Of a DNA stretch of 64,000 nucleotides, positions 1 to 64,000 are shown one piece after another (position 1 is the first letter of the stretch; each line of letters starts with the position of its first letter). The translations under genes were made by a program, and so were the position numbers. This DNA comes from a virus, in IMG/VR virus record IMGVR_UViG_3300020401_000002, positions 1 to 64,000 of that record; one strand, 5' to 3'. The notes beneath the pieces were generated by a model. That model ran no database searches. It worked only from the letters and a program-made list of their open reading frames with translations, and had not been told where the DNA came from.

Positions 1-224
1 CCTAGCTTACGTCTGATCTTAGCAAGTTTTGACTCTAATAGTGTCATTCTGCTTTTATCCTGTCTGATCTGCTCATAGAGTTCATCTCTCTCCGCTCTTA
101 GATCGTTGAGGTCTCTGCTCTTGATACTGTTCTCTTCTTTAAGATGATTGATATCTTTCTGCATAGATGATACCAGTTCTGCTAATTCTGTTTTTGTCAT
201 TGATGTTTTCATTTTGTTATTCAT
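1..224 (-). CDS. Coiled-coil protein, 3' end cut by the window edge
   Basis: The open frame starts at an ATG at 224 and runs leftward off the window without a stop, giving at least 74 residues. The product is rich in Glu, Lys, Arg, Asp and Leu in heptad-like spacing, for example KDINHLKEEN and LNDLRAERDELYEQIR, so it is most likely a parallel coiled coil. It follows the gene ending at 231 by six bases and is the third gene of the leftward early unit. A second ATG four codons in is an alternative start. I do not recognise a family. A structural or scaffold role for an early complex is only a guess. Confidence 0.6.
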   Translation of the reverse strand, partial: MNNKMKTSMTKTELAELVSSMQKDINHLKEENSIKSRDLNDLRAERDELYEQIRQDKSRMTLLESKLAKIRRKL

Positions 225-230
225 TTTAAG

Positions 231-632
231 TTATACAAAGTTAATTTCTAGTTTACGTTCTTCTATTAAGTAGGTGAGATAGTCTAATAATGTAGCATTG
301 TCATCACCTTCCCAGTCGTTCAGGCTAACCCAGTTAGTCCTCACGCTATATTCTCCTGTCCAAAATTCCAGGAGTCCTTGCTCTTCCAGGTCACACCAGT
401 TGTCAGAGTTCAATTCGATAGTTCTCTTACTTCTCATTACTTGTAGCTTGAGCCATCCCTGGGAATCCCATCCTTCAGAGTATACATACCATCTACCTTC
501 TTTGATCTCCTGGTCAACATTGTCCTGGATTTCCTTTTCGGCATTCAGACTGGCATCTCTCCAGTCACGCAGTTGCTTGTATGCCTTGATGTCGGCATCA
601 CTTAATTTGATTGTAAATTTTTGTTTTTCCAT
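231..632 (-). CDS. Hypothetical acidic protein, 133 aa
   Basis: This frame is complete from ATG at 632 to TAA at 231. The protein is hydrophilic, acidic and rich in Trp and Tyr in its middle and C-terminal parts (GRWYVYSEGWDSQGWLKL, LLEFWTGEY). The N-terminal third looks helical. No transmembrane segment, Cys cluster or catalytic motif is visible and I do not recognise the family. It lies one base after the stop of the 86-aa gene and six bases before the next coiled-coil gene, so the three are almost certainly co-transcribed. Small acidic early phage proteins are often host-takeover factors, but nothing in the sequence shows this here. Confidence 0.75.
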   Translation of the reverse strand: MEKQKFTIKLSDADIKAYKQLRDWRDASLNAEKEIQDNVDQEIKEGRWYVYSEGWDSQGWLKLQVMRSKRTIELNSDNWCDLEEQGLLEFWTGEYSVRTNWVSLNDWEGDDNATLLDYLTYLIEERKLEINFV

Positions 633-633
633 T

Positions 634-894
634 TTAATAAAGATTAGATTTTTCGATTAGTTTAATTTGATTCTTTGGCAGTTGATCTACAGCATCTAAG
701 TATTTGTCAAATGTAGATTCACACCTTCTGTTAGCTTTGTTGTAAGCCTTCTCATCTCCTTCTCCATCTGCGATGTTACGGAGTCTATCTGCATCATTGT
801 GCTTGATTAGCCAGTTGATAGCAGTCTTTACCAGTTTAGAGTTCTTAGGATTTATGACCTTAACTCCTTGGTATTCAGTTACTTGTGTTTTCAT
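634..894 (-). CDS. Hypothetical protein, 86 aa, first gene of the leftward early unit
   Basis: The frame is open back to an ATG at 960. I choose the ATG at 894 because a good promoter (TATATTTa at 922-929 with TTG 20 bases upstream) lies between the two, which would leave the longer version without an intact message. The protein begins MKTQVTEYQGVKVINP and is helical and charged afterwards. It has no membrane segment or known motif. I do not recognise it. It is followed after one base by the next gene, so translation is probably coupled. Confidence 0.65.
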   Translation of the reverse strand: MKTQVTEYQGVKVINPKNSKLVKTAINWLIKHNDADRLRNIADGEGDEKAYNKANRRCESTFDKYLDAVDQLPKNQIKLIEKSNLY

Positions 895-921
895 ATGTGA
901 TATATTTTTTGTTTGACTCTG

Positions 922-952
922 TAAATATAGGTAACTACTGGCAGAAAAACAA
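922..952 (-). promoter_or_regulatory. Leftward early promoter, Bacteroidota type
   Basis: On the minus strand a TTG (950-952) is followed after 20 bases by TATATTTA (922-929). This fits the Bacteroidota housekeeping promoter TTG-N19-21-TAnnTTTG with one mismatch in the last base. The first downstream ATG is at 894, giving a leader of roughly 20 bases. It is the only promoter in the window where I see both elements, which suits an early promoter read by the unmodified host polymerase. Confidence 0.5.
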
Positions 953-1320
953 TACTTCATTATATTAATTTACATGGTTGATCGGAAATACTGGACGTTA
1001 TCTCCCTGATCTTACTGGTGTTGACTATGTCTCCAGTATTGCACCACGGAATAAATAACATGAATGGGATAGGGGAGGTTAGTGAGCCATTTCTAATGTG
1101 TAAATCTTAGAATTATGTGAACGTATATTATAAGAAACTAGTTATTAGTTACTGTCCTGACCTAGTTATGGTATATAAAAAGCTAAAAAGTTTGACTGGA
1201 TTGTGTTTTTTTGTACTGGGGAGGGGGTTTTCAGATTCGTTTTCCCAGTGCAGATCGAGTTTTGTTTTAATATATAACCCATTAGTTCTGAATATCTGAT
1301 GTGGCGTAATTATTTGTCAA

Positions 1321-1381
1321 ATAACTGTATTATATAATAGTATATAGCTATATGATAAAAAAACATGCCACATAACTGTAT
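1321..1381. repeat. 10-bp direct repeat ATAACTGTAT, possible operator pair
   Basis: ATAACTGTAT occurs at 1321-1330 and again at 1372-1381, 51 bases apart, just upstream of the rightward promoter at 1385. The second copy ends three bases before the -7 element. A pair of identical sites on the same face of DNA (about five helical turns) beside a promoter is typical of a regulator binding site. In AT-rich DNA a chance 10-mer is possible. Confidence 0.3.
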
Positions 1382-1384
1382 CTA

Positions 1385-1392
1385 TATATTTG
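1385..1392 (+). promoter_or_regulatory. Promoter -7 element of the CDGSH/GroEL unit
   Basis: TATATTTG matches the Bacteroidota -7 consensus TAnnTTTG exactly and lies 13 bases before the ATG at 1406. No TTG is seen at the usual -33 distance. It is the only plus-strand copy in the set that lacks the preceding TTnG extension. Confidence 0.5.
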
Positions 1393-1405
1393 GTATTTTT
1401 GCTGT

Positions 1406-1570
1406 ATGGATATACAAAGTATCTTAGCTTTTATAGTTGCATATGAGATAATCAGGTACTCTGTGTTTTCATTTATAAAAAGCGATAATATGAGAAGTAG
1501 TAAACCGTGTGAATGTGGTAACACAAATAACCCCCAGGGGTTGTGTGATGGATCCCACGCAAGAAGCTAA
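1406..1570 (+). CDS. CDGSH-type iron-sulfur mini-protein with N-terminal membrane segment, 54 aa
   Basis: The frame runs from ATG at 1406 to TAA at 1570. Residues 1-26 are hydrophobic (ILAFIVAYEIIRYSVFSFI), consistent with one membrane helix. Residues 34-51 contain C-E-C-G-N-T-N-N-P-Q-G-L-C-D-G-S-H. CDGSH proteins bind a [2Fe-2S] cluster through three Cys and one His in C-x-C-x2-(S/T)-x3-P-x-C-D-G-(S/A/T)-H. All four ligands are present, with one extra residue between the second and third Cys. Membrane anchor plus CDGSH is the layout of mitoNEET. An internal ATG at 1490 would give a 26-residue soluble form. It is the first gene after the promoter at 1385 and sits three bases before the next gene. 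Cluster binding is inferred, not shown. Confidence 0.65.
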   Translation: MDIQSILAFIVAYEIIRYSVFSFIKSDNMRSSKPCECGNTNNPQGLCDGSHARS

Positions 1571-1573
1571 ATA

Positions 1574-1819
1574 ATGGCAGATAGATTTGTAAAGAACAAT
1601 CTTTCATTTATTCTATCAATCGTTGTAGCTGTATTTACAGCAGGAGGAATTTTTGCTGAGTTTACAGCTCTGAAAGATGAGATACATTTAGTACATGAAA
1701 GGTTAGACGAGAAGATAGTTGTTATTACAAAACTGGAGGATCGACTCCTGGTGATAGAAAAACAATTAGAGTACGAAAGAGGATTATTAGAAGCAATGAA
1801 ATATGGCAAAAAAAAGTAG
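1574..1819 (+). CDS. Single-span membrane protein with coiled coil, 81 aa
   Basis: Residues 9-30 (LSFILSIVVAVFTAGGIFAEF) form one clear transmembrane helix. The rest is a Glu/Lys/Leu-rich coiled coil ending in a Lys-rich tail. This topology is shared by i-spanins, some holins and small phage envelope proteins, so a role at the inner membrane is likely but the exact function is open. Its start lies three bases after the CDGSH gene, and its 3' end overlaps the next gene by 17 bases, so it is within the rightward operon. Confidence 0.7.
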   Translation: MADRFVKNNLSFILSIVVAVFTAGGIFAEFTALKDEIHLVHERLDEKIVVITKLEDRLLVIEKQLEYERGLLEAMKYGKKK

Positions 1820-2093
1820 TATGCCCTGCAACAAACCTAGACGTAGTTCTAGGGCAGGTAAAAAGAAAATGGTAAAAGCCTGTCAAGGCGGTAAAGAAAA
1901 ACTTATACACTTTGGTGCTACAGGATATGGACATAACTATTCTGATGCTGCTAGAAAGTCTTTTAAAGCTCGTCACAAATGTTCTTCCGCTACAAATAAA
2001 CTAACTGCTAGATATTGGGCATGTAAGACCTTATGGTCAGGAAAAGGAGGTTCTAAGAAGAGTTCGCCTAAAAGCAAACAAGGGAAATACTAA
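1803..2093 (+). CDS. Small basic Cys-containing phage protein, 96 aa
   Basis: The protein is strongly basic, with Lys/Arg-rich ends and a central block RKSFKARHKC followed by NKLTARYWACKTLW. I recall this ARHKC/TARYWxCKT block from unannotated proteins of other aquatic phages, but I know of no assigned function. Four Cys residues (C9, C27 and the two in the block) plus His could bind a metal. Nucleic-acid binding is a reasonable inference from charge. The stop codon TAA overlaps the next ATG (TAATG). Confidence 0.75.
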   Translation: MAKKSSMPCNKPRRSSRAGKKKMVKACQGGKEKLIHFGATGYGHNYSDAARKSFKARHKCSSATNKLTARYWACKTLWSGKGGSKKSSPKSKQGKY

Positions 2094-2257
2094 TGACATT
2101 TAAATTTATAATCCAACCCCCATACTCTTTAATGATAGGTGGAGAAGCAATGATAAATCCAAAAACTAGGATAGTAGATGGTTTTTGTGTACATTTGTTA
2201 TTGATCTCCCTTGATATTTCATGGGCGGATGACAACGACTTTTATAATCTAACTTAA
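2093..2257 (+). CDS. Hypothetical protein, 54 aa
   Basis: An ATG overlapping the previous stop (TAATG) opens a 54-codon frame ending at TAA 2257, nine bases before GroEL. It fills the gap between the two genes, which together with the stop-start overlap argues that it is real. The product starts MTFKFIIQPPYSLMIGGEAM and has a hydrophobic run VHLLLISLDI near the C terminus followed by an acidic tail. I do not recognise a family. Confidence 0.5.
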   Translation: MTFKFIIQPPYSLMIGGEAMINPKTRIVDGFCVHLLLISLDISWADDNDFYNLT

Positions 2258-2266
2258 TTAAATATT

Positions 2267-3886
2267 ATGCCTATAGAAAAATTCGTGGACTTCGGTGACG
2301 AAGCCAAACAATTCCTACGTCAAGGAATCAACACTTTAGCAAATGCAGTCAAGACGACACTAGGAGCTGCAGGTACAACAGTAATTATTGAAGATGAATT
2401 TGGTAAACCTCACGTTACAAAGGATGGTGTTACTGTTGCAAAATCGATAAATCTATCCCACCCAGTAGAACATATGGGTGCATCAATAATAAGAGATGCA
2501 TCTGTAAAGACTGGTGAAGTTGCAGGAGATGGTACAACTACTTCTGTAGTCCTGGCTCAGGATATAATCAAACACGCTACCGATAAGATGATGACAGAAA
2601 AACATCTAAATCCTGCGGTTTTGAGAGAACAGCTTACTGTATTAGGAGATGATATTATCAGCTATTTACAGGAGAATACATCTAAAGTAACTAAAAAACA
2701 GTTACAACATGTGGCTACTATTTCAGCTAACAACGATGAATTAGTTGGTAAAGTAGTTGCAGATGCTTTCAATAAAGTAGGAACGGATGGTGCGGTCAGT
2801 ATAGAAAACTCATCTAGCTATCAAACGTATGTTAAAATAGTAGATGGTACTAGAATTAAAAAAGGATATGTAAGTCCTTATCTTATTACAGATCGTGAAA
2901 AATCTACTTCAGTACTAGATAACCCTCTAATATTACTTGCCGACAAAGAAGTAAAGAAGTGGGCAGACATTCAGTTTTATCTAAAAGCATCAATAGAACA
3001 AAAGAAACCTTTATTTATAGTAGCCGATATAGATCAGAATGTAATGGCTAACATAAACAACAATAAGCTACGAGGTGCACTTGACATCTGTGTGGTGGCT
3101 CCTGAGGGAGTGGGCTCTAATCGCCTGGAGTTATTAGATGACTTAGCTGTGATGACAGGTGCTACCGTAGTTTCTGATGATACAGGTGTTGATTGGACTA
3201 ATGTAGGTGTAGGTAATTTAGGTACAGCAAAAAAAATAATTACCTCCGCAACACAATCAATACTTACTTTAGACACCTCAACAGAAAAAGAAATTAAGAA
3301 ACAAGTATCTGTAGTCAAAAAGATATTGTCCGCTAAAGAGGATGTACCAAACGAGTGGCATCACAAAGACAGATTATCTAGACTTGCAGGTGGAGTTGCT
3401 ACTATATTTGTAGGAGCTCATACTGAAGTAGAACTAAAAGAAAGAAAAGATCGTGTGGATGATGCGGTTTGTGCTACCAGAGCTGCACTAGAAGAAGGTA
3501 TACTTCCAGGAGGAGGTGCTGCATTATATCATGCAAGTATTATGTTATTTAAAAAATTCATGGAACCTTCGGCAGATGAAAGAGGAGCAGCAGCATTTAT
3601 ATTGTACAATTCTCTTACTTCTCCTATAGCAACCATTATGTCTAACTCTGGTAAACTAGGAACAGATATTGATAACACGTTAAGAGATCTGGCTGATAAA
3701 CCATTTGATCATGGTTACGATGTTTTAACAAAAGCACAAGTATCTATGTATGATCAAGGAATTATAGATCCAGCTAAAGTTACTATAACAGCATTTAAAA
3801 ATGCATTGTCTGTTTCGCAAATTGTATTACAGACAAATTGTATTGTAACTAACAAAAGAGATTTACCAAAAGAAAATGTAGAATGA
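2267..3886 (+). CDS. groEL: Group I chaperonin GroEL
   Basis: The product is a full-length 60-kDa chaperonin subunit (539 residues; usual length about 540-550). It would form the ring that folds proteins with ATP and GroES in the cytoplasm. The ATP-site signatures are intact: TKDGVTVAK near residues 51-59, AGDGTTT near 86-92, and the RVDDA...EEGILPGGG block near 395-415. The C terminus (KRDLPKENVE) lacks the GGM repeats of bacterial GroEL. It is directly followed by GroES with an ATGA overlap, so the phage carries a complete chaperonin pair. Phage-encoded GroEL is uncommon compared with phage GroES. A likely purpose is folding of the large phage structural proteins, but that is inference. Horizontal origin from a host is plausible. 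Confidence 0.97.
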   Translation: MPIEKFVDFGDEAKQFLRQGINTLANAVKTTLGAAGTTVIIEDEFGKPHVTKDGVTVAKSINLSHPVEHMGASIIRDASVKTGEVAGDGTTTSVVLAQDIIKHATDKMMTEKHLNPAVLREQLTVLGDDIISYLQENTSKVTKKQLQHVATISANNDELVGKVVADAFNKVGTDGAVSIENSSSYQTYVKIVDGTRIKKGYVSPYLITDREKSTSVLDNPLILLADKEVKKWADIQFYLKASIEQKKPLFIVADIDQNVMANINNNKLRGALDICVVAPEGVGSNRLELLDDLAVMTGATVVSDDTGVDWTNVGVGNLGTAKKIITSATQSILTLDTSTEKEIKKQVSVVKKILSAKEDVPNEWHHKDRLSRLAGGVATIFVGAHTEVELKERKDRVDDAVCATRAALEEGILPGGGAALYHASIMLFKKFMEPSADERGAAAFILYNSLTSPIATIMSNSGKLGTDIDNTLRDLADKPFDHGYDVLTKAQVSMYDQGIIDPAKVTITAFKNALSVSQIVLQTNCIVTNKRDLPKENVE

Positions 3887-4143
3887 AGGCATTAGGTAAT
3901 TGGGTTGTACTAAAAAGAAAAGACGAAGAGGTAACTGATAAATTAGGTTTAGTTGTATCAGACATCACAGATAAAGGAGTGAGACATAAACTGGCAGAGG
4001 TAATCAGCGTAGGCAAAGAAGTCGAAGATTTAGTCGTTGGAGATCAGGTGTATTATGATTTCGCTGCTGGTTCTCAACTCCGTGTATCTGGTGAAGATAT
4101 ATTTACTGTTATAAGCGAGAAACATATAGTTATAAAACTCTAG
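3883..4143 (+). CDS. groES: Co-chaperonin GroES
   Basis: This 86-residue protein has the GroES beta-barrel pattern: WVVLKRKDEE at the N terminus, a mobile-loop region near VTDKLGLVVSDITDKG, AEVISVG, then VGDQVYYDFAAGS and a C-terminal GEDIFTVISEKHIVIKL. It is slightly shorter than the usual 95-100 residues. It would cap the GroEL ring encoded immediately upstream, with which it shares an ATGA overlap. Its own TAG overlaps the GTG start of the next gene. The pair is the only clear metabolic/chaperone module in the early region. Confidence 0.95.
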   Translation: MKALGNWVVLKRKDEEVTDKLGLVVSDITDKGVRHKLAEVISVGKEVEDLVVGDQVYYDFAAGSQLRVSGEDIFTVISEKHIVIKL

Positions 4144-4880
4144 TGGTATTATTTGATCTTGATGATAGATATCTACTCGAAACACCACATGATTTCCAGA
4201 ATCATGACTTTGTCTTTTATGATGAAGCAGTTGAACATTATTCTCTAAAAAACATAACAAAAAAAGTAGGTTCTTTTGAAGAGCTTACATATTATGCAGA
4301 GGTTTTTTTATATCTGAATCCTGATATAGAGTACCCTATATATGTAGGATACTTTCAATGGTTAGGATCTAGAGATAGTGGTTGTTGTGTTAGAACATAT
4401 ACAAAGACTAGAATAGATCATTATCTACGTCAGATATACTTCACCAGGAAAAAACCATACTGTAGAAGGATGAGAAAAATAATATTCAATCCTGAAAAAA
4501 TTATTTCCCCTGAACAAAAAATGTCTATATCTGCACAGCTTTTAAAAAGAGGATGTGTTTATAATGAGCAAGATGTTGTCTATGCTGTAGATACTTTGTA
4601 CAGACATTTAGATATAGCTACTGCAAAATCTATAGCACAAAATATGTATTGTAGTACCTCAACTGTAAATAGATTGATAAATAGTAAGATTAGAAAGACA
4701 ATGAGTAAAAACAATGAAGAGGTAAGAGAACAATTAAAACTAAGAGTTTTGTTAGATACAATTGATCTTCTTACCAGTAGCGGTGATTCAGTCAAAATTA
4801 GAGCACTAAAAGAAATGACATCTATAAGAGATTATAAGCTAATTAAGAAAGCTATGACTCTGTACTTGCGTGATAAGTAG
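4143..4880 (+). CDS. Helix-turn-helix DNA-binding protein, 245 aa
   Basis: It starts with GTG overlapping the GroES stop (TAGTG). The C-terminal half is helical. It includes DIATAKSIAQNMYCSTSTVN, which has the spacing of a helix-turn-helix, followed by basic residues (SKIRKTMSK). The last 60 residues contain LDTIDLLTSSGD and end in a Lys-rich helix. The N-terminal half holds several Cys (GCCVRTYTK, KPYCRRM). A transcription factor or a small-terminase-like DNA binder are both possible. The gene tail overlaps the convergent minus-strand gene by 29 bases. Confidence 0.65.
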   Translation: MVLFDLDDRYLLETPHDFQNHDFVFYDEAVEHYSLKNITKKVGSFEELTYYAEVFLYLNPDIEYPIYVGYFQWLGSRDSGCCVRTYTKTRIDHYLRQIYFTRKKPYCRRMRKIIFNPEKIISPEQKMSISAQLLKRGCVYNEQDVVYAVDTLYRHLDIATAKSIAQNMYCSTSTVNRLINSKIRKTMSKNNEEVREQLKLRVLLDTIDLLTSSGDSVKIRALKEMTSIRDYKLIKKAMTLYLRDK

Positions 4881-5346
4881 CATTCATCTTTTTAATTAGT
4901 TTTTTGTATGCTTTATCTATTTGTGTAGTTTCTTTAAATATTTCATTTCTGTATGGGTTCTCAGATATCTCTTCTTCACCATTTAATTTTTTGTAGGTGT
5001 GATTACAAATAAGCTTTGCTCTTTGAGATAGTTCTAACAAATCTCTGTTTCCTGGTCCAGAAGATCCTTTCCTCCACATCTTAAATAAACCTTTGTCTAA
5101 AAACATTTTAGTTGTATTGTTACCCCAACTACATATCCTCGCATATTCATTTACATCCTTTCTATCGAATATACCCATATCGTATAAATACAATAGTATT
5201 TCTAATTCTTTTATATTGATGTCATATTTTTTCTGTATGTAGTATCTTACTATCCTCCAGTTTTTTAAGTAGTTGTTTTCTTTCTCTCTGTGTGTGTATG
5301 TTTTTGATTTTGCTGGAACTCTACGGACATAATATGCTTTCCTCAT
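4852..5346 (-). CDS. Winged-helix-like transcriptional regulator, 164 aa
   Basis: The frame is open to an ATG at 5421, but I take the ATG at 5346 because a perfect TATATTTG promoter element lies on this strand at 5362-5369. The protein begins MRKAYYVRRVPAKSK and its middle (DINIKELEILLYLYDMGIFD, then a Trp-containing turn and LDKGLFKMWRKG) reads like a MarR-type winged helix: a helix pair, recognition helix and wing. It is the only gene on the minus strand between two plus-strand blocks and faces the late genes, as expected for a switch. A 7-bp palindrome surrounds its own -7 element, suggesting autoregulation. The fold call is by eye. Confidence 0.6.
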   Translation of the reverse strand: MRKAYYVRRVPAKSKTYTHREKENNYLKNWRIVRYYIQKKYDINIKELEILLYLYDMGIFDRKDVNEYARICSWGNNTTKMFLDKGLFKMWRKGSSGPGNRDLLELSQRAKLICNHTYKKLNGEEEISENPYRNEIFKETTQIDKAYKKLIKKMNATYHASTES

Positions 5347-5349
5347 ACG

Positions 5350-5377
5350 TTGTGTTTTGCACAAATATACAACACAA
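5350..5377. promoter_or_regulatory. Palindromic operator candidate and leftward promoter of the regulator
   Basis: TTGTGTT at 5350-5356 and AACACAA at 5371-5377 form a perfect 7-bp inverted repeat with a 14-base spacer. The spacer contains CAAATATA (5362-5369), which is TATATTTG on the minus strand and the likely -7 element of the regulator gene at 5346. A repressor bound here would block its own promoter. The 10-mer TTTGCACAAA at 5356-5365 recurs exactly at 8764-8773, over the -7 element of the first large tail gene. Confidence 0.5.
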
Positions 5378-5381
5378 ATAA

Positions 5382-5393
5382 TTAGTATCTTTG
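5382..5393 (+). promoter_or_regulatory. Promoter element TTAGTATCTTTG of the small-protein/lysis unit
   Basis: The extended motif TTnGTAnnTTTG is complete. It lies 16 bases before the ATG at 5410. It stands back to back with the regulator promoter at 5362-5369, with 16 bases between the two -7 elements, so both are within reach of the palindrome at 5350-5377. Confidence 0.55.
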
Positions 5394-5409
5394 TTCTAAA
5401 TATTTTAGA

Positions 5410-5574
5410 ATGGCACATCAAGGACTAGGGGACACTGTATCTAGCTTAACTGAGATTATGGGTATTAAAAAACTCGTAAATACTATTAGCGAAAAAACAG
5501 GTAGACCGTGTGGATGTGAAGGGAGAAGGAAAAAGCTAAATGAGCTCTTTCCATATCAACAATATAAAAAGTAA
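5410..5574 (+). CDS. Small phage protein with CGC motif, 54 aa
   Basis: The frame runs from ATG 5410 to TAA 5574 and encodes MAHQGLGDTVSSLTEIMGIK, then a helix, then RPCGCEGRRKKLNELFPY. I recall similar GLGDTI...CGCxxRRxxLNxxFPY proteins in many phage genomes, always without a known function. The two Cys spaced CxC in a basic setting might bind a metal. It is the first gene after the promoter at 5382-5393. Confidence 0.7.
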   Translation: MAHQGLGDTVSSLTEIMGIKKLVNTISEKTGRPCGCEGRRKKLNELFPYQQYKK

Positions 5575-5578
5575 TATT

Positions 5579-5656
5579 ATGGGACACTATGGTAAAAAAA
5601 TGACTAAAACGTCTTACTCAAAAAAGAAAAAGAAAAAAACAAAAACTAAGAAGTAA
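5579..5656 (+). CDS. Lys-rich micro-protein, 25 aa
   Basis: The 25-codon frame encodes MGHYGKKMTKTSYSKK followed by an almost pure Lys/Thr tail. Its stop overlaps the next ATG (TAATG). Position, tight spacing and overlap support translation. Its charge suggests nucleic-acid binding or packaging with the DNA. Confidence 0.5.
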   Translation: MGHYGKKMTKTSYSKKKKKKTKTKK

Positions 5657-5793
5657 TGGCAACAAGAAAAAAGAAAATGAAAAACACTTGTTGGAAAGGA
5701 TACGAACCTATCGGAATGAAAACGAAGAATGGTCGTAAAGTTCCAAACTGTGTTCCTATTAAAGGAAATAAAAGAAGAGGATCAAGATCATGA
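5656..5793 (+). CDS. Small basic phage protein with CWKGYEPIGMK motif, 45 aa
   Basis: The product has a basic N terminus and the block CWKGYEPIGMKTKNGRKVPN followed by CVPI. I recall this block as a recurrent unannotated protein of aquatic phages. Two Cys frame the block. It overlaps its neighbours by TAATG on the left and ATGA on the right, so it belongs to a string of translationally coupled small genes. Confidence 0.7.
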   Translation: MATRKKKMKNTCWKGYEPIGMKTKNGRKVPNCVPIKGNKRRGSRS

Positions 5794-5900
5794 AAAAATT
5801 ATCTAAAAAACAAAAGATGATAGCTAATGCAGCAAAGCCTTTCAATAAAATTACTGGTGCTGATTTTAAAGCACTAAAGAAAAAACGTAAAAGAGGATGA
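5790..5900 (+). CDS. Small basic phage protein, 36 aa
   Basis: MKKLSKKQKMIANAAKPFNK then ITGADFKALKKKRKRG: a basic peptide with a central KPFNKITGADF segment that I recall from unannotated proteins of other phages. It overlaps the genes on both sides by ATGA. No function can be assigned. Confidence 0.65.
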   Translation: MKKLSKKQKMIANAAKPFNKITGADFKALKKKRKRG

Positions 5901-6229
5901 AAGAGTTTTGGTTAGTATTGTTAGCAGCCATAGTTTTTGCTATTGTGGTTTTTATAGTTGCAATGGGATTAAACAAGTTAGGCTGGATTAAATCCAATAA
6001 ATTAAAAGACGAAGATAAAGATTGGATACCTGATAGTGTAGAAACCACTATTGCGGAACTCAGACAAGATTTAAAAGAAACAAAGGAGCGTTTACAACAG
6101 GAGCTGAGTGATGTTGGTGATGCTATCAAAGAAGTAGGTAACCAAATAAGTGATGTCCCACAAGCTTTCTCTGGCAAAAAAAGACCAGGAAGAAAAAAGA
6201 AAGGCAACAATGGAAATAGTGGATCTTAA
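5897..6229 (+). CDS. Membrane protein with acidic loop, coiled coil and basic tail, 110 aa
   Basis: Residues 4-26 (FWLVLLAAIVFAIVVFIVAMG) are a transmembrane helix. An acidic stretch DEDKDWIPDSVE follows, resembling a calcium-loop (thrombospondin type 3-like) motif, then a coiled coil (residues about 50-90) and a Lys/Arg/Gly-rich tail. The layout suits a holin accessory or spanin-like protein next to the lysis genes. It overlaps the preceding gene by ATGA and the next true start (6210) by 20 bases. Confidence 0.7.
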   Translation: MKEFWLVLLAAIVFAIVVFIVAMGLNKLGWIKSNKLKDEDKDWIPDSVETTIAELRQDLKETKERLQQELSDVGDAIKEVGNQISDVPQAFSGKKRPGRKKKGNNGNSGS

Positions 6230-6383
6230 AGTTTGGGGTATAAATACCTTTGCATTAACAGTCACTCTCCTAGATGTGGATATGGCTATAAGTGCAATGG
6301 CTGCCCTGACTGCTTTAGGTTATACAATACATAAATGGATTCTATTATATAAATCAAATCAAAAGAAAAAGAATGGATCATGA
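6210..6383 (+). CDS. Small two-span membrane protein, 57 aa
   Basis: The open frame reaches back to 6150, but the ATG at 6210 (MEIVDLKVWGINTFALTVTL) gives a compact protein of two hydrophobic helices with a short basic C terminus, and avoids a long overlap with the gene before. Small proteins of this form lie next to lysis genes in many phages, and a holin or antiholin role is possible. It overlaps the following gene by 11 bases. Confidence 0.65.
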   Translation: MEIVDLKVWGINTFALTVTLLDVDMAISAMAALTALGYTIHKWILLYKSNQKKKNGS

Positions 6384-7119
6384 AATAATCTACAACATTG
6401 CTCATGACGATAATAATAAAAAGTTAGGTCGTTGGTTACAACCAGCGATGAAAATGTTACCACAGTGGTATAAAGATCTAAAGATCGAAGGAAACAAAGG
6501 AGAAATGGATGGGCATGTAAACGTAAAAACATGTGTGTCCTTTTTATATTTATGGCAAAACTCATATCTAATGTTGTGTCCTTGTGACATAGAAATAGAC
6601 TTAGGTCCTGATGGTTATGAAGTGCATGTAGAAGACGACCAGGCTGTTAGATTTAATTCTCATACATATGAAGAAGATCAGCCAAGAAATCAAATGGGAT
6701 CAGGATTTAATCCAGATTGGATGAATCTAAAATTTGAAACTCCCATTAGTATTATGAGTACAGAACATAGATTGGATCTCATATGGCAACAACCATTTTA
6801 CTGGGATCAACAACAAGAAATAGTAACTGCTCCTGGTGTACTACCAGTGTTACCAAATAGAAGTACTGGCTTAAATATAAATACGTTTATAAATAAGTCT
6901 AGAAGAAGAACAATAAAAATACCAAAAGGATTTCCTGTAGCAAGTGTCTACAGTGCCTCTGGTAAAATTAAATGGATACAGGAACCAGATAGGAATTATT
7001 TTTTAGCAACAGCTAACACCAGGAATCAAAGATTCGAAGCAAAGGTGTATTATAAAGCAACTAAAACTTGTCCCTATCACGAACCTAACACAAATGATAT
7101 CAAAGAACATAAGTTATAA
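6373..7119 (+). CDS. Conserved-looking phage protein, 248 aa, unknown function
   Basis: The product is soluble and Trp-rich, starts MDHEIIYNIAHDDNNKKLGR and contains VKTCVSFLYLWQNSYLMLCP near residue 55, then beta-rich sequence. The phrase KTCPSF...KNSYV with a following CD motif is one I remember from unannotated marine phage proteins. No catalytic signature is visible. The C terminus is Cys-containing (KTCPYHEPN). It overlaps the endolysin gene by 26 bases. Confidence 0.7.
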   Translation: MDHEIIYNIAHDDNNKKLGRWLQPAMKMLPQWYKDLKIEGNKGEMDGHVNVKTCVSFLYLWQNSYLMLCPCDIEIDLGPDGYEVHVEDDQAVRFNSHTYEEDQPRNQMGSGFNPDWMNLKFETPISIMSTEHRLDLIWQQPFYWDQQQEIVTAPGVLPVLPNRSTGLNINTFINKSRRRTIKIPKGFPVASVYSASGKIKWIQEPDRNYFLATANTRNQRFEAKVYYKATKTCPYHEPNTNDIKEHKL

Positions 7120-7549
7120 AGAAGCAACTCAATCTAATACAGCACTTAGATTAGGTATCAATAATGAGCCTGATGGATATCAACTTGGCAATATGTCGAA
7201 TATAGCCAATAACTTATTTCAACCTTTAAGAGAATGGGTTGGAGGACCAATTAAAATAAATAGTTTCTTCAGATGTGAAGAATTAAATGAAGCTATCGGT
7301 GGAAGCCCTCGATCACAGCATTGTCAGGGCAGAGCAATGGACCTGGATGATATTCATGGACATAAAACAAATGCCGAGATGTTTAATTATATAAAATCTG
7401 AATTAAATTTTGATCAATTGATATGGGAGTTCGGAGATGACGAAAACCCTGCGTGGATTCATGTCAGTTATGTAAGTGACATGGAAAATCGAAATAGATG
7501 TTTGAAAGCATATAAATCTAATGGAAAAACTAAATATGAACTGATATGA
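7094..7549 (+). CDS. Endolysin, M15-type zinc peptidase
   Basis: This 151-residue protein has the M15 (D-Ala-D-Ala carboxypeptidase / L-Ala-D-Glu endopeptidase) motifs: SQHCQGRAMDLD at about 74-85 with the zinc ligands His76 and Asp83, and WIHVSY near 121-126 with the third His. The N terminus (ISYKEATQSNTALRLGI) matches the usual start of the family, so ATG 7094 is right despite a 26-base overlap with the gene before. It would cut peptidoglycan peptides to lyse the host. It has no signal peptide, so it needs a holin, and holin-like genes follow directly. Confidence 0.88.
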   Translation: MISKNISYKEATQSNTALRLGINNEPDGYQLGNMSNIANNLFQPLREWVGGPIKINSFFRCEELNEAIGGSPRSQHCQGRAMDLDDIHGHKTNAEMFNYIKSELNFDQLIWEFGDDENPAWIHVSYVSDMENRNRCLKAYKSNGKTKYELI

Positions 7550-7968
7550 CTAAAGAACCGTTAATAAAAAGACCAGAACCTACAAATAAAAAACCTAAGA
7601 TGAGAAACAAAGATTTACGACACTATATCGGAGCTGCAGGTGTATTTATACTCGTTGTTGCTCTAATGTTGTTTTTGGCATATAATGATATTCCATCAGC
7701 AAATAAAGATATTTTTGTATCTATAATCGGAATGATAGTGGGGAGCTTATCTGTGGTCATTTACACCATCATAGGGAAGAACCCAGATGAGGTGAATGCT
7801 TTACAACAGAAAGTAGAATCCTTACAATCACTCGCTGATACTATGGAGAAAAGAAACGATCAACTAGAAGCAATGATCATAGAACTACAAAGAGAAATAA
7901 TTTCTAAGTTGTCTGTGGTAGGAGCACAGTTCGTTTTAAAAGATAAGAAAACTAAGAATGATGCTTAA
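7546..7968 (+). CDS. Two-span membrane protein with coiled coil, 140 aa
   Basis: Two hydrophobic helices (about residues 28-46, GAAGVFILVVALMLFLAY, and 54-78) are followed by a coiled coil (about 85-125). The short N terminus is Lys/Pro-rich. Topology and position between endolysin and 3TM holin suggest a role in lysis, for example as holin partner or i-spanin-like protein. It overlaps the endolysin gene by ATGA and the next gene by 11 bases. Confidence 0.7.
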   Translation: MTKEPLIKRPEPTNKKPKMRNKDLRHYIGAAGVFILVVALMLFLAYNDIPSANKDIFVSIIGMIVGSLSVVIYTIIGKNPDEVNALQQKVESLQSLADTMEKRNDQLEAMIIELQREIISKLSVVGAQFVLKDKKTKNDA

Positions 7969-8338
7969 ATTTTTATTAGGTCTACTAGGTAAAGGAGAAG
8001 GTGGTAGAAGTAAAATTGGAGGGTTAGCTCTAGATCTTAGGGAAGCTATAAAAGGTAAAGAGTTAGATCCAAACCAGATATTAGAATTGCAAACAAAGAT
8101 AAATGAAGTTGAAGCACAACACCGTTCTATGTTTGTTGCTGGTTGGAGACCTAGTGTTGGCTGGGTTTGTAGTCTTGCATTTGCTTATCACTTTGTTGCC
8201 TTTCCAATCATTCAAACTATTTATCCAGATGTTGATTTTCCTGAACTGGATACAGAACCTTTGTTTACTGTGTTAATGGGTATGTTAGGTTTAGGAGGAC
8301 TCAGAACTTTTGAAAAACTAAAAGGTAAAACTAAATAG
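7958..8338 (+). CDS. Holin of the 3TM (GTA-type) family
   Basis: The 126-residue protein has an N-terminal amphipathic region, then MFVAGWRPSVGWVCSLAFAY, followed by two more hydrophobic stretches and a basic end. The FVAGWRPxxGW block opening the first membrane span is diagnostic of the 3TM holin superfamily found in phages and gene transfer agents. It would open the inner membrane for the M15 endolysin encoded two genes upstream. Two ATGs in tandem occur at the start; the second may be used. Confidence 0.85.
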   Translation: MMLKFLLGLLGKGEGGRSKIGGLALDLREAIKGKELDPNQILELQTKINEVEAQHRSMFVAGWRPSVGWVCSLAFAYHFVAFPIIQTIYPDVDFPELDTEPLFTVLMGMLGLGGLRTFEKLKGKTK

Positions 8339-8604
8339 TGATAAAACTAAAATTGCTGAGAGCTTTAGTCAAAGATAGAAGGCTCTCACCTGTAGAAAGG
8401 TTAGCTATTAGACTTGGATATATGGGCTCTGCATTAATTATGCTTAGTCCATATTTACTTAATTACGGTAAGATAGGTGCGGTAACCTATATTATCGGTG
8501 GTGTATTAATGACACCTCAAGTATGGGTTGCAAAGCAATGGAATTTAGTTTTAGTAAATGTTAATTTAGTAATTGGATATTTGATTTATTATTATTCATC
8601 ATAA
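8338..8604 (+). CDS. Membrane protein, 88 aa
   Basis: It starts with GTG overlapping the holin stop (TAGTG). The sequence has a basic N terminus and two or three hydrophobic segments (GSALIMLSPYLLNYGKIGAV and LVLVNVNLVIGYLIYYYSS). Its place after the 3TM holin suggests a lysis-related or envelope role. I do not recognise it. Confidence 0.65.
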   Translation: MIKLKLLRALVKDRRLSPVERLAIRLGYMGSALIMLSPYLLNYGKIGAVTYIIGGVLMTPQVWVAKQWNLVLVNVNLVIGYLIYYYSS

Positions 8605-8738
8605 TGGCAAAAGTAAACTTACCTGTATATTACAAAAGACCAAAGGTTAAAAGACCAGGGATACATGCTAAGACTAAAAGCTCTAAATGTAAAACTAGTA
8701 AAAACTACCGTAAAGGCTATCGTGGGCAGGGACGTTAA
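8604..8738 (+). CDS. Small basic phage protein, 44 aa
   Basis: TAATG overlap with the previous gene, then MAKVNLPVYYKRPKVKRPGI followed by HAKTKSSKCKTSKNYRKGYR. The RPGIHAKTKSSK...KNYKKxYRGQG pattern is one I recall from other aquatic phages without function. Very high Lys/Arg content suggests binding to nucleic acid. It closes the unit that began at 5410. Confidence 0.7.
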   Translation: MAKVNLPVYYKRPKVKRPGIHAKTKSSKCKTSKNYRKGYRGQGR

Positions 8739-8755
8739 AAACTGCTTTATATAAA

Positions 8756-8767
8756 TTTGTACCTTTG
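8756..8767 (+). promoter_or_regulatory. Promoter element TTTGTACCTTTG of the tail-fibre unit
   Basis: The extended motif TTnGTAnnTTTG is complete. It lies 16 bases before the ATG at 8784. The sequence TTTGCACAAA at 8764-8773 overlaps its 3' half and is identical to a 10-mer in the operator region at 5356-5365, so the same regulator may act at both places. No -33 TTG is seen. Confidence 0.55.
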
Positions 8768-8783
8768 CACAAACACCTAGAAT

Positions 8784-11216
8784 ATGCCTAGAATAAGTAC
8801 GTTTTCTCAAGACTCAACTGTAAGTAAGCAAGATCAGTGGATAGGAACCGACAGTGTAACTGGCGATACTAAAAACTATGCGATACAAAGTTTTGTAGAT
8901 TTAATAAATGACGAGAATCTTGTAAACTTATTCGATGGTGTTTTATATAAATTTACAGAAGTAGATACCTCATCTACAGGAAAAGGTATTATAAGTGTAA
9001 CAGCAACAAACACTTTAACTACAGCATTCAATACAATAACAACTATATACCTTCACATAAAAGATACAGACAATAAGAATGTAGCTGATTATCTAGATAA
9101 AACACTTGATAATTATATAAAGATAAGTGAGCAAGGCAACCTCAACAACTTCGGAATATATGAGGTAACTGCTATAGAAGATTTTAATACATACTACAAA
9201 AAATTAACTCTGAATATTAGAGACACAAATGGTAGTATGTCTCCTAACCAAAGCTATTTTGTTTCTAACTATCAAGCTATAAACGATCAAGATTTCAGTG
9301 ATAATTCTGTAACTGAGTTTGGTGATGTTACTAATGCTGGTTCTGGACAGATTATTTCAAACATAGAAAGAACTAACTATAACGAAATATATCAAAATGG
9401 TTTAAGGCATTCTGATATTGTGGATAATGTACTCTCTACAGATGCAGGTGTTCCACTATCAGCAAATCAAGGAAAAGTATTGAAAGATGCTATTGATGCT
9501 ATTAATGTTCTTCTTACAAGTGATGAAACAGACCTAGATACTATCCAGGAGATAGTAGATTATATTGAGACAAACAGAGACACTTTAGAAAATTTAGGCA
9601 TAAGTAATATATCAGGACTACAAGTTGCATTAGATTCTAAGGTTGATAAAATAGTAGGAAAAGGATTATCTGCTAATGATTTTACCGATCTTCTACTTGC
9701 AAAACTTAATGGTATAGCAACTGGAGCAGAGGTTAATGTTCAGGCAGATTGGAATGAAAACGTAACAAGTAATGATGCCTATATAAATAACAAGCCTACT
9801 GATGTAACTGATTTATCTTTACACAATGCTACAGAGTTAGCTGATATAAACAGCTCTGGTTCTGGATACATACTTACAGATGATGAAAGAACATCTATTT
9901 CTGGTTTAGAATTTAATAGCTTAGATACAGATGAAACAAAAACTAAAGGAAAGTTATCTGTAGTAGATCACATAAATTTCCCTACATCATTAAGTGTTGA
10001 ACCTACAAGTGATGAAGCAATATATAGTGAGACAGGTGCTGGTAGCAACAAACTAACTTTTAAGCAAAACGACTATAAGTATAAGTTAGATTATTATAGT
10101 AATCACTTAAAAACAGGAATACTAGAAGGCGGAAATATAACAGTATTAAACAGCACTCAAGTAAGAGTAGCTAGTGGTAAGGGTATTGTCGTGAGCTATA
10201 ATAAAGGAGTAGCTGGTTCAGCACCAACTATACAAGAAGTTAATTGGGATCAAATAGATGTAACTGTAAGTAATTTAAATGCAGGTGATCCAGATCAATT
10301 AAACCAATGGTTTTATGTAGATACTGCAGGTGCTGTACAACAACAACCTGGAGAGTTTACTGATTCACAATATAAAACAACTGTTGTTCTAGGATCAGTA
10401 ATTCATTCGGATGGAACAGTAAGGTTTGCAAAAACATTTCCTACCGCAGCATACGGAACGCATAATGAGTTTAGCGAATTTGCTAGAATATTTGGACCAC
10501 TAAAAAAGAGTGGTCATACAATTACAGCAAACGGTGCTAATCTTTCTTTAGATAGAGCTGCTGGTACTGCCTTTGCTTTAGGGCGTAACTTTACAACCGA
10601 TGCAAACAATCCTTCTATAATTACGGATGGAGCTCAATCAATTGTAAACTTTTACAGATATTATCGTGATGGATCAGGTGGTTTTGTATTAGACGATGGA
10701 GCATCTAACGCTGGTTACACTGTATTAGATCCAACTAAATATGACGATGGATCTGGTACACTTGCAACTGTTGCAGCTAATAAGTTTACCACACAAAGAC
10801 TTTACTATTTTCCATCAACTACAGGTATAGTGGTTGCTTATTATGGAAGGAATGAATATGATAGCTTAGATGCTGCTAACACACAAATTAGTGCTGAACC
10901 TTTTACTGAGGCAACTAACACAGCACAACAAGCTATATTCCTAGGGTATGTTATAATGGAAAATACTTGCACTGATTTATCAGCAGCAACAAACTCTAGA
11001 ATTATACAGGGAGGACTATTTAGATCAGTAGCATTTACCTCAACAGGAGCTGCTGCTGGTACATCTAATATATCAGATCTAGGAGATGTACAAGTTACTT
11101 CACCTGCAAACGATCAAATATTACAATATAACACTAACACAGGTGCTTGGGAAAATAAAGATTTACAAGACTATAACTCATTCTCGATGGCAATGTCAAT
11201 TGCTTTAGGAGGATAA
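8784..11216 (+). CDS. Tail fibre / collar-type structural protein, 810 aa
   Basis: The middle (about residues 215-330) has classic phage tail-fibre phrases: STDAGVPLSANQGKVLKDAI, LDTIQEIVDYIETNRDTLEN, LQVALDSKVDKIVGKGLS and LNGIATGAEVNVQADWNE. The C terminus carries ISDLGDVQVTSPANDQILQY, another fibre repeat phrase. The segments between are Gly/Thr/Asp-rich beta structure. These features indicate a trimeric fibre that contacts the host. It starts the unit after the promoter at 8756 and is followed 12 bases later by a still larger tail protein. Confidence 0.85.
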   Translation: MPRISTFSQDSTVSKQDQWIGTDSVTGDTKNYAIQSFVDLINDENLVNLFDGVLYKFTEVDTSSTGKGIISVTATNTLTTAFNTITTIYLHIKDTDNKNVADYLDKTLDNYIKISEQGNLNNFGIYEVTAIEDFNTYYKKLTLNIRDTNGSMSPNQSYFVSNYQAINDQDFSDNSVTEFGDVTNAGSGQIISNIERTNYNEIYQNGLRHSDIVDNVLSTDAGVPLSANQGKVLKDAIDAINVLLTSDETDLDTIQEIVDYIETNRDTLENLGISNISGLQVALDSKVDKIVGKGLSANDFTDLLLAKLNGIATGAEVNVQADWNENVTSNDAYINNKPTDVTDLSLHNATELADINSSGSGYILTDDERTSISGLEFNSLDTDETKTKGKLSVVDHINFPTSLSVEPTSDEAIYSETGAGSNKLTFKQNDYKYKLDYYSNHLKTGILEGGNITVLNSTQVRVASGKGIVVSYNKGVAGSAPTIQEVNWDQIDVTVSNLNAGDPDQLNQWFYVDTAGAVQQQPGEFTDSQYKTTVVLGSVIHSDGTVRFAKTFPTAAYGTHNEFSEFARIFGPLKKSGHTITANGANLSLDRAAGTAFALGRNFTTDANNPSIITDGAQSIVNFYRYYRDGSGGFVLDDGASNAGYTVLDPTKYDDGSGTLATVAANKFTTQRLYYFPSTTGIVVAYYGRNEYDSLDAANTQISAEPFTEATNTAQQAIFLGYVIMENTCTDLSAATNSRIIQGGLFRSVAFTSTGAAAGTSNISDLGDVQVTSPANDQILQYNTNTGAWENKDLQDYNSFSMAMSIALGG

Positions 11217-11228
11217 ATAAATAAAACG

Positions 11229-14200
11229 ATGGCTAAAAAATTATTACATTCTTCAAAGCTACAGGTTGACAAGGCTAATAACCTTTTTGTCATAAATGAT
11301 GTCATACCTCTAGAAAACATTTTGTTGATTACAGACGTAACAGCAAATAAAGTTATTTATCAATTTAACAGTCCTACACTAGGTGGGACAGTTGTAACAG
11401 ATGGTCAGTCTTCATCGACAACACTTACGGTGACTCACGACATGGCTAATGATGCAGATATTCAAGAGACAGATTCTTTTCAATTTTTTTACGATTCAGC
11501 AGAAGTTCATATAGAGCCATCAGAAACTTTTGTAGATCCTGTAAGTAAATTTAGAGTATCTAATCCAGAGAACTTAATTGATACTGACTTTGAGTATGGT
11601 CTACAGTCTACAAAATGGGAAACTATTCAAACTGTAAACAATGTTCCAACATTGTATGCTTCAGGAGGTGAAGTACCTATTGAAGGTATAACTTCTGTTA
11701 GTTCACTAATTGGATCTAGACAAATTAGAGTCCAGGTAACTACACCTCACGGACTAACTGTAGGTGATCCTTTATCTGTTCAAGGTGTAAGCGATTATCA
11801 ATCAGAAGGATTTTTTATTGTTTCTGGTACACCATCAGCTTTAGAGTTCTTTTATGAAATAGACGTAGAGTCTAGTATATCAGGAGAGATATCAGGATCA
11901 TACACCACAATAATTCCAGCCAAATTTTTTGAGGGTGCACAACTAAATATTAGCAATGCAGAAGGAGTTACAACAGATGAAGCCGATCAGAGTGTGTTGA
12001 CAGCAACAACTCGTGCTGCTCACGGATTTACGTCAGGAACTAAATTATATATAAGAAACTCGATAGGTCCAAAAGAATTAAAAATTACTGATCCAACAGC
12101 AACCGCTTCAGATGGTAGACCTTTTGTAGATACAGTTGCTTCGTTTCAAATAGATAATCAAGTACAAGATACAAACACTACCAGGGGTAATGCAACATAT
12201 AATAACACAGTTGCTTGGGACTGGGAGATGACACACACTAAATATTTGTCATACACAGATATAGGTTCTTCTAATCAAATTACCTGGGCAGGTCATGGTT
12301 TGACAGACAGAGCTTGTGTTCTTTTTAATACTCCTGTTGCTTATGGAGGTATCAACAGAGATTACAACTCTAACAAAAGTCAATATTCATATAACTATTC
12401 ATTCAGTTATTTTTCAAATGCTGAACCAGACGAAACACAAAATTATAGTGGAACCCAAGTGGACACATTCAAAAACTTAGATAATTTTGGATTGTATGAT
12501 GGTGAAGTATATTATGTAAAAGTAATAGATGATAATACGTTAGAATTATATGAGTTCGGTGATGAATCACTAAGTACTGTAATTCCTTTAACACAGCCAT
12601 CATCAGAGTTTACATTAGGCTTACCTAGGCTAGGGTTAATATATGAAGTTGCTCGTGCAGGTTATAATAGTAATTATGGAAACTCAAATGATAACTGGAG
12701 ATGGACAAGATGGAATTATGAAGATGCAGGATTATTAACTAACTCATTTAATTCTGGTTATACTTATAGTTATGACAGATATAGTTACTGGGCTATGAGC
12801 ACATATTCTCCTGGATGGGTTGACTACAACGATGAAGTAACAGTTACAAATATTAGATTAGCAACTTCTGGTCTTTACTATTACTACTATTACACTAGAG
12901 TAGGAACGCCTGATAATGGACAATATACAGGTAATATAGGTCTATACGCATGGTGGTACTATGGAGGTAGAGAGTATTATGCTTGGTTGAACTCTGTAAA
13001 TAATCAGCCATCACATTTTTATAATGGTGCAGGGATTAGAACAAGACAATATAAAAACCACTATGGATGGATGTATCACAAAGGTGATATACAAAGAATG
13101 ACAAGCGGACAGGCAACACAAGATTGGTCTGGTAAAGATTTAGTAGCTAATGAATATGGTGCAGGAATTAGTGAACCTAATATGATTGTTGCATTCCAAG
13201 GAGCTACCAGAGGATATAGAAATGGATATTACATGTCTGTTGGTGCAAATGATTACTATTCAGATTCTTTGAGTGCTGAAGGTGCTTATAAAAACAGAAT
13301 TGGTGTTACAAGACAGATGAACGAAGATGTAACATTAGATTCAGCTAGTAACGATGGTATATTTGTAATAGCTAATAACTTTGGATTTAGTTATGGGTAT
13401 GAAAGATATGGTTTAAATCAACAGCCAGTTTTGTTCTATGGTTTTGCAAATAAATTAGAACAAACAAGAAATACTATATATATAGCAGGACATGAGATAC
13501 CAGATCAACAAACTGTAACAGTAAAAATACCAGATGCAGAGTATAATGAAAATCTTACTCTCCCTAATAACAATATTACAGGTCAAACATTTATATATGC
13601 AGATCAATATCAGATAACTGAGCAGACACAAAATTTTCAAGCGACTGTTATAAAAATAAGTGATAATGTAATCAAACTACAAACAGATGACTTTCCTAAT
13701 AATGATGACTTTATAGAGTTCCCTGATAATTATACAATATCTTATAATTTAGAAAATCCTTTTTATAACACTTTATTTATTCAAGATCATAAAATTATAG
13801 GTATTGAAGAAGGAACTTATACAGCAGAAGGTAACACAGAACCAAATCCTGGAATATGGAATGTTTCATTTGAACCAGGTAATTATATATTTTCAGGTTT
13901 AAGAATTAGCGGTACAGCTACAGATCCAGATATAGTAGTATATAGAGGATCAACCTACAACTTTGTTGTAAACGCTACAGGACATCCATTCTATTTAACA
14001 ACTACTGATGCAAGTGGATACGTTTCAGGAACTTATGCTGGTGAATATCTGTTAGGAGTTACAAACTCAAGAACTACATCAGGCACACTATCTTGGACTG
14101 TAGATGCAAGTGCTCCTAATACTATGTATTATTTCTGTGGAAATCATGGCAATATGAATGGCACTATAGAGGTCAGAGATGTAGGAGCTGCAATAGGTGG

Positions 14201-17200
14201 TTTAACTGATAATACAGACTATAAAGTTATTAGAGTAAATGACTCTAGAGTAAGTTTAAGTTCATTAGCTAGTAGCACAGCTCAAGCGACTACAAATAAT
14301 GTAGGGTTTGCTAATAACAGCCCACAACCAGCAACAACGATAGATTGTGTTACACCATTTTCTCCTGCTGTTCCAACAGAAGTAACAATTGATGCTATAG
14401 AATATAGAGGAGACTTTTCAGGTAGATATGAATATTTAGTATTAGTGTTTGGAGATGGAGATACTTATTACATAGGTAATATAAATGGTCAAGATACAGA
14501 TCAGTTTAGGAAGGAAACTTCTTTTGTCTCTAAAAACATAACATCTCTTTTAGCAGGTGGTAATACTATAAGTGTTGATTTATTCCCAACGTCACAAATT
14601 AATTTTGCTCACGGAAGTATGTCTAATTGGTATGAGATTAGATTTGTAATGAGTGGTGGTGTAGGATCAGTTGTATTATCATCAACAGGTAGTGGAGAGC
14701 AGAAGTTTTCTTTTGATGCTCTTGCAGGTGCGTATGATGGTATATATGAAATATCAGGTCAACAGACTTCAGGATCAACATTTACTATGACTTCTGATAT
14801 TAAAATACCAAAAAGACCATATACTATTTTAAATCCTAATGTAGACACGACTGTAAATGAAATTACTTTCCCTACTGAACATAATTTCTTATTAGGCGAA
14901 AAAGTTAAATATGATCCGCATTTAGATACTTCATATCATTTTTCAACTGATATAGCAAGTCTTGATTATTATGTATATGCGATACCTGTAACTGATACTA
15001 AAGTTGCATTCGCAACATCAGAGACTTTAGCAAAAGAAAATCAAAGAATACCTTTAGCTACAGTTGCTGCAACAGGAGATGATCACTTACTTAGATCAGA
15101 AAGTATTATAAAAGCAAGAACTGGACAAGGAACTGTTTCTTTAACACAAGACTCTAACGAGGTTGTAGGTAACGGTACTGAGTTCTTGAAAGATTTTAAA
15201 AGGTTTGATAGGGTATATATATACAATGGAACATTTAATAAAGAGTTTACAGTATCTAGAGTTTTAACAGACAACAGATTACTTTTATTCGAAAATGCAG
15301 GTGTTACTGTTACAAGTAATATTTATTTCCATCCTACAGAACTTATATTAAGACCAGATGGATATGGAATTCACTTGCCTTTTGATGGCGGTGTAAATAT
15401 TACAGCAGGAACATCTCCTGATAGTAAAATTGTAAGACAAACTAGAAAATATTTTAGATATCAATCTGGTAAGGGTATACAAAACTCTTTTGCCATAAAC
15501 TTTAATCCTCCTAAAATTGTTAGGATTCTTATAAAAGCTGATGGTACTACTGCAGAAATTGAAACACAAGAAGCACATAACTTAAATGTAGGTGACATTG
15601 TTGTAATAGAAAATGCAGAGGTAACTTTAGGTAACAATGAATTCAACGGAGAGTTTTCAGTAACAACTGTTGTAGATGCTTTCAAATTTAGATATACGAT
15701 GGCAAATGCACCATTGCAAGAAAAAGCTTCAGGATTCCCAACATATTACTTAAAGAACTGGAATGATTCTTTTGTAAGAGCTGGTATGTTTGACGATCAA
15801 AACGGTTTCTTTATGCAATATGATGGAAGAGACTTAGCGTGTGTTAGGAGATCATCTACATTACAACTCGCAGGAACTGCAAACGTAACTAGAAACTCTC
15901 AGGTAGTTACAGGTCAACAGACTTCATTCACTACACAATTAACTACTGGAAGCCACGTTGTAATTAGAGGACAATCTTACAAGGTTGTGGAAATTAGATC
16001 TGATATAGCCTTTACAGTACAACCTCCATATAGAGGTGTAGATGCAACTCAAGTAAAAATTACTTTGACAAAAGATGCGGTTGTAAAACAAAACGAATGG
16101 AACTTGGATAGATGTGATGGAACAGGTCCTTCAGGATTTGATATAAATGTCAATAGAATCCAAATGGCATATGCTGATTACTCATGGTATGGTGCTGGTA
16201 AAATTAGATTTGGTTTTAAAGACAGAAAAGGTCATGTTAAATATGTACATGAGTTTATACACAACAACATTTTAGATGAATCATACTTTAGATCAGGTAA
16301 CTTACCAGGTAGATATGAAATTGCGAATGGACCATCAGCTAATGCTGCTCCAACATTATTCCACTTTGGTACATCTGTAATTATGGATGGAACATTTGAT
16401 GATGACAAAGCTTACTTGTTTACTGGAAATTCAAAACCATTTGCATTTACAAACGGAAACGGAGATAATATATCTACTACTGGAGATAGTACATTTGAAT
16501 TAATAACACTTAATGGTCAAAGAGTATTTGTTTACGCTTTCGATATGAACACAAGTTCAGTAGGTGACTTAAAGGTAGGAATGCTATTACAACATGCTAA
16601 TTTACCAGAAGGTACTTATTTATCACAAATAAAAGATCTTGGTGGAGGAACAACAAAAATATACGCTTCTCATCCATCTACTAGTACATTACCAAACATT
16701 GCTCAAAATCCAGTTATAACTGCTGGTTCAGGTATAGATATTGCAGAAGACACTAATAATGCAGTTGATTTATCTAGACCGATACCGCTTATATCTGTAA
16801 GATTAGCACCATCAGTAGACTCTTCATTGACAGGTGATATAGGAGAAAGAGAGATAATGAATAGGATGCAACTTGGATTGAGACAAGCAGGTGTTACATC
16901 AAACAAAGATTTGGAAGTATTTGTAGTCTTAAATCCACAACCATCTAATCTTGATTTTAGAAACGTAGATTCACCATCTTTATCTCAGGTTATAGAGTTT
17001 AACTCTGGAGATACATATCAAGGTGGTACGGTTATATTAGCTACTAAAGTATCTGCAGGATCCACAACTATTGACTTAGGAGAGTTATTAGAATTAGGTA
17101 ACTCTATATTAGGAGGAGATAGTGTGTTCCCTACAGGACCAGATATTTTGACGATAGCGGTTCAGCCACAGGATACAGCAGGTATTAATTTTACTAATCC

Positions 17201-17246
17201 TTTACAGGTTACAGGGAAAGTATCTTGGTCAGAATCTCAAGCCTAG
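11229..17246 (+). CDS. Giant tail/adhesin protein with cupredoxin domain, 2005 aa
   Basis: The protein is a chain of beta domains. Several share a phrase like aHGLTvGD (TTPHGLTVGDPLSVQG, AAHGFTSGTKLYIRN, EHNFLLGEKVKYD, EAHNLNVGDIVVIENAE), which I know from large structural proteins of marine phages. Residues about 380-610 are extraordinarily rich in Tyr, Trp and Asn. Residues about 880-990 form a cupredoxin-like domain with a full set of type-1 copper ligands: His919 (ATGHPFYLTT), Cys970, His973 and Met976 (YYFCGNHGNMNG). A receptor-binding or distal tail role is likely from size and position after a fibre gene. Copper binding is inferred from the ligands. No enzymatic active site is recognised. 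Confidence 0.75.
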   Translation: MAKKLLHSSKLQVDKANNLFVINDVIPLENILLITDVTANKVIYQFNSPTLGGTVVTDGQSSSTTLTVTHDMANDADIQETDSFQFFYDSAEVHIEPSETFVDPVSKFRVSNPENLIDTDFEYGLQSTKWETIQTVNNVPTLYASGGEVPIEGITSVSSLIGSRQIRVQVTTPHGLTVGDPLSVQGVSDYQSEGFFIVSGTPSALEFFYEIDVESSISGEISGSYTTIIPAKFFEGAQLNISNAEGVTTDEADQSVLTATTRAAHGFTSGTKLYIRNSIGPKELKITDPTATASDGRPFVDTVASFQIDNQVQDTNTTRGNATYNNTVAWDWEMTHTKYLSYTDIGSSNQITWAGHGLTDRACVLFNTPVAYGGINRDYNSNKSQYSYNYSFSYFSNAEPDETQNYSGTQVDTFKNLDNFGLYDGEVYYVKVIDDNTLELYEFGDESLSTVIPLTQPSSEFTLGLPRLGLIYEVARAGYNSNYGNSNDNWRWTRWNYEDAGLLTNSFNSGYTYSYDRYSYWAMSTYSPGWVDYNDEVTVTNIRLATSGLYYYYYYTRVGTPDNGQYTGNIGLYAWWYYGGREYYAWLNSVNNQPSHFYNGAGIRTRQYKNHYGWMYHKGDIQRMTSGQATQDWSGKDLVANEYGAGISEPNMIVAFQGATRGYRNGYYMSVGANDYYSDSLSAEGAYKNRIGVTRQMNEDVTLDSASNDGIFVIANNFGFSYGYERYGLNQQPVLFYGFANKLEQTRNTIYIAGHEIPDQQTVTVKIPDAEYNENLTLPNNNITGQTFIYADQYQITEQTQNFQATVIKISDNVIKLQTDDFPNNDDFIEFPDNYTISYNLENPFYNTLFIQDHKIIGIEEGTYTAEGNTEPNPGIWNVSFEPGNYIFSGLRISGTATDPDIVVYRGSTYNFVVNATGHPFYLTTTDASGYVSGTYAGEYLLGVTNSRTTSGTLSWTVDASAPNTMYYFCGNHGNMNGTIEVRDVGAAIGGLTDNTDYKVIRVNDSRVSLSSLASSTAQATTNNVGFANNSPQPATTIDCVTPFSPAVPTEVTIDAIEYRGDFSGRYEYLVLVFGDGDTYYIGNINGQDTDQFRKETSFVSKNITSLLAGGNTISVDLFPTSQINFAHGSMSNWYEIRFVMSGGVGSVVLSSTGSGEQKFSFDALAGAYDGIYEISGQQTSGSTFTMTSDIKIPKRPYTILNPNVDTTVNEITFPTEHNFLLGEKVKYDPHLDTSYHFSTDIASLDYYVYAIPVTDTKVAFATSETLAKENQRIPLATVAATGDDHLLRSESIIKARTGQGTVSLTQDSNEVVGNGTEFLKDFKRFDRVYIYNGTFNKEFTVSRVLTDNRLLLFENAGVTVTSNIYFHPTELILRPDGYGIHLPFDGGVNITAGTSPDSKIVRQTRKYFRYQSGKGIQNSFAINFNPPKIVRILIKADGTTAEIETQEAHNLNVGDIVVIENAEVTLGNNEFNGEFSVTTVVDAFKFRYTMANAPLQEKASGFPTYYLKNWNDSFVRAGMFDDQNGFFMQYDGRDLACVRRSSTLQLAGTANVTRNSQVVTGQQTSFTTQLTTGSHVVIRGQSYKVVEIRSDIAFTVQPPYRGVDATQVKITLTKDAVVKQNEWNLDRCDGTGPSGFDINVNRIQMAYADYSWYGAGKIRFGFKDRKGHVKYVHEFIHNNILDESYFRSGNLPGRYEIANGPSANAAPTLFHFGTSVIMDGTFDDDKAYLFTGNSKPFAFTNGNGDNISTTGDSTFELITLNGQRVFVYAFDMNTSSVGDLKVGMLLQHANLPEGTYLSQIKDLGGGTTKIYASHPSTSTLPNIAQNPVITAGSGIDIAEDTNNAVDLSRPIPLISVRLAPSVDSSLTGDIGEREIMNRMQLGLRQAGVTSNKDLEVFVVLNPQPSNLDFRNVDSPSLSQVIEFNSGDTYQGGTVILATKVSAGSTTIDLGELLELGNSILGGDSVFPTGPDILTIAVQPQDTAGINFTNPLQVTGKVSWSESQA

Positions 17247-17247
17247 T

Positions 17248-17475
17248 ATGAAGAATATAAGAAAGATTTCTATCGGAGCCAACTATAAGGATGCAATGCA
17301 TTATGTAGTTGGCAATGATGCTTTAGGAGGCAAGTATAAAATATATGAAATCTCACAAAGCACAACAGCAGATACTACTTATTCTGTTTGGATAATAAAT
17401 AAAGACAAAGAAGTAGTAAAATGGAAAGAGTTTAAAAACATTCCAATAACAATTGAATTTAATATAGATATATGA
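17248..17475 (+). CDS. Small phage protein, 75 aa
   Basis: MKNIRKISIGANYKDAMHYV begins a compact alpha/beta protein ending in ITIEFNIDI, with KEVVKWKEF in between. I recall proteins of this form (RKISIGxDYKxAMHYxVG...KEF) next to tail genes in aquatic phages, with no known function. It starts one base after the giant tail gene and overlaps the next gene by ATGA. Confidence 0.7.
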   Translation: MKNIRKISIGANYKDAMHYVVGNDALGGKYKIYEISQSTTADTTYSVWIINKDKEVVKWKEFKNIPITIEFNIDI

Positions 17476-18011
17476 AATCAAGATATCATGTCTTGGTCAA
17501 ACCTTTAGGTAATGAGTATAATAACATAGAAGTTGTAGGAGATAAAGAGCTCCTGGTAAATACATCGATAGAAGATGTAGACTATGTTAATAGGTTAGGC
17601 GAAGTTTTATACTCGCCAGATAAAGATTTACAAAAAGGTGATATAGTTGTGATACATCATAATGTATTTAGACTTTATTACGACATGAAGGGTGACAAGA
17701 GGAGAAGTAATGAATACTTTAGAGATAATATGTATTTAGTTCCTCCTGAAAAAATCTACATGTACAAAAGAAATAATAAGTGGAATGCGTATAAAGAATA
17801 TTGTTTTATCTCTCCTGTTGAATTTATACAAGATAGTACTCTACATAGAATTGACGAGAAAGAGGAAGAGCATGTGGGAGTTGTAAAATACTCAAATGCG
17901 TTTAAGCCAGGTGACAAAATAGGATTTTCTAAAAACAGTGAATATGAATTTACTATTGACAAAGAAAAACTATACAGAATGAGAAATAGAGATATTTGTA
18001 TTAAATTGTAG
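17472..18011 (+). CDS. Tandem GroES-like co-chaperonin domain protein, 179 aa
   Basis: Two segments read like GroES barrels. The first is YHVLVKPLG...RLGEVLYSPDKDLQKGDIVVI near residues 5-62. The second is HVGVVKYSNAFKPGDKIGFS followed by SEYEFTIDKEKLYRMRNRDI near 134-177. In GroES the order is leading strand, xGxV, xxGDxVxF, then IDGEEYLxxxExDI, and both halves follow it, the second more closely. The central part contains HHNVFRLYYDMKGDK. If correct, the phage has two different co-chaperonins, this one in the virion gene block. An alternative is a virion protein using the same fold. The match is by eye. Confidence 0.5.
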   Translation: MKSRYHVLVKPLGNEYNNIEVVGDKELLVNTSIEDVDYVNRLGEVLYSPDKDLQKGDIVVIHHNVFRLYYDMKGDKRRSNEYFRDNMYLVPPEKIYMYKRNNKWNAYKEYCFISPVEFIQDSTLHRIDEKEEEHVGVVKYSNAFKPGDKIGFSKNSEYEFTIDKEKLYRMRNRDICIKL

Positions 18012-18015
18012 GAAC

Positions 18016-18213
18016 ATGGCGAAAGACGAGATAAAGATCAAGTCAAATGGCTTGAGGAATGAATTAAAAGAGATACGGAAAAGTATTGACAAACTAACAA
18101 ACGCTTTGATTGAAATACATCTGGCACAAACAAACAAACACCATGAAACGGATATTATTAATGATTGTTGTGATGACGATGCTGAGTGTGAATGCAAAAG
18201 AATCATCCAGTAA
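18016..18213 (+). CDS. Small coiled-coil protein with acidic Cys-rich tail, 65 aa
   Basis: The N-terminal two thirds form a helix (NELKEIRKSIDKLTNALIEI) and the tail is acidic and Cys-rich (DCCDDDAECECK), with several His just before, so metal binding is possible. It opens a chain of four genes that each overlap the next by 71-80 bases, ending in the terminase. Unknown family. Confidence 0.55.
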   Translation: MAKDEIKIKSNGLRNELKEIRKSIDKLTNALIEIHLAQTNKHHETDIINDCCDDDAECECKRIIQ

Positions 18214-18367
18214 CGCAAGTTTAAATGCATACAATGAAATCAAGAAAAAATTAGAATCTAAAGAAATAACAATTAAAGAAGCACAAATATTGTGGATAAA
18301 GCACAGGAATCAACTAAGACAAACGAAACTATACTCAGAGTTATCTCGGCAGGAGAACGTGCAGTAG
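18143..18367 (+). CDS. Exported small protein with signal peptide, 74 aa, overlapping both neighbours
   Basis: An ATG at 18143, inside the previous gene but in the +1 frame, gives MKRILLMIVVMTMLSVNAKE: a Lys/Arg start, hydrophobic core and SVNA cleavage site typical of signal peptidase I. The mature part is a charged helix (NEIKKKLESKEITIKEAQIL). A signal peptide in this frame is unlikely by chance. The arrangement resembles nested Rz/Rz1 spanin genes, but there is no lipobox Cys, so a periplasmic protein is the better call. The frame is open further upstream to 18110. Confidence 0.55.
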   Translation: MKRILLMIVVMTMLSVNAKESSSNASLNAYNEIKKKLESKEITIKEAQILWIKHRNQLRQTKLYSELSRQENVQ

Positions 18368-18609
18368 AAGAGCTTATAAAGGTAGCAGAAGAAGAAATTA
18401 TTACTGACTCTCCAGATGATGATTTAGCTGCTGATAGATTAAAGAACGCTGCTGCTACAAAAAAACTTGCGATTTTTGATGCTTTCGAAATACTACAAAG
18501 AATAGAAAACGAAAGAGATAAACTTAATAATGAGGACGAGTCACAAGCAAATACAGGGAAAGATAAAGGATTCCAAAGCTTCGCAGAATCCAGAAGCAGA
18601 AAGTCTTGA
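18292..18609 (+). CDS. Terminase-associated protein, candidate small terminase subunit, 105 aa
   Basis: It starts with GTG at 18292 (VDKAQESTKT). It contains ILRVISAGERAVEELIKVAE, an acidic loop DSPDDDLAADRLKNAAATKK, and the helix IFDAFEILQRIENERDKL. Helical proteins of this kind directly before the large terminase are small-subunit candidates in other phages, where they bind packaging sites. No helix-turn-helix is obvious. It overlaps the previous gene by 76 bases and the terminase by 80 bases. Confidence 0.55.
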   Translation: MDKAQESTKTNETILRVISAGERAVEELIKVAEEEIITDSPDDDLAADRLKNAAATKKLAIFDAFEILQRIENERDKLNNEDESQANTGKDKGFQSFAESRSRKS

Positions 18610-20785
18610 CATCTGTAAATCAGTAGATTTAGTCATACCAAAAAAAACTAAATTTGCATACGGTTACAATCCTGAACTAGATATTGTTGTCATTTCTAAA
18701 GATGGCAATATAGGTGAAGTTGTGGAGATCCAGGGTTTAAAAATAGGTTTACCAAAAAAACCTAAAAAAATATATAAAAGAAGTGGTAAAAAATCTGATC
18801 AGTATTGGGAGGAGTTTGATTACCCCAAAGAATTAAGAAAAATATCTACAGTATTTCAATGGAACGAATATCCAACAACTTTCAAAAACAAATATGTAGA
18901 TTATATAGAAGAAGAATTTAACAGAAGAGATAATGGTTTTTGGTTTAAGAACAGAGGCTTGGATACTTATATTACTGGTTCTCATTACATGTACTTGCAG
19001 TGGACTAAAATTGACGTTGGGAAGCCAGAATACCGTGAAGCCAATAGAATTTTCTTTATTTTCTGGGAAGCTTGTAAGGCAGACTCAAGATCTTATGGTA
19101 TGTGCTATCTTAAAAACAGACGCTCAGGGTTTAGTTACATGTCTTCAGCAGAGACCGTGCATCAAGCCACAATTAGTTCTGACTCACGGTACGGATTGTT
19201 GTCCAAATCTGGAGCGGATGCAAAAAATATGTTCACAGATAAAATTGTCCCAATATCTAACAACTACCCCTTCTTCTTTAAACCCATCCAGGATGGAATG
19301 GACAAACCAAAATCGGAACTTGCTTACAGGGTTCCAGCATCAAAACTTACTAGAAAAAACATTGAGCAACACGACAGGGAATACCTTACAGGTCTCGATA
19401 CCACTATTGACTGGAAAAACACAGGAGACAACTCATATGATGGTCAAAAGTTGCAACTACTAGTTCATGACGAATCAGGTAAGTGGGAAAAACCAGACAA
19501 CATATTGAATAACTGGCGTGTAACAAAAACTTGTTTACGTCTAGGGAGAAGGATAGTTGGTAAATGCATGATGGGTTCTACCGTAAATGCTAGAGATAAA
19601 GGTGGTGAGAATTTTAAACAACTATATGATGATTCCAATGTAGCAGAACGTAATGCAAACGGTCAAACCAAAAGTGGCTTGTATAGTTTGTTTATACCTA
19701 TGGAATGGAATATGGAAGGGTTTATGGATATACATGGACACCCTGTATTTAATACACCAGAAAAAGCTGTCAAAGATATTGGTGGAGATTATATATTTCA
19801 AGGCGTTTTAGACTATTGGTCGAATGAAGCTGATGCTTTAAAAAATGATCCAGATGCTCTAAATGAATTTTATAGACAGTTTCCTAGAACAGAAAATCAT
19901 GCTTTTAGAGATGAAGCACAAAATAGTCTATTTAATCTTACAAGGATATACGATCAAATAGATCACAATGACACCTTAGAAGGACAGAGGGTTGTGCAAC
20001 GTGGAAGATTTTCATGGAAGAACGGAAAAAAAGATACAGAAGTAATATGGACACCAGACAATAGAGGACCTTTTTATGTAACCTGGATACCGCCTAGAGA
20101 TCTAAGAAATAACGTAAAAAAAGTAAACGGTTTGTTTTCTCCTGGCAATTCACATATAGGAGCGTTTGGTTGTGATTCATATGATATATCTGGTACTGTT
20201 GGCGGAGGTGGATCTAAAGGAGCTCTTCATGGTATAACTAAAGTTAACTTTGATGGTCCATCAAATGTTTTCTTTTTAGAATATATATCAAGACCACAAA
20301 CAGCAGAGTTGTTTTTTGAAGATGTATTAATGGCATTACGTTTTTATGGTATGCCTATATTGGTAGAAAACAACAAACCTAGATTATTATATTACTTAAA
20401 AAACAGAGGATACAGAAAGTTTTCTGTTTCAAGACCAGATAAAAATAAATATGATTTATCGAAAGCTGAAAGAGAGTTAGGAGGTATACCTTCTTCTCCT
20501 TCAGTCATTTCTATACATGCTGAGGCTATAGAGTCTTATATAAATGAGTGTGTAGGTTATCATGATGAGGGACCAGGACAAATGTTTTTTACAAGGACAT
20601 TATTAGACTGGGCAAACTATGATATACACAAGAGAACAAAGTTTGATGCAACAGTAAGTTCTGGACTGGCTATAATGGCTACACAGCGTTACGTTGTCAA
20701 ACCACCAAAAAAGAGTAACGAAATAAACATTACCTTTGCAAGGTATAATAACTCAGGATTAACTAGTTCTATTTTAAAGAGCTAG
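18530..20785 (+). CDS. terL: Terminase large subunit
   Basis: The 751-residue protein is a packaging motor. The ATPase half has a variant Walker A KNRRSGFS at 195-202 and a Walker B ending LLVHDESGKW near 311-320. The C-terminal nuclease half has an Asp in FGCDSYDISGT near 546 and a conserved ILVENNKPRLLYYL near 608. The Arg-rich P-loop without the usual GxGKS is typical of the terminases of crAss-like and other Bacteroidota phages as I remember them. It would cut concatemeric DNA and drive it through the portal encoded 10 bases downstream. No later ATG precedes the conserved region, so the start at 18530 is kept in spite of the 80-base overlap. Confidence 0.9.
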   Translation: MRTSHKQIQGKIKDSKASQNPEAESLDICKSVDLVIPKKTKFAYGYNPELDIVVISKDGNIGEVVEIQGLKIGLPKKPKKIYKRSGKKSDQYWEEFDYPKELRKISTVFQWNEYPTTFKNKYVDYIEEEFNRRDNGFWFKNRGLDTYITGSHYMYLQWTKIDVGKPEYREANRIFFIFWEACKADSRSYGMCYLKNRRSGFSYMSSAETVHQATISSDSRYGLLSKSGADAKNMFTDKIVPISNNYPFFFKPIQDGMDKPKSELAYRVPASKLTRKNIEQHDREYLTGLDTTIDWKNTGDNSYDGQKLQLLVHDESGKWEKPDNILNNWRVTKTCLRLGRRIVGKCMMGSTVNARDKGGENFKQLYDDSNVAERNANGQTKSGLYSLFIPMEWNMEGFMDIHGHPVFNTPEKAVKDIGGDYIFQGVLDYWSNEADALKNDPDALNEFYRQFPRTENHAFRDEAQNSLFNLTRIYDQIDHNDTLEGQRVVQRGRFSWKNGKKDTEVIWTPDNRGPFYVTWIPPRDLRNNVKKVNGLFSPGNSHIGAFGCDSYDISGTVGGGGSKGALHGITKVNFDGPSNVFFLEYISRPQTAELFFEDVLMALRFYGMPILVENNKPRLLYYLKNRGYRKFSVSRPDKNKYDLSKAERELGGIPSSPSVISIHAEAIESYINECVGYHDEGPGQMFFTRTLLDWANYDIHKRTKFDATVSSGLAIMATQRYVVKPPKKSNEINITFARYNNSGLTSSILKS

Positions 20786-20795
20786 AAGTATTGCT

Positions 20796-23219
20796 ATGAT
20801 GAACGGAAACTACAAGAAAGGAGCCATAGGATTGCCAAATACCTTAGCTAGTGATGGTGAAAAAGCATCAGAAGAATATGGGCTAAGAGTAGGAAGAGCA
20901 ATAGAAGAAGAATGGTTTAGAAAAGATACAGGATCATCAAGATTTATAAATAACCGAGACACTTACCATAGATTAAGACAATACTCTTTAGGAGAACAAT
21001 CTGTACAAAAATATAAAAACGAGTTAGCAATAAATGGCGACATATCTTACCTTAACCTGGATTGGACACCTGTCCCTATTATACCAAAATTTGTAGATGT
21101 TGTAGTTAATGGAATGTCTGACAGATTATACGACATCAAAGTAGATGCTATTGATCCTGTTTCATCTAATAAAAAAGCAGTTTACAAAAATCGTGTGCAA
21201 ACACAAATGAGGAACAGAGAAGACTTCCAGGAGATGGAAGAGATCTTAGGTTCAAAAATGTTTTCTGAAAACACCGACAATTTACCTGAATCATCAGATG
21301 AGTTAGATCTGCATATGATTACAGAATATAAAGACGATATAGAAATAGCTAACGAAAAGTCTATAGAGTCTGTATTAAAAACAAACAACTACGAACACAT
21401 TAAAAAAAGAGTTGATTATGATCAAGTAACTTTAGGAATATCAGCAGTCAAACATTCATTCAATAGAAATGAAGGCGTAAAAGTTGAATACGTTGATCCA
21501 GCTAATATGATTTGGAGTCCAACAGAAGATCCTAAGTTTGGAGATTGTTATTACTTTGGAGAGGTAAAAAACGTAAACATAACAGAATTAAAAAAAATAG
21601 ATCCATCTCTTACTCAATCAGAACTAGAAGAAATAGCTAAAATGTCATCAAAGGCTGACGTTTATCCAGGTGTTAGCGGAGGTTATAATACTGATAGTTT
21701 TGATAAAAATACCGCAACACTACTTTATTTCTGCTATAAGACTGATAAGAATATCGTATATAAAAAGAAAAAAAACTCATTCGGTACAGATAAAGTTTTA
21801 CAGAAAGACGATTCTTTTAATCCGCCTAAAACAGAACAAGCAAGATTTGAAAAACTTTCTAAAAAAATTGACGTATGGTACGAAGGTGTACTTGTTCTAA
21901 ACACAAATTATCTGCTGAAATGGGAGATGATGAAAAATATGGTAAGACCAAAGTCAGCAGTTCAAAAAGTATACGCACCGTATATTGTAAGTGCTCCAAA
22001 AATGTACAGAGGAAGAGTTGACTCTTTGGTAAAAAGAATGATACCCTTTGCTGATCAAATTCAGCTTACACATTTAAAACTACAACAGGTTACATCTAAA
22101 ATGATTCCTGATGGTGTGTACCTCGACATAGATGGTTTGTCTTCTATAAATCTAGGCAATGGAAATACATACAATCCACAAGAAGCTCTGAACTTATTTT
22201 TCCAAACAGGATCTGTTATTGGAAGAAGCATGACTGAAGAAGGTGAGTTTAATCATGGTAAAATACCAGTACAAGAACTTACGTCTAGTGGTGCTAATAG
22301 TAAAATATCTAGCTTAGTAAGTGTATATAATTACAATTTAGAAATGATTAGGTCTGTAACAGGTCTTAATGAAGCTAGAGATGGTAGTACTCCAGACTCT
22401 AAAAGTTTAGTTGGCGTACAAAAATTAGCTGCATTGAATTCTAACACAGCAACAAGACATGTATTACAATCAGGAGTATTTACAACACAAAGATTAGCTG
22501 AATGTGTTTCATATAGAATATCTGATATATTAGAATATTCAGACTTTACAGAAGACTTTATAAAGTCTGTTGGTAAATATAGCGTAGAGCTAATGCAAGA
22601 AATAAAAGATTTACACTTGCATGACTTCGGTATATTTATTGAATTACATCCAGATGAAGAAGAAAAACAAATATTAGAATCGAATATACAGGCATCACTT
22701 AGCCAAGGTAAAATCGATATTGATGATGCTATAGATGTAAGAAATGTAAAGAATGTTAAAATTGCATCACAATTACTAAAAGTAAGAAAGAAAAGGAAAG
22801 AGAAAAAAGATCAGCAGAGACAACAAGAAAATATGGCTGTCCAGGCTGAAGCACAAAATCAAGCATCAATGGCACTAGAAGCCAAGAAACAAGAAGGAGA
22901 TGCTAGACGTTTACAATTAGAAGCACAGCTTCTACAAATGAAAAATGAATTTGAATTAGCTCGTATGGATAAAGAAGCTCAATATAAAATTATGCTTCTT
23001 GAAAAACAAGGCGAGGTCAATAATAGAAAACAAAGTATTGATCTAGCAACACAAATGACTAAAGAAAATTTTAGAGAAGACAGAAAAGATAAGCGGACTG
23101 AAAAACAAGCAAGTCAGCAATCTAAGATGATTCAGCAAAGACAACAGGACTTAGATCCTATTGATTTTGATGGACAAGATGCTCTAGGTTCAGGAAAACA
23201 GGGACTTATGGGCTCGTAA
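20796..23219 (+). CDS. Portal protein
   Basis: The 807-residue protein follows the large terminase, as portals usually do. Its N-terminal part has YHRLRQYSLGEQSVQKYKN and LDWTPVPIIPKFVDVVVNGM, the core-wing pattern of podovirus portals. The part from about 660 to the end is a long Gln/Lys/Glu-rich coiled coil that would form the barrel or C-terminal extension, finishing in a Gln-rich tail. Twelve copies would form the DNA entry ring. No promoter lies between terminase and portal. A TTnGTAnnTTTG element follows directly after its stop. Confidence 0.88.
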   Translation: MMNGNYKKGAIGLPNTLASDGEKASEEYGLRVGRAIEEEWFRKDTGSSRFINNRDTYHRLRQYSLGEQSVQKYKNELAINGDISYLNLDWTPVPIIPKFVDVVVNGMSDRLYDIKVDAIDPVSSNKKAVYKNRVQTQMRNREDFQEMEEILGSKMFSENTDNLPESSDELDLHMITEYKDDIEIANEKSIESVLKTNNYEHIKKRVDYDQVTLGISAVKHSFNRNEGVKVEYVDPANMIWSPTEDPKFGDCYYFGEVKNVNITELKKIDPSLTQSELEEIAKMSSKADVYPGVSGGYNTDSFDKNTATLLYFCYKTDKNIVYKKKKNSFGTDKVLQKDDSFNPPKTEQARFEKLSKKIDVWYEGVLVLNTNYLLKWEMMKNMVRPKSAVQKVYAPYIVSAPKMYRGRVDSLVKRMIPFADQIQLTHLKLQQVTSKMIPDGVYLDIDGLSSINLGNGNTYNPQEALNLFFQTGSVIGRSMTEEGEFNHGKIPVQELTSSGANSKISSLVSVYNYNLEMIRSVTGLNEARDGSTPDSKSLVGVQKLAALNSNTATRHVLQSGVFTTQRLAECVSYRISDILEYSDFTEDFIKSVGKYSVELMQEIKDLHLHDFGIFIELHPDEEEKQILESNIQASLSQGKIDIDDAIDVRNVKNVKIASQLLKVRKKRKEKKDQQRQQENMAVQAEAQNQASMALEAKKQEGDARRLQLEAQLLQMKNEFELARMDKEAQYKIMLLEKQGEVNNRKQSIDLATQMTKENFREDRKDKRTEKQASQQSKMIQQRQQDLDPIDFDGQDALGSGKQGLMGS

Positions 23220-23223
23220 AGGT

Positions 23224-23235
23224 TTTGTACCTTTG
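23224..23235 (+). promoter_or_regulatory. Promoter element TTTGTACCTTTG of the capsid unit
   Basis: The extended motif TTnGTAnnTTTG is complete. It starts four bases after the portal stop and 26 bases before the ATG of the scaffold gene. The leader is A-rich (AATTAAATAAAATAAA), a good start context in Bacteroidota. It would give the capsid genes their own strong transcript. Confidence 0.55.
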
Positions 23236-23261
23236 TAACAAATTTAATTAAATAAAATAAA

Positions 23262-24497
23262 ATGGCAGAAGAAAACGATTTAGGTTGGAAGTTCACGCCT
23301 CTTGACGAAAATGGAGAACCAGTTAAGAAGGAAGAAGAACCAGCAAAAGAGGAGACGACTACAGAAGTAGATGCTTCTCAAGAAAAAAAGGAGGAAACTC
23401 CAGAAGTAAAAGAGAAGGAAGAAGTAGAACCAGGGACATCTAGAACTGGAACTGTGAATCCTGAAGATGAGAATATTGCTCAAGTTGAATCACAAGAACC
23501 TGAAAAGGATAGTGAGCCAAATGTTGAAGTTTCGACAGAGGAAGTAAAAGAGCAACAAAAAGAAATAGACGAACAACAAGTTCTTGCATATCTAAAAAAT
23601 AGGCATCAAAAAGAATTTAGTTCGTTGGAAGATGTTCTTTCAAATATTGAAAAACCGCAGTCTCAGGAATTATCTGAAGACATCCAGACGTACTTAAAGT
23701 TTAGGGAAGAAACTGGAAGGTCTATGCAGGATTTTATTCTTGCACAAAGAGACGTTTCTGCTCTTGATGATTCTGCTGCTTTATTCGAGTTCTACAAAGA
23801 AACGAAGCCACATTTATCTGCTGATGATATTAATTATTTAATTACAGAGAATTTTGGTTACGATGAAGAAGTTGATGAAGAGCGAGATATCAAAAAGAAA
23901 AAGATTGCGTACAAAGATGAGGTATATAAAGCAAAACAACATCTTACGGATCTTGCTAACAAATACAAGGTTCCGCTTGAGTCAAGTGGTAAGCCTTTGG
24001 AGGCAGATGCAAAAGAAGCTGTTGAGTTTTATGCCAAATATAAGGAGGATGCTAGTAATCAAGAAAAGCAATCTAAGCAACTTCAGGAAGTATTCAGACA
24101 GAAAACAGACAAACTATTTTCTGACGAATTCAAAGGTTTTGAATTTAATGTTGGAAAAAAGAAATTAATGTTTAAGTTGTCTAGTCCTAATGAAGTGAAA
24201 CAATCTCAGTCAGACATCAATAAGATGTTATCGAGATTTACTGATAAAGATTCTGGAGCTTTGAATGATGCATATCTATTTCATAAATCTGCGTTTGCTA
24301 TGACAAACCCAGACCTTATAGCTAAACTTGCTTACGAGCAAGGTATAGCCGATGCAACTAATAACATCGTTAAGGAGACAAAAAATTTAGATATGACAGT
24401 CAGGACTAATAAAGTAGAAGGTGAATCAGGCACAAGGTTTAAAGTATTAGATAGCGAAGGCGATTTTTCTGGTGGACTCAAAATTCGTAAAAAATAA
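23262..24497 (+). CDS. Probable scaffolding protein, 411 aa
   Basis: The first 110 residues are an acidic, disordered Glu/Lys/Pro/Gln stretch (PVKKEEEPAKEETTTEVDAS). The remainder is helical with coiled-coil potential. The C terminus is short and basic (GGLKIRKK). An acidic helical protein between portal and capsid gene is the usual place and form of a scaffold that guides shell assembly and is later lost. I see no protease motif. Confidence 0.7.
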   Translation: MAEENDLGWKFTPLDENGEPVKKEEEPAKEETTTEVDASQEKKEETPEVKEKEEVEPGTSRTGTVNPEDENIAQVESQEPEKDSEPNVEVSTEEVKEQQKEIDEQQVLAYLKNRHQKEFSSLEDVLSNIEKPQSQELSEDIQTYLKFREETGRSMQDFILAQRDVSALDDSAALFEFYKETKPHLSADDINYLITENFGYDEEVDEERDIKKKKIAYKDEVYKAKQHLTDLANKYKVPLESSGKPLEADAKEAVEFYAKYKEDASNQEKQSKQLQEVFRQKTDKLFSDEFKGFEFNVGKKKLMFKLSSPNEVKQSQSDINKMLSRFTDKDSGALNDAYLFHKSAFAMTNPDLIAKLAYEQGIADATNNIVKETKNLDMTVRTNKVEGESGTRFKVLDSEGDFSGGLKIRKK

Positions 24498-24528
24498 AAC
24501 TATTTAAAAACTTTAAAAATTTTACAAA

Positions 24529-25875
24529 ATGGCTGTAACTATGACTGGAGTAGGTGGTGCGTTAACTCCCTCTCCAACGAAGTCGACATTATCGACTAAC
24601 TATTTAGGATCAAGTATTGAGTTTACTTCTCAGTACTTACCAGAAGTATACGAAGCTGAATTTGAAAAGTATGGTAACAGAACTGTTTCTTCTTTTCTAA
24701 GACAGCTAGGTGCAGAAATGCCTTTTGCTTCTGATGTTATTCAATGGGCTGAACAAGGAAGATTACACTTGGCGGTAACTGCTGCAACTCGTGCTTCAGA
24801 TGTTATTTCAAGTGCTGGTCACCCTTTCAGACTAAACCAAACTGTTGTTATTATCGATGGCGATGGTGATACTGATAAAGCTATCATCACTGACGTTGAT
24901 GCAGGAGGTACTGAATTTACTGTTGCTTCTTACTCAGGAGCTAACTTAAATGCGAATCTTGCAAACAGTGGACTAAAAGTTTTTGCATTCGGTTCTGAAT
25001 TTAAAAAAGGAACTAATGGAATGACTGGATCTCTAGAAGCTCCAAAAGACATCCTTACAAATAGCCCAATTATCATTAAAGATAAGTATGAGGTTAATGG
25101 ATCAGACATGGCACAAATCGGATGGATTGAAGTGACTACTGAAAAAGGAACTACTGGATATCTATGGTATCTAAAATCTGAGCATGAAACAAGACTAAGA
25201 TTTGAAGACTATATGGAACTTTCTCTTGTAGAAGGTAGACCTGCTGCTTCATCTTCTGGTGCTGATACTGCTGGGTACAAAGGTACTAAAGGTCTTTTCT
25301 ATGAATTAGAGAACAGAGGCAACATTGCTACTGGAACTATTGATTCTAGAGATGATATTGAAGAGATTATTAAAATCTTAGACAAAGAAGGAGCTATTCA
25401 AGAAAATGCTCTTTTCGTAAACAGAACTAAATCTTTTGAGATTGACACAGTACTAGCTGCACAAAATAATAGCGGTGCTTCTACAAGCTCTTACGGTTTG
25501 TTTGACAACGATGAAGACATGGCGTTGAATCTTGGATTTAAAGGATTTAACCTTGGATATGACTTCTATAAAACTGATTGGAAATACTTAAATGATCCAA
25601 CTACTGGTGGTCTTACCTCTGCTGTTGATGGAGTTTTAGTTCCTGCTGGAACTACTTCTATCTACGATCAAGTAATGGGTAGAAACGCCACACGTCCTTT
25701 CCTACACGTTAAGTTTAGAAAGAACGAAGCTGAAGATCGTAAGTATAAGTCTTGGGTTGTAGGATCTGCTGGACCATCTGGAATGTCTAGTGATCTTGAT
25801 GCAATGCAAGTACACTTCTTATCAGAAAGAGCACTTTGCGTACATGGAGCGAACAACTTCATTTTGATGCAGTAA
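24529..25875 (+). CDS. Major capsid protein
   Basis: The 448-residue protein lies after portal and scaffold and is followed by the strongest terminator in the window. It begins MAVTMTGVGGALTPSPTKST and contains LPEVYEAEFEKYGNRTVSSF, an inserted beta domain with HPFRLNQTVVIIDGDGDTDK, and a C-terminal HVKFRKNEAEDRKYKSWVVG. These fit an HK97-fold capsid protein of podoviruses from Bacteroidota. Its leader is extremely A-rich. The coding sequence is less AT-rich than its neighbours, as expected for a highly expressed gene. Confidence 0.88.
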   Translation: MAVTMTGVGGALTPSPTKSTLSTNYLGSSIEFTSQYLPEVYEAEFEKYGNRTVSSFLRQLGAEMPFASDVIQWAEQGRLHLAVTAATRASDVISSAGHPFRLNQTVVIIDGDGDTDKAIITDVDAGGTEFTVASYSGANLNANLANSGLKVFAFGSEFKKGTNGMTGSLEAPKDILTNSPIIIKDKYEVNGSDMAQIGWIEVTTEKGTTGYLWYLKSEHETRLRFEDYMELSLVEGRPAASSSGADTAGYKGTKGLFYELENRGNIATGTIDSRDDIEEIIKILDKEGAIQENALFVNRTKSFEIDTVLAAQNNSGASTSSYGLFDNDEDMALNLGFKGFNLGYDFYKTDWKYLNDPTTGGLTSAVDGVLVPAGTTSIYDQVMGRNATRPFLHVKFRKNEAEDRKYKSWVVGSAGPSGMSSDLDAMQVHFLSERALCVHGANNFILMQ

Positions 25876-25883
25876 TCTTAATC

Positions 25884-25914
25884 AGGGGGATGGGATTCTG
25901 TCCCCCTTTTTTTT
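25884..25914 (+). terminator. Rho-independent terminator after the capsid gene
   Basis: AGGGGGA (25884-25890) pairs perfectly with TCCCCCT (25901-25907) around a 10-base loop, followed by an unbroken run of eight T. It lies eight bases after the capsid stop and should end most transcripts from the promoter at 23224. Confidence 0.93.
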
Positions 25915-25935
25915 AATCTAATAAAATATAATAAA

Positions 25936-26697
25936 ATGGCAACTACTAAAACACGAGCTACCAGCTCTAAATGGGAAATAAAAGATCGTACCTACATTCT
26001 TCTCTTAGATGGTACGCCAGTAAATTACTTACTGAACACAAAGCATAGTCGAAACAAACCACTACAATATTTTGATGGGAAAAGACAACGTGCACTAAGA
26101 TATGCAACTAATCAAAGTTCTGTATTTGTAGATGAACAGGAAGGAGATGTAATCATCGGTAGAATAAATTTCGAAGATGGTAAACTGTTAGTAAAAAAAG
26201 AAGACGTTTTACTACAGCAATTTCTAAGCATATATCATCCATCTTTAGGTAAAACATATACAGAGTTTGATCCTGATAAAGATGCAGGAAAAGACTTAGA
26301 TCAAATGACAGATGTTCTTGATGCTATGAATATGGTAAAAGAAATGGAAATAGAAGACTTAGAAGCAATAGCTAGAAGTGTTTTTAAATCACAAGTTTCA
26401 CATATGAAATCTAATGAGATTAAAAGAGACATGATGATTTGGGCACAACAAAATCCTATGGAGTTTAAAGAACTAGCTAACGACTCTGATTTAAAACTAA
26501 GGAACTTAGCTATTAGATCGGTTGAAATGGGTATACTGAAATTAGATGACAACAATAGAACATTCTATTGGACTGGTAAGAAAAAGGAAAAGCTAATTAC
26601 AGTTCCTTTTGGTGAAAACCCATATAGTTCATTAGCAAAGTTTTTTAAGACTGACGAAGGTCTTGATGCTATCCAAGCTATTCAGACTAAGTTGTAA
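25936..26697 (+). CDS. Capsid-associated protein, 253 aa
   Basis: The N-terminal half is beta-rich (KWEIKDRTYILLLDGTPVNY, LQYFDGKRQRALRYATNQSS, GDVIIGRINFEDGKLLV) and is followed by HPSLGKTYTEF and a helical half. I recall proteins with this N terminus right after the capsid gene in many Bacteroidota phages, so a head or head-completion role is likely. It lies between two terminators and has no clear promoter, so it is probably expressed by read-through. Confidence 0.7.
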   Translation: MATTKTRATSSKWEIKDRTYILLLDGTPVNYLLNTKHSRNKPLQYFDGKRQRALRYATNQSSVFVDEQEGDVIIGRINFEDGKLLVKKEDVLLQQFLSIYHPSLGKTYTEFDPDKDAGKDLDQMTDVLDAMNMVKEMEIEDLEAIARSVFKSQVSHMKSNEIKRDMMIWAQQNPMEFKELANDSDLKLRNLAIRSVEMGILKLDDNNRTFYWTGKKKEKLITVPFGENPYSSLAKFFKTDEGLDAIQAIQTKL

Positions 26698-26720
26698 TAC
26701 AAATAAAAACTAAGACCTAG

Positions 26721-26753
26721 AAGGGGAGGCAAAAAAACGCCTTCCCTTTTTTT
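26721..26753 (+). terminator. Rho-independent terminator overlapping the next promoter
   Basis: AAGGGGAGGC (26721-26730) pairs with GCCTTCCCTT (26739-26748) with one G-U pair and an A-rich 8-base loop, then seven T in all. The T tract runs directly into the promoter element at 26751-26762, so one unit ends exactly where the next begins. Confidence 0.9.
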
Positions 26754-26762
26754 GTACCTTTG
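26751..26762 (+). promoter_or_regulatory. Promoter element TTTGTACCTTTG of the connector/tail unit
   Basis: The extended motif TTnGTAnnTTTG is complete. Its first three bases are part of the terminator T tract. Only four bases separate it from the ATG at 26767, so the message would start at or within a few bases of the start codon. Confidence 0.6.
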
Positions 26763-26766
26763 GCGT

Positions 26767-27456
26767 ATGATAAATCACGTTAGAAATACAGTACTATCAG
26801 TCTTAAATAAAGAGAACAGAGGTTTCTTGACTCCTGCTGAATTTAACAATTATGCAAAACACGCACAGGACCTCGTATTCAAAAGATATTTTGACGAATA
26901 TAACAAGCTATCAAGCCAAACTAGAACAGGGCGTGGAGGCGATGTATATGCTGATAGGGAGGCTATTCTAAGACAGAATATTGAAAGATTAGTTAAGACA
27001 ACATCTGTAGCACAAGGTGGAGGAGTTTATGCGTTTCCTGTAGATTTATATCACTTAATATCTATAAGAAACGGAGATGTAGATATAGAAGAAGTAGAAA
27101 AGAGACATGAGAAGTTTCTTATGAATTCTAACTTAACAGCTCCAACAGAAAAATATCCAGTTTATGTAGATGTAAATGGTTTTATTACAGTAAAACCTGC
27201 AAGTATAACAGGAGCGTTAGATTTTCTTTACATAAGAAAACCAAAAGATCCAAACTGGACATACACAGTTATAGGAGAAGATTTATTATTTAATGGTTCT
27301 GCGTTAGACTATCAAGATTTTGAAATGTCAGACGAAGACACACCATTGCTTGTAATTGAAATATTAAAATTAGCTGGAGTAACAATAAGAGAAGCAGAGG
27401 TATCTCAAGTTGCACAAAGTATAGATGCAACAGAGACACAGAAAGAAAATATGTAA
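26767..27456 (+). CDS. Head-tail connector protein, 229 aa
   Basis: I choose the ATG at 26767, because the frame open upstream begins with a TTG inside the promoter. The sequence has FLTPAEFNNYAKHAQDLVFK at the N terminus, then GGGVYAFPVDLYHLISIRNG, KYPVYVDVNGFITVKPASI and a helical C terminus. The pattern (helical start, FPxDLY, then beta strands) is that of connector or ring proteins of crAss-like phages as I remember them. The next gene starts three bases after its stop. Confidence 0.75.
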   Translation: MINHVRNTVLSVLNKENRGFLTPAEFNNYAKHAQDLVFKRYFDEYNKLSSQTRTGRGGDVYADREAILRQNIERLVKTTSVAQGGGVYAFPVDLYHLISIRNGDVDIEEVEKRHEKFLMNSNLTAPTEKYPVYVDVNGFITVKPASITGALDFLYIRKPKDPNWTYTVIGEDLLFNGSALDYQDFEMSDEDTPLLVIEILKLAGVTIREAEVSQVAQSIDATETQKENM

Positions 27457-27459
27457 GAT

Positions 27460-28323
27460 ATGTCATTAACTGATCAGCAATATTATCAAGACAGCAGTAA
27501 TTGGGGAGGTAATCAATTTATAAAACTCAATGACTTAATTAACAACTTCTATTTATTTTATGTAGGAGATGATAAGGTATTGCAATCTGTTAAAAGATAT
27601 GACGTTGTTTTCCATGCTAAAAGAGCACTACAAGAATTACATTATGATGCTTTAAAAGATGTAAAAGCATTAGAACTAGAATTGCCACCAGATCTACAAG
27701 TAGAGTTACCTAAAGATTTTGTAAAACTTGTACGATTATCATGGGTAGATGAAAGAGGTAGATTACATCAAGTAATGAAAGACGACACCTCAACCATAGC
27801 AAAAGCATATTTACAGGACAGTAGTTATGATATATTATTTAATAACGATGGTGAAGCAATAGAAGGTACTCCTTATCTAGAACAAAAAATGACAGAGTTA
27901 GCAGATGCTGCAGAGAACAAGAGCACTGCATCAAATCTCAGCGAGGGACAAAACGGTGGTAGATTTGGTATGGATACATCTAGAGCAAACGTAAATGGAA
28001 AATATAGATTAGATAAAAAATTAGGTGTAATTAGATTTAGCTCTGAAGTAAAAGGACAGTTTGTAGTAATAGAATATATAACAGATGGATTATCCTATTT
28101 ATCGGAAGATGAGCTTCAAGTAAACAAATTGGCAGAAGATTTTTTATACAAGCAAATAGCTCATCAAATTGTTAGCCACAGATTTGGCATTCAAGAGTAT
28201 ATAGTTCGCAGGTATAAAAATGAAGCATTTGCAGCTATGAAAAATATGAAGATTAGAATGATGGATATCCATCCTTTTGATTTGATACAATCTCTGAAAG
28301 GTCGAAATAAGTGGATTAAATAA
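27460..28323 (+). CDS. Tail/neck structural protein, 287 aa
   Basis: The sequence contains KLNDLINNFYLFYVGDDKVL, RYDVVFHAKRALQELHYDAL and LPKDFVKLVRLSWVDERGR, a combination I know from conserved neck or tail-ring proteins of crAss-like phages. The C-terminal helix (RYKNEAFAAMKNMKIRMMDI) precedes a basic end. The stop overlaps the next ATG (TAATG), linking it to the muzzle gene. The exact ring position cannot be told. Confidence 0.75.
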   Translation: MSLTDQQYYQDSSNWGGNQFIKLNDLINNFYLFYVGDDKVLQSVKRYDVVFHAKRALQELHYDALKDVKALELELPPDLQVELPKDFVKLVRLSWVDERGRLHQVMKDDTSTIAKAYLQDSSYDILFNNDGEAIEGTPYLEQKMTELADAAENKSTASNLSEGQNGGRFGMDTSRANVNGKYRLDKKLGVIRFSSEVKGQFVVIEYITDGLSYLSEDELQVNKLAEDFLYKQIAHQIVSHRFGIQEYIVRRYKNEAFAAMKNMKIRMMDIHPFDLIQSLKGRNKWIK

Positions 28324-31300
28324 TGGAATCAAAAAACGTATTTTCTTCTGGTAAAATGAATCGTGATGCCGATGAGAGGCTGATTCAACAAGGCGAATAT
28401 AGATATGCTCTAAACGCAAGAGTACTCAATTCGGCTACATCAGGTGTTGGTGCGTTAGAAAACGCATTATCTAACGAAGCAGTTACAACAAGCACAGACC
28501 TTGATTTCGGCACAAACCCTGTTTGTCTTGGTTCTGTTGCTGACGATTCACTAAATAAAATTTGGTGGTTTGTAAGATCTGATGAAGGATCTTATATAGC
28601 TGAGTATGATATTGACAATAATCTTGCATCTTTCGTGTTACATGATGAAAGAGCAGGAAATGCCAATGTTCTAAATTTTTCTAAATCTGACTACGTCCAG
28701 GCTGATGTTTTATATGATAATGACAATGACATTATCATGTTGTTTTTTACAGATGGTATAAACGAGCCTAGGAAAATAAATGTAGAAGAGGCAAAGCTTT
28801 TATCTCAAGGTTCATTTTTAGAATCAGATATAACTGTAATAAAAAAGCCACCTTTATTTCCACCGACACTAACACTATCCACGTCTGGCAATACACAAAC
28901 AAACAATTTAAAAGAAAAGTTTATCACTTTTGCATACAGGTATGAATATTCTGGTGGTGAGTATTCTGTTTTATCGCCTTTTTCTGAAGTAGCTTTTCAA
29001 CCGTTTGATTTTACGTTTGACTATTCTATTTCTTCTAACGAGTCGATGTTAAATAAACACAACTCTGCTGCAATAGAAATTGAAACTGGAGGAAGTGATG
29101 TTGTAAAAATAGATTTAGTATTTAAAATATATGGAGATGATACACTTTTCCTGATAGAAAGTTTTGACAAATCTAAGCTAGGTATAGGTAATGACACTAA
29201 CTATACTGTTGATTTTGACAACAATAAAATATACAAATTACTTGACAGCAGAGAACTAAAAAGGTATTACGACAATGTTCCATTAACTGCTAAAACACAA
29301 GCAATAGTAGATAACCGTATTATGTACGGAAACTACACAGAGAACTTTGATTTAAAAGATAGAAATGGAGATCAGATAAAAATAGATTTTACTACATCTG
29401 TTACATCTAAAGAATCAGGTACTCCAGGTCCAGCATACAGATCTGTAAAAACTAACAGAGATTACGAACTAGGTCTTGTTTATCTAGATGATTTTGGAAG
29501 GTCAACAACTGTACTTACATCTAACACAAATTCAGTATACGTTGATGCATCAAAATCTAAATCTGAAAATTCATTACAAGTACAGATAAATAGTTTGCCT
29601 CCTAAGTTTGCAACTAAGTATAGAATTTTTGTAAAACAAACAAAACAGAATTATTATAATATTCTTCCTACTATATTTAGAACAGATACTGACACAGGTT
29701 TTGTTTATGTACTGCTAAATGCAACGGATGTAAATAAAGTAAAAGAAGATGATTTTGTAATTGTAAAAGCAGATACTGGAGGACAAAAGACTACACTAGT
29801 AGAAACTAAAGTATTAGAAGTATCTTCTAAAGATCTAAACTTTTTAGAAGCTGAAGACTATCCAGGAACAAACGATCCGCCTATTGCACAACCTGCTGGT
29901 GTTTATATGAAGATAAAGCCAGTAGGCTTTAGAATGAATTTAGATGATTATGATGTTTATGAAAATAATGATTATGACACTAGTGCTAACGATAGGAATG
30001 ATCCTCTGGGATTTTATGGAGGGTTACCAGCAAAAACCACAGGACCATTCTATTACGGAACAACGTCATCTGCTGGTAATGATATTACTGTCGCTGGTAC
30101 TTATAGTGGTAGCGTTTACGCTAGACTTACTATACAAATAGATGGAACTGGAGATGGTATAAGCACCTTTGACACGTTTACATGGGCTATAGATTATTTA
30201 GATGATGGAACTACACCTGGTGTATCAGCCACAGGAGTAACTATAACTCCAGGAGTACCTATAACTTTAGCAGATGGTATAACAGTTGACTGGGCAGCAG
30301 CAACAGGTCACGATACTTCAGATGAATGGAACTCTACATTAAAACCTGCAAACCCTACATATGATAATGACTCTAAAGCATACTCTGTTTTTAAAGGAAT
30401 TGATGAGGTAGCAGACGAAGAGATTAGAGCAGGTACTATACTTAATTTTGAGTACGATGAATATAATGAAGCAACTCAATATTGGACTTATGAATTTGTG
30501 TCTAGTGGTAACTATCCTAATTTAGAGGAGTGGTATTTTAAGAGTGGTGCTAAACCAATATTTGATGCTGAATTTAGTGAAGCTAGAGTCTTTTTTGAAA
30601 GAGGTACTTATGGAAGCAGAACAACAAGCTTAGAACAATCAAGAGCTAATACAGATCCTATACATCTTATAATAAAATCATTTGGAACACAAAACAATGA
30701 TTTTGATTCTAGGGTTAAAGTAGATAATAGGTTTAGAATTACAAAAAGAGCATCTACTGATGAATTATGTTTTGAAACAAAACCTGTAGAAGACACAACT
30801 GAGTTATATTATGAGACACCACAAACTTATAGTATTGTAAATGGATACCATACAGGTACTGCTGCTTCAGCAGGTCAAATACCGCAGGTAACACAAACAT
30901 TAACACAAGGTAGTACCAACTTAACAGCAGTTAATAATGTAGGTTATGTAAACGTAACTGATCCTGTAGCTAGTGATGACTGGGACAACTTTGCTGCATT
31001 GTCTTCTGATCCTTTTAGTGGAGATGCTTACAAACTGCAATTCACTCTTGAGCCTGATGACTATACAGCATTTGCAAACTACACTAATGAACAAGGAGCT
31101 CCTGGCAACGGAAGTTTTGGTTTTGGTCAAGGTAAAACAATTACTATTACACAGGGTAGTGCTACTTTAACTGTTAAAGTATGGTACTTCCAAAGAAATG
31201 ATATAACAGGAGGCACAAGAGTTACTTTATTTGATGACGATCAAGGTCTAACATCTATGAGTTCTACGAACTATGTTAGTGGTTCTGGATCTTTTGCTAA

Positions 31301-32177
31301 TCTTGGAGGAGACTTTACAGTAGTATTTGGTGATGCAGTAGATATAGCTCAAAGCAGTACAAATCCAGCTACAATAGTTTTACCTTATTTTAACTGCTAT
31401 GCTTTTGGTAATACAGTTGAAAGTATAAGAATTCGTGATTTATTCAATGCACCTGTATATAAGTTAGATACAAAACCACTCACAAACTTACAGGAATATA
31501 AAAAATCTTTTAGAACTACTTCTATAACATGGAGTGGTATATATGAACAATCAACACAATTTAATGCATTAAACGACTTTAGTCTTGCTGATCTAAACTA
31601 CAAGGATTTAGATGATGAATATGGCAACGTAGGAAGGATAGTGCCAAGAGGATCAGACCTTATAGCATTTCAAGAAAACAGAGTTTCAAGAATCCTTGTA
31701 AACAAAAACATATTATTTAATGCTGATGGATCTGGTAACGTAGGAGCATCAACAGATATATTAGGAACTGTCGTACCATATGCAGGAGAGTTTGGTGTTA
31801 CACGACATCCATTCTCAGTTTCGTTGTGGGGTGGACGTATATACTTTGTAGATGAAAGAAGAGGAGCAGTATGTCGACTATCACAAGATGGCATAGAGCA
31901 AATATCAGATTTCGGAATGGTAGATTTCTTCAGAGACAACCTGAAAGGAGTAGATCCGTTCCGTGTATTAGGTGGCTTTGATCCACACGATAGGGAGTAT
32001 GTGGTGTCCCTCCAGGGAACTTACAGTGAATGGAGACCAGATACAATAACGTGTGAGCTCATATATGACGATGATGCACCACCGACTTCTACAACGTCAA
32101 CAACCTCGACATCGTCCACGACAACGTCAAGTACAACAGCACCTCCAACAACGTCATCAACGACCTTTTTTTTTTGA
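28323..32177 (+). CDS. Tail stabilisation / muzzle protein, 1284 aa in zero frame
   Basis: The N terminus FSSGKMNRDADERLIQQGEY followed by RYALNARV is the hallmark, as I recall it, of the P22 gp10-like stabilisation (muzzle) protein of crAss-like phages, a needle-side tail cap with beta-propeller structure. Later blocks (RIMYGNYTENFDL, YVDEDFG-like segments, GGRIYFVDERRG) fit. The conserved part ends near residue 1240, after which the protein turns into a Thr/Ser tail (PPTSTTSTTSTSSTTTSS) and stops at TGA directly behind a run of ten T. The next frame continues the same composition, so the frame very likely goes on by slippage. It is the fourth gene of the unit from 26751 counting the connector pair. 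Confidence 0.82.
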   Translation: MESKNVFSSGKMNRDADERLIQQGEYRYALNARVLNSATSGVGALENALSNEAVTTSTDLDFGTNPVCLGSVADDSLNKIWWFVRSDEGSYIAEYDIDNNLASFVLHDERAGNANVLNFSKSDYVQADVLYDNDNDIIMLFFTDGINEPRKINVEEAKLLSQGSFLESDITVIKKPPLFPPTLTLSTSGNTQTNNLKEKFITFAYRYEYSGGEYSVLSPFSEVAFQPFDFTFDYSISSNESMLNKHNSAAIEIETGGSDVVKIDLVFKIYGDDTLFLIESFDKSKLGIGNDTNYTVDFDNNKIYKLLDSRELKRYYDNVPLTAKTQAIVDNRIMYGNYTENFDLKDRNGDQIKIDFTTSVTSKESGTPGPAYRSVKTNRDYELGLVYLDDFGRSTTVLTSNTNSVYVDASKSKSENSLQVQINSLPPKFATKYRIFVKQTKQNYYNILPTIFRTDTDTGFVYVLLNATDVNKVKEDDFVIVKADTGGQKTTLVETKVLEVSSKDLNFLEAEDYPGTNDPPIAQPAGVYMKIKPVGFRMNLDDYDVYENNDYDTSANDRNDPLGFYGGLPAKTTGPFYYGTTSSAGNDITVAGTYSGSVYARLTIQIDGTGDGISTFDTFTWAIDYLDDGTTPGVSATGVTITPGVPITLADGITVDWAAATGHDTSDEWNSTLKPANPTYDNDSKAYSVFKGIDEVADEEIRAGTILNFEYDEYNEATQYWTYEFVSSGNYPNLEEWYFKSGAKPIFDAEFSEARVFFERGTYGSRTTSLEQSRANTDPIHLIIKSFGTQNNDFDSRVKVDNRFRITKRASTDELCFETKPVEDTTELYYETPQTYSIVNGYHTGTAASAGQIPQVTQTLTQGSTNLTAVNNVGYVNVTDPVASDDWDNFAALSSDPFSGDAYKLQFTLEPDDYTAFANYTNEQGAPGNGSFGFGQGKTITITQGSATLTVKVWYFQRNDITGGTRVTLFDDDQGLTSMSSTNYVSGSGSFANLGGDFTVVFGDAVDIAQSSTNPATIVLPYFNCYAFGNTVESIRIRDLFNAPVYKLDTKPLTNLQEYKKSFRTTSITWSGIYEQSTQFNALNDFSLADLNYKDLDDEYGNVGRIVPRGSDLIAFQENRVSRILVNKNILFNADGSGNVGASTDILGTVVPYAGEFGVTRHPFSVSLWGGRIYFVDERRGAVCRLSQDGIEQISDFGMVDFFRDNLKGVDPFRVLGGFDPHDREYVVSLQGTYSEWRPDTITCELIYDDDAPPTSTTSTTSTSSTTTSSTTAPPTTSSTTFFF
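32166..32175 (+). other. T10 run, probable slippage site joining two frames
   Basis: Ten T lie in ACGACC-T10-GATACC. In the zero frame this reads Thr-Thr-Phe-Phe-Phe-stop. With nine T it reads Phe-Phe-Phe-Asp-Thr-Thr and continues for 1435 more residues. Loss of one T makes 28323-36483 a single frame of exactly 2720 codons including the stop. Either the polymerase slips on the run, or the assembly has one T too many. Confidence 0.7.
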
Positions 32178-35100
32178 TACCACTACCTCCACTACTCTGG
32201 AGCCTCTCCCTACTACAACAGAGTCTCCTGAACCTACCACAACTACAGCATTTGTATGTAAGCCATTTTACATAGGAACTGATGCTGATGGTGACATATT
32301 CTTCTCTACTAATCCTGATCCGTGTGATAGGTATGATTACTTTGATGAAGCTTTCTGTCATAATGGAGCTGGTGATTTGCCAGATGTGTTTGACACAGTA
32401 TATAGAATAGTAAATGGTCAGTATACACCTTTTGTAGGTTTTAATTCATGGTTTAGCACTTCTAAAACAAACGCATTTAGAAGTCAAACACAGGCTACAC
32501 AAATAGGATTTGATGGAACAGTAATGAATAAATCAGCATGTAGTGCTAAAGAATTGCCTACTACATCAACATCATCTACTTCTAGTACGACTTCTAGTAC
32601 AACTTCATCTACCACAACATCTAGTACATCCTCTAGTACAACATCAACATCTAGTACCTCATCTACTACTAGCACTTCATCAACAACTACATCGTCAACT
32701 AGTAGCACAACGACAAGCACAAGCTCAACTAGTAGCACATCTAGTACAACATTATTGCCAACAAGCAGTACGTCAACATCAAGTACAAGTTCTAGCACAA
32801 GCTCTAGCACAAGTAGCTCAACAAGTAGTAGTACATCTAGTAGTACATCTAGTAGTACAAGTAGTTCTACAAGTAGTACATCTTCTACTTCATCTACATC
32901 ATCAACAACGAGTACATCGTCAACATCATCAACATCATCAACGTCATCTAGTACAATACCAACTTGTAATCCATTTGTTTTAGGAACTGGAACTGGAACA
33001 AGCGTACCTTATTGTAACTCTGATCCAGCAGTAGCTTGTGAAGCTGCTACAAGAATGTTAGCGGATATGTGTCATAACGGTGATACAACTATACCAGAGG
33101 TTGGAGATAGAGTAAGAAGAATAAATGGTATAGTATTGCAAGGTGGAAACTGTTGGTTCCATGCTGGTGCTTCTTCTAATGCTGATTTGTCAACTGAGTA
33201 TTATACACATATAATACAAATAGATAATAGTGGATACGTTGTAAGTGTTTATGATTGTAACCCACCTACAACAAGCACAACTAGCTCTTCTACTAGCTCA
33301 ACTACATCTAGCACAACGTCAACTAGTTCTTCTACTACAAGCACTTCTAGTACGACAACTTCATCTACAAGTTCTTCAACGACTAGTACAACAAGTACTT
33401 CTAGTACATCTAGCACTACAAGCTCTACTAGTTCTACTAGTTCTACAACAGAATCACCATTTACAACAACAAGTACTTCGAGCTCTACATCGACAAGTAC
33501 TTCAAGCTCTACAACCTCAACGTCATCTACAACATTACCACCATACACAGAAATATTTAGAGCTCCATATCATTGTAACACATCAACACATCCGACTTGC
33601 TCTACATCTTGTACAACACCAGTACAGTTTGACAATCAGACACTTTATTTTGATGGTGTGCTAACACCTTACCAGGGATATATATACACTGATCCACAAT
33701 TAACACAACCTTACTTTACAGGTGTATTTACATATCAAGGATTCTCATTTGATTCTAATGACAAAATGCAATGTAAAATTGCACCTATGGTAATCCGTAC
33801 ATCTCAATCTGGTGCTATTATGGATATATGTGCAGCATGTCCAACAACAAGCACGACAAGCACAAGTTCTAGTACAACATCGACATCAAGCACAACTAGC
33901 ACAAGTAGTTCCACTAGTAGCACAACTTCCAGTACGTCTAGTTCAACATCATCTAGCACGACAAGTACATCTAGCTCTACAACAAGTACATCATCTAGCA
34001 CAACTAGTACTTCATCGAGTACATCATCTAGTACGTCTAGTTCGACTACTTCTACGAGCTCAAGCACAACGAGTACATCATCTAGTACATCATCCAGTAC
34101 CTCTTCTAGTACCTCTAGTACATCAACGTCTAGTACAAGTTCTACAACAACATTTGGATGTCCTACTGGATCTTTCCCTGATGGTCCGTATAATTATCCA
34201 ATATATCTTCTTAGGCAGTTGAGTGGTGGTGGGTATGTTTATGCTAATGCATATGAGTCTACTCCATATCAACCAGGAGATATAGTCACATTAAATGCAG
34301 GAAGTACAAACTGTTACTACGTTTTATGTTATTATCCAACCTCAGCATTTACGACTAACCAGGCATCTAGCGTAGCTGGTCCATGTCCAACAACTACGAC
34401 TACACTACAACCTACGACTAGTACTTCGTCTAGTACCTCATCAAGTACATCGTCAAGTACTTCATCAAGTACATCGTCAAGTACTTCGTCTAGTACTTCG
34501 TCTAGCACATCTTCTAGTACTTCTTCTAGCACTACAAGCACGTCATCAAGTACATCAAGTACAACTAGTAGTACATCTTCTTCAACTTCTAGTTCTACAT
34601 CAAGTACAACATTAGAGCCAACGACTTCTACATCTAGTTCTACATCATCAAGTACATCTAGTTCAACGTCTAGTTCTACAAGTAGTTCTACATCTAGTTC
34701 TACAAGTAGTTCTACAACTAGTACGAGTAGTTCAACGTCTAGCACAAGTTCTACATCAAGTACTACAATAGAGCCGACTACGTCAACATCTAGTACAACT
34801 ATAAATCCTGGTTTATCTACAACGACAACTTCTAGTACATCAAGTACAACTAGTTCTACAAGTAGTACCTCAACATCGACAACCTCAACTTCAAGTACAT
34901 CAAGTACAAGTACATCGAGTACAACACTACTACCAACAAGTGTCTTTTATTTAGGATCTGATCAATACGCATATGCTTGGTTTGCTAAAGAAAACTATGA
35001 ATTTGCTCAGACCTTTGGTGGACCAACACATTGGTTCCATGATTTCTTATGTGATATAAATACATTTAAGCAAACAAAAAGACACAACGGTACAAATGCA

Positions 35101-36483
35101 CTACCGCAAGTTGGTGATATGATTTATAATCCTAACACTTCTATGTTTGATGGATCATTAGGTGGTCACCAGGGATCTACTTACAACTGGTATATAATGA
35201 CTGAAAACCCTCATGATGGTTCTACTACAGTTACTAATAAATACATGCTTAAAATTGATAATACTGGTGAAGTTCTAGATATTATTGATTGTTCTGTTGG
35301 TTCTACGACTACAACGTCTACTACTATTGCACCAGGAACACCAACAACAACAGTTAGTTTTGCAGCACAAAATTGTCCTGCTAGTTTTAGTTATGGAGCT
35401 TCAGGTGCACAAACATATCCTTCATTAACAAAAGTAAATTTAGGAACTGGAGTAGGATGGGTTGAGATAGATATATCAACATATCAATTACCTGATAAAA
35501 TAGTAATAAAGTATTTAGGTGATATTGTATATGATACTGGTTATTTAGGCGATAGTAGTTACCAGTCAGATTTAGATACTGAATTAGCAAACAGAGGTCT
35601 GCCAAGTGAAACAATTACACAAGGAACTGGTGCTAATATTAGATGGTTTAAACCTCAAAGTTACTCATTGTTAGATGTAGAAGTATATGCACCATTAGCA
35701 GGTACAGGATGGGATGTAGATGTTTCTTGTCCAACTGCTCCAACGACAATACCACCAACAACTACTAGTAGTACGTCTAGTACAACGCTAGTTCCAACGA
35801 CAACATTGTTCCCTACAACAACAACATCTACTATTGACACAGATGGAGATGGTATACCAGATCACATTGATCCAGATGATGACAACGATGGATGCTACGA
35901 TCACTTGGATAAATATCCAACAAATGCACAGTTTAATGCAGATGCATACTTCCAAGTATTTGCTGCAAGTGATAATTATTTAGACACAGGTAACGGTCTT
36001 GCTAGTGTAGACGTGTCAGTATTTAGTCAATCTCTTACACCAACAGAGTTAAGACAAAGCTATCATCATATAGTCAACTTAGGTAATGATATGCCTACAA
36101 ACTTACAGATATGGGATCTAGGTCAAACATACTTTGGAACTTATCAAACTATGGCATCTAGTCAATACGCTAATGATGGTTCAGATAACAGAGGATTCTA
36201 TTATTACAACAAGAGACCACAGTTTGATGTATGTAATCATAACTATTGTTCTCCTCCTCCAGGATCTAATGTGTGTATTATAAAAACATATGCTGATAAA
36301 GATTTTAGTGGAGGTCAGAATTCATTCCCAACATTTAATTTAACTCCATATTTTGCTATTATAAATTCAAGTGGTGGGCGTGTAGATGACTTATTTATAG
36401 TTAGATGGGAAGATGCAACAGTAGTGGCGTTATACACAGATGGAGTGGGATCTGCTAATCCAACATTACAAACATTAACATAA
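32176..36483 (+). CDS. Mucin-like Ser/Thr-rich multidomain virion protein (shifted-frame continuation)
   Basis: No ATG lies near the start of real coding. The frame is open back to an ATG at 32053, but those 41 codons are a Gln/Arg shadow of the Thr/Ser tail of the muzzle frame, so entry is probably by slippage at T10. The product alternates long Ser/Thr tracts with compact Cys-containing domains of 60-130 residues, for example CKPFYIGTDADGDIFF, IPTCNPFVLGTG, FGCPTGSFPDGPY and VFYLGSDQYAYAWFA. Three of these share CHNG/RHNG...VGD...IDNxG phrases, so they are diverged repeats. Near the end lies a calcium-loop segment DTDGDGIPDHIDPDDDNDG like thrombospondin type 3 repeats, then a final beta domain. 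It resembles a stalked adhesin with mucin-type linkers. Four glycosyltransferase genes follow in the next unit. Confidence 0.72.
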   Translation, partial: DTTTSTTLEPLPTTTESPEPTTTTAFVCKPFYIGTDADGDIFFSTNPDPCDRYDYFDEAFCHNGAGDLPDVFDTVYRIVNGQYTPFVGFNSWFSTSKTNAFRSQTQATQIGFDGTVMNKSACSAKELPTTSTSSTSSTTSSTTSSTTTSSTSSSTTSTSSTSSTTSTSSTTTSSTSSTTTSTSSTSSTSSTTLLPTSSTSTSSTSSSTSSSTSSSTSSSTSSSTSSSTSSSTSSTSSTSSTSSTTSTSSTSSTSSTSSSTIPTCNPFVLGTGTGTSVPYCNSDPAVACEAATRMLADMCHNGDTTIPEVGDRVRRINGIVLQGGNCWFHAGASSNADLSTEYYTHIIQIDNSGYVVSVYDCNPPTTSTTSSSTSSTTSSTTSTSSSTTSTSSTTTSSTSSSTTSTTSTSSTSSTTSSTSSTSSTTESPFTTTSTSSSTSTSTSSSTTSTSSTTLPPYTEIFRAPYHCNTSTHPTCSTSCTTPVQFDNQTLYFDGVLTPYQGYIYTDPQLTQPYFTGVFTYQGFSFDSNDKMQCKIAPMVIRTSQSGAIMDICAACPTTSTTSTSSSTTSTSSTTSTSSSTSSTTSSTSSSTSSSTTSTSSSTTSTSSSTTSTSSSTSSSTSSSTTSTSSSTTSTSSSTSSSTSSSTSSTSTSSTSSTTTFGCPTGSFPDGPYNYPIYLLRQLSGGGYVYANAYESTPYQPGDIVTLNAGSTNCYYVLCYYPTSAFTTNQASSVAGPCPTTTTTLQPTTSTSSSTSSSTSSSTSSSTSSSTSSSTSSSTSSSTSSSTTSTSSSTSSTTSSTSSSTSSSTSSTTLEPTTSTSSSTSSSTSSSTSSSTSSSTSSSTSSSTTSTSSSTSSTSSTSSTTIEPTTSTSSTTINPGLSTTTTSSTSSTTSSTSSTSTSTTSTSSTSSTSTSSTTLLPTSVFYLGSDQYAYAWFAKENYEFAQTFGGPTHWFHDFLCDINTFKQTKRHNGTNALPQVGDMIYNPNTSMFDGSLGGHQGSTYNWYIMTENPHDGSTTVTNKYMLKIDNTGEVLDIIDCSVGSTTTTSTTIAPGTPTTTVSFAAQNCPASFSYGASGAQTYPSLTKVNLGTGVGWVEIDISTYQLPDKIVIKYLGDIVYDTGYLGDSSYQSDLDTELANRGLPSETITQGTGANIRWFKPQSYSLLDVEVYAPLAGTGWDVDVSCPTAPTTIPPTTTSSTSSTTLVPTTTLFPTTTTSTIDTDGDGIPDHIDPDDDNDGCYDHLDKYPTNAQFNADAYFQVFAASDNYLDTGNGLASVDVSVFSQSLTPTELRQSYHHIVNLGNDMPTNLQIWDLGQTYFGTYQTMASSQYANDGSDNRGFYYYNKRPQFDVCNHNYCSPPPGSNVCIIKTYADKDFSGGQNSFPTFNLTPYFAIINSSGGRVDDLFIVRWEDATVVALYTDGVGSANPTLQTLT
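32560..32955 (+). repeat. Ser/Thr tract 1
   Basis: About 130 residues are almost only Ser and Thr, in units such as SST, STSS and TTSST. They are encoded by mixed TCN, AGY and ACN codons, not by one repeated DNA word, which points to selection on the amino acids. Confidence 0.9.
33265..33540 (+). repeat. Ser/Thr tract 2
   Basis: About 90 residues of Ser and Thr, broken once by ESPF. It separates the second and third compact domains of the virion protein. Confidence 0.88.
33838..34155 (+). repeat. Ser/Thr tract 3
   Basis: About 105 residues of Ser and Thr between the third and fourth compact domains, with TSSS spacing more regular than in the first two tracts. Confidence 0.88.
34385..34935 (+). 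repeat. Ser/Thr tract 4, the longest
   Basis: About 180 residues of Ser and Thr, broken by short TTLEPTTS or TTIEPTTS phrases. The TSSS unit (ACN-TCN-TCN-AGY and similar) is repeated many times here, with local DNA-level repeats such as AGTACATCGTCAAGTACTTC, so length changes by recombination are likely. Confidence 0.88.
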
Positions 36484-36495
36484 TTCGTAAATTTG
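36484..36495 (+). promoter_or_regulatory. Promoter element TTCGTAAATTTG of the Asp-box gene
   Basis: The extended motif TTnGTAnnTTTG begins directly after the stop of the mucin-like gene. Four bases separate it from the ATG at 36500, again implying a message with almost no leader. Confidence 0.58.
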
Positions 36496-36499
36496 TAAA

Positions 36500-39400
36500 A
36501 TGGCAAACAATGTACTAATACAAGCAACAACCATAAGGGAACTAAGCGTAGGAGAGCTAGGTCCTTTTACATTTAAAGCTGCTCAAGGAAAAATATTTTC
36601 TGGTCCTCCTAATATATGGATATATGGAAACGAATGGGATGGTAACGCAGAAGATATACTAGTTGTTGACGATACTGCTACTGATCATGCAATGACAGAT
36701 AGATCTGGTAATGGTATATATGGTACACAGACTTTTAAAGTTAGTTTGAAATATGACATAGGCGATATAGAATGTGGTGATCAACCAAATAATATTGCTA
36801 CAATAGATTTTCCTACAACTACCATAGGTGAAAATTGTATAGACGTTACAAGCAATATAGTTTTTTCATACTTTAATACTGGTGGCGATTTCCCTATATT
36901 CAGTCCTTTTGTTTATCCAAGAGAAATACCACAAAATGAATACATAGGAGATTCAGGAGGAAGTTATGGTGTTGCAGCTTTAAGCACACAAACATATACT
37001 TTTTATGTAGCACAAGAAACAAACGCATGTACATTTTATACATCAACTCTTATAAATGGTGGAGCAGCTTTTGGAATTAGTGCTCAATATTCAAAAACAG
37101 TTAGTGTTACGACTAATGTTTATACTGGATCTATAGATATTTATTGGGGTACTATAACATTAGTTGTTAACGGTGATTTTGTAAGTGCAAGTATGATATT
37201 TGATAATGGTTTAAGAGGCACAGAAAACTGGATTACTTGGAATGATAAATGCGATTTTTCAGCAGGAAGAAGAAGAACTGGTGTATCTACAGGTATACAT
37301 ACTTTAGTAAAAACAAATAACTGTGAGTTTATAGGAGGAAAAAGAACACCAATATACTCAGCAACAACTAACAGTCAATCTAGTTCTTATGTCATTATGC
37401 AGTCTGCCACAAACGGTTATGGATGGGGTGCAGTAAATCAAGCTAGAGCTGCTGATTGGAATAGTAATAGTGCCGAGATTATTGAGCCATATGGTAGGAA
37501 TTATGATGAAGGAGGCTCAGGCACTATAATAACTGTTTATGCAAACGGTATTGTTAGGAGATCTATAGATAGAGGTGAAACTTATCAAAGCACAACTTTC
37601 CCTAATACATGGAGCACTGGTACATTTCAGACTAGAATAGAAGATGTAGCATATGCAGGTGTAAATGCATCTGGAAATAAAGTTTGGTATTGTATAGGTA
37701 TGTATTTACAAACAGTATCTAGTATTCAATATTTAAACGAAGCAGGGTTTTTTATATCAGAGGACGATGGACAAACATGGAGTTTTGTAGATCAATATAC
37801 AGACAACTCAGGTGGTGATGATTTACAAAGAACTGTAGAGTACTACGGAACTACAGGTTCTTTTCATAGACAATTTAGAATTCATGCTAATCTAGATAAA
37901 AACTATGTGTTTATAGAAGTTACTGGTATGAAACATTCAGATACTAGTTTTACACAACAAGTTTTATTTAAATATCATCCAAGTCAAACAGGAAGTAGTA
38001 ACCCACAAGCAAAAGTTGCTCCTGTTGCAGAGTTTGTGTCAGTAGGCAGTACTCCAGTTTCGTGGGATTATGCAGATACTTTTCAAGTAAATAATAATGT
38101 ACCTGGAGGAGGATCAAATGGTGTGAACAACATGAGAGATCCTGGTGTAATGTTCGCAGTAAATGATGCTAGTGGTGTTTGTATTTGGATGCAAGGCACA
38201 ATGTATATGATGTCTTGGAATTGGGGATTGAATTGGACTGAAGATAAAGATATGATGACGAACATAGGTACAACAAAAGTCCATCCAACAACAGGACTAA
38301 CATTGTTGTATCCAGAACGAGCACCAGATGTAGTGTTTTATGATGGTCAATTATTAGCGTTAACATCTCAAAAATATGGTGAGACAAGTTCTACTTCATT
38401 TAGAAATTATAGTGTCGTTAATGATGTTAATGACAGATTGATAGATGGTATGATGAGGATTGTAGTAAAGCAAAACGATTTAGTTACAGGCGAAGTTTTA
38501 GATGACTTTACAACTTACACTACATACGGTCAAGTGCCATCAGTTACTAGTACTGATTTTGGTCCATACAATCAAGTGTACGGAAGTGGTGCACCTATTA
38601 GTTTTGGGAATGGTAGGGGATACATATATATGGGTTATCAGACAGATTTAGATCCTTCATATGTCAATGTATACTTTATGGTATATGATTTTGCAAATGA
38701 TACAGTTTTAAATAACGGTGACTTAAATAGTTTTGCAGGTGGAATCATGCCAGACATAAGAGGTGTTCATGGAAATACTGTGTATTTTTCACCAAATTCT
38801 AATGGACCAACTATAACTACTAGAAATGTTTTATATAAAACTACAGATAATTTTGCTACAGCATCCGTTGTTTTTACTGGTCCAAAAACTAACTCTTATT
38901 CTACAACACTTTGTGAATATGATGGAAGTTCAAACAATTTTATAGTTACACAAACAAGTAGTGGGTATGTAAATCCTGGTGATGCATTATATTATTCTAC
39001 AGATGGGAGTACTTTTACTGCTGTTGCAAATCTCAGCAACATAGGTGATGGTACATCCTGGAATACTGCTACCATAAGCAAGAATTGTTTTATAGGAAGT
39101 AATTGTGTTATGGAAAACGGATACATTTATTTTCTAGATGACACTAGACAAAGTACATATGGAACTTTAGGAAGATCTTTTGTTATCCCTGTGTCTGAAA
39201 TAGCAGATGCTAGTACTTGGGTTAACTATGAAATTACTAGTGCGTTAAAAAATAACAATGGAAGTTACAATGGTGTAACTAGGATAGTTGCTATAGATGA
39301 TAAAGCAATAATAAAATATGGTAGTAACGAATGGCAATACACTACTAATCAAGGTACTAGCTGGACTGACCTTACTTCTATAACCGACACTTCTGGGAAT

Positions 39401-40819
39401 GTATGGTCTACAAGTGATTTGAATAGTTTTTATGCACAAAAAAATCATAATGCAGGACAATTTATCCTAGCTTATCAATCAGCTTATAATAAGGCTAATA
39501 CTATATTAGGAACTTGGTGGCAAATATTATGGACAACTGACTTTAGTACCTGGGAGTTTGCTGAATGGTATCAGCAGGATCCAAATGGCGACAACAATTC
39601 TTCTACTCCAAACTTAGGCGGATGGACAGGGGATGGAACTAACGGTGATATAATTGCTACATTTAGGCAAAGTAATTCATACACACAAAAATTAAGAAAG
39701 GTAGTTGTTTCAGATTCACAAGCAACAGCAAATCCAGCCATATCTAGTTTTATAGATACATGGGAGGTTATTCAAGATTATGAATATGTTCCTGCTGCTA
39801 ACACAAGTGCAACAACTATTCAAAACGGAGCATATACAGATTGCCTGTATATAGATAAAAATACTGATTCTGGTGTGCCTATGTTAATGACTAATCACAT
39901 AAATTCAGTAACATGCTATCCTGAGCCATTAACACCTAATGTTGCTAATGGACCAATAGGAGAAATTATAGCACCTACTTATACTGGATCGACTGCCTTT
40001 ACTTACGCTCCTGCAACACAACAATATAAATACAGAGCTAGTTCCGAACAACCGTTTAGTATTGTATACACAAAATCAAATGGTGCATTGATGCAATATG
40101 ATGGAGTGTTCGATATATTAGTTTATAGTCTTTCCGAACCTGTATTAATTGAAGGTTTTGTAAATCAGGATATAGATGTAAGTATTAATGAATTAATTAA
40201 TAGATTCCCAACACAACCTAATAATGCAGATCCTAACTTTGCTGCTTATGTTTATTTTAATAGAGAGATAGTATGTTATGAGCATTGGAATATTACAGCT
40301 ACTGGTTCTCAAAATGGCGTTACATGGTCGCCTACAGCAGACATAGGTTACATACCTACAGCATCTGCAATCAATACTACACAAATGAGACATACATTCA
40401 ACAGAGAAGATGTTGCTTTATTAAGTAGTGCAGGAGAACTCTTTAATGATCAAAAAACATACACTAATGATTTTGCAATAGAGGTTCCAACAGGATATGA
40501 TATGGACAATCAGGGAATAGGATTTCCTCTGACTTATAGTTATGGTCAATATCTTTTATGTTTCCCTCCTTCGGATAATAGAAAGTTAGACCTTATAGGT
40601 CTTAAATGGTATGCTGATTTGAATGGTACACAATACGCTGACGGTTATTATTGGTATGAGAACTTGACTGATTATAGTTTTGGAGGTTTTATAACTGGGT
40701 ATGCTTCTATGACTCATCCCTGGGCTAATATAGATGACAACACATTTTTGCGTATACAAAATGGTTTTGTTACCGAGGTTGGACATGCTAAAGATTTACC
40801 TAATTATGATCGATGTTAA
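36500..40819 (+). CDS. Asp-box (BNR) beta-propeller tail protein, 1439 aa
   Basis: Scattered Asp-box motifs (S-x-D-x-G-x-T-W or near forms) are visible: RSIDRGETYQST near 356, FISEDDGQTWSFV near 419, STDGSTFTAV near 834, TTNQGTSWTDL near 949 and WTTDFSTWEF near 1011. Asp boxes sit in the blade turns of sialidase- and VPS10-type propellers. The N terminus has beta domains with several Cys, and the C-terminal part ends in GHAKDLPNYDRC. A glycan-binding or glycan-cutting tailspike is a fair inference, but I do not see the Arg triad of sialidases clearly. It is the only gene of its unit, because a new promoter follows its stop. Confidence 0.7.
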   Translation: MANNVLIQATTIRELSVGELGPFTFKAAQGKIFSGPPNIWIYGNEWDGNAEDILVVDDTATDHAMTDRSGNGIYGTQTFKVSLKYDIGDIECGDQPNNIATIDFPTTTIGENCIDVTSNIVFSYFNTGGDFPIFSPFVYPREIPQNEYIGDSGGSYGVAALSTQTYTFYVAQETNACTFYTSTLINGGAAFGISAQYSKTVSVTTNVYTGSIDIYWGTITLVVNGDFVSASMIFDNGLRGTENWITWNDKCDFSAGRRRTGVSTGIHTLVKTNNCEFIGGKRTPIYSATTNSQSSSYVIMQSATNGYGWGAVNQARAADWNSNSAEIIEPYGRNYDEGGSGTIITVYANGIVRRSIDRGETYQSTTFPNTWSTGTFQTRIEDVAYAGVNASGNKVWYCIGMYLQTVSSIQYLNEAGFFISEDDGQTWSFVDQYTDNSGGDDLQRTVEYYGTTGSFHRQFRIHANLDKNYVFIEVTGMKHSDTSFTQQVLFKYHPSQTGSSNPQAKVAPVAEFVSVGSTPVSWDYADTFQVNNNVPGGGSNGVNNMRDPGVMFAVNDASGVCIWMQGTMYMMSWNWGLNWTEDKDMMTNIGTTKVHPTTGLTLLYPERAPDVVFYDGQLLALTSQKYGETSSTSFRNYSVVNDVNDRLIDGMMRIVVKQNDLVTGEVLDDFTTYTTYGQVPSVTSTDFGPYNQVYGSGAPISFGNGRGYIYMGYQTDLDPSYVNVYFMVYDFANDTVLNNGDLNSFAGGIMPDIRGVHGNTVYFSPNSNGPTITTRNVLYKTTDNFATASVVFTGPKTNSYSTTLCEYDGSSNNFIVTQTSSGYVNPGDALYYSTDGSTFTAVANLSNIGDGTSWNTATISKNCFIGSNCVMENGYIYFLDDTRQSTYGTLGRSFVIPVSEIADASTWVNYEITSALKNNNGSYNGVTRIVAIDDKAIIKYGSNEWQYTTNQGTSWTDLTSITDTSGNVWSTSDLNSFYAQKNHNAGQFILAYQSAYNKANTILGTWWQILWTTDFSTWEFAEWYQQDPNGDNNSSTPNLGGWTGDGTNGDIIATFRQSNSYTQKLRKVVVSDSQATANPAISSFIDTWEVIQDYEYVPAANTSATTIQNGAYTDCLYIDKNTDSGVPMLMTNHINSVTCYPEPLTPNVANGPIGEIIAPTYTGSTAFTYAPATQQYKYRASSEQPFSIVYTKSNGALMQYDGVFDILVYSLSEPVLIEGFVNQDIDVSINELINRFPTQPNNADPNFAAYVYFNREIVCYEHWNITATGSQNGVTWSPTADIGYIPTASAINTTQMRHTFNREDVALLSSAGELFNDQKTYTNDFAIEVPTGYDMDNQGIGFPLTYSYGQYLLCFPPSDNRKLDLIGLKWYADLNGTQYADGYYWYENLTDYSFGGFITGYASMTHPWANIDDNTFLRIQNGFVTEVGHAKDLPNYDRC

Positions 40820-40831
40820 TTCGTATATTTG
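40820..40831 (+). promoter_or_regulatory. Promoter element TTCGTATATTTG of the glycosyltransferase unit
   Basis: The extended motif TTnGTAnnTTTG is complete and lies three bases before the ATG at 40835. The preceding gene stops at 40819, so promoter and start are packed into 15 bases. Confidence 0.58.
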
Positions 40832-40834
40832 CAT

Positions 40835-41797
40835 ATGGCTAAATATAGATCTGGATACGCAAACGTAGAGACTTTAAGAAAGTATGTTAATGGAAAACCG
40901 ACTAACATTACAAAAGAGAATGTTCCAAGTGATCCTGACTACAGACCTAAATACCTATCAGACCAATGTGATGTAAATACTGATATCCCAAACGGTGTTT
41001 ACAGTCTTCCTATAGAAGCAGATCCATATGTTACTGATGCATATGTTAGTCCTGAAAAATCAGACAAACAAGAAAGCACTCTAAGTTTTAATGAAATGAA
41101 TAAAGGATGGACATCTTTTCATTCATACATTCCAGAGTTTTTGGAAAATATAAACAGTGACTTTTACTCATTTAAAAATGGTCAACTATATAAACATCAT
41201 GCAAATGAGGACAATAGAAATACTTTTTATGGTCAGGCATATAACACAGAATTAGGTTTTGTTTCTAATCCTGCACCATCTGAAAACAAAATATTTAAGA
41301 CAATAGAAATAGAAGGTGACAGTGGAGATTGGGATGTTACTGTCATGACTAATTTAGATAGTGGTCACGTTAACAAGGAATCTTTCAAAAAGAAAGAAGG
41401 ATTTTATTATGCATACATAAGAAGAGACAACGATGACATTACTAATACCCAACTGTTATCAGTTCAGGGTATAGGCAACTTAATACTACTCGACAATCTA
41501 ACTTATCAATTTAATTTTGTGCCTAGTACTATTGCAATAGGCGATAGTTTATATCGTGCTCAAGGAGGATCATATCAATTAATAGGTGTGGTATCTGGTA
41601 GAACAGCACAGACACTAACCGTAGGAGGTTCCACAGTCGTACCTAACCCAGGAGACTTTTTCTTCGGAGCCAAATCACCAATAGCAGAAAGTTATGGATT
41701 GAAGGGGTATTTTGCTAACATTAAGCTAGTAAGTAACAGCACCTCACCAGTAGAAATCTTTGCAGTAAACTCAGAGATTTCAAAAAGCTTTCCATAA
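40835..41797 (+). CDS. Muzzle C-terminal-like tail protein, 320 aa
   Basis: I use the ATG at 40835. The frame begins six bases earlier with a TTG inside the promoter. The central part STLSFNEMNKGWTSFHSYIP, then FYSFKNGQLYKHH and RNTFYG, then PSENKIFKTIEIEG, is what I remember as the C-terminal module of stabilisation/muzzle proteins of crAss-like and other marine podoviruses. The gene at 28323 has the N-terminal module but not this one. The two may be halves of one ancestral protein. The last 100 residues are beta-rich with Gly-rich turns. Its TAA overlaps the next ATG. Confidence 0.68.
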   Translation: MAKYRSGYANVETLRKYVNGKPTNITKENVPSDPDYRPKYLSDQCDVNTDIPNGVYSLPIEADPYVTDAYVSPEKSDKQESTLSFNEMNKGWTSFHSYIPEFLENINSDFYSFKNGQLYKHHANEDNRNTFYGQAYNTELGFVSNPAPSENKIFKTIEIEGDSGDWDVTVMTNLDSGHVNKESFKKKEGFYYAYIRRDNDDITNTQLLSVQGIGNLILLDNLTYQFNFVPSTIAIGDSLYRAQGGSYQLIGVVSGRTAQTLTVGGSTVVPNPGDFFFGAKSPIAESYGLKGYFANIKLVSNSTSPVEIFAVNSEISKSFP

Positions 41798-42741
41798 TGA
41801 TATACCTTTGTGCTCAACCAGCAACCAAATATTACGCATGGCAAATAGATGTAATGCTGTGGTCTTTTAAACAGCAAGGCGTTCTTTTAGATAATTGTCA
41901 TATAGTTTGTGCTAAACACGGTGAGATAGATCCTCATTTTAATATAATGATATCTAAATATCCAGGTGTCAACTTTTCTTTTTATGATGACACAAGATTA
42001 GATAAAAGATATATATCAAGCATAAGACCTCATATTATACAAAAACACTACGAGGCATATCCTTTTTTATTTACTAGTTCAGTTTTTTATCATGATTGCG
42101 ATATAGCTTTAGTTAAACCTATGCCAGAAGAAAAATTATCTAGAGATGATATTTGCTATGTTTCTGATACAATTTCTTATATAGGTTATGATTATATATT
42201 ATCTAAAGGACGTGATGTTTTAGATAAAATGTTATGTGTAATGGCTATAGACGAAGAGACAGTTAAAAAGAATCAATGGCATTCAGGTGGTGCACAATAC
42301 ATTATAAAGAATGTAGATAAGTATTACTGGATGGATGTAGAAAGAGATTCTAATAGATTATTTATTGATGTAACAGAACTCAATAATCAAAAGAAAGCTG
42401 CTGATCCTTCTCATCACGAATTACAAATATGGTGTGCTGATATGTGGGCAGTCCTATGGAACCTATGGAAAAGAGGAAAACATACTATGGTAATTCCAGA
42501 GATGGATTTTACCTGGTCAACTTCAAGTATAAATAACTGGGGAGAACATTCTATTTATCATAATGCTGGTGTAGTAGGAGATGCAAAAGACAGGCAGTTT
42601 TTCAAGGCAGAGTTTATGGATAAATTCCCTGACTTAGATAGAGAGTATGAAACTAATACATGTGGTCATAAATATTATGAGATGGTAAAGAAAGCTTTAT
42701 CGCCTAAAGAACACATTGTAGATGTTAAGATACTACCATGA
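41797..42741 (+). CDS. Glycosyltransferase, GT-A-like, 314 aa
   Basis: The start MIYLCAQPATKYYAWQIDVM, a DxD-type motif FYHDCDIAL at about 97-105, the block HSGGAQYIIKN and a late SIYHNAG suit a retaining GT-A glycosyltransferase. Such enzymes transfer a sugar from a nucleotide-sugar with a metal held by the DxD. No membrane segment is present. It is the first of four such genes and is coupled to its neighbours by TAATG and ATGA overlaps. The acceptor is unknown. The nearby Ser/Thr-rich protein is a candidate. Confidence 0.65.
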   Translation: MIYLCAQPATKYYAWQIDVMLWSFKQQGVLLDNCHIVCAKHGEIDPHFNIMISKYPGVNFSFYDDTRLDKRYISSIRPHIIQKHYEAYPFLFTSSVFYHDCDIALVKPMPEEKLSRDDICYVSDTISYIGYDYILSKGRDVLDKMLCVMAIDEETVKKNQWHSGGAQYIIKNVDKYYWMDVERDSNRLFIDVTELNNQKKAADPSHHELQIWCADMWAVLWNLWKRGKHTMVIPEMDFTWSTSSINNWGEHSIYHNAGVVGDAKDRQFFKAEFMDKFPDLDREYETNTCGHKYYEMVKKALSPKEHIVDVKILP

Positions 42742-42884
42742 AAAATATAATTAAGTGTAGTCAATGTGAAGAAGAGTTCCCTAATGGTTACGACTATAGA
42801 ATGCATTGGGAACAAGTACACTTTTATCCGTTCTTAAAAAAAAACAAATTTGATCATGTATCCGCATTAAAAAAACAAAAATGA
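42738..42884 (+). CDS. Single C2H2 zinc-finger mini-protein, 48 aa
   Basis: The frame overlaps both neighbours by ATGA. It encodes MKNIIKCSQCEEEFPNGYDY then RMHWEQVHFYPFLKK: Cys7-x2-Cys10-x12-His23-x4-His28, with Phe14 at the usual core position. This is an exact classical C2H2 finger. Such fingers bind DNA, RNA or protein. A single finger beside glycosyltransferases suggests a small regulator or adaptor. The overlaps and the intact motif argue that it is expressed. Confidence 0.65.
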   Translation: MKNIIKCSQCEEEFPNGYDYRMHWEQVHFYPFLKKNKFDHVSALKKQK

Positions 42885-43582
42885 TATCTGTAATTACTTT
42901 AACATACAAAAGACACCACATACTAGAAGAAGCAATAGAATCTTTTTTAAGACAAAACAGAGATGACTGTGAGATGATTGTAATAAATGATGCACCTAAT
43001 GTAACATATAAGTCATTATATCCATACCCTAATGTTAGAATTATTAATTGTCCACACAGGTTTGGATCTATAATAGAGAAATTAAAGTTTGGATTTACTG
43101 TTGCGAACCATAAATACATGTATAGATTAGACGATGATGATCTACTCACTGAGTTTGCTCTTAGAGATAGTATAAAAGCTATAGAAGAAAATCCAGGATA
43201 TGATGTGTATAGATCTAAAGGACATTATTTTTTCTCTAATAATGAATATGGAGACAGAGGTTCATCAATAAACAACGGTAACATATACACTAAAGATTAT
43301 ATAAATAGTATACAAGAGTGGAAAAACAAATCATTCGGTGAAGACAACTGGCTAACTTTTTTTCATGATGGTAAAGTACATGAGTATGATGCCATGAGTA
43401 TGATTTATAGGTGGGGTATGTATACATATCATATCTCAGGAATGGGTGATGTAGATCAGGAAGAGATGTTTGAAAGGGTAGATAAAGATATGAATGAAGA
43501 TGGAGAATATATATTAGTACCAAGATTTATAGAAAATTATTATGAGCAAATCAGAACAAAAGACAAACTTGCAGCAGTTTAG
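42881..43582 (+). CDS. Family 2-type glycosyltransferase, 233 aa
   Basis: The N terminus ISVITLTYKRHHILEEAIES opens a GT-A nucleotide-sugar fold, with IVINDAPN as the second strand and the acidic DDDD (YRLDDDDLL, residues 83-86) as the metal and sugar-nucleotide site. The length is that of a catalytic domain only. The C terminus may carry the acceptor site (HISGMGDVDQEEM). It shares overlaps of four bases with the zinc-finger gene and 41 bases with the next glycosyltransferase. Confidence 0.8.
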   Translation: MISVITLTYKRHHILEEAIESFLRQNRDDCEMIVINDAPNVTYKSLYPYPNVRIINCPHRFGSIIEKLKFGFTVANHKYMYRLDDDDLLTEFALRDSIKAIEENPGYDVYRSKGHYFFSNNEYGDRGSSINNGNIYTKDYINSIQEWKNKSFGEDNWLTFFHDGKVHEYDAMSMIYRWGMYTYHISGMGDVDQEEMFERVDKDMNEDGEYILVPRFIENYYEQIRTKDKLAAV

Positions 43583-44231
43583 TGTAATTATTCCTACTTT
43601 ATGGAAGACTGACAGAATACATCCATTGTTAAGTCATTTAAATAGATGTGAATGGGTTGGAGAAATTTTGGTTATAGATAATGCTAATGAAGCTCCTACC
43701 AGACTAAGGGGTGGTCTTGATAAAGCTCGTGCAATATCTCTGCCTGAAAATATATTTGTAAACCCAGCATGGAATCTAGGTGTTAAAGAAGCTAAATATG
43801 AAAATGTTTGTATAGCAAATGATGATATATTTTTTAATGACCTCAGCGTGTTTCCCTGGGTATCATCAAAACTTTCACTAGGCATTGTCGGTATGTTTAT
43901 AGGAAACTTTTATGGTGAAGTTATGCATGATGGAGGTAATGATTTTGTACTAGAAAGAACACCAGAGAATGGCACACAAAGAGGTTGGGGTTGGGGTTGC
44001 TTGTTTTTTGTAAGAAAAGACATGTATGTACCTATACCTGAAGATTTAAAAATAGCTTGTGGTGATGATTGGCTTATACAAAATGTTAAAGGCGGAGCCT
44101 GGTGGATAAAAAATCTAAATTTATATTCAGATGACATATCTATAACTAGCGGTAGAGGTGAGTTCAGACATCAACAAGCAGACGATGCTAATTTATTTAA
44201 ATCAAAATATGACAAATACAATATATCCTAA
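43542..44231 (+). CDS. Family 2-type glycosyltransferase, 229 aa
   Basis: FSVIIPTLWKTDRIHPLLSH begins the fold, LVIDNANEA follows, and CIANDDIFFND holds the acidic metal site near residues 89-100. A Trp/Gly-rich block QRGWGWGCLFFVRKDM and a later CGDDWL are typical of the catalytic end. It is related in form to the preceding enzyme but clearly diverged. It overlaps the next chosen start (44209) by 23 bases. Confidence 0.78.
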   Translation: MSKSEQKTNLQQFSVIIPTLWKTDRIHPLLSHLNRCEWVGEILVIDNANEAPTRLRGGLDKARAISLPENIFVNPAWNLGVKEAKYENVCIANDDIFFNDLSVFPWVSSKLSLGIVGMFIGNFYGEVMHDGGNDFVLERTPENGTQRGWGWGCLFFVRKDMYVPIPEDLKIACGDDWLIQNVKGGAWWIKNLNLYSDDISITSGRGEFRHQQADDANLFKSKYDKYNIS

Positions 44232-45219
44232 AGTAAACAATGTATTTTTCTACTGGGATGGTGACATTTCTCCAGAAAGAAAAAAAATATTAGATGATGC
44301 TCTATATTCAACAAGATATTTTAATCCAGACAGAGACATATATCTAATCACTAACTCATTAAAACAAGAAGATTTTGAAGACAGATACAAAATTTTGGTG
44401 CATTCTTGGGATGATAATATATATGAGCCTATATTCCATCTTCCTAATATCACTGACTTAAAAAATATATATAACAATACACATCCTAGGGAAAGATCTG
44501 ATTTATTTAGATTACTCTTGTTGTGTCAATTTGGTGGAACTTATGTAGATACTGATGACATAGCTATACAAACTATGCCAAGTCCACAAAAAGTGGTGAA
44601 TGCTTTCTGTGCTTCTTATGATCCGCATACAGCACATTACAGTAAAGTAGAGCCAGATGACTGTATTCCTGGCAAGTATAGAGAGTATAGAGGATACGAT
44701 GACATACCAGTATTTCCTAGAAATGATTGTATGATGAATTTTTTACCACACAATCGTATAATAGGTCAAATATTAAATGACAAAAGGTTTCACGAGAGAG
44801 ATAAAGAGGTATATATAGGTGATGAGTTTTCTTTTCAAAGATTAATATTAGAGGCTATAAAAGATAATATAGATCAATTAGGCAAAAGTTTTAATCTAAC
44901 TCTAAACTTATTATATCTTTTTGAAAGTCATGTAGGAGTGGCATCATATTGGGACAGATGTTGGCATGGTGGACCTATGTGTGATATATGGGTTTTAGAA
45001 AAGGATGACGAAAGATGGTCAAAGTATAAAACCAACAGAAAAGAATCTCTACAAGTGTTATATGATTCCATAAGAAAGTTTCCTGTTGTCTCATTTATGT
45101 GGATGCATGACAAGTGTGGACACCCTGAATGGCAACTTGATAAGCTAGATGATGACAAGGACTACTATATCTCTACCTGGATCATAGATGCAATACGGTC
45201 TCGATACCGTACCTATTAA
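44209..45219 (+). CDS. Family 32-type glycosyltransferase with DxD motif, 336 aa
   Basis: I prefer the ATG at 44209 (MTNTIYPKVNNVFFYWDGDI). The frame is open to a GTG at 44158 that would overlap the previous gene by 74 bases. The block RERSDLFRLLLLCQFGGTYV-DTDD at about 94-117 is the signature of DxD sugar-transfer proteins (the OCH1 / family 32 group and toxin relatives). A WMHDKCGHPEW block near the end may bind the acceptor. It closes the glycosyltransferase unit and is followed by a small hairpin and the next promoter. Confidence 0.85.
   Translation: MTNTIYPKVNNVFFYWDGDISPERKKILDDALYSTRYFNPDRDIYLITNSLKQEDFEDRYKILVHSWDDNIYEPIFHLPNITDLKNIYNNTHPRERSDLFRLLLLCQFGGTYVDTDDIAIQTMPSPQKVVNAFCASYDPHTAHYSKVEPDDCIPGKYREYRGYDDIPVFPRNDCMMNFLPHNRIIGQILNDKRFHERDKEVYIGDEFSFQRLILEAIKDNIDQLGKSFNLTLNLLYLFESHVGVASYWDRCWHGGPMCDIWVLEKDDERWSKYKTNRKESLQVLYDSIRKFPVVSFMWMHDKCGHPEWQLDKLDDDKDYYISTWIIDAIRSRYRTY
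45194..45211. promoter_or_regulatory. Short hairpin before the next promoter
   Basis: TACGGT (45194-45199) and ACCGTA (45206-45211) form a perfect 6-bp stem with a 6-base loop, inside the last codons of the glycosyltransferase gene. There is no T run after it, so it is a weak terminator or an operator, not a standard terminator. Confidence 0.35.
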
Positions 45220-45220
45220 A

Positions 45221-45232
45221 TTAGTATCTTTG
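45221..45232 (+). promoter_or_regulatory. Promoter element TTAGTATCTTTG of the internal-virion unit
   Basis: The extended motif TTnGTAnnTTTG begins one base after the glycosyltransferase stop, and only five bases separate it from the ATG at 45238. This is the same leaderless arrangement as at 26767, 36500 and 40835. Confidence 0.58.
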
Positions 45233-45237
45233 CACTA

Positions 45238-45648
45238 ATGGAATTCAATGTAAGAAAATTAAACATTGATGACTATGATAAACACCTAGTCAAGTGGTGG
45301 AAAGCCTGGGGATGGAAACCTATACCTAGAGACTTTTTACCAGAAGATGCAACTAGTGGGTTGATGGTCACAAAAGGAGATCAAAACATATGTGCTGGGT
45401 TTTTGTATTTAACAAATTCTAAAGTAGCTCTTACAGAGTTTGTAATATCAAATAAACAGTATAAAGAAAAAGATAGGAAAGAGGCTATTGAATTGCTAAT
45501 AGATTGTATTATAGAACTAGCCGATAAAAATGGGTATAAGTACGCTCATGTTATATTGAAGAACGAAAGTTTGTTAAATAAATACCTGGATGCAGGATAT
45601 GTTTTATCTGATAGAAAGGTAACAGAAATGATAAAAGTATGGCAATAG
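45238..45648 (+). CDS. GNAT-like acetyltransferase protein, 136 aa
   Basis: FNVRKLNIDDYDKHLVKWWK, CAGFLYLTNSKVALTEFVIS and the C-terminal NESLLNKYLDAGYVLSDRKV follow the strand-helix order of GNAT N-acetyltransferases, but the acetyl-CoA loop (Q/RxxGxG/A) is not clear (KEKDRKEA). I recall similar proteins before internal virion genes in marine phages. It may be a degenerate GNAT with a structural role. It overlaps the next gene by ten bases. Confidence 0.6.
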   Translation: MEFNVRKLNIDDYDKHLVKWWKAWGWKPIPRDFLPEDATSGLMVTKGDQNICAGFLYLTNSKVALTEFVISNKQYKEKDRKEAIELLIDCIIELADKNGYKYAHVILKNESLLNKYLDAGYVLSDRKVTEMIKVWQ

Positions 45649-46412
45649 CAACAGCAACAGCAATAGGTCTAGGCATCAGTGCAGCAGGAGCTGCAGCAAA
45701 CGCTATATCAGGTGCATCTAGAGCTAGAAAAGCAAAAAAAGCATTAGAAAATTATAAACGCCAGGAGTTAACTAACGTAGCAAAAGACCTCCGTGTATCT
45801 ACCCTTGGTGCTGAAATGAAAACATTAGCAGCACAACGACAAGCTTCAAGCACTATACAAGCACTTCGTTCTGGAGGTGTTCGTGGAGTCGTAGGAGGAG
45901 CTCGTGATTTAACTTCTGGTCAACAAGCACTTCAACAAAACATAGCTGCTGATTTAGATAGACAACAAATGGGCATACAACAAATGCAAATGCAGGAAGA
46001 GCAGAACATTAGAAGTATGCAAGAGAAGAGAGAAACTCAAGACATAGCAGGACTTGGTGCAGAAATGGCTGCAGGTAGAGCTCAGGTACAAGAAGGTATA
46101 ACAGGACTTGCAGGAGCAGCAGCAGGTGCAGCTCAGGCTATTCCAGATGCAAAACCAGTAATAGAGGGTGCAGCAGCTAAACAATTAGCTGGAACAAACT
46201 TTTTAGCAGGTGCTGGAGCGTTTGATACTTTTGGAGCGGACATTGTAAAACAGTCGCAAGGTGCTTTACATAGTGCCTCTCAGTCTTTGACAGGTGGAAG
46301 TGGGTTTGGTCAGTTTACTGGAGCACCAGCTCCTACTTTAAATACTGGTCAATCATCATATTCTGGGTTTGGTGTAAACCCTAATTTTAGAAACGCATTA
46401 TCAGGAGGTTAA
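45639..46412 (+). CDS. Internal virion / ejection-type protein, 257 aa
   Basis: The N terminus is Ala/Gly-rich and hydrophobic (ATATAIGLGISAAGAAANAI), then a long Gln/Met-rich coiled coil (RQQMGIQQMQMQEEQNIRSM) and an Ala-rich middle, then a Gly/Ser/Phe-rich tail. This is the usual composition of small podovirus ejection proteins that form a channel through the envelope. It precedes two further internal proteins, as in T7-like gene order. Confidence 0.72.
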   Translation: MAIATATAIGLGISAAGAAANAISGASRARKAKKALENYKRQELTNVAKDLRVSTLGAEMKTLAAQRQASSTIQALRSGGVRGVVGGARDLTSGQQALQQNIAADLDRQQMGIQQMQMQEEQNIRSMQEKRETQDIAGLGAEMAAGRAQVQEGITGLAGAAAGAAQAIPDAKPVIEGAAAKQLAGTNFLAGAGAFDTFGADIVKQSQGALHSASQSLTGGSGFGQFTGAPAPTLNTGQSSYSGFGVNPNFRNALSGG

Positions 46413-46413
46413 T

Positions 46414-48102
46414 ATGGCAAAAGGAGCATTAGCAGCAGGATACGCAGCACAAGGTGCTGGAGGTGCTAGATCTAGAGGAGCTGGTATGACTGGCTTGGCT
46501 CAGATTGGTTTATCAATAGGAGCTGCTGCAGAAAGAAGAAACATAAGAGAGCAAGAAGCTCAAAAAGAATTCACTGAAAAACGTGAAGCCTTTAGAAAAG
46601 AACAGCAAGAACTTTATGATGGAATTGCATATGAAGATCAGTTTGAAGATACTGGTATTACAGATCTTGACGAAGCTGGTCAGAAGTTTGCTGATACGTT
46701 GAGGTCTGAGTATGAAATGAATAATCAGATGTATGAGATGGGTTACATAGATGAAGCTCAACTCAGAAAGAGAAACGCCAGGATGAAAGGGCAAGTAAAA
46801 CATCTGAAAGATGGATTGTATGGTAAAATGACCGCTTTCAAAGAAAACTTTGATAAGCTACAAGCTGAAGGAAAAGAATCAGAAGCTGATTCACTAAAGA
46901 TGCAGATGATGGAGGAAATGACTAAAAACATTTCCTTCGGTGTAGATGGTAATGGAAATGTAGAATTAAGAACTCCAGGGACTGGTGATGTTGCTATTGG
47001 TCCAGATGGTAAAGTTGATCCAACAAAAGCTACAAGAATTCCTCTAAGTAAGTTTAATGATCTTTTAACTAACGAGAATGGTGTTCAGTTAAATGATTTA
47101 ACAGATAGAATAACAGGTCTAGAAGGTGCTGGAGATATATATCAGGTAGGTAGTAGAGAGTACACTAGATATACTGGCTTTGCAAAAGAAGGAGGAAGAC
47201 AGCTAACAGATCAACAGAGTGCATTGATGGATACTGCCATAGCAGGACTATCACAAACAGAAAAAATAGATGCACTATCTAGATTAGGAGGTGTATTTAC
47301 TGATGAAGAAGAATATAATAAACTTACAGCAGAAGAAAAGAAAGATGCACTGTTTATAGATCCTAAGAATGTTATGGGATACGGTGTTGAGATGGAGAGA
47401 GAAATAAATGAGAAACTCAAATTAGGATTGAACAATAAACTAATGAATGAGCTCGTTGCTAAAGAATCATCTAAACCTTTCCAAGATCCTATCGAAAGAG
47501 CAAAAGCAGTAAGCGATGCAACAAAAGAACCTCTTACTTACGAAAGAGTAATTATGAATAGAGATAAAACTGCACCAGTTAGATCTGATGGATTCAATGA
47601 TACTTTACAAATAGGTCCAAACAAAGGTAAAAACTTAACAATGAGTTCTTTAGCTATTGGGGACAAAGAAGCAGATAATATATTTAAAAGATCTATATTC
47701 CAGGGTGCTGATGGTTCAGAGTTACCAGGTATAGACAACTTAACTTCTGCACAAAGGATTGATGCAATTAAGAATGCAAAATTTGTAAACGCAGAAATGC
47801 CTTGGAACTCTAAGAAAAAAACAAGAGGAAATTATAAAGAAGCAACCTTCACACTTGAGATACAGGTTCCTGATATGTCAGGTCCCACAAACAATGGTGA
47901 TCTAGTAGCACTGTATGCTGGTGAGCCATCAAAAGTTCCTATGAAAACTGTACAAATAAAATATTCTCCTGCTGGATATGCAGAATACAATAACTTTATG
48001 TCTCTTACAGGAAGAGATGATCTAATGGTTGGAACTACTAGAGAAGGTGCAAAAGAAATTGCAGAGCGAAATCAAAGAGGTGCAGGATTTAATAATGACT
48101 AA
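46414..48102 (+). CDS. Internal virion protein, 562 aa
   Basis: The start AKGALAAGYAAQGAGGARSR and a short hydrophobic AQIGLSIGAAAE resemble the gene before, so the two may be related. A charged coiled coil follows to about residue 130, then mixed alpha/beta sequence to the end. No lysozyme or peptidase motif is seen. Position between two other internal proteins supports an ejection role. Confidence 0.68.
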   Translation: MAKGALAAGYAAQGAGGARSRGAGMTGLAQIGLSIGAAAERRNIREQEAQKEFTEKREAFRKEQQELYDGIAYEDQFEDTGITDLDEAGQKFADTLRSEYEMNNQMYEMGYIDEAQLRKRNARMKGQVKHLKDGLYGKMTAFKENFDKLQAEGKESEADSLKMQMMEEMTKNISFGVDGNGNVELRTPGTGDVAIGPDGKVDPTKATRIPLSKFNDLLTNENGVQLNDLTDRITGLEGAGDIYQVGSREYTRYTGFAKEGGRQLTDQQSALMDTAIAGLSQTEKIDALSRLGGVFTDEEEYNKLTAEEKKDALFIDPKNVMGYGVEMEREINEKLKLGLNNKLMNELVAKESSKPFQDPIERAKAVSDATKEPLTYERVIMNRDKTAPVRSDGFNDTLQIGPNKGKNLTMSSLAIGDKEADNIFKRSIFQGADGSELPGIDNLTSAQRIDAIKNAKFVNAEMPWNSKKKTRGNYKEATFTLEIQVPDMSGPTNNGDLVALYAGEPSKVPMKTVQIKYSPAGYAEYNNFMSLTGRDDLMVGTTREGAKEIAERNQRGAGFNND

Positions 48103-48104
48103 AA

Positions 48105-51100
48105 ATGGAAGAAGAAGAAGTTATTGATGGTGCTGTACAAGGACCAGATACTGAGCAAAAAGCTCAACAAAGGTCTGAGTCTCAAGAAGCACTAGATAGA
48201 GATGCTGAGATAAAAGAAAGACAAGCTCAGTTAGACAGGGTAAAGGCAGGATCAAGGACGTTCCAGGCTTTACAAACTTCTTATGCCATGTTCCAGGAAG
48301 AAGGATACAATGGTGGCTTCGAAGAGTATTTTGAATTACTATGTAAAAACCCTGATGCATTACAAACTGCATTCACTATGTTCCAGGAAGAAGGATATAA
48401 TGGTGATTTCGATGGTTTTAAAAAGTTAGTTGGAGTTGAGGAGGTTCAAAAAAAAAATCCTGGCGACACCTCAGATTCAGATTCTTCAGTTACATCTGTA
48501 GATTCTCCTACAGATCCAAACATTCAAAGTAAGATAAGTGACGACAATCAAAAGTCACTAAACGCAGGTACATTTACTTCATTCAAAGAGCTGTGGGAAA
48601 ACATGCCTACTGCTGAGGAATATTATTCAGATTCTGTAAGACCAGAAATCACACAGTTAGAACCCATGCCTGATAAAAAAGATAAATCTTTTATTCAGAG
48701 TGTAGTAAACAGATTAAACCTACCAGGTTTTGGTAAAGAAACTGAGTCTTTTGTTACTTTAAAAGACAGAGGTATTTCAAAAGATGAGATGGAAAGGCGA
48801 GAAAAAAGGAAAGCAGACTTTGAAGCTTATCAAAAGGGAGAAAAAGAATTAGACTTCATGACTAACCTGTCTAATAACCTTACACAACAAATGGGTTATT
48901 TAGCTGGTACAGATGACAGACATAAGTTTGCATATGCTGTAATGTATCAAGATTTAGATGCACTACAAGCTTCTGCATTAGAGTTAGATAGAATAGAAAA
49001 TTACGCAAAGCCAGTATACACTCCTGAAGATTTTTTTAAAGACGATGAAAAAAGCATTGGTAAGTTTGGTCAAGCTGTAACAACTGGCTTATCAGGATTT
49101 TTAGGAAGTGCTGTTATAGGAGGATTGTCATTTGGGTATGGGTTATATACTGATTTTGCAGCATCACAAATATATAATTACAACAGGAGAGAGGCAGAAG
49201 CTAAAGGTATAAGTTTAGAAGAGCAAATCACTAATGGTGATACAGACATATTAGTTCCTGCAACTATAGGTATTCTTCAGGGAGTATTAGAAAAGTTTCA
49301 GTTAAATCGTATTTCAAGAGGCATCAATGCAGTTGGGAACAAGGCTATGAAAAGAGTAATTAACTTTTTTGCTGGTGTTGGTAAGAACGGTGCTGAAGAA
49401 TTTGGACAAGAATCTTTAGAGATTGTATCAGAACATATAGCTGATGCTGATGCAAAAGATGACTTCAGCGATGTTGAGTTAGATGACATGGGCAAAAGCA
49501 TAGCTAAAGAAATGTTTAGCTGGAGAACAGCAAATGCCTTTTTACTTGGTGCGTTTGGTTCTGGAGCTGCAACAATAAGTGGTTCGGCTGCTAAGTCAGC
49601 ATTTACTATGCTTAAAACTAAAGAGCAAGAAGATCAAGATGAAAAAAATGTAGAAAAATTAGCTGACATAGAAAGAATCAGGTCTACAAAAAAACTTAAT
49701 AAAGATGAGAAGGCAGCATTAAAAATAGCAGAAGAAAGAGTAAAGGCAGAGTTAAAAAGAAATCAGGAGCTCGTGTCTGATAAAGTTATGCAGATGACTG
49801 ATGCTGAATTAGAACAGACACAACGACTGTATCACAAAGACAAAGACTTAAACTCTAGGATTGAGGGTGTACAGAACTCAAAAACATTTAGTGAGGAAGA
49901 AAAGAAAACCTACATAGATGAACTGTTAGTAGAAAAAAAGAAGATAGCAGATGAAATAACGCAAATAGAAGATGCTATCAAAACAAGAGAACCTCAAAAT
50001 GCACAGGTCGTAGCTGCTCCTTACTTTGATTTAGAAGTAAACAATGCAACTGAAGCATCTAGAGTTAGATCATCAAAAAATTATCAAGAAAATATAGCTA
50101 GACTTACAAGTTTAGCAACCGACATGGGTATCAGAGTCGAGGTTGTAGATAAAACTATAGGCGGATACGAGCATGAAGGTAGGGGTGCAGTTCAGGAAGT
50201 TTCTACAGTATTCAATGTAATGAGTACAGACATGGATAAAATTGCAGACTTCGCTGCTATAGCTGCAACACAAACTGCTGCTGTCCAGGATGCTACTATT
50301 GCTGCTAGATATACGGAAGAAGGTGCTGAAGGACACAACGCAGATGAATGGACTATTAAAGTTGACGATGTAGATGCTACATTAGAAGCTTTAAAAGAAG
50401 TTGGTATCACTGAATTTACACTAAACGAGGATCAAGGAACAGTATCCTTCCTCGATTTACATAAGTTCCCAGATGCAGAATTAGATAGTAAAACAGATAA
50501 ATTAATAGATGTACTAAATAGTAAAGGAGTAAGTTATGAAGGCAAAACAAAAACCGCAGTCGAGAGCAGATATATTGACCGCAAGGAAAGAAAACAAATT
50601 CTACAAGCTATTCGACAACGTCTCGCCCAACAAGGACAAACTGGGACAGGGCTTTATCGTCAGGTCGAAGATGCGTTAACTAAAAACGAAATATTCTTAG
50701 AGAAAAGATTTCCTGAAGAAAGTAATATTAGATCTACAGCAGATAAAAAGAAATATAAGTTTGCACAAACTGATGATCCAAAAACATTAGCAGAGCTTAA
50801 AGATCGTACTTTAGATCCTCGTAAAAGAGATTTGATAGAACAAGCAGAAAAAGCAGCTAAAGCTTTTGAAACTGTAGCACCTGATGCTGTCATCAGATTA
50901 CATGAAACAAAACAATCTTATGCTGCTTCAGTAGGAGGTAGAGCAGGTAGAACTAGTATGGGTGCATACAATAGAAAAACTAATATAATACATATTAGTC
51001 TTAAAGATGCAGATCCTAGTACGGTAGGTCATGAGGTTTTCCACTTACTATTAAGACGTAAGTTTTCTGATGACAAACAAATACAAGCTGCCACTAAAGA

Positions 51101-54100
51101 ATTATTTGATACTTTAAAAGAACAAGTAGGTGGTAAAACTAAAGAAGCAATAGAGCAACTCGTCTCTAATTATAAGGAAAACCAGAAAGACGAAGAAAGA
51201 ATTGTAGAGTTGTTTGGTCTTATGTCTTCAAATCAAACAGACATTCCTAAAACATCAGTACAAGCAATTAAGTTATGGGTAAATAAAGTAGCTAAATTAT
51301 TAGGTATAGGTAAACTATTTACAGGTAGAGATGTAGGTAGAGCTGAACAAATAGATATATTTAAAAGACTTGCTACTAAAGTTGCTACAGCAGAACAGCT
51401 TACTGATGTGGATATACATTCTATATCAGAAGCTCAGGATCAAACAGAAGTAAACTCAGAGGATATTGTTAGACCTAAAATAATAGACGATGACGATACT
51501 ATAGCAAAAAGAACTGTAGGTCCATTTGACATACAATATTTTAATGAGACAGAAAGGTTCCAAAAACTTATAGATGAAGGTAGATTGATCACTCATGTAG
51601 ATTCTTCTTTTATTCCAGAGGGTGCACAAGTTGTAGTCCACTCGCCTGATAACATGTTTGTAGGTGATATATATCACAGAGGTGAAAAGATTATTAATGG
51701 TGAGGGTGGTTTATTTTATACACTTAACACAGATAATGTATGGGCATCAACAGAACAAAATTTAACTTCTTTAGTAAACACAATCAACAAAGCTGTAAAG
51801 GCATCACCTGATGGAAAAGCATTCATGATGCTAGTTGGAGGTAGTAATAGTAAAATGTTAGGGAATATAACTGCATCATCTGCAGCACTACAGGTCCTTA
51901 ACAAGATGCCAGAAAAAAATATATTCGCCAGAGGTGATCTAAGAAAGATATTGGCAGACGTTGGTAAGGAACGTGGTATAGATATTCCTCCAAAGTTTAG
52001 TGTTGAAAGAATGATTCAGCATATTGATAAAACATTCTTAGCTACAGAGAAACCTTCTTTTGATGAACGTAGAAGTTTTATACAGGATATAGTTAAGAGA
52101 ATTGGTGAGTTAGAAGGAGTCAAAAACGACAAGGTCGCTAATCAAAAGTTCAGAGAGTTCTTTGGTATGAGTGATATGTCAAAATTATCGAAGACAGGAT
52201 TTACAAATAACCTTGCTAATCTTTTAACTGAACCTTTACTCCAGGGATTACCTAGTGGTCACGCTTATGCTGCCATAGAAATAAATGGTCCTGTTGAGGG
52301 ATTTGTAGAAAGATCACACAGAGCTTATGCAGGAGCTGTTAAGCAAAAAGAAGGTGTTCCAACACTACACTTGTTTGATAAAAGACAAAATATAGATGAG
52401 TTAGTTGATACTGTGGATGGTTTATCTAAGGATGCAGAAACTAAACCAGGAGAATTTAGAGGAAAGATAGGTTTAGCTCAAGCAGGTTTAGGAATAGGCG
52501 TAATAAAACAAAGCATTGATGAAGCTGTTAGTGCTAAGATGACACCAGAAGAAGGTAAACGAGCTGATAGATCTGATAAAGGATGGAAGGAAGTTACTGA
52601 AGAGGGGAAAAGATTGTTGTCTCCTCCTAAAAGAAGTTTAAAACAGCGTTTTAAAGAAGGTATAAATAATTTCATGACGAACTGGATGGATAGACAGTTT
52701 GATGTAAAAAAGAAATTATTAAAAACAAAAGATGCTACAGCTAAAGAAGTATATAATCGTCTTATAACTGCTGCTGGTGCTAGTGCTAGTGCTAAAAATG
52801 TGTTCAGACAATTCGATAAGTTGATATATGGTAAGCTTAGTGAAAAGAATAAAGAAGCATTAGACCGTATTATAGCAGAGAGAAGACTTATAGCTATAGA
52901 AGAAAACATAAGTAAAAGGAAAAAGAATTTAAAGAATGCAAAAAATTTAACAGAAGGGTATAAAAGAGGAAGACAAGGACTTACTGCTGACGATGCTAGA
53001 GCTGCATTAAAAAGAATGAGAGAGCAATTAGGTGAAGATACATACAACGATCTAAATAATAGAGCTGATGTATACTTCCAAGCAATGTCTGATCAGCTTA
53101 AAAGATTATATGAAGGAGGTAGGATAACTGAGAAGATGTATTTAAATCTTCGTGACATTGAGTATTCACCTATACGAACTATCAAGTTCATGTTGCAAGA
53201 AAACCAAGACTTGTATAGCCAAGACAGTATAGATGCACAAGCAGAAAAGTATGGAATGACTGCAGAAGATATAAAAGCTTTGACTGAAGCAAATGAGGAT
53301 GCATATGTTCAGGACAGTAGATGGCTTTTAAGAACTCAGATTGCAGTAACAGAAAAAAAATTCTTCCAAAACAGTTTATTGAATCAGGTAGGTAAACTTG
53401 TTGACGAAGGAAAAGCAGAAGGTTTAGGAATTACAAGATTAGTTCCAGGTATGCCAGGAAATCCTGTAAGCAACAAAGCATTCTTATCTAAAAAAGGTTT
53501 AGCTGAAGTTAAATACAAAGTAGATGGAGAAGATGCTACTTTATATATGCCTGTAGATATGGCTCGACAGATATTAGATATAGATCCTGAGCCTAATGTG
53601 ACAGCTAGATACAGGAAAGCTGGTAAATTTACTGGATCAAATCTACTTAGATTCCAGGCAACTGGAGGTAACCTTACATTCTTTGTAAGAAACGTGCCAA
53701 TGGATTATTTAAACGTGTTATTCTTTACAGATGCGTATGGTAAATTTAAATTATTGTCTGGTGCTCAACTTGCTATCGATGGTATAGTAAATGCAACTAA
53801 GGCTACCTTAAGAACAAAAGGATTTAAAGAAAATTACAATGAGTTTTTAAAGTATGGAGGTGGTCTAGACTTTCTAGGTGTAGATGGTATTGCTAAAATA
53901 GAGGAAGCAAAAATTGTAAGAGGTTTAAAAACTGCACAGCAAAAAGCAGGTTATTATTTTGTCAAAGGATTGTCTCACTTCAATGAAATAGCCGAGCTTA
54001 CATTTAGGTTATCTGTATACAACAAAACAAAAAACGACCTTATAAGTGAATATAAGAAAGCTAATGATGGAGGTACACCACAAGGTGATGCACTTAACTC

Positions 54101-55418
54101 TATATTATTTGAAGCTGCTGCAAAAGCAAGAGCTTCTATAGATTTTGCACAAGGTGGTATAAAAGCAAGAAGGTTAGACAAATTCTTTCCATATTTTAAT
54201 CCTGCAATGCAATCTACCAGGAGAGTATTAGATATGGCACAACAAAAACCAGTAGAGTTTGTAAGTAATATTACACAGGCTGGTTTAATGTCTGCTGGTG
54301 TAGTTGCTGGTATGGGTATGCTGATGGGATACTTGATGGGAACTGATGACGAAGATGAAATTAAAGAGAAGATAAAAGACTTCAGACAAGGATTGAGTAA
54401 GTACGAGAAATCAAATTACTTTACATATCCTGTAGGTATTAATGCTGATGGTTCTGTAAAGTATGTCAGGATAAGAAAACTACCTATACTATCTATACCT
54501 ATTACGTTAGCAGAAGAAGTTGCTTATAAACGTATCTGGGGTATTGATATGGATGATTCTGCTCTGGCTGAGTCAGTATTATCATCTGCTCCTATCTTAC
54601 CTTCAAATTTACTATCAAGAAACCCTGCTATATCTGCAGCATTTGCTTTAGGTGGTTATGATACTTTTAGAAGAGAGATGATATTTAAAGATCCTGATCC
54701 ATACAACCCTATACCTGCTAGTAAACAAGGTATACATAGTGAATATGTAAACGAGTTATTTAAAGTGACAGGAGATATCACAGGTTTATCACCTATGAAT
54801 ACACAAAGAGCAGCAGAAAAATTGTTTACTAATCCAAATACAAATCCTTTAGTTGGTTTAGCGTATGCAGGTTTTGAAGCAGGTTTGTCTGAAAACACAG
54901 AACTGAATCAGAGAATGAAACAGGGTATGGAAGACTTTAAGAAAGCTACAAGCAAAGCTGTTGTCAGAAATAGTAATCCTGATCTACAGAAGTACGCACA
55001 AAGAGAGGTGATCAACAAAGAAATACAAGAAATATTAGGTTCTAAATATGAAAGAGATCAGAAGTATAAAAGAAAAGTTCGTGATTTACTAAAAGAAAAA
55101 CCTGGTACAAGGAGATTACCAGAAGATTTACGAATGGAAATTTTAAAAGACTTTGGGAGAGATGACTATATAAGAGCAAGAGATAAATATACTAAATATT
55201 TAACTTTGAAAAATGGAGATGGTAGAATCATAGACATAGGGTTTCAACGAGATCCTGACGTTGCTGCTAAGTTAATAATGAGTGGCTATGGTGTCATGGA
55301 TCCTGAAGTATTTAGAGATTTTGATATGAAAGTAAAATCATACACTGGTAAAAGATTATCTAAAAGAACAAAAATAGCATATGGTAAGTTAGTTAGAGAT
55401 GCTGGAGGTATAAAATAG
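48105..55418 (+). CDS. Giant internal virion (polyvalent) protein with metallopeptidase motif, 2437 aa
   Basis: This is the longest single frame. Residues 55-110 hold two 30-residue repeats with MFQEEGYNG. A Gly/Ala-rich hydrophobic segment near 325-350 (SGFLGSAVIGGLSFGYGLYT) could insert in a membrane. HEVFH at 976-980 with following acidic helices is the HExxH motif of zinc metallopeptidases. From about residue 1500 the sequence matches my memory of large polyvalent phage proteins: helices with FFVRNVPMDYLNVLFFTDAY near 1859 and FFPYFNPAMQSTRRVL near 2027 (an LPD38-like region). A second hydrophobic patch near 2060-2085 follows. Such proteins are ejected ahead of the DNA. Cleavage of host or envelope proteins is inferred. 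It is the last plus-strand gene. Confidence 0.78.
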   Translation: MEEEEVIDGAVQGPDTEQKAQQRSESQEALDRDAEIKERQAQLDRVKAGSRTFQALQTSYAMFQEEGYNGGFEEYFELLCKNPDALQTAFTMFQEEGYNGDFDGFKKLVGVEEVQKKNPGDTSDSDSSVTSVDSPTDPNIQSKISDDNQKSLNAGTFTSFKELWENMPTAEEYYSDSVRPEITQLEPMPDKKDKSFIQSVVNRLNLPGFGKETESFVTLKDRGISKDEMERREKRKADFEAYQKGEKELDFMTNLSNNLTQQMGYLAGTDDRHKFAYAVMYQDLDALQASALELDRIENYAKPVYTPEDFFKDDEKSIGKFGQAVTTGLSGFLGSAVIGGLSFGYGLYTDFAASQIYNYNRREAEAKGISLEEQITNGDTDILVPATIGILQGVLEKFQLNRISRGINAVGNKAMKRVINFFAGVGKNGAEEFGQESLEIVSEHIADADAKDDFSDVELDDMGKSIAKEMFSWRTANAFLLGAFGSGAATISGSAAKSAFTMLKTKEQEDQDEKNVEKLADIERIRSTKKLNKDEKAALKIAEERVKAELKRNQELVSDKVMQMTDAELEQTQRLYHKDKDLNSRIEGVQNSKTFSEEEKKTYIDELLVEKKKIADEITQIEDAIKTREPQNAQVVAAPYFDLEVNNATEASRVRSSKNYQENIARLTSLATDMGIRVEVVDKTIGGYEHEGRGAVQEVSTVFNVMSTDMDKIADFAAIAATQTAAVQDATIAARYTEEGAEGHNADEWTIKVDDVDATLEALKEVGITEFTLNEDQGTVSFLDLHKFPDAELDSKTDKLIDVLNSKGVSYEGKTKTAVESRYIDRKERKQILQAIRQRLAQQGQTGTGLYRQVEDALTKNEIFLEKRFPEESNIRSTADKKKYKFAQTDDPKTLAELKDRTLDPRKRDLIEQAEKAAKAFETVAPDAVIRLHETKQSYAASVGGRAGRTSMGAYNRKTNIIHISLKDADPSTVGHEVFHLLLRRKFSDDKQIQAATKELFDTLKEQVGGKTKEAIEQLVSNYKENQKDEERIVELFGLMSSNQTDIPKTSVQAIKLWVNKVAKLLGIGKLFTGRDVGRAEQIDIFKRLATKVATAEQLTDVDIHSISEAQDQTEVNSEDIVRPKIIDDDDTIAKRTVGPFDIQYFNETERFQKLIDEGRLITHVDSSFIPEGAQVVVHSPDNMFVGDIYHRGEKIINGEGGLFYTLNTDNVWASTEQNLTSLVNTINKAVKASPDGKAFMMLVGGSNSKMLGNITASSAALQVLNKMPEKNIFARGDLRKILADVGKERGIDIPPKFSVERMIQHIDKTFLATEKPSFDERRSFIQDIVKRIGELEGVKNDKVANQKFREFFGMSDMSKLSKTGFTNNLANLLTEPLLQGLPSGHAYAAIEINGPVEGFVERSHRAYAGAVKQKEGVPTLHLFDKRQNIDELVDTVDGLSKDAETKPGEFRGKIGLAQAGLGIGVIKQSIDEAVSAKMTPEEGKRADRSDKGWKEVTEEGKRLLSPPKRSLKQRFKEGINNFMTNWMDRQFDVKKKLLKTKDATAKEVYNRLITAAGASASAKNVFRQFDKLIYGKLSEKNKEALDRIIAERRLIAIEENISKRKKNLKNAKNLTEGYKRGRQGLTADDARAALKRMREQLGEDTYNDLNNRADVYFQAMSDQLKRLYEGGRITEKMYLNLRDIEYSPIRTIKFMLQENQDLYSQDSIDAQAEKYGMTAEDIKALTEANEDAYVQDSRWLLRTQIAVTEKKFFQNSLLNQVGKLVDEGKAEGLGITRLVPGMPGNPVSNKAFLSKKGLAEVKYKVDGEDATLYMPVDMARQILDIDPEPNVTARYRKAGKFTGSNLLRFQATGGNLTFFVRNVPMDYLNVLFFTDAYGKFKLLSGAQLAIDGIVNATKATLRTKGFKENYNEFLKYGGGLDFLGVDGIAKIEEAKIVRGLKTAQQKAGYYFVKGLSHFNEIAELTFRLSVYNKTKNDLISEYKKANDGGTPQGDALNSILFEAAAKARASIDFAQGGIKARRLDKFFPYFNPAMQSTRRVLDMAQQKPVEFVSNITQAGLMSAGVVAGMGMLMGYLMGTDDEDEIKEKIKDFRQGLSKYEKSNYFTYPVGINADGSVKYVRIRKLPILSIPITLAEEVAYKRIWGIDMDDSALAESVLSSAPILPSNLLSRNPAISAAFALGGYDTFRREMIFKDPDPYNPIPASKQGIHSEYVNELFKVTGDITGLSPMNTQRAAEKLFTNPNTNPLVGLAYAGFEAGLSENTELNQRMKQGMEDFKKATSKAVVRNSNPDLQKYAQREVINKEIQEILGSKYERDQKYKRKVRDLLKEKPGTRRLPEDLRMEILKDFGRDDYIRARDKYTKYLTLKNGDGRIIDIGFQRDPDVAAKLIMSGYGVMDPEVFRDFDMKVKSYTGKRLSKRTKIAYGKLVRDAGGIK
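48267..48446 (+). repeat. Tandem 90-bp repeat in the giant virion gene
   Basis: Two 30-codon units start at 48267 and 48357. Both read ALQT-x3-MFQEEGYNG, and the DNA words ATGTTCCAGGAAGAAGGATA are identical in both, so the duplication is recent. The second unit diverges after about 20 codons (DFDGFKKLVG). Confidence 0.75.
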
Positions 55419-55422
55419 GAAA

Positions 55423-55515
55423 AGCCTAAGCGGTGTTACGACTTAGGCTCTCCTAAACTCACTTCCTTGTCGTCAAACTAAAAATACATCACTAAGTGAA
55501 GATATTTCGGAAGTG
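55423..55515. terminator. Structured region at the convergent junction
   Basis: AGCCTAAG (55423-55430) pairs perfectly with CTTAGGCT (55442-55449). A second inverted pair CACTTCC (55460-55466) and GGAAGTG (55509-55515) encloses a small palindrome TCACTAAGTGA (55489-55499). The first stem starts five bases after the stop of the giant gene. There is no T tract, so this is not a standard terminator, but nested stems at the end of the late transcript suggest a termination or RNA-stability element. Confidence 0.5.
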
Positions 55516-55541
55516 ATTACTAACCAAATTCAAAAATGAAT

Positions 55542-55575
55542 AACAAAAAATAAAGTCTTTGATTTTAATAATCAA
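55542..55575 (-). terminator. Probable terminator of the leftward operon
   Basis: On the minus strand TTGATT and AATCAA (55570-55575 and 55559-55564) form a 6-bp stem with a 5-base loop, followed downstream by TTTATTTTTTG. It lies just after the stop of the nuclease gene at 55583. The stem is AT-rich and weak. Confidence 0.4.
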
Positions 55576-55582
55576 GGTAAAT

Positions 55583-56032
55583 TTACAACAAATCTTTTAA
55601 TAACTTACCTACTTCTTCACAATCTTTTTTATTTCTTGGCATATATAGTTTAGCTTGTATGTTATTTCCTACTAAAAACTTCTTAAATAGTTTCCATCTC
55701 AAGGGGAAAGAATCGTTAGGATGCCCTTTACATTCTATTATAAACCTGGGCGGATATTGTTTGTCTACAAAGTCAGGGGTATATTTTATAGGTAGTATGT
55801 TTTTTTGACCTACATTGTGTAAAAACTTCTTAGATGGAGTTTTCTCATACGACATATTAGGAAATTTAAAACCATCTACAATAACATACGTTTGTCCTTC
55901 GTATGTAAAAGGTATCTTTAATTCTTTTAAGACCTTATACATATGCACTTCTAGGTTACTAGCAAACTTTATACCATCTAGTGTAGGTTTTTTAGAACGT
56001 ATTCTGCCCTTCTTGCCTGTCGTCCTCCTCAT
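55583..56032 (-). CDS. Resolvase-like nuclease (endonuclease I / DUF1064 type), 149 aa
   Basis: The sequence has the PD-(D/E)XK arrangement of T7 endonuclease I-like and DUF1064 proteins: LDGIKFASNLEVHMYKVLKE with Glu28, KYTPDFVD with Asp87, and FIIECKG with Glu100 and Lys102, followed by the helix LRWKLFKKFL. These enzymes cut branched DNA before packaging. The N terminus is basic. It is the last gene of the leftward operon and overlaps the gene before by 41 bases. Confidence 0.78.
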   Translation of the reverse strand: MRRTTGKKGRIRSKKPTLDGIKFASNLEVHMYKVLKELKIPFTYEGQTYVIVDGFKFPNMSYEKTPSKKFLHNVGQKNILPIKYTPDFVDKQYPPRFIIECKGHPNDSFPLRWKLFKKFLVGNNIQAKLYMPRNKKDCEEVGKLLKDLL

Positions 56033-56471
56033 ATATATCTATTATTGATTTTAATTTTACAACATCTGTAAAATACTCTACTGCCATAGCAAATGTTTTT
56101 ACATAGATTTCTGGCTCATACAAGCTGTTGTCTAAAAGTGTATCAGAGGTAAGAGCCACATATCTTTTTACATCACCTAAATGATTTTGATATAGCATAT
56201 AGTTTAAATCAAATATGTATCCAGGAAAACGTCCTTCTACAAAGGTTGCTGCTCTTGGTCCAACTCCTAACACTTTACAGTTCCAGTTTATCAATGATTC
56301 AGTAAATTCATATACAGCTAGATCACCTATAGTTCCTTTACCTAAATGAATATAGTAATATCTGTCATCTTTTTTTGATGTAACTAAATCACTTAACAAG
56401 GCAATAAGTTGCTTATGCTCTTCTTCATTTACTGATCTACTGATCACGATTCTTGTTGGTTCCGACAACAT
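55992..56471 (-). CDS. Hypothetical protein, 159 aa
   Basis: A mixed alpha/beta protein with YYYIHLGKGTIGDLAVYEFT and VLGVGPRAATFVEGRFPGYI in the middle and an acidic C terminus (IDIYEEDDRQEG). No catalytic motif is recognised. It overlaps the genes on both sides (35 and 41 bases), in keeping with the compact operon. Confidence 0.65.
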   Translation of the reverse strand: MLSEPTRIVISRSVNEEEHKQLIALLSDLVTSKKDDRYYYIHLGKGTIGDLAVYEFTESLINWNCKVLGVGPRAATFVEGRFPGYIFDLNYMLYQNHLGDVKRYVALTSDTLLDNSLYEPEIYVKTFAMAVEYFTDVVKLKSIIDIYEEDDRQEGQNTF

Positions 56472-56694
56472 CCTTTTTCATTGCTTTAAGTTCTTCAAAG
56501 TTAACAATAAGTTCTTGCATTTTCTTTTGGATGTCGTTGACCTTTTCCCAAAACATGTCTGGGTTATGAAGTTTTGGTTTTGGCTCTACTTGTACTCTAG
56601 CAGAGTTAGTTGTGTACCAGTACGCAGCTTCAGTTCCAGATATTATATCGTGAGAACCTAACGCATCTTCTGTGTGTGTATCATCTCCTACCAT
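56437..56694 (-). CDS. Hypothetical protein, 85 aa
   Basis: The N-terminal half is acidic and polar (VGDDTHTEDALGSHDIISGT) and the C-terminal half is a coiled coil (VNDIQKKMQELIVNFEELKA) with a basic tail. I do not recognise it. It may form a dimer or a scaffold for the replication proteins. Confidence 0.6.
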   Translation of the reverse strand: MVGDDTHTEDALGSHDIISGTEAAYWYTTNSARVQVEPKPKLHNPDMFWEKVNDIQKKMQELIVNFEELKAMKKDVVGTNKNRDQ

Positions 56695-56837
56695 AGGTTG
56701 TTTTTAGTTAAATATTTAGGGCACATTAGAGGTAGTTGTCTTATAGGATCAAAACTAATCTCTTGACTCTTCTCCTCTTTTCGATAACTTCTGTCCTCGT
56801 TTTTTTCGTTGTGCCTGTTCTTCTTTTGCTCTTTCAT
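56688..56837 (-). CDS. Possible overlapping small gene, 49 aa
   Basis: An ATG at 56837, inside the 84-aa gene in another frame, opens 49 codons ending at TAG 56688, which overlaps the next ATG. It fills the 60-base gap between its neighbours and reads like protein (EISFDPIRQLPLMCPKYLTK). The first half is forced to be Lys/Glu-rich by the other frame. Reality is uncertain. Confidence 0.35.
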   Translation of the reverse strand: MKEQKKNRHNEKNEDRSYRKEEKSQEISFDPIRQLPLMCPKYLTKNNLW

Positions 56838-57009
56838 ATTCTAGTTTTGCTTTATTGTATGCCTCATTAAATTGTGGAAACTCTTGAATAACCTTTTGCA
56901 TGGTTTTTAGTTGTTCACGCAAAGTGTCAACAGCTTTATGTAACTCAATAAATCTTAGATGCATTGCATCAAGTGAACGCCTGATTCTAAATAGCTCTGT
57001 AAATTTCAT
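56755..57009 (-). CDS. Coiled-coil protein, 84 aa
   Basis: The product is one long amphipathic helix (LRFIELHKAVDTLREQLKTM) with a very basic tail (RKKRGQKLSKRG). It starts by an ATGA overlap with the methyltransferase gene. Unknown function. The basic tail suggests DNA or RNA contact. Confidence 0.62.
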   Translation of the reverse strand: MKFTELFRIRRSLDAMHLRFIELHKAVDTLREQLKTMQKVIQEFPQFNEAYNKAKLEYERAKEEQAQRKKRGQKLSKRGEESRD

Positions 57010-57710
57010 TTGTGATCTTCTCTTGTATTAGGCGTAGCTTCGTCTCCTTTCATTTGTCCAAGCTCCCAATCATGAACTCTATTAGCATTATAATCTTTAT
57101 GCTTGAGTACAGTTAAACCATTATTGTAGAAGTAATGGCAATAAAATTCCCAATCACTTTCAGACACAAACTCTTCTATAGCTTTCCATGTGCCTTTGCC
57201 TTTACCAGTGCTTTCATCTTTTGTTTTAAATGATTCTGTATCGTGTATAATAATCCACTTATGACATTTCGGTTCCCAATGTTTAAATTCAGCTTTTAAC
57301 TGAGCATAGTCATGAAGGGTATCTATAAATAATAGGTCACAAGCTATATCTACATCTACTTTTCTACTGTCTCCTTTAAAAAATCTAAAGTCTATATCTT
57401 CAGATTCAGCAAATTTTTTCATCATGTCCATTTTACCCATTGCTCTATCTGCCCATTGTGTATCATCAGGATGCTCTAAGTCTACACAAAACAGTAAGTG
57501 TGGTCTTGCAACTGCAAAAGCCAAAGTGGATACTACCCATCTAACTCCAAGTTCCACTATGTTCCTGGTGTCAAACCTTGCAGCAAAATCTACAAGCGTA
57601 GGTAAATGGTCTTTTATATCACTACTTATAAACTCTTGTCCTTCAGGTGGACTGCAGTGATGCATATAAAGTTCATCAATAGTTTCAGGTTGTTTTTTAT
57701 ACTCTCTCAT
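57006..57710 (-). CDS. Class I SAM-dependent methyltransferase-like protein, 234 aa
   Basis: Rossmann-type motifs are present: NIVELGVRWVVSTLAFAVAR (SAM-binding loop, with VRWVVS in place of the common GxGxS), FCVDLEHPDD (acidic end of strand 2), FFKGDSRKVD and LLFIDTLHDYAQLKAEFKHW, then IIIHDTESF. The DTLHDY and HDTE blocks are typical of the methyltransferase_24 / cephalosporin-hydroxylase-like group, which often acts on sugars or small molecules. The target here is unknown. The altered glycine loop could weaken SAM binding. It is coupled to both neighbours by ATGA overlaps. Confidence 0.75.
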   Translation of the reverse strand: MREYKKQPETIDELYMHHCSPPEGQEFISSDIKDHLPTLVDFAARFDTRNIVELGVRWVVSTLAFAVARPHLLFCVDLEHPDDTQWADRAMGKMDMMKKFAESEDIDFRFFKGDSRKVDVDIACDLLFIDTLHDYAQLKAEFKHWEPKCHKWIIIHDTESFKTKDESTGKGKGTWKAIEEFVSESDWEFYCHYFYNNGLTVLKHKDYNANRVHDWELGQMKGDEATPNTREDHK

Positions 57711-58165
57711 TTTATTAAATTTAAGTTTTCAAATCTACATAACATTTTTGGTACTCTATAAAAAAGATCCTTTCCGTAACGATATTGATTGTTAACGTGG
57801 ATCTGTTTTTTATATTCTTCTTGATATATTGTGTCGCTGTTACAAAAGACAGCCCATCCAGTTTGCTTACATATTAGGAAATACCAGAAGTCTGACAAAA
57901 CCTCATACTTTCTTTTTCTTCCCAGGAACGATACCGTGTCAAACGGAAAGCTATGTCTATCGGTAAAATACAAATCACTTCTAACCTCAGCCTCTATCCT
58001 GTACAGTTTGTCTTTAAAAAACGCTTCGATATCTATAGTGTAATCCTCCTCTTTGTCTTCTACTACAAATCCTTTGTGTCGTAGAAAGTCTGATATAAGA
58101 TCAATACCATACTGATTTAATTCATCGTAAACGTCTTGTCTAAATTCTCCTGCTTTTGTTTTCAT
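57707..58165 (-). CDS. Hypothetical protein, possible nuclease fold, 152 aa
   Basis: I use the ATG at 58165, which overlaps the phosphoesterase stop (TAATG). The frame is open to 58264 but that would overlap by 100 bases. The protein has FLRHKGFVVEDKEEDYTIDI followed by YRIEAEVRSDLYF, which recalls the acidic core of PD-(D/E)XK-like proteins, though the lysine is missing (IEAEVR). The rest is Tyr- and Phe-rich. I cannot assign a function. Confidence 0.6.
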   Translation of the reverse strand: MKTKAGEFRQDVYDELNQYGIDLISDFLRHKGFVVEDKEEDYTIDIEAFFKDKLYRIEAEVRSDLYFTDRHSFPFDTVSFLGRKRKYEVLSDFWYFLICKQTGWAVFCNSDTIYQEEYKKQIHVNNQYRYGKDLFYRVPKMLCRFENLNLIK

Positions 58166-59346
58166 TAAAATGTATAAGTGTACCTGGCTACTTGTCCTTT
58201 TGTAGGATGATGTAAGAAACCTTCTATTGCTTGAGGTGATACATATCCTTTCATTGAATGCCATACATCTGTAGTCGTTGGACTTCTTAATGATTCAACG
58301 GTTACATTTATATAGTCTTTAGATGTTTTATGGTGCACATGATGTACATAAAAGTATTTATGATTAGTGTCTGCCCAATATTTTTTTGCCTCTACACTCA
58401 TTAGGCTACCTAAGTCTTGATGCTTTGCACCATCTCCATGCGTTGTTCCGATAAGATTTTTATGATACTTAAAATACTTCCTGTACATAAGATCTGTTTC
58501 GAAACTAATGTTTTTACAATCCTTAAACCAGGCTTTTATCATATCGCTGAGGTAAAACCCTGCCATGTAATCATGGTTTGATGGATTAAACATGTAGTGC
58601 ACATCAGCTATTTGTACTAAATTTTCCAGGCAGTCAATATATAGTTCTTTTGCAGTTCTATAATTATCATACCACATACCATCAGTATCTTGTGGCGTAC
58701 CTTTAGTTGTTGATCTTTTAGTGTTGTCTGTGTGTAATATGTCATTACCTGCAACAAACAGAATCTGATCTATTTCGAAAGAAGACGAGTAATCGATAAT
58801 CTTCTGTACTCCTTCTTTAACTCTTCGCACAGCTTCGTCTCCTGAATAATCTGTTCCTGTCGCAAAGCTCGTTGACAGCTTTCCAATATGCACATCTGCT
58901 GGATCAACCACCAGGAGGTGGGGATCGTCTTGCTTTTCTCTTTTGATTTTTTCATATTTAAATGTATGTTGTTCTATAGCATCAATATGATCCTGATACA
59001 TTTGTTCAAATGATGGACCATTGTTATCAGGCTTAAAATTAATTGACCAGTATTTTCCTTTGTACCAGGCATGATTTACTCTAGATATATCTATACCTAC
59101 AGCTTCACATTCCTCTGCTAGTGCAGGATTAATACCTTGTATCTCAAATTCTTTTAGCCATCTATTTACTTTACTTCTGAAGTTGAAAAAGCCATTTGAA
59201 CCCCAGACTTTAAAACCTTCATCAATAAGTTTTCTTGTGATCTTTGATCTATTCTTTGTACCATCCATGTACATTTGCAAAGCTCTTTCTTTTATTGGAG
59301 CTTCGTGCTCTTTAATCTTTTTTTGATTTTCTTTAGTTACTCTCAT
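58165..59346 (-). CDS. Metallophosphoesterase (calcineurin-like), 393 aa
   Basis: The five blocks of the superfamily are visible in order: DPADVHIGK near 148-156 (DxH), FVAGNDILHTD near 204 (GND), NPSNHDY near 262 (usually GNHD), GTTHGD near 300 (GH), and YVHHVHH near 333 (GHxH). These bind two metals and hydrolyse phosphate esters. Residues 1-140 are a helical, basic domain that may bind DNA. The SNHD and HVHH variants may tune activity. Related proteins occur in the replication operons of other phages, where DNA end processing is suspected. It starts within the stop of a tiny gene (ATGA). Confidence 0.85.
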   Translation of the reverse strand: MRVTKENQKKIKEHEAPIKERALQMYMDGTKNRSKITRKLIDEGFKVWGSNGFFNFRSKVNRWLKEFEIQGINPALAEECEAVGIDISRVNHAWYKGKYWSINFKPDNNGPSFEQMYQDHIDAIEQHTFKYEKIKREKQDDPHLLVVDPADVHIGKLSTSFATGTDYSGDEAVRRVKEGVQKIIDYSSSFEIDQILFVAGNDILHTDNTKRSTTKGTPQDTDGMWYDNYRTAKELYIDCLENLVQIADVHYMFNPSNHDYMAGFYLSDMIKAWFKDCKNISFETDLMYRKYFKYHKNLIGTTHGDGAKHQDLGSLMSVEAKKYWADTNHKYFYVHHVHHKTSKDYINVTVESLRSPTTTDVWHSMKGYVSPQAIEGFLHHPTKGQVARYTYTF

Positions 59347-59510
59347 TCTTCTATAGTTTGGTTCAATATAGTATGAGAATCAGATATAATTTCATTCAAG
59401 ATTGATGTTGTGGATGAGTTTCCCTTGTCGTAGAAGGAATCTTTCAAGTCATTAATTTTCCCTCTAAGATTATTACAGACATGGTTTATATAAATATCTC
59501 TTTTGTTCAT
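59343..59510 (-). CDS. Small hypothetical protein, 55 aa
   Basis: The frame is coupled on both sides by ATGA overlaps, at 59507-59510 and 59343-59346, and fills the gap between two genes exactly, which makes it very likely real. It reads MNKRDIYINHVCNNLRGKIN and then a polar helix ending in TILNQTIEE. No family is recognised. Confidence 0.65.
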   Translation of the reverse strand: MNKRDIYINHVCNNLRGKINDLKDSFYDKGNSSTTSILNEIISDSHTILNQTIEE

Positions 59511-59791
59511 TTATCCATACAAGACAGAAAGGACACACCTAAATCAGGTCTGTACTTTTTGATTCTATTGTAGATTAATCTTGAATGCTTTTTTGATTCA
59601 CGCTTATCAGATTTAGAAGAACTAATATCTAAATCCATATTTAATGTTGCATCAAAACATAACATAGCATCTACAATATCATCATTTTCAAATTTTTCCT
59701 CTATAAAATCTAATTCAGATTCTACAGAGAAGTCATTTGATTGCCTTCTTATATGTAAATCTTCATAATAAGCTACCATAATTTCGGTCAT
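59507..59791 (-). CDS. Hypothetical protein, 94 aa
   Basis: An acidic helical N terminus (YYEDLHIRRQSNDFSVESEL) is followed by a helix with DDIVDAMLCFDATLNMDLDI and a basic C terminus (KKHSRLIYNRIKKYRPDLGV). I do not recognise it. Its place among replication genes suggests a small partner protein. Confidence 0.65.
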   Translation of the reverse strand: MTEIMVAYYEDLHIRRQSNDFSVESELDFIEEKFENDDIVDAMLCFDATLNMDLDISSSKSDKRESKKHSRLIYNRIKKYRPDLGVSFLSCMDK

Positions 59792-59810
59792 CTATATTTA
59801 AAATTACAAT

Positions 59811-60164
59811 TTATTTGTTTAAGTCGTCTGATTTCAATATCCTATGCTCAATAGACTTATCAAAAAACTTCCTTCCGTATTTGTTAAACAAATGCATGTA
59901 TAGTCTAGACAAAACACCTGAGAGCTCCTTGTTTGTGTACTTTTTTCCTGACCAATGTGACTTTCCATTAATAACAACCTCTAATTCTATGTTAATAACT
60001 TTTCCACTTCGCTTAGGGTGAGGATATATAATCATACCATTTGACATACACCAATAACGTGCATTAATTTCAAGATATGAGGAAAAAGGTTCTCTAAAAT
60101 TAGAAGGGGAGGTCTTCTTCTTGGTCTGTGTAGATTGTGGGTTTTGGTTTGTGTATGATTTCAT
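59811..60164 (-). CDS. Hypothetical protein, 117 aa
   Basis: The first 20 residues are Gln/Thr/Lys-rich and lie inside the end of the primase-helicase gene (65-base overlap). After that it reads FREPFSSYLEINARYWCMSN and then IIYPHPKRSGKVINIELEVV, a small beta domain with a helical end (SGVLSRLYMHLFNKYGRKFF). An ATG at 60047 would give a shorter form, but it would cut the beta domain. Unknown function. Confidence 0.62.
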   Translation of the reverse strand: MKSYTNQNPQSTQTKKKTSPSNFREPFSSYLEINARYWCMSNGMIIYPHPKRSGKVINIELEVVINGKSHWSGKKYTNKELSGVLSRLYMHLFNKYGRKFFDKSIEHRILKSDDLNK

Positions 60165-61923
60165 TGTATGTTGGTGTCTCTGATAAGTTGCTCAGTATTC
60201 CTTTCGGAACGTAATCGCCTACATAGTATCTACCACTAGCTATATCGAATTTAAAAACTACTGATTGTCCTATTTCTCCCTGATACTTAAATTTTACTTT
60301 TTGAGTTTTAAATTCTACCTGGTCTTTTTCTATATCTTGTCCTGTAACGCTATTGTGTATTGATTGAAAGTGCCTATAAACTACAGCACCACAATGACAG
60401 ATGTTTCTAAAGTCACTACTACCTGAAATATCATAGAGTCCTGGCATCTGATAAATACCATTAGCATCTCTAGTCATCTTCCTGGGGTGTGCAATCAGAA
60501 AAACTATCACGTTATTCAGTTGTGCGAATATAGTAAGTTTAGTTAAGACTTCTCTGATGCTCTGCAGTTCGTTTTGATTTTTATTATTATACTCTAGCTT
60601 GTTAAATGCATCAATAACAAATATATCTACACCGTAAACAAACACCTGTTCTTTAAATTTTTCTAACAACCAATTCCAGTTGGGATTTTTACCATCCTCT
60701 GCAGATGTCAAATATAATTTTTCATTTGCCCACTCTTTATATTGATTCATCTCAGACTTATTCATTCGATCAGAATTTTCAGACTTCCAAAACGATTTAC
60801 CAATATACTTTTCCATAAATATAGATTGGTGAAGAGCCAGGGGATGATGCTCAGGCGAAAAGAAAGATGCCTTCATGTCGTGATCGTTAATTAAATTCAT
60901 GACGTACCACTCTATAAAATTACTTTTACCATGTGATGGTATGCCTGTAGTAATTACAAGTTGACCTCTCATGACTGAGAATATATTTTTTAGATTACCG
61001 AAGCTATTGTGTTTTGGATATATAGTATCAGGCAATCCTTTATCATAGAGTTCCATTATGTCATCGTATAGATCATCAACAGCAAATGTTCCCTGAGTTT
61101 TAAAATGTCTTGCGTTGTCTATAGCATCAACAACAGATGGTTTGCCACTATTTATTAGTTGACCATTAGCATCTTTGTGTTTGAATTCAACACGAACACA
61201 TCTATAATTTCCTAATCTCTGTGCTATTTTTTCTGCTACAATATTCCCTTGCTCATCATTATCTGTGCAGATATAAAACTTTTTTAATGTATCTAGGTAT
61301 TGTTTGCAGTTGATCCACACCTCATCATTGTCATTTGCACCATTAGGCAAACTAATTGTGTTTTTGTATCCACATTCATGCATAGCCAGGACATCAAATT
61401 CTCCTTCTACTATGTATGCCTCTTCCTGATCTATGACAGAGTTAATGTTGTAGAAAATACTCTTACCGTTTGTGGTCTGTGTAAAATGTTTCTTACCTGT
61501 TCTGTATTTTTTGTTTACGACTTGATTTAGTTCGAAATAATTGAAGACAATATTTTGTACCTCTTTTTTGAGTTGAGGTTGATAATACTTTTCTTCTGTA
61601 ATACCTAGATCAGTTAAAGTCTTCTGTGATATTTTTCTAGTTGTTTCTATCCATTTGACTACCTGGTCTGAAATATCTGTGTAATTTTTCCAGTCTTGTT
61701 TAGGAAGTTTATATGGTCTTGTCTCAATGGTGTGTTGCTTACGAAACGATATAGCATCGCAGTAATGACATTTGGCAACACCTTTATCTAAATTAACACT
61801 CAGAGCAGGATCTTTCTTGTTTGTTCTTCTGCCTACACAGGATGGACAAACTATTTTTAACACCTTACCTCTTTTGCCACGAGTCAAAGACTCTATTTCA
61901 CTCCATTCGATTATTTTATTCAT
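60100..61923 (-). CDS. Primase-helicase (T7 gp4 / Twinkle type), 607 aa
   Basis: All parts of a bifunctional primase-helicase are present: a zinc finger with Cys26, Cys29, Cys52 and Cys55 (KIVCPSCVGR and VAKCHYC); a TOPRIM domain with YIVEGEFDVLAM near 167-178 and YICTDNDEQGN near 215-225; and a RecA-like helicase with Walker A GIPSHGKSNF near 325-334, Walker B IFVIDAFNKLE near 430 and a FLIAHPRK motif near 475. It would form a hexamer that unwinds the fork and primes the lagging strand. Its ATG overlaps the stop of the replisome organiser gene (TAATG). No DNA polymerase lies in the window, so it must be outside. Confidence 0.92.
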   Translation of the reverse strand: MNKIIEWSEIESLTRGKRGKVLKIVCPSCVGRRTNKKDPALSVNLDKGVAKCHYCDAISFRKQHTIETRPYKLPKQDWKNYTDISDQVVKWIETTRKISQKTLTDLGITEEKYYQPQLKKEVQNIVFNYFELNQVVNKKYRTGKKHFTQTTNGKSIFYNINSVIDQEEAYIVEGEFDVLAMHECGYKNTISLPNGANDNDEVWINCKQYLDTLKKFYICTDNDEQGNIVAEKIAQRLGNYRCVRVEFKHKDANGQLINSGKPSVVDAIDNARHFKTQGTFAVDDLYDDIMELYDKGLPDTIYPKHNSFGNLKNIFSVMRGQLVITTGIPSHGKSNFIEWYVMNLINDHDMKASFFSPEHHPLALHQSIFMEKYIGKSFWKSENSDRMNKSEMNQYKEWANEKLYLTSAEDGKNPNWNWLLEKFKEQVFVYGVDIFVIDAFNKLEYNNKNQNELQSIREVLTKLTIFAQLNNVIVFLIAHPRKMTRDANGIYQMPGLYDISGSSDFRNICHCGAVVYRHFQSIHNSVTGQDIEKDQVEFKTQKVKFKYQGEIGQSVVFKFDIASGRYYVGDYVPKGILSNLSETPTYNEIIHKPKPTIYTDQEEDLPF

Positions 61924-62582
61924 TAGTATGATTGGTTAGAATAGTTACTGATTACTTTACCATCCTTAGTTTTCTTTTTGTAAGTCAGGTAATTTTTAAA
62001 ATGATAATTAAAATGCTGTAGTTTATCTTTTGTTCTGCCTTGATTCATTCGATGAACAACAAAGTCTTCAATCTGTGCTATGACGAAATCAGTTTTGAAT
62101 TTATTGTTCTTGGCAACAGCATTAATTAGTTTCTTATTGTTTCTATACTCCTCTGCCCAGTTATGTATATAGATTATTTCATTATTATCATTGTTATCAT
62201 TATTGTTTGATGACGTTTGTATAATTTTTGAATGACTTTTGTGTGATGTTTGTGTGACGTTCTCATCATTCCAATCCTGGTAATCATCATATTTTACAAT
62301 GGTTACCAAGGAAAAGCTGCGTGATGGATTGTCTATTTTTATCTCACCACTTTTTTTAAGTTTGTTTATAGCCTTTCTAACCCTGGAAAAGGTCATGTTA
62401 AGCTGTTCCATTAACTTAGGTGTGGAGGTTATATGCTGTCCTCTCGCTACGTTTTGTCCTCTTACTTTATTAGGCTTGTGATTTGCCATGAGAAGTAAAT
62501 GTAAAAACACCCTGGAGGTATCTGCACAAGTGTACCACTCCCACTCAATTACTTTTCTGTGTAGTGCTATGAATCCCTCCAT
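61923..62582 (-). CDS. Phage replisome organiser-like / primosomal winged-helix protein, 219 aa
   Basis: The N terminus MEGFIALHRKVIEWEWYTCA, then VFLHLLLMANHKPNKVRGQN, VARGQHITSTPKLMEQLNMT and RKAINKLKKSGEIKI is the winged-helix module of phage replisome organisers. A low-complexity Asn/Asp linker (NNNDNNDNNE) leads to a helical C-terminal domain of the DnaD-like kind that would contact the helicase. It overlaps the DnaA-like gene by 38 bases, and the conserved N terminus fixes the start. It would mark an origin and load the helicase encoded next. Confidence 0.82.
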   Translation of the reverse strand: MEGFIALHRKVIEWEWYTCADTSRVFLHLLLMANHKPNKVRGQNVARGQHITSTPKLMEQLNMTFSRVRKAINKLKKSGEIKIDNPSRSFSLVTIVKYDDYQDWNDENVTQTSHKSHSKIIQTSSNNNDNNDNNEIIYIHNWAEEYRNNKKLINAVAKNNKFKTDFVIAQIEDFVVHRMNQGRTKDKLQHFNYHFKNYLTYKKKTKDGKVISNYSNQSY

Positions 62583-63063
62583 CTCTTCTTAACTTATTGT
62601 TTTCTAACATTAGTTTGTAAATGATTTTTCTTTGATGCATAATATATGAATCCTTAATGAGTTTTGATCTAAACCCTTCTTCGAGTTGGGGGATGTGTCC
62701 TCTGATCCTTAAAAGCTGATGTAGTTCTTTTATGATGTTATGATAAATCTCTTTTATAAGAGGATTGTACACCTTATAAGTTTCTTCAAATGCTTTGTAT
62801 CCATGCAAAACTGTAGCATGATTCTTCGGCTTTCCACTTCTATCACGAAATAGCTGACCTATTTCTCCAAGTGTTAGGCTTGTATAATGGAAATATACGT
62901 TGTAGTACATACCTCTCCACTCAACAAGTTTTCTTTTTCTGCTTCCATTCTTGACTGGGGTATTGTACTCCAGGTAAAGTCCATGATTTATAAGAATGTT
63001 ACTCACGGAGTCTGACGTAAGCACAGGTTGTCTCCTGATATTTGTAATTCTATCTGTGTCCAT
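62545..63063 (-). CDS. DnaA domain IV-like DNA-binding protein, 172 aa
   Basis: I take the ATG at 63063, because the longer frame to 63117 would cover the terminator at 63085-63103. Residues about 63-95 read SLTLGEIGQLFRDR, then NHATVLHGYKAFEET. In DnaA domain IV the corresponding text is EIGxxFGxRDHTTVLHAxxKIE, which binds the DnaA box with the helix holding HxTVLHA. Here the Asp before His is replaced by Asn and the loop is longer. No AAA+ ATPase domain is present. It may bind the phage origin, or host DnaA boxes. It lies directly before the replisome organiser. Confidence 0.72.
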   Translation of the reverse strand: MDTDRITNIRRQPVLTSDSVSNILINHGLYLEYNTPVKNGSRKRKLVEWRGMYYNVYFHYTSLTLGEIGQLFRDRSGKPKNHATVLHGYKAFEETYKVYNPLIKEIYHNIIKELHQLLRIRGHIPQLEEGFRSKLIKDSYIMHQRKIIYKLMLENNKLRRDGGIHSTTQKSN

Positions 63064-63084
63064 ATTAATAAAAGTTAAAAAGGA

Positions 63085-63103
63085 GGAGGACTGTGAATCC
63101 TCC
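63085..63103 (-). terminator. Internal terminator before the DnaA-like gene
   Basis: On the minus strand GGAGGA (63098-63103) and TCCTCC (63085-63090) form a 6-bp stem with a 7-base loop, followed after a few bases by TTTTT at 63077-63081. The next gene starts 14 bases later. TAACTTTT next to it is one base from TAnnTTTG and may be a promoter, which would make another terminator-promoter pair. Confidence 0.6.
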
Positions 63104-63129
63104 CCCAAATCAAACAAAATGAAAAAAAA

Positions 63130-63420
63130 TTAAGGTAAGTCGAAAAAGTTTTCTTCTTCTACTTTTTTCTGACTCTGTTGACTTTGTGGATTGTCAGTCT
63201 TTGCCCATCCTTGTCCTAAGCTATAGCTTTTCTTCTTATCAGCACAATAAGATGACATTGATATATTACCTTCGTCCCACTCAGCCACTTCTAGCCATAG
63301 TGTAGTACCGTACTTATCATCTTTTTTAAGAGATGATGCTTGGTCAGTTGCTAATTCTTTTAGCGTATCGTATTTGAAAGCTACGTTCCATTTACGTTTT
63401 GGTTGCATTTTGCCACTCAT
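63130..63420 (-). CDS. Probable single-stranded DNA-binding protein, 96 aa
   Basis: The core is a small beta domain (RKWNVAFKYDTLKELATD, then GTTLWLEVAEWDEGNISMSS), with Lys/Tyr in the strands. A Gln/Ser-rich linker leads to an acidic-hydrophobic tip EEENFFDLP that resembles the conserved DDDIPF tail through which SSB proteins call partners. Its place between an exonuclease and replication initiators fits. The fold is too short for me to confirm OB structure by eye. It overlaps the exonuclease gene by ATGA. Confidence 0.55.
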   Translation of the reverse strand: MSGKMQPKRKWNVAFKYDTLKELATDQASSLKKDDKYGTTLWLEVAEWDEGNISMSSYCADKKKSYSLGQGWAKTDNPQSQQSQKKVEEENFFDLP

Positions 63421-64000
63421 ATTAATTTATTTGAAATGTGATCGGAAAGGAAATTTAAATATTCACGACAATGAGCAATCCTCTCCTTTAGTTGCTCAAT
63501 GTGTTCTTCATTGTATTCTACTGGTATTTCTACTACTCTAAGTTGTGGAGGATGATGCTCAAAGGTATGATCCCTGATAATTTTCTCTTCCTCTTCTAAT
63601 GGCAAGTCAATTACACCTAGTTCTCTTGCTCTTCTGAACCTTACACCTTCAACAATATCTTCAGGTGTGTTCATAAGACAACGAACAAGGGTAGCCTTTT
63701 TCATATTTGTCAACCACATATACCCTTGCAGTTGCCAATAGTAATCCTTATTGTAGCTTAATAAGTCTCCTGTATAATACATCGGAAATGTTTTCATGGT
63801 AAATGAATTCTTGATATCCATCAGGCATTCATCTTTCCTGTATACATCAGGCTCTCCCTGGATGTAATCATTCCAATATCTTATTGCGTTCTTTACATAA
63901 CGATTTTCTAAATCTCTGTTGTGAAGTTCGCTCACTAGATCAATTGCATCGTCCTCTACAAGTATACCTTTTTTCATCTCCAGGGTTTGAATGTCATTAG
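63417..64000 (-). CDS. Exonuclease, YqaJ/lambda-type PD-(D/E)XK, cut by the window edge
   Basis: An ATG occurs at 63977, but the frame stays open to the edge and the text before it (NDIQTLEMKKGILVEDDAID) matches the usual xKGxxxEDxAI strand of this family, so the true start is probably outside. CLMDIKNSF gives the D-x-K of the active site and YYWQLQGYMWL the downstream helix of YqaJ-type exonucleases. The C-terminal helix is acidic. Such enzymes resect DNA 5'-3' for recombination, often with an SSB or annealing protein, and an SSB-like gene follows at once. Confidence 0.78.
   Translation of the reverse strand, partial: NDIQTLEMKKGILVEDDAIDLVSELHNRDLENRYVKNAIRYWNDYIQGEPDVYRKDECLMDIKNSFTMKTFPMYYTGDLLSYNKDYYWQLQGYMWLTNMKKATLVRCLMNTPEDIVEGVRFRRARELGVIDLPLEEEEKIIRDHTFEHHPPQLRVVEIPVEYNEEHIEQLKERIAHCREYLNFLSDHISNKLI

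Follow-up and report, generated by a model that had tools for sequence, protein, structure and literature searches.

How does a phage express a reading frame of more than a thousand codons that follows a structural gene in the wrong frame, directly after a homopolymer? The DNA analyzed here, called the window, is taken from a virus record of 68,777 bases and comprises 64 kb of it. At positions 32166-32175 a run of ten T residues (T10) closes the first open reading frame, ORF1, as TTT TTT TTT TGA, and the next frame, ORF2, is open without a stop for 1435 residues (32176-36483). As an earlier note on this DNA had stated, the loss of one T gives a single frame of 2720 codons, corresponding to 1284 plus 1435 residues and the stop codon. 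The same note had proposed that slippage on the run fuses a tail muzzle protein to its extension. Our analysis supports a conserved frame transition, with slippage as the likeliest cause and two product lengths to be expected; the sequence is compatible with either the polymerase or the ribosome as the slipping machine. We consider it highly likely that some programmed frame transition is in use at the run, and likely that the run, where the muzzle core gene ends, serves programmed transcriptional slippage. The features are listed in Table 1.

Table 1. Features of the muzzle locus in the window
Feature	Position	Strand	Evidence
ORF1, putative muzzle (tail-tip) core protein, 1284 aa, short form	28323..32177	+	PF25731 and phrog_14478 matches; 74% identical in L001
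Ser/Thr linker ending ORF1, after the conserved core	32072..32165	+	Translation; variable between relatives
34-bp stretch identical in window and L001	32154..32187	+	Exact match
T10 run, proposed slippage site; TTT TTT TTT T, then GAT ACC ACT ACC	32166..32175	+	T10/T11 with same frame offset in six contigs; pattern confined to the clade in IMG/VR
Zero-frame UGA stop, last T of the run plus GA	32175..32177	+	Sequence; same in all six contigs
ORF2, 1435-residue stalk without own start; C-terminal part of the putative long form	32176..36483	+	Frame open; conserved; module m1 dN/dS < 0.5
Module m1, first after the run	32248..32550	+	Conserved in all six contigs
Module m6, also in frame inside single-ORF muzzles of relatives	35368..35733	+	Profile matches in L006 (phi19:3), L019, L025, L076
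Module m7, DTDGDG calcium-repeat-like start and C-terminal domain	35836..36480	+	Profile match to sister-clade stalk repeats, L012

The identification of the first part as a tail muzzle protein was borne out, as ORF1 matches the crassvirus muzzle family PF25731 (E 1.4e-15, 57 bits versus a family cutoff of 27) and phrog_14478 (E 2.6e-241). Its C-terminus reads PPTTSSTTFFF, and the entire core common to other muzzles is contained in this short form. The ORF directly before it (27460-28323) matches phrog_13977, a virion structural protein, and the same structural gene order in phi38:1 and Gundel places the muzzle in the late structural cluster, after genes of a putative tail-barrel ring type. 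The nearest annotated phages are Cellulophaga phage phi38:1 and its kin (Pervagoviridae), Maribacter phage Panino, Tenacibaculum phage Gundel, and Baltivirus (Pachyviridae), with ~35-38% identity. The muzzle is the hexameric tail tip, which is thought to touch the cell surface and to gate ejection (PMC10172136). A separate 322-aa gene at window positions 40829-41797 corresponds by homology to the C-terminal 240 residues of the muzzle of phi38:1 (33% identity, E 6e-33); the last muzzle domain is a gene of its own in the clade described below and in its sister clade. The muzzle of phage Panino (L004, 7001-10914) is annotated as two coding sequences; no long homopolymer marks the frame break near 9840, which reflects either a sequencing error or another frame change.

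Five further IMG/VR contigs of the same clade were found, giving six contigs in four lineages: the window, L001, the pair L095/L096 (99.7% identical over 10.6 kb), and the pair L097/L098 (~86-91%), with ~77% identity between the pairs. All six are IMG/VR virus records, and cultured relatives point to Bacteroidota hosts. L001, the first relative, has the same T10 inside the identical 34-bp stretch, which ranks second among the longest exact matches between window and L001 in an 8-kb region. L095 to L098, retrieved when the final part of the muzzle core (alignment A3) was used as query, carry T11, since the codon before the run is GAT rather than ACC, and the frame logic is unchanged. All six contigs thus have TTT TTT TTT TGA followed by the extension in the +1 frame; depending on the preceding codon the run is T10 or T11, and never of a length that alters the frame. 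The pattern T10-GAY-ACN-ACN-AC occurred in 5 of 2.9 million viral contigs in IMG/VR, all five belonging to this clade; the record of the window itself was not counted. Exact patterns, blastn in phages, GTDB genomes, plasmids, and a search based on module m1 retrieved no close relative or only L001. Because T9 matches in the sequence numbered 5 versus 4.99 expected, a T-run of such length is by itself unsurprising; its conservation is surprising.

The six contigs group as one clade (support 100/100) in a maximum-likelihood tree built from the muzzle core. Adjoining it are 17 contigs (L099 to L115) whose muzzle runs in one frame into DTDGDG-type repeats at the homologous position, and no run of 8 or more was found near their muzzle/stalk junction. 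In most other muzzle genes examined the core continues in frame for ~30 to 1480 residues, and wherever we looked at a frame-offset gene past a muzzle, an ATG was present at the junction or within 26 nt. As the muzzle cores of relatives mostly run on in frame, this comparison of genes indicates that in-frame extension is the rule and that the frame break is peculiar to the six-contig clade.

The extension encoded by ORF2 has a Ser/Thr content of 47%, but it is not uniformly mucin-like, since seven modules of 79 to 215 aa are set between Ser/Thr linkers. In comparisons where both values could be estimated, dN/dS of module m1 was 0.08 to 0.48 in the ORF2 frame, which demonstrates purifying selection on ORF2 from its first module on. 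The structure model of m1 was poor (mean pLDDT 56). Module m6 is found in frame in the single-ORF muzzles of L019, L025, L076, and phi19:3, and such modules therefore belong on muzzles. Further matches of the m6 region, at 36-40% identity, are hypothetical proteins of Xanthomonas phage XacN1 and Stenotrophomonas phages CM1 and RAS14, a module with a distribution far beyond the present group. Direct blastp of ORF2 with low-complexity filtering against the L011 and L012 stalks gave nothing, and the match of m7 was obtained by profile search. Separate ORFs of up to ~970 aa with their own ATG lie directly past the muzzle stop in L030 (5496-8405), L033 (12059-13711), and L052 (11969-14851) and carry repeats weakly similar to modules m1 or m5, so that such modules occur fused, frame-shifted, and separate.

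A sugar coat on the stalk, as the earlier note had imagined it, found no support. The O-glycosylation motif of Bacteroidota, D-S/T-(A/I/L/V/M/T), belongs to a system acting on non-cytoplasmic proteins (PMC12871550) and occurs only 3 times in the 1435 residues of ORF2. Host O-glycosylation of the Ser/Thr linkers is thus not supported by the motif content.

The surroundings of the run appear to be constrained. In a linker where many other positions change, FFF and the D after it never vary. Up to 12 codons from the junction, window and L001 agree at 20 of 22 synonymous codons, versus 53% elsewhere (P 2e-4), and for S/T/P codons the figures are 13 of 14 versus 43% (P 1.5e-4); this test rests on two sequences and is indicative only. 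An overlapping third frame was considered as the source of this constraint and rejected: it spans 32 codons in window and L001 but closes after ~11 in L095, as read by eye from the alignment. Reassignment of TGA was rejected, as the zero frame closes again soon past the TGA in window and L001. A terminator was rejected in the absence of a terminator-like hairpin before the run. A stretch of 115 nt in the window has an RNA structure z-score of -2.8; a 3' RNA structure as stimulator was rejected, nothing consistent being found in the relatives. No AGGGGG-like (Shine-Dalgarno-like, SD-like) stretch occurs in the 30 nt before the run, which are not conserved among the six contigs.

Two other loci of the window are mentioned for completeness. 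The only other run of ten, A10 at 48448-48457, lies inside a 2437-aa ORF (48105-55418) and is kept at the matching place in L001 (VQKKNP/VEKKNP) despite strongly differing flanking protein; being in frame, it may reflect merely a Lys-Lys-Asn motif, and slippage there, if any, would truncate the 2437-aa protein. A full-length Cpn60/TCP-1 chaperonin is encoded at 2267-3886 (PF00118, E 2.3e-60).

We propose the following mechanism. Faithful T10 or T11 transcripts would present UGA directly past the run and yield the complete 1284-residue muzzle core, whereas loss of one U by RNA polymerase (or addition of two) would yield a single 2719-residue protein in which small modules strung on Ser/Thr linkers would make up a long C-terminal stalk. 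Most muzzles would be short, a minority would bear the ~1400-residue stalk, and long subunits would be in the minority within the hexameric tail tip. As all four lineages keep the run and its frame break, the clade very probably uses slippage during gene expression, by polymerase or ribosome, to give a share of its tail-tip proteins a huge stalk. The features characteristic of transcriptional slippage are present, namely, a frame junction at a homopolymer of some nine or more A/T residues and conservation of site and frame offset across lineages; the relatives with muzzle and extension in one frame also count in its favor. RNA polymerase of Escherichia coli slips on T-runs of at least 7, with ~10% deletion at T8 (PMC6260861), a behavior that may not carry over to Bacteroidota, and the late genes of crass-like phages are likely transcribed by the host polymerase (PMC10136315). 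Against transcriptional slippage it can be held that a +1 ribosomal shift at UUU UGA is plausible in its own right and that a stalk on every subunit in the sister clade means that the architecture does not generally require a mixture.

The main rival is accordingly a programmed +1 ribosomal frameshift of the prfB type, in which tRNA-Phe would move one base forward at UUU UGA during slow reading of the UGA, the stop codon in Table 1 doubling as the A-site stop. Such a shift would give the same fusion protein. The sequence UUU UGA conforms to the shifty-stop principle, and all six contigs preserve it along with the D codon that forms the UGA; of the elements of prfB-type sites, UUU or CUU plus UGA with a +1 sense frame is present throughout, but the SD-like element a few bases upstream is missing, and UGAU stands in place of the UGAC preferred in prfB. 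Four T's would suffice for a ribosomal shift, yet ten or eleven are kept, and prfB frameshifting was reported to be inefficient in Flavobacterium johnsoniae (PMC12421855). Transcriptional slippage is favored because at least ten T's are retained where a ribosomal shift needs four, and because a conserved 3' structure and an SD-like element were not found. We infer that it is the polymerase rather than the ribosome that slips, and a ribosomal shift in its place appears unlikely; the two processes may also both act at one site (PMC5009743).

DNA phase variation, by which replication slippage would leave some genomes with the short form only and others with the long form only, is decidedly improbable. 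Homopolymers are mutation-prone, and phase variation typically targets surface-exposed proteins (PMC3711429), but run-length differences altering the frame were not seen: all six contigs are in one phase, and the chance of four lineages agreeing on it is 0.06 if two phases are equally likely. In addition, the nearly identical L095 and L096 have equal run lengths, and T11 is accompanied by the frame-neutral codon difference.

It is extremely unlikely that ORF2 has its own start and encodes a separate protein, or that it is reached by reinitiation after the UGA. Several relatives do have a frame-offset gene with its own ATG directly past the muzzle stop, but in L001 the ORF2 frame holds no ATG, GTG, or TTG from the upstream TAG at 13821 to 14154, i.e., 295 nt past the stop, though m1 occupies that stretch, and in L095 to L098 the first such codon lies 97 to 256 nt past the stop, with none earlier. 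In window or L001 only CTG or ATA codons are left as possible ORF2 starts. The earlier note had likewise seen no start near the second part, and we found no conserved one in the window, L001, or L095 to L098; an independent start was therefore rejected. Its remark on an ATG at 32053 opening a shadow frame needs correction, as this codon is GTG; ATGs of the shadow frame do exist at 32065, 32071, and 32074, but all these codons are absent from L001, where a TAG in that stretch shows that the ATGs are not conserved. As no usual start codon gives access to m1 in L001, m1 is reached only through the run, and we conclude from the reading frames and the conservation of m1 that ORF2 is very probably translated, and through the run.

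A sequencing or assembly error, with a true gene one T shorter and a plain single ORF (the clean T9 that the earlier note had feared), is very unlikely even for an error-prone homopolymer, since the same error is not credible when the off-frame run recurs in four lineages, in six contigs from different IMG/VR datasets that include T11 with its matching codon difference.

Several known systems resemble the proposed transcriptional slippage in the muzzle gene. In tssM1 of the type VI secretion system of Citrobacter rodentium, a structural protein is made in two lengths, short and long, through slippage on an A11 run before an early stop; the system depends on both lengths and on their ratio (PMC4256274). 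This case differs in that it is a bacterial gene with an A-run and was shown experimentally; moreover, the tssM1 run lies 28 nt before the stop and bases are added, whereas the muzzle site would lose one U right at the stop. Shigella mxiE (T9) and IS elements also open a second frame by slippage on A/T-runs of about nine (PMC6260861, PMC1088944), but they encode a regulator or transposase rather than a virion protein, and mxiE mostly adds bases. A poly-A frame break for which slippage was suggested is described for the methyltransferase gene of Campylobacter phage CPt10; it concerns one genome and an enzyme gene (PMC2853527). The G/GT tail chaperone of lambda and its relatives (PMC5009743) shares with the muzzle the tailed-phage context and a C-terminally extended minority product of a programmed frame change; it differs by a ribosomal -1 shift, a non-virion assembly chaperone, and a short extension, compared with 1435 residues on a tail-tip protein. 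In the prfB +1 frameshift, as in the muzzle, NNU precedes UGA, the sense frame resumes at +1, and Asp comes next, but prfB needs an SD-like element and CTTT, and the muzzle site has neither (PMC12421855). The sister-clade muzzles share the core and a very long extension at the same position, an in-frame DTDGDG stalk; with one frame and no T-run they have the stalk on every subunit. Our search of open-access papers found none describing this arrangement of slippage in a muzzle gene.

The chances appear about even that slippage by the polymerase determines in what proportion the two forms of a virion structural protein are mixed, with about one 1400-residue stalk per hexameric tip on average. 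If 10-30% of the subunits were long and mixing were random, 0.6 to 1.8 long subunits per hexamer would be expected, and 47-88% of virions would have at least one; the ratio and the entry of both forms into virions are part of the proposal. Among virions of a single genotype, some would then have long-reach tips and others not. Mixing the two forms in a tip could keep it from becoming crowded, or hedge between contact at short and at long range, although crowding is no absolute bar, since every subunit in the sister clade bears a stalk. In tailed phages the classic case of programmed frameshifting is ribosomal, and its product is an assembly chaperone. If our reading is true, programmed transcriptional slippage would serve virion architecture in a tailed DNA phage and be kept clade-wide. 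Since gene callers split the muzzle/stalk protein, the stalk is missed as a part of the muzzle in this clade. Conserved transcriptional slippage in a tail-tip protein would mean that the ratio of short to long host-facing subunits is set at the RNA level, and it would provide cheap adsorption hedging from one genotype.
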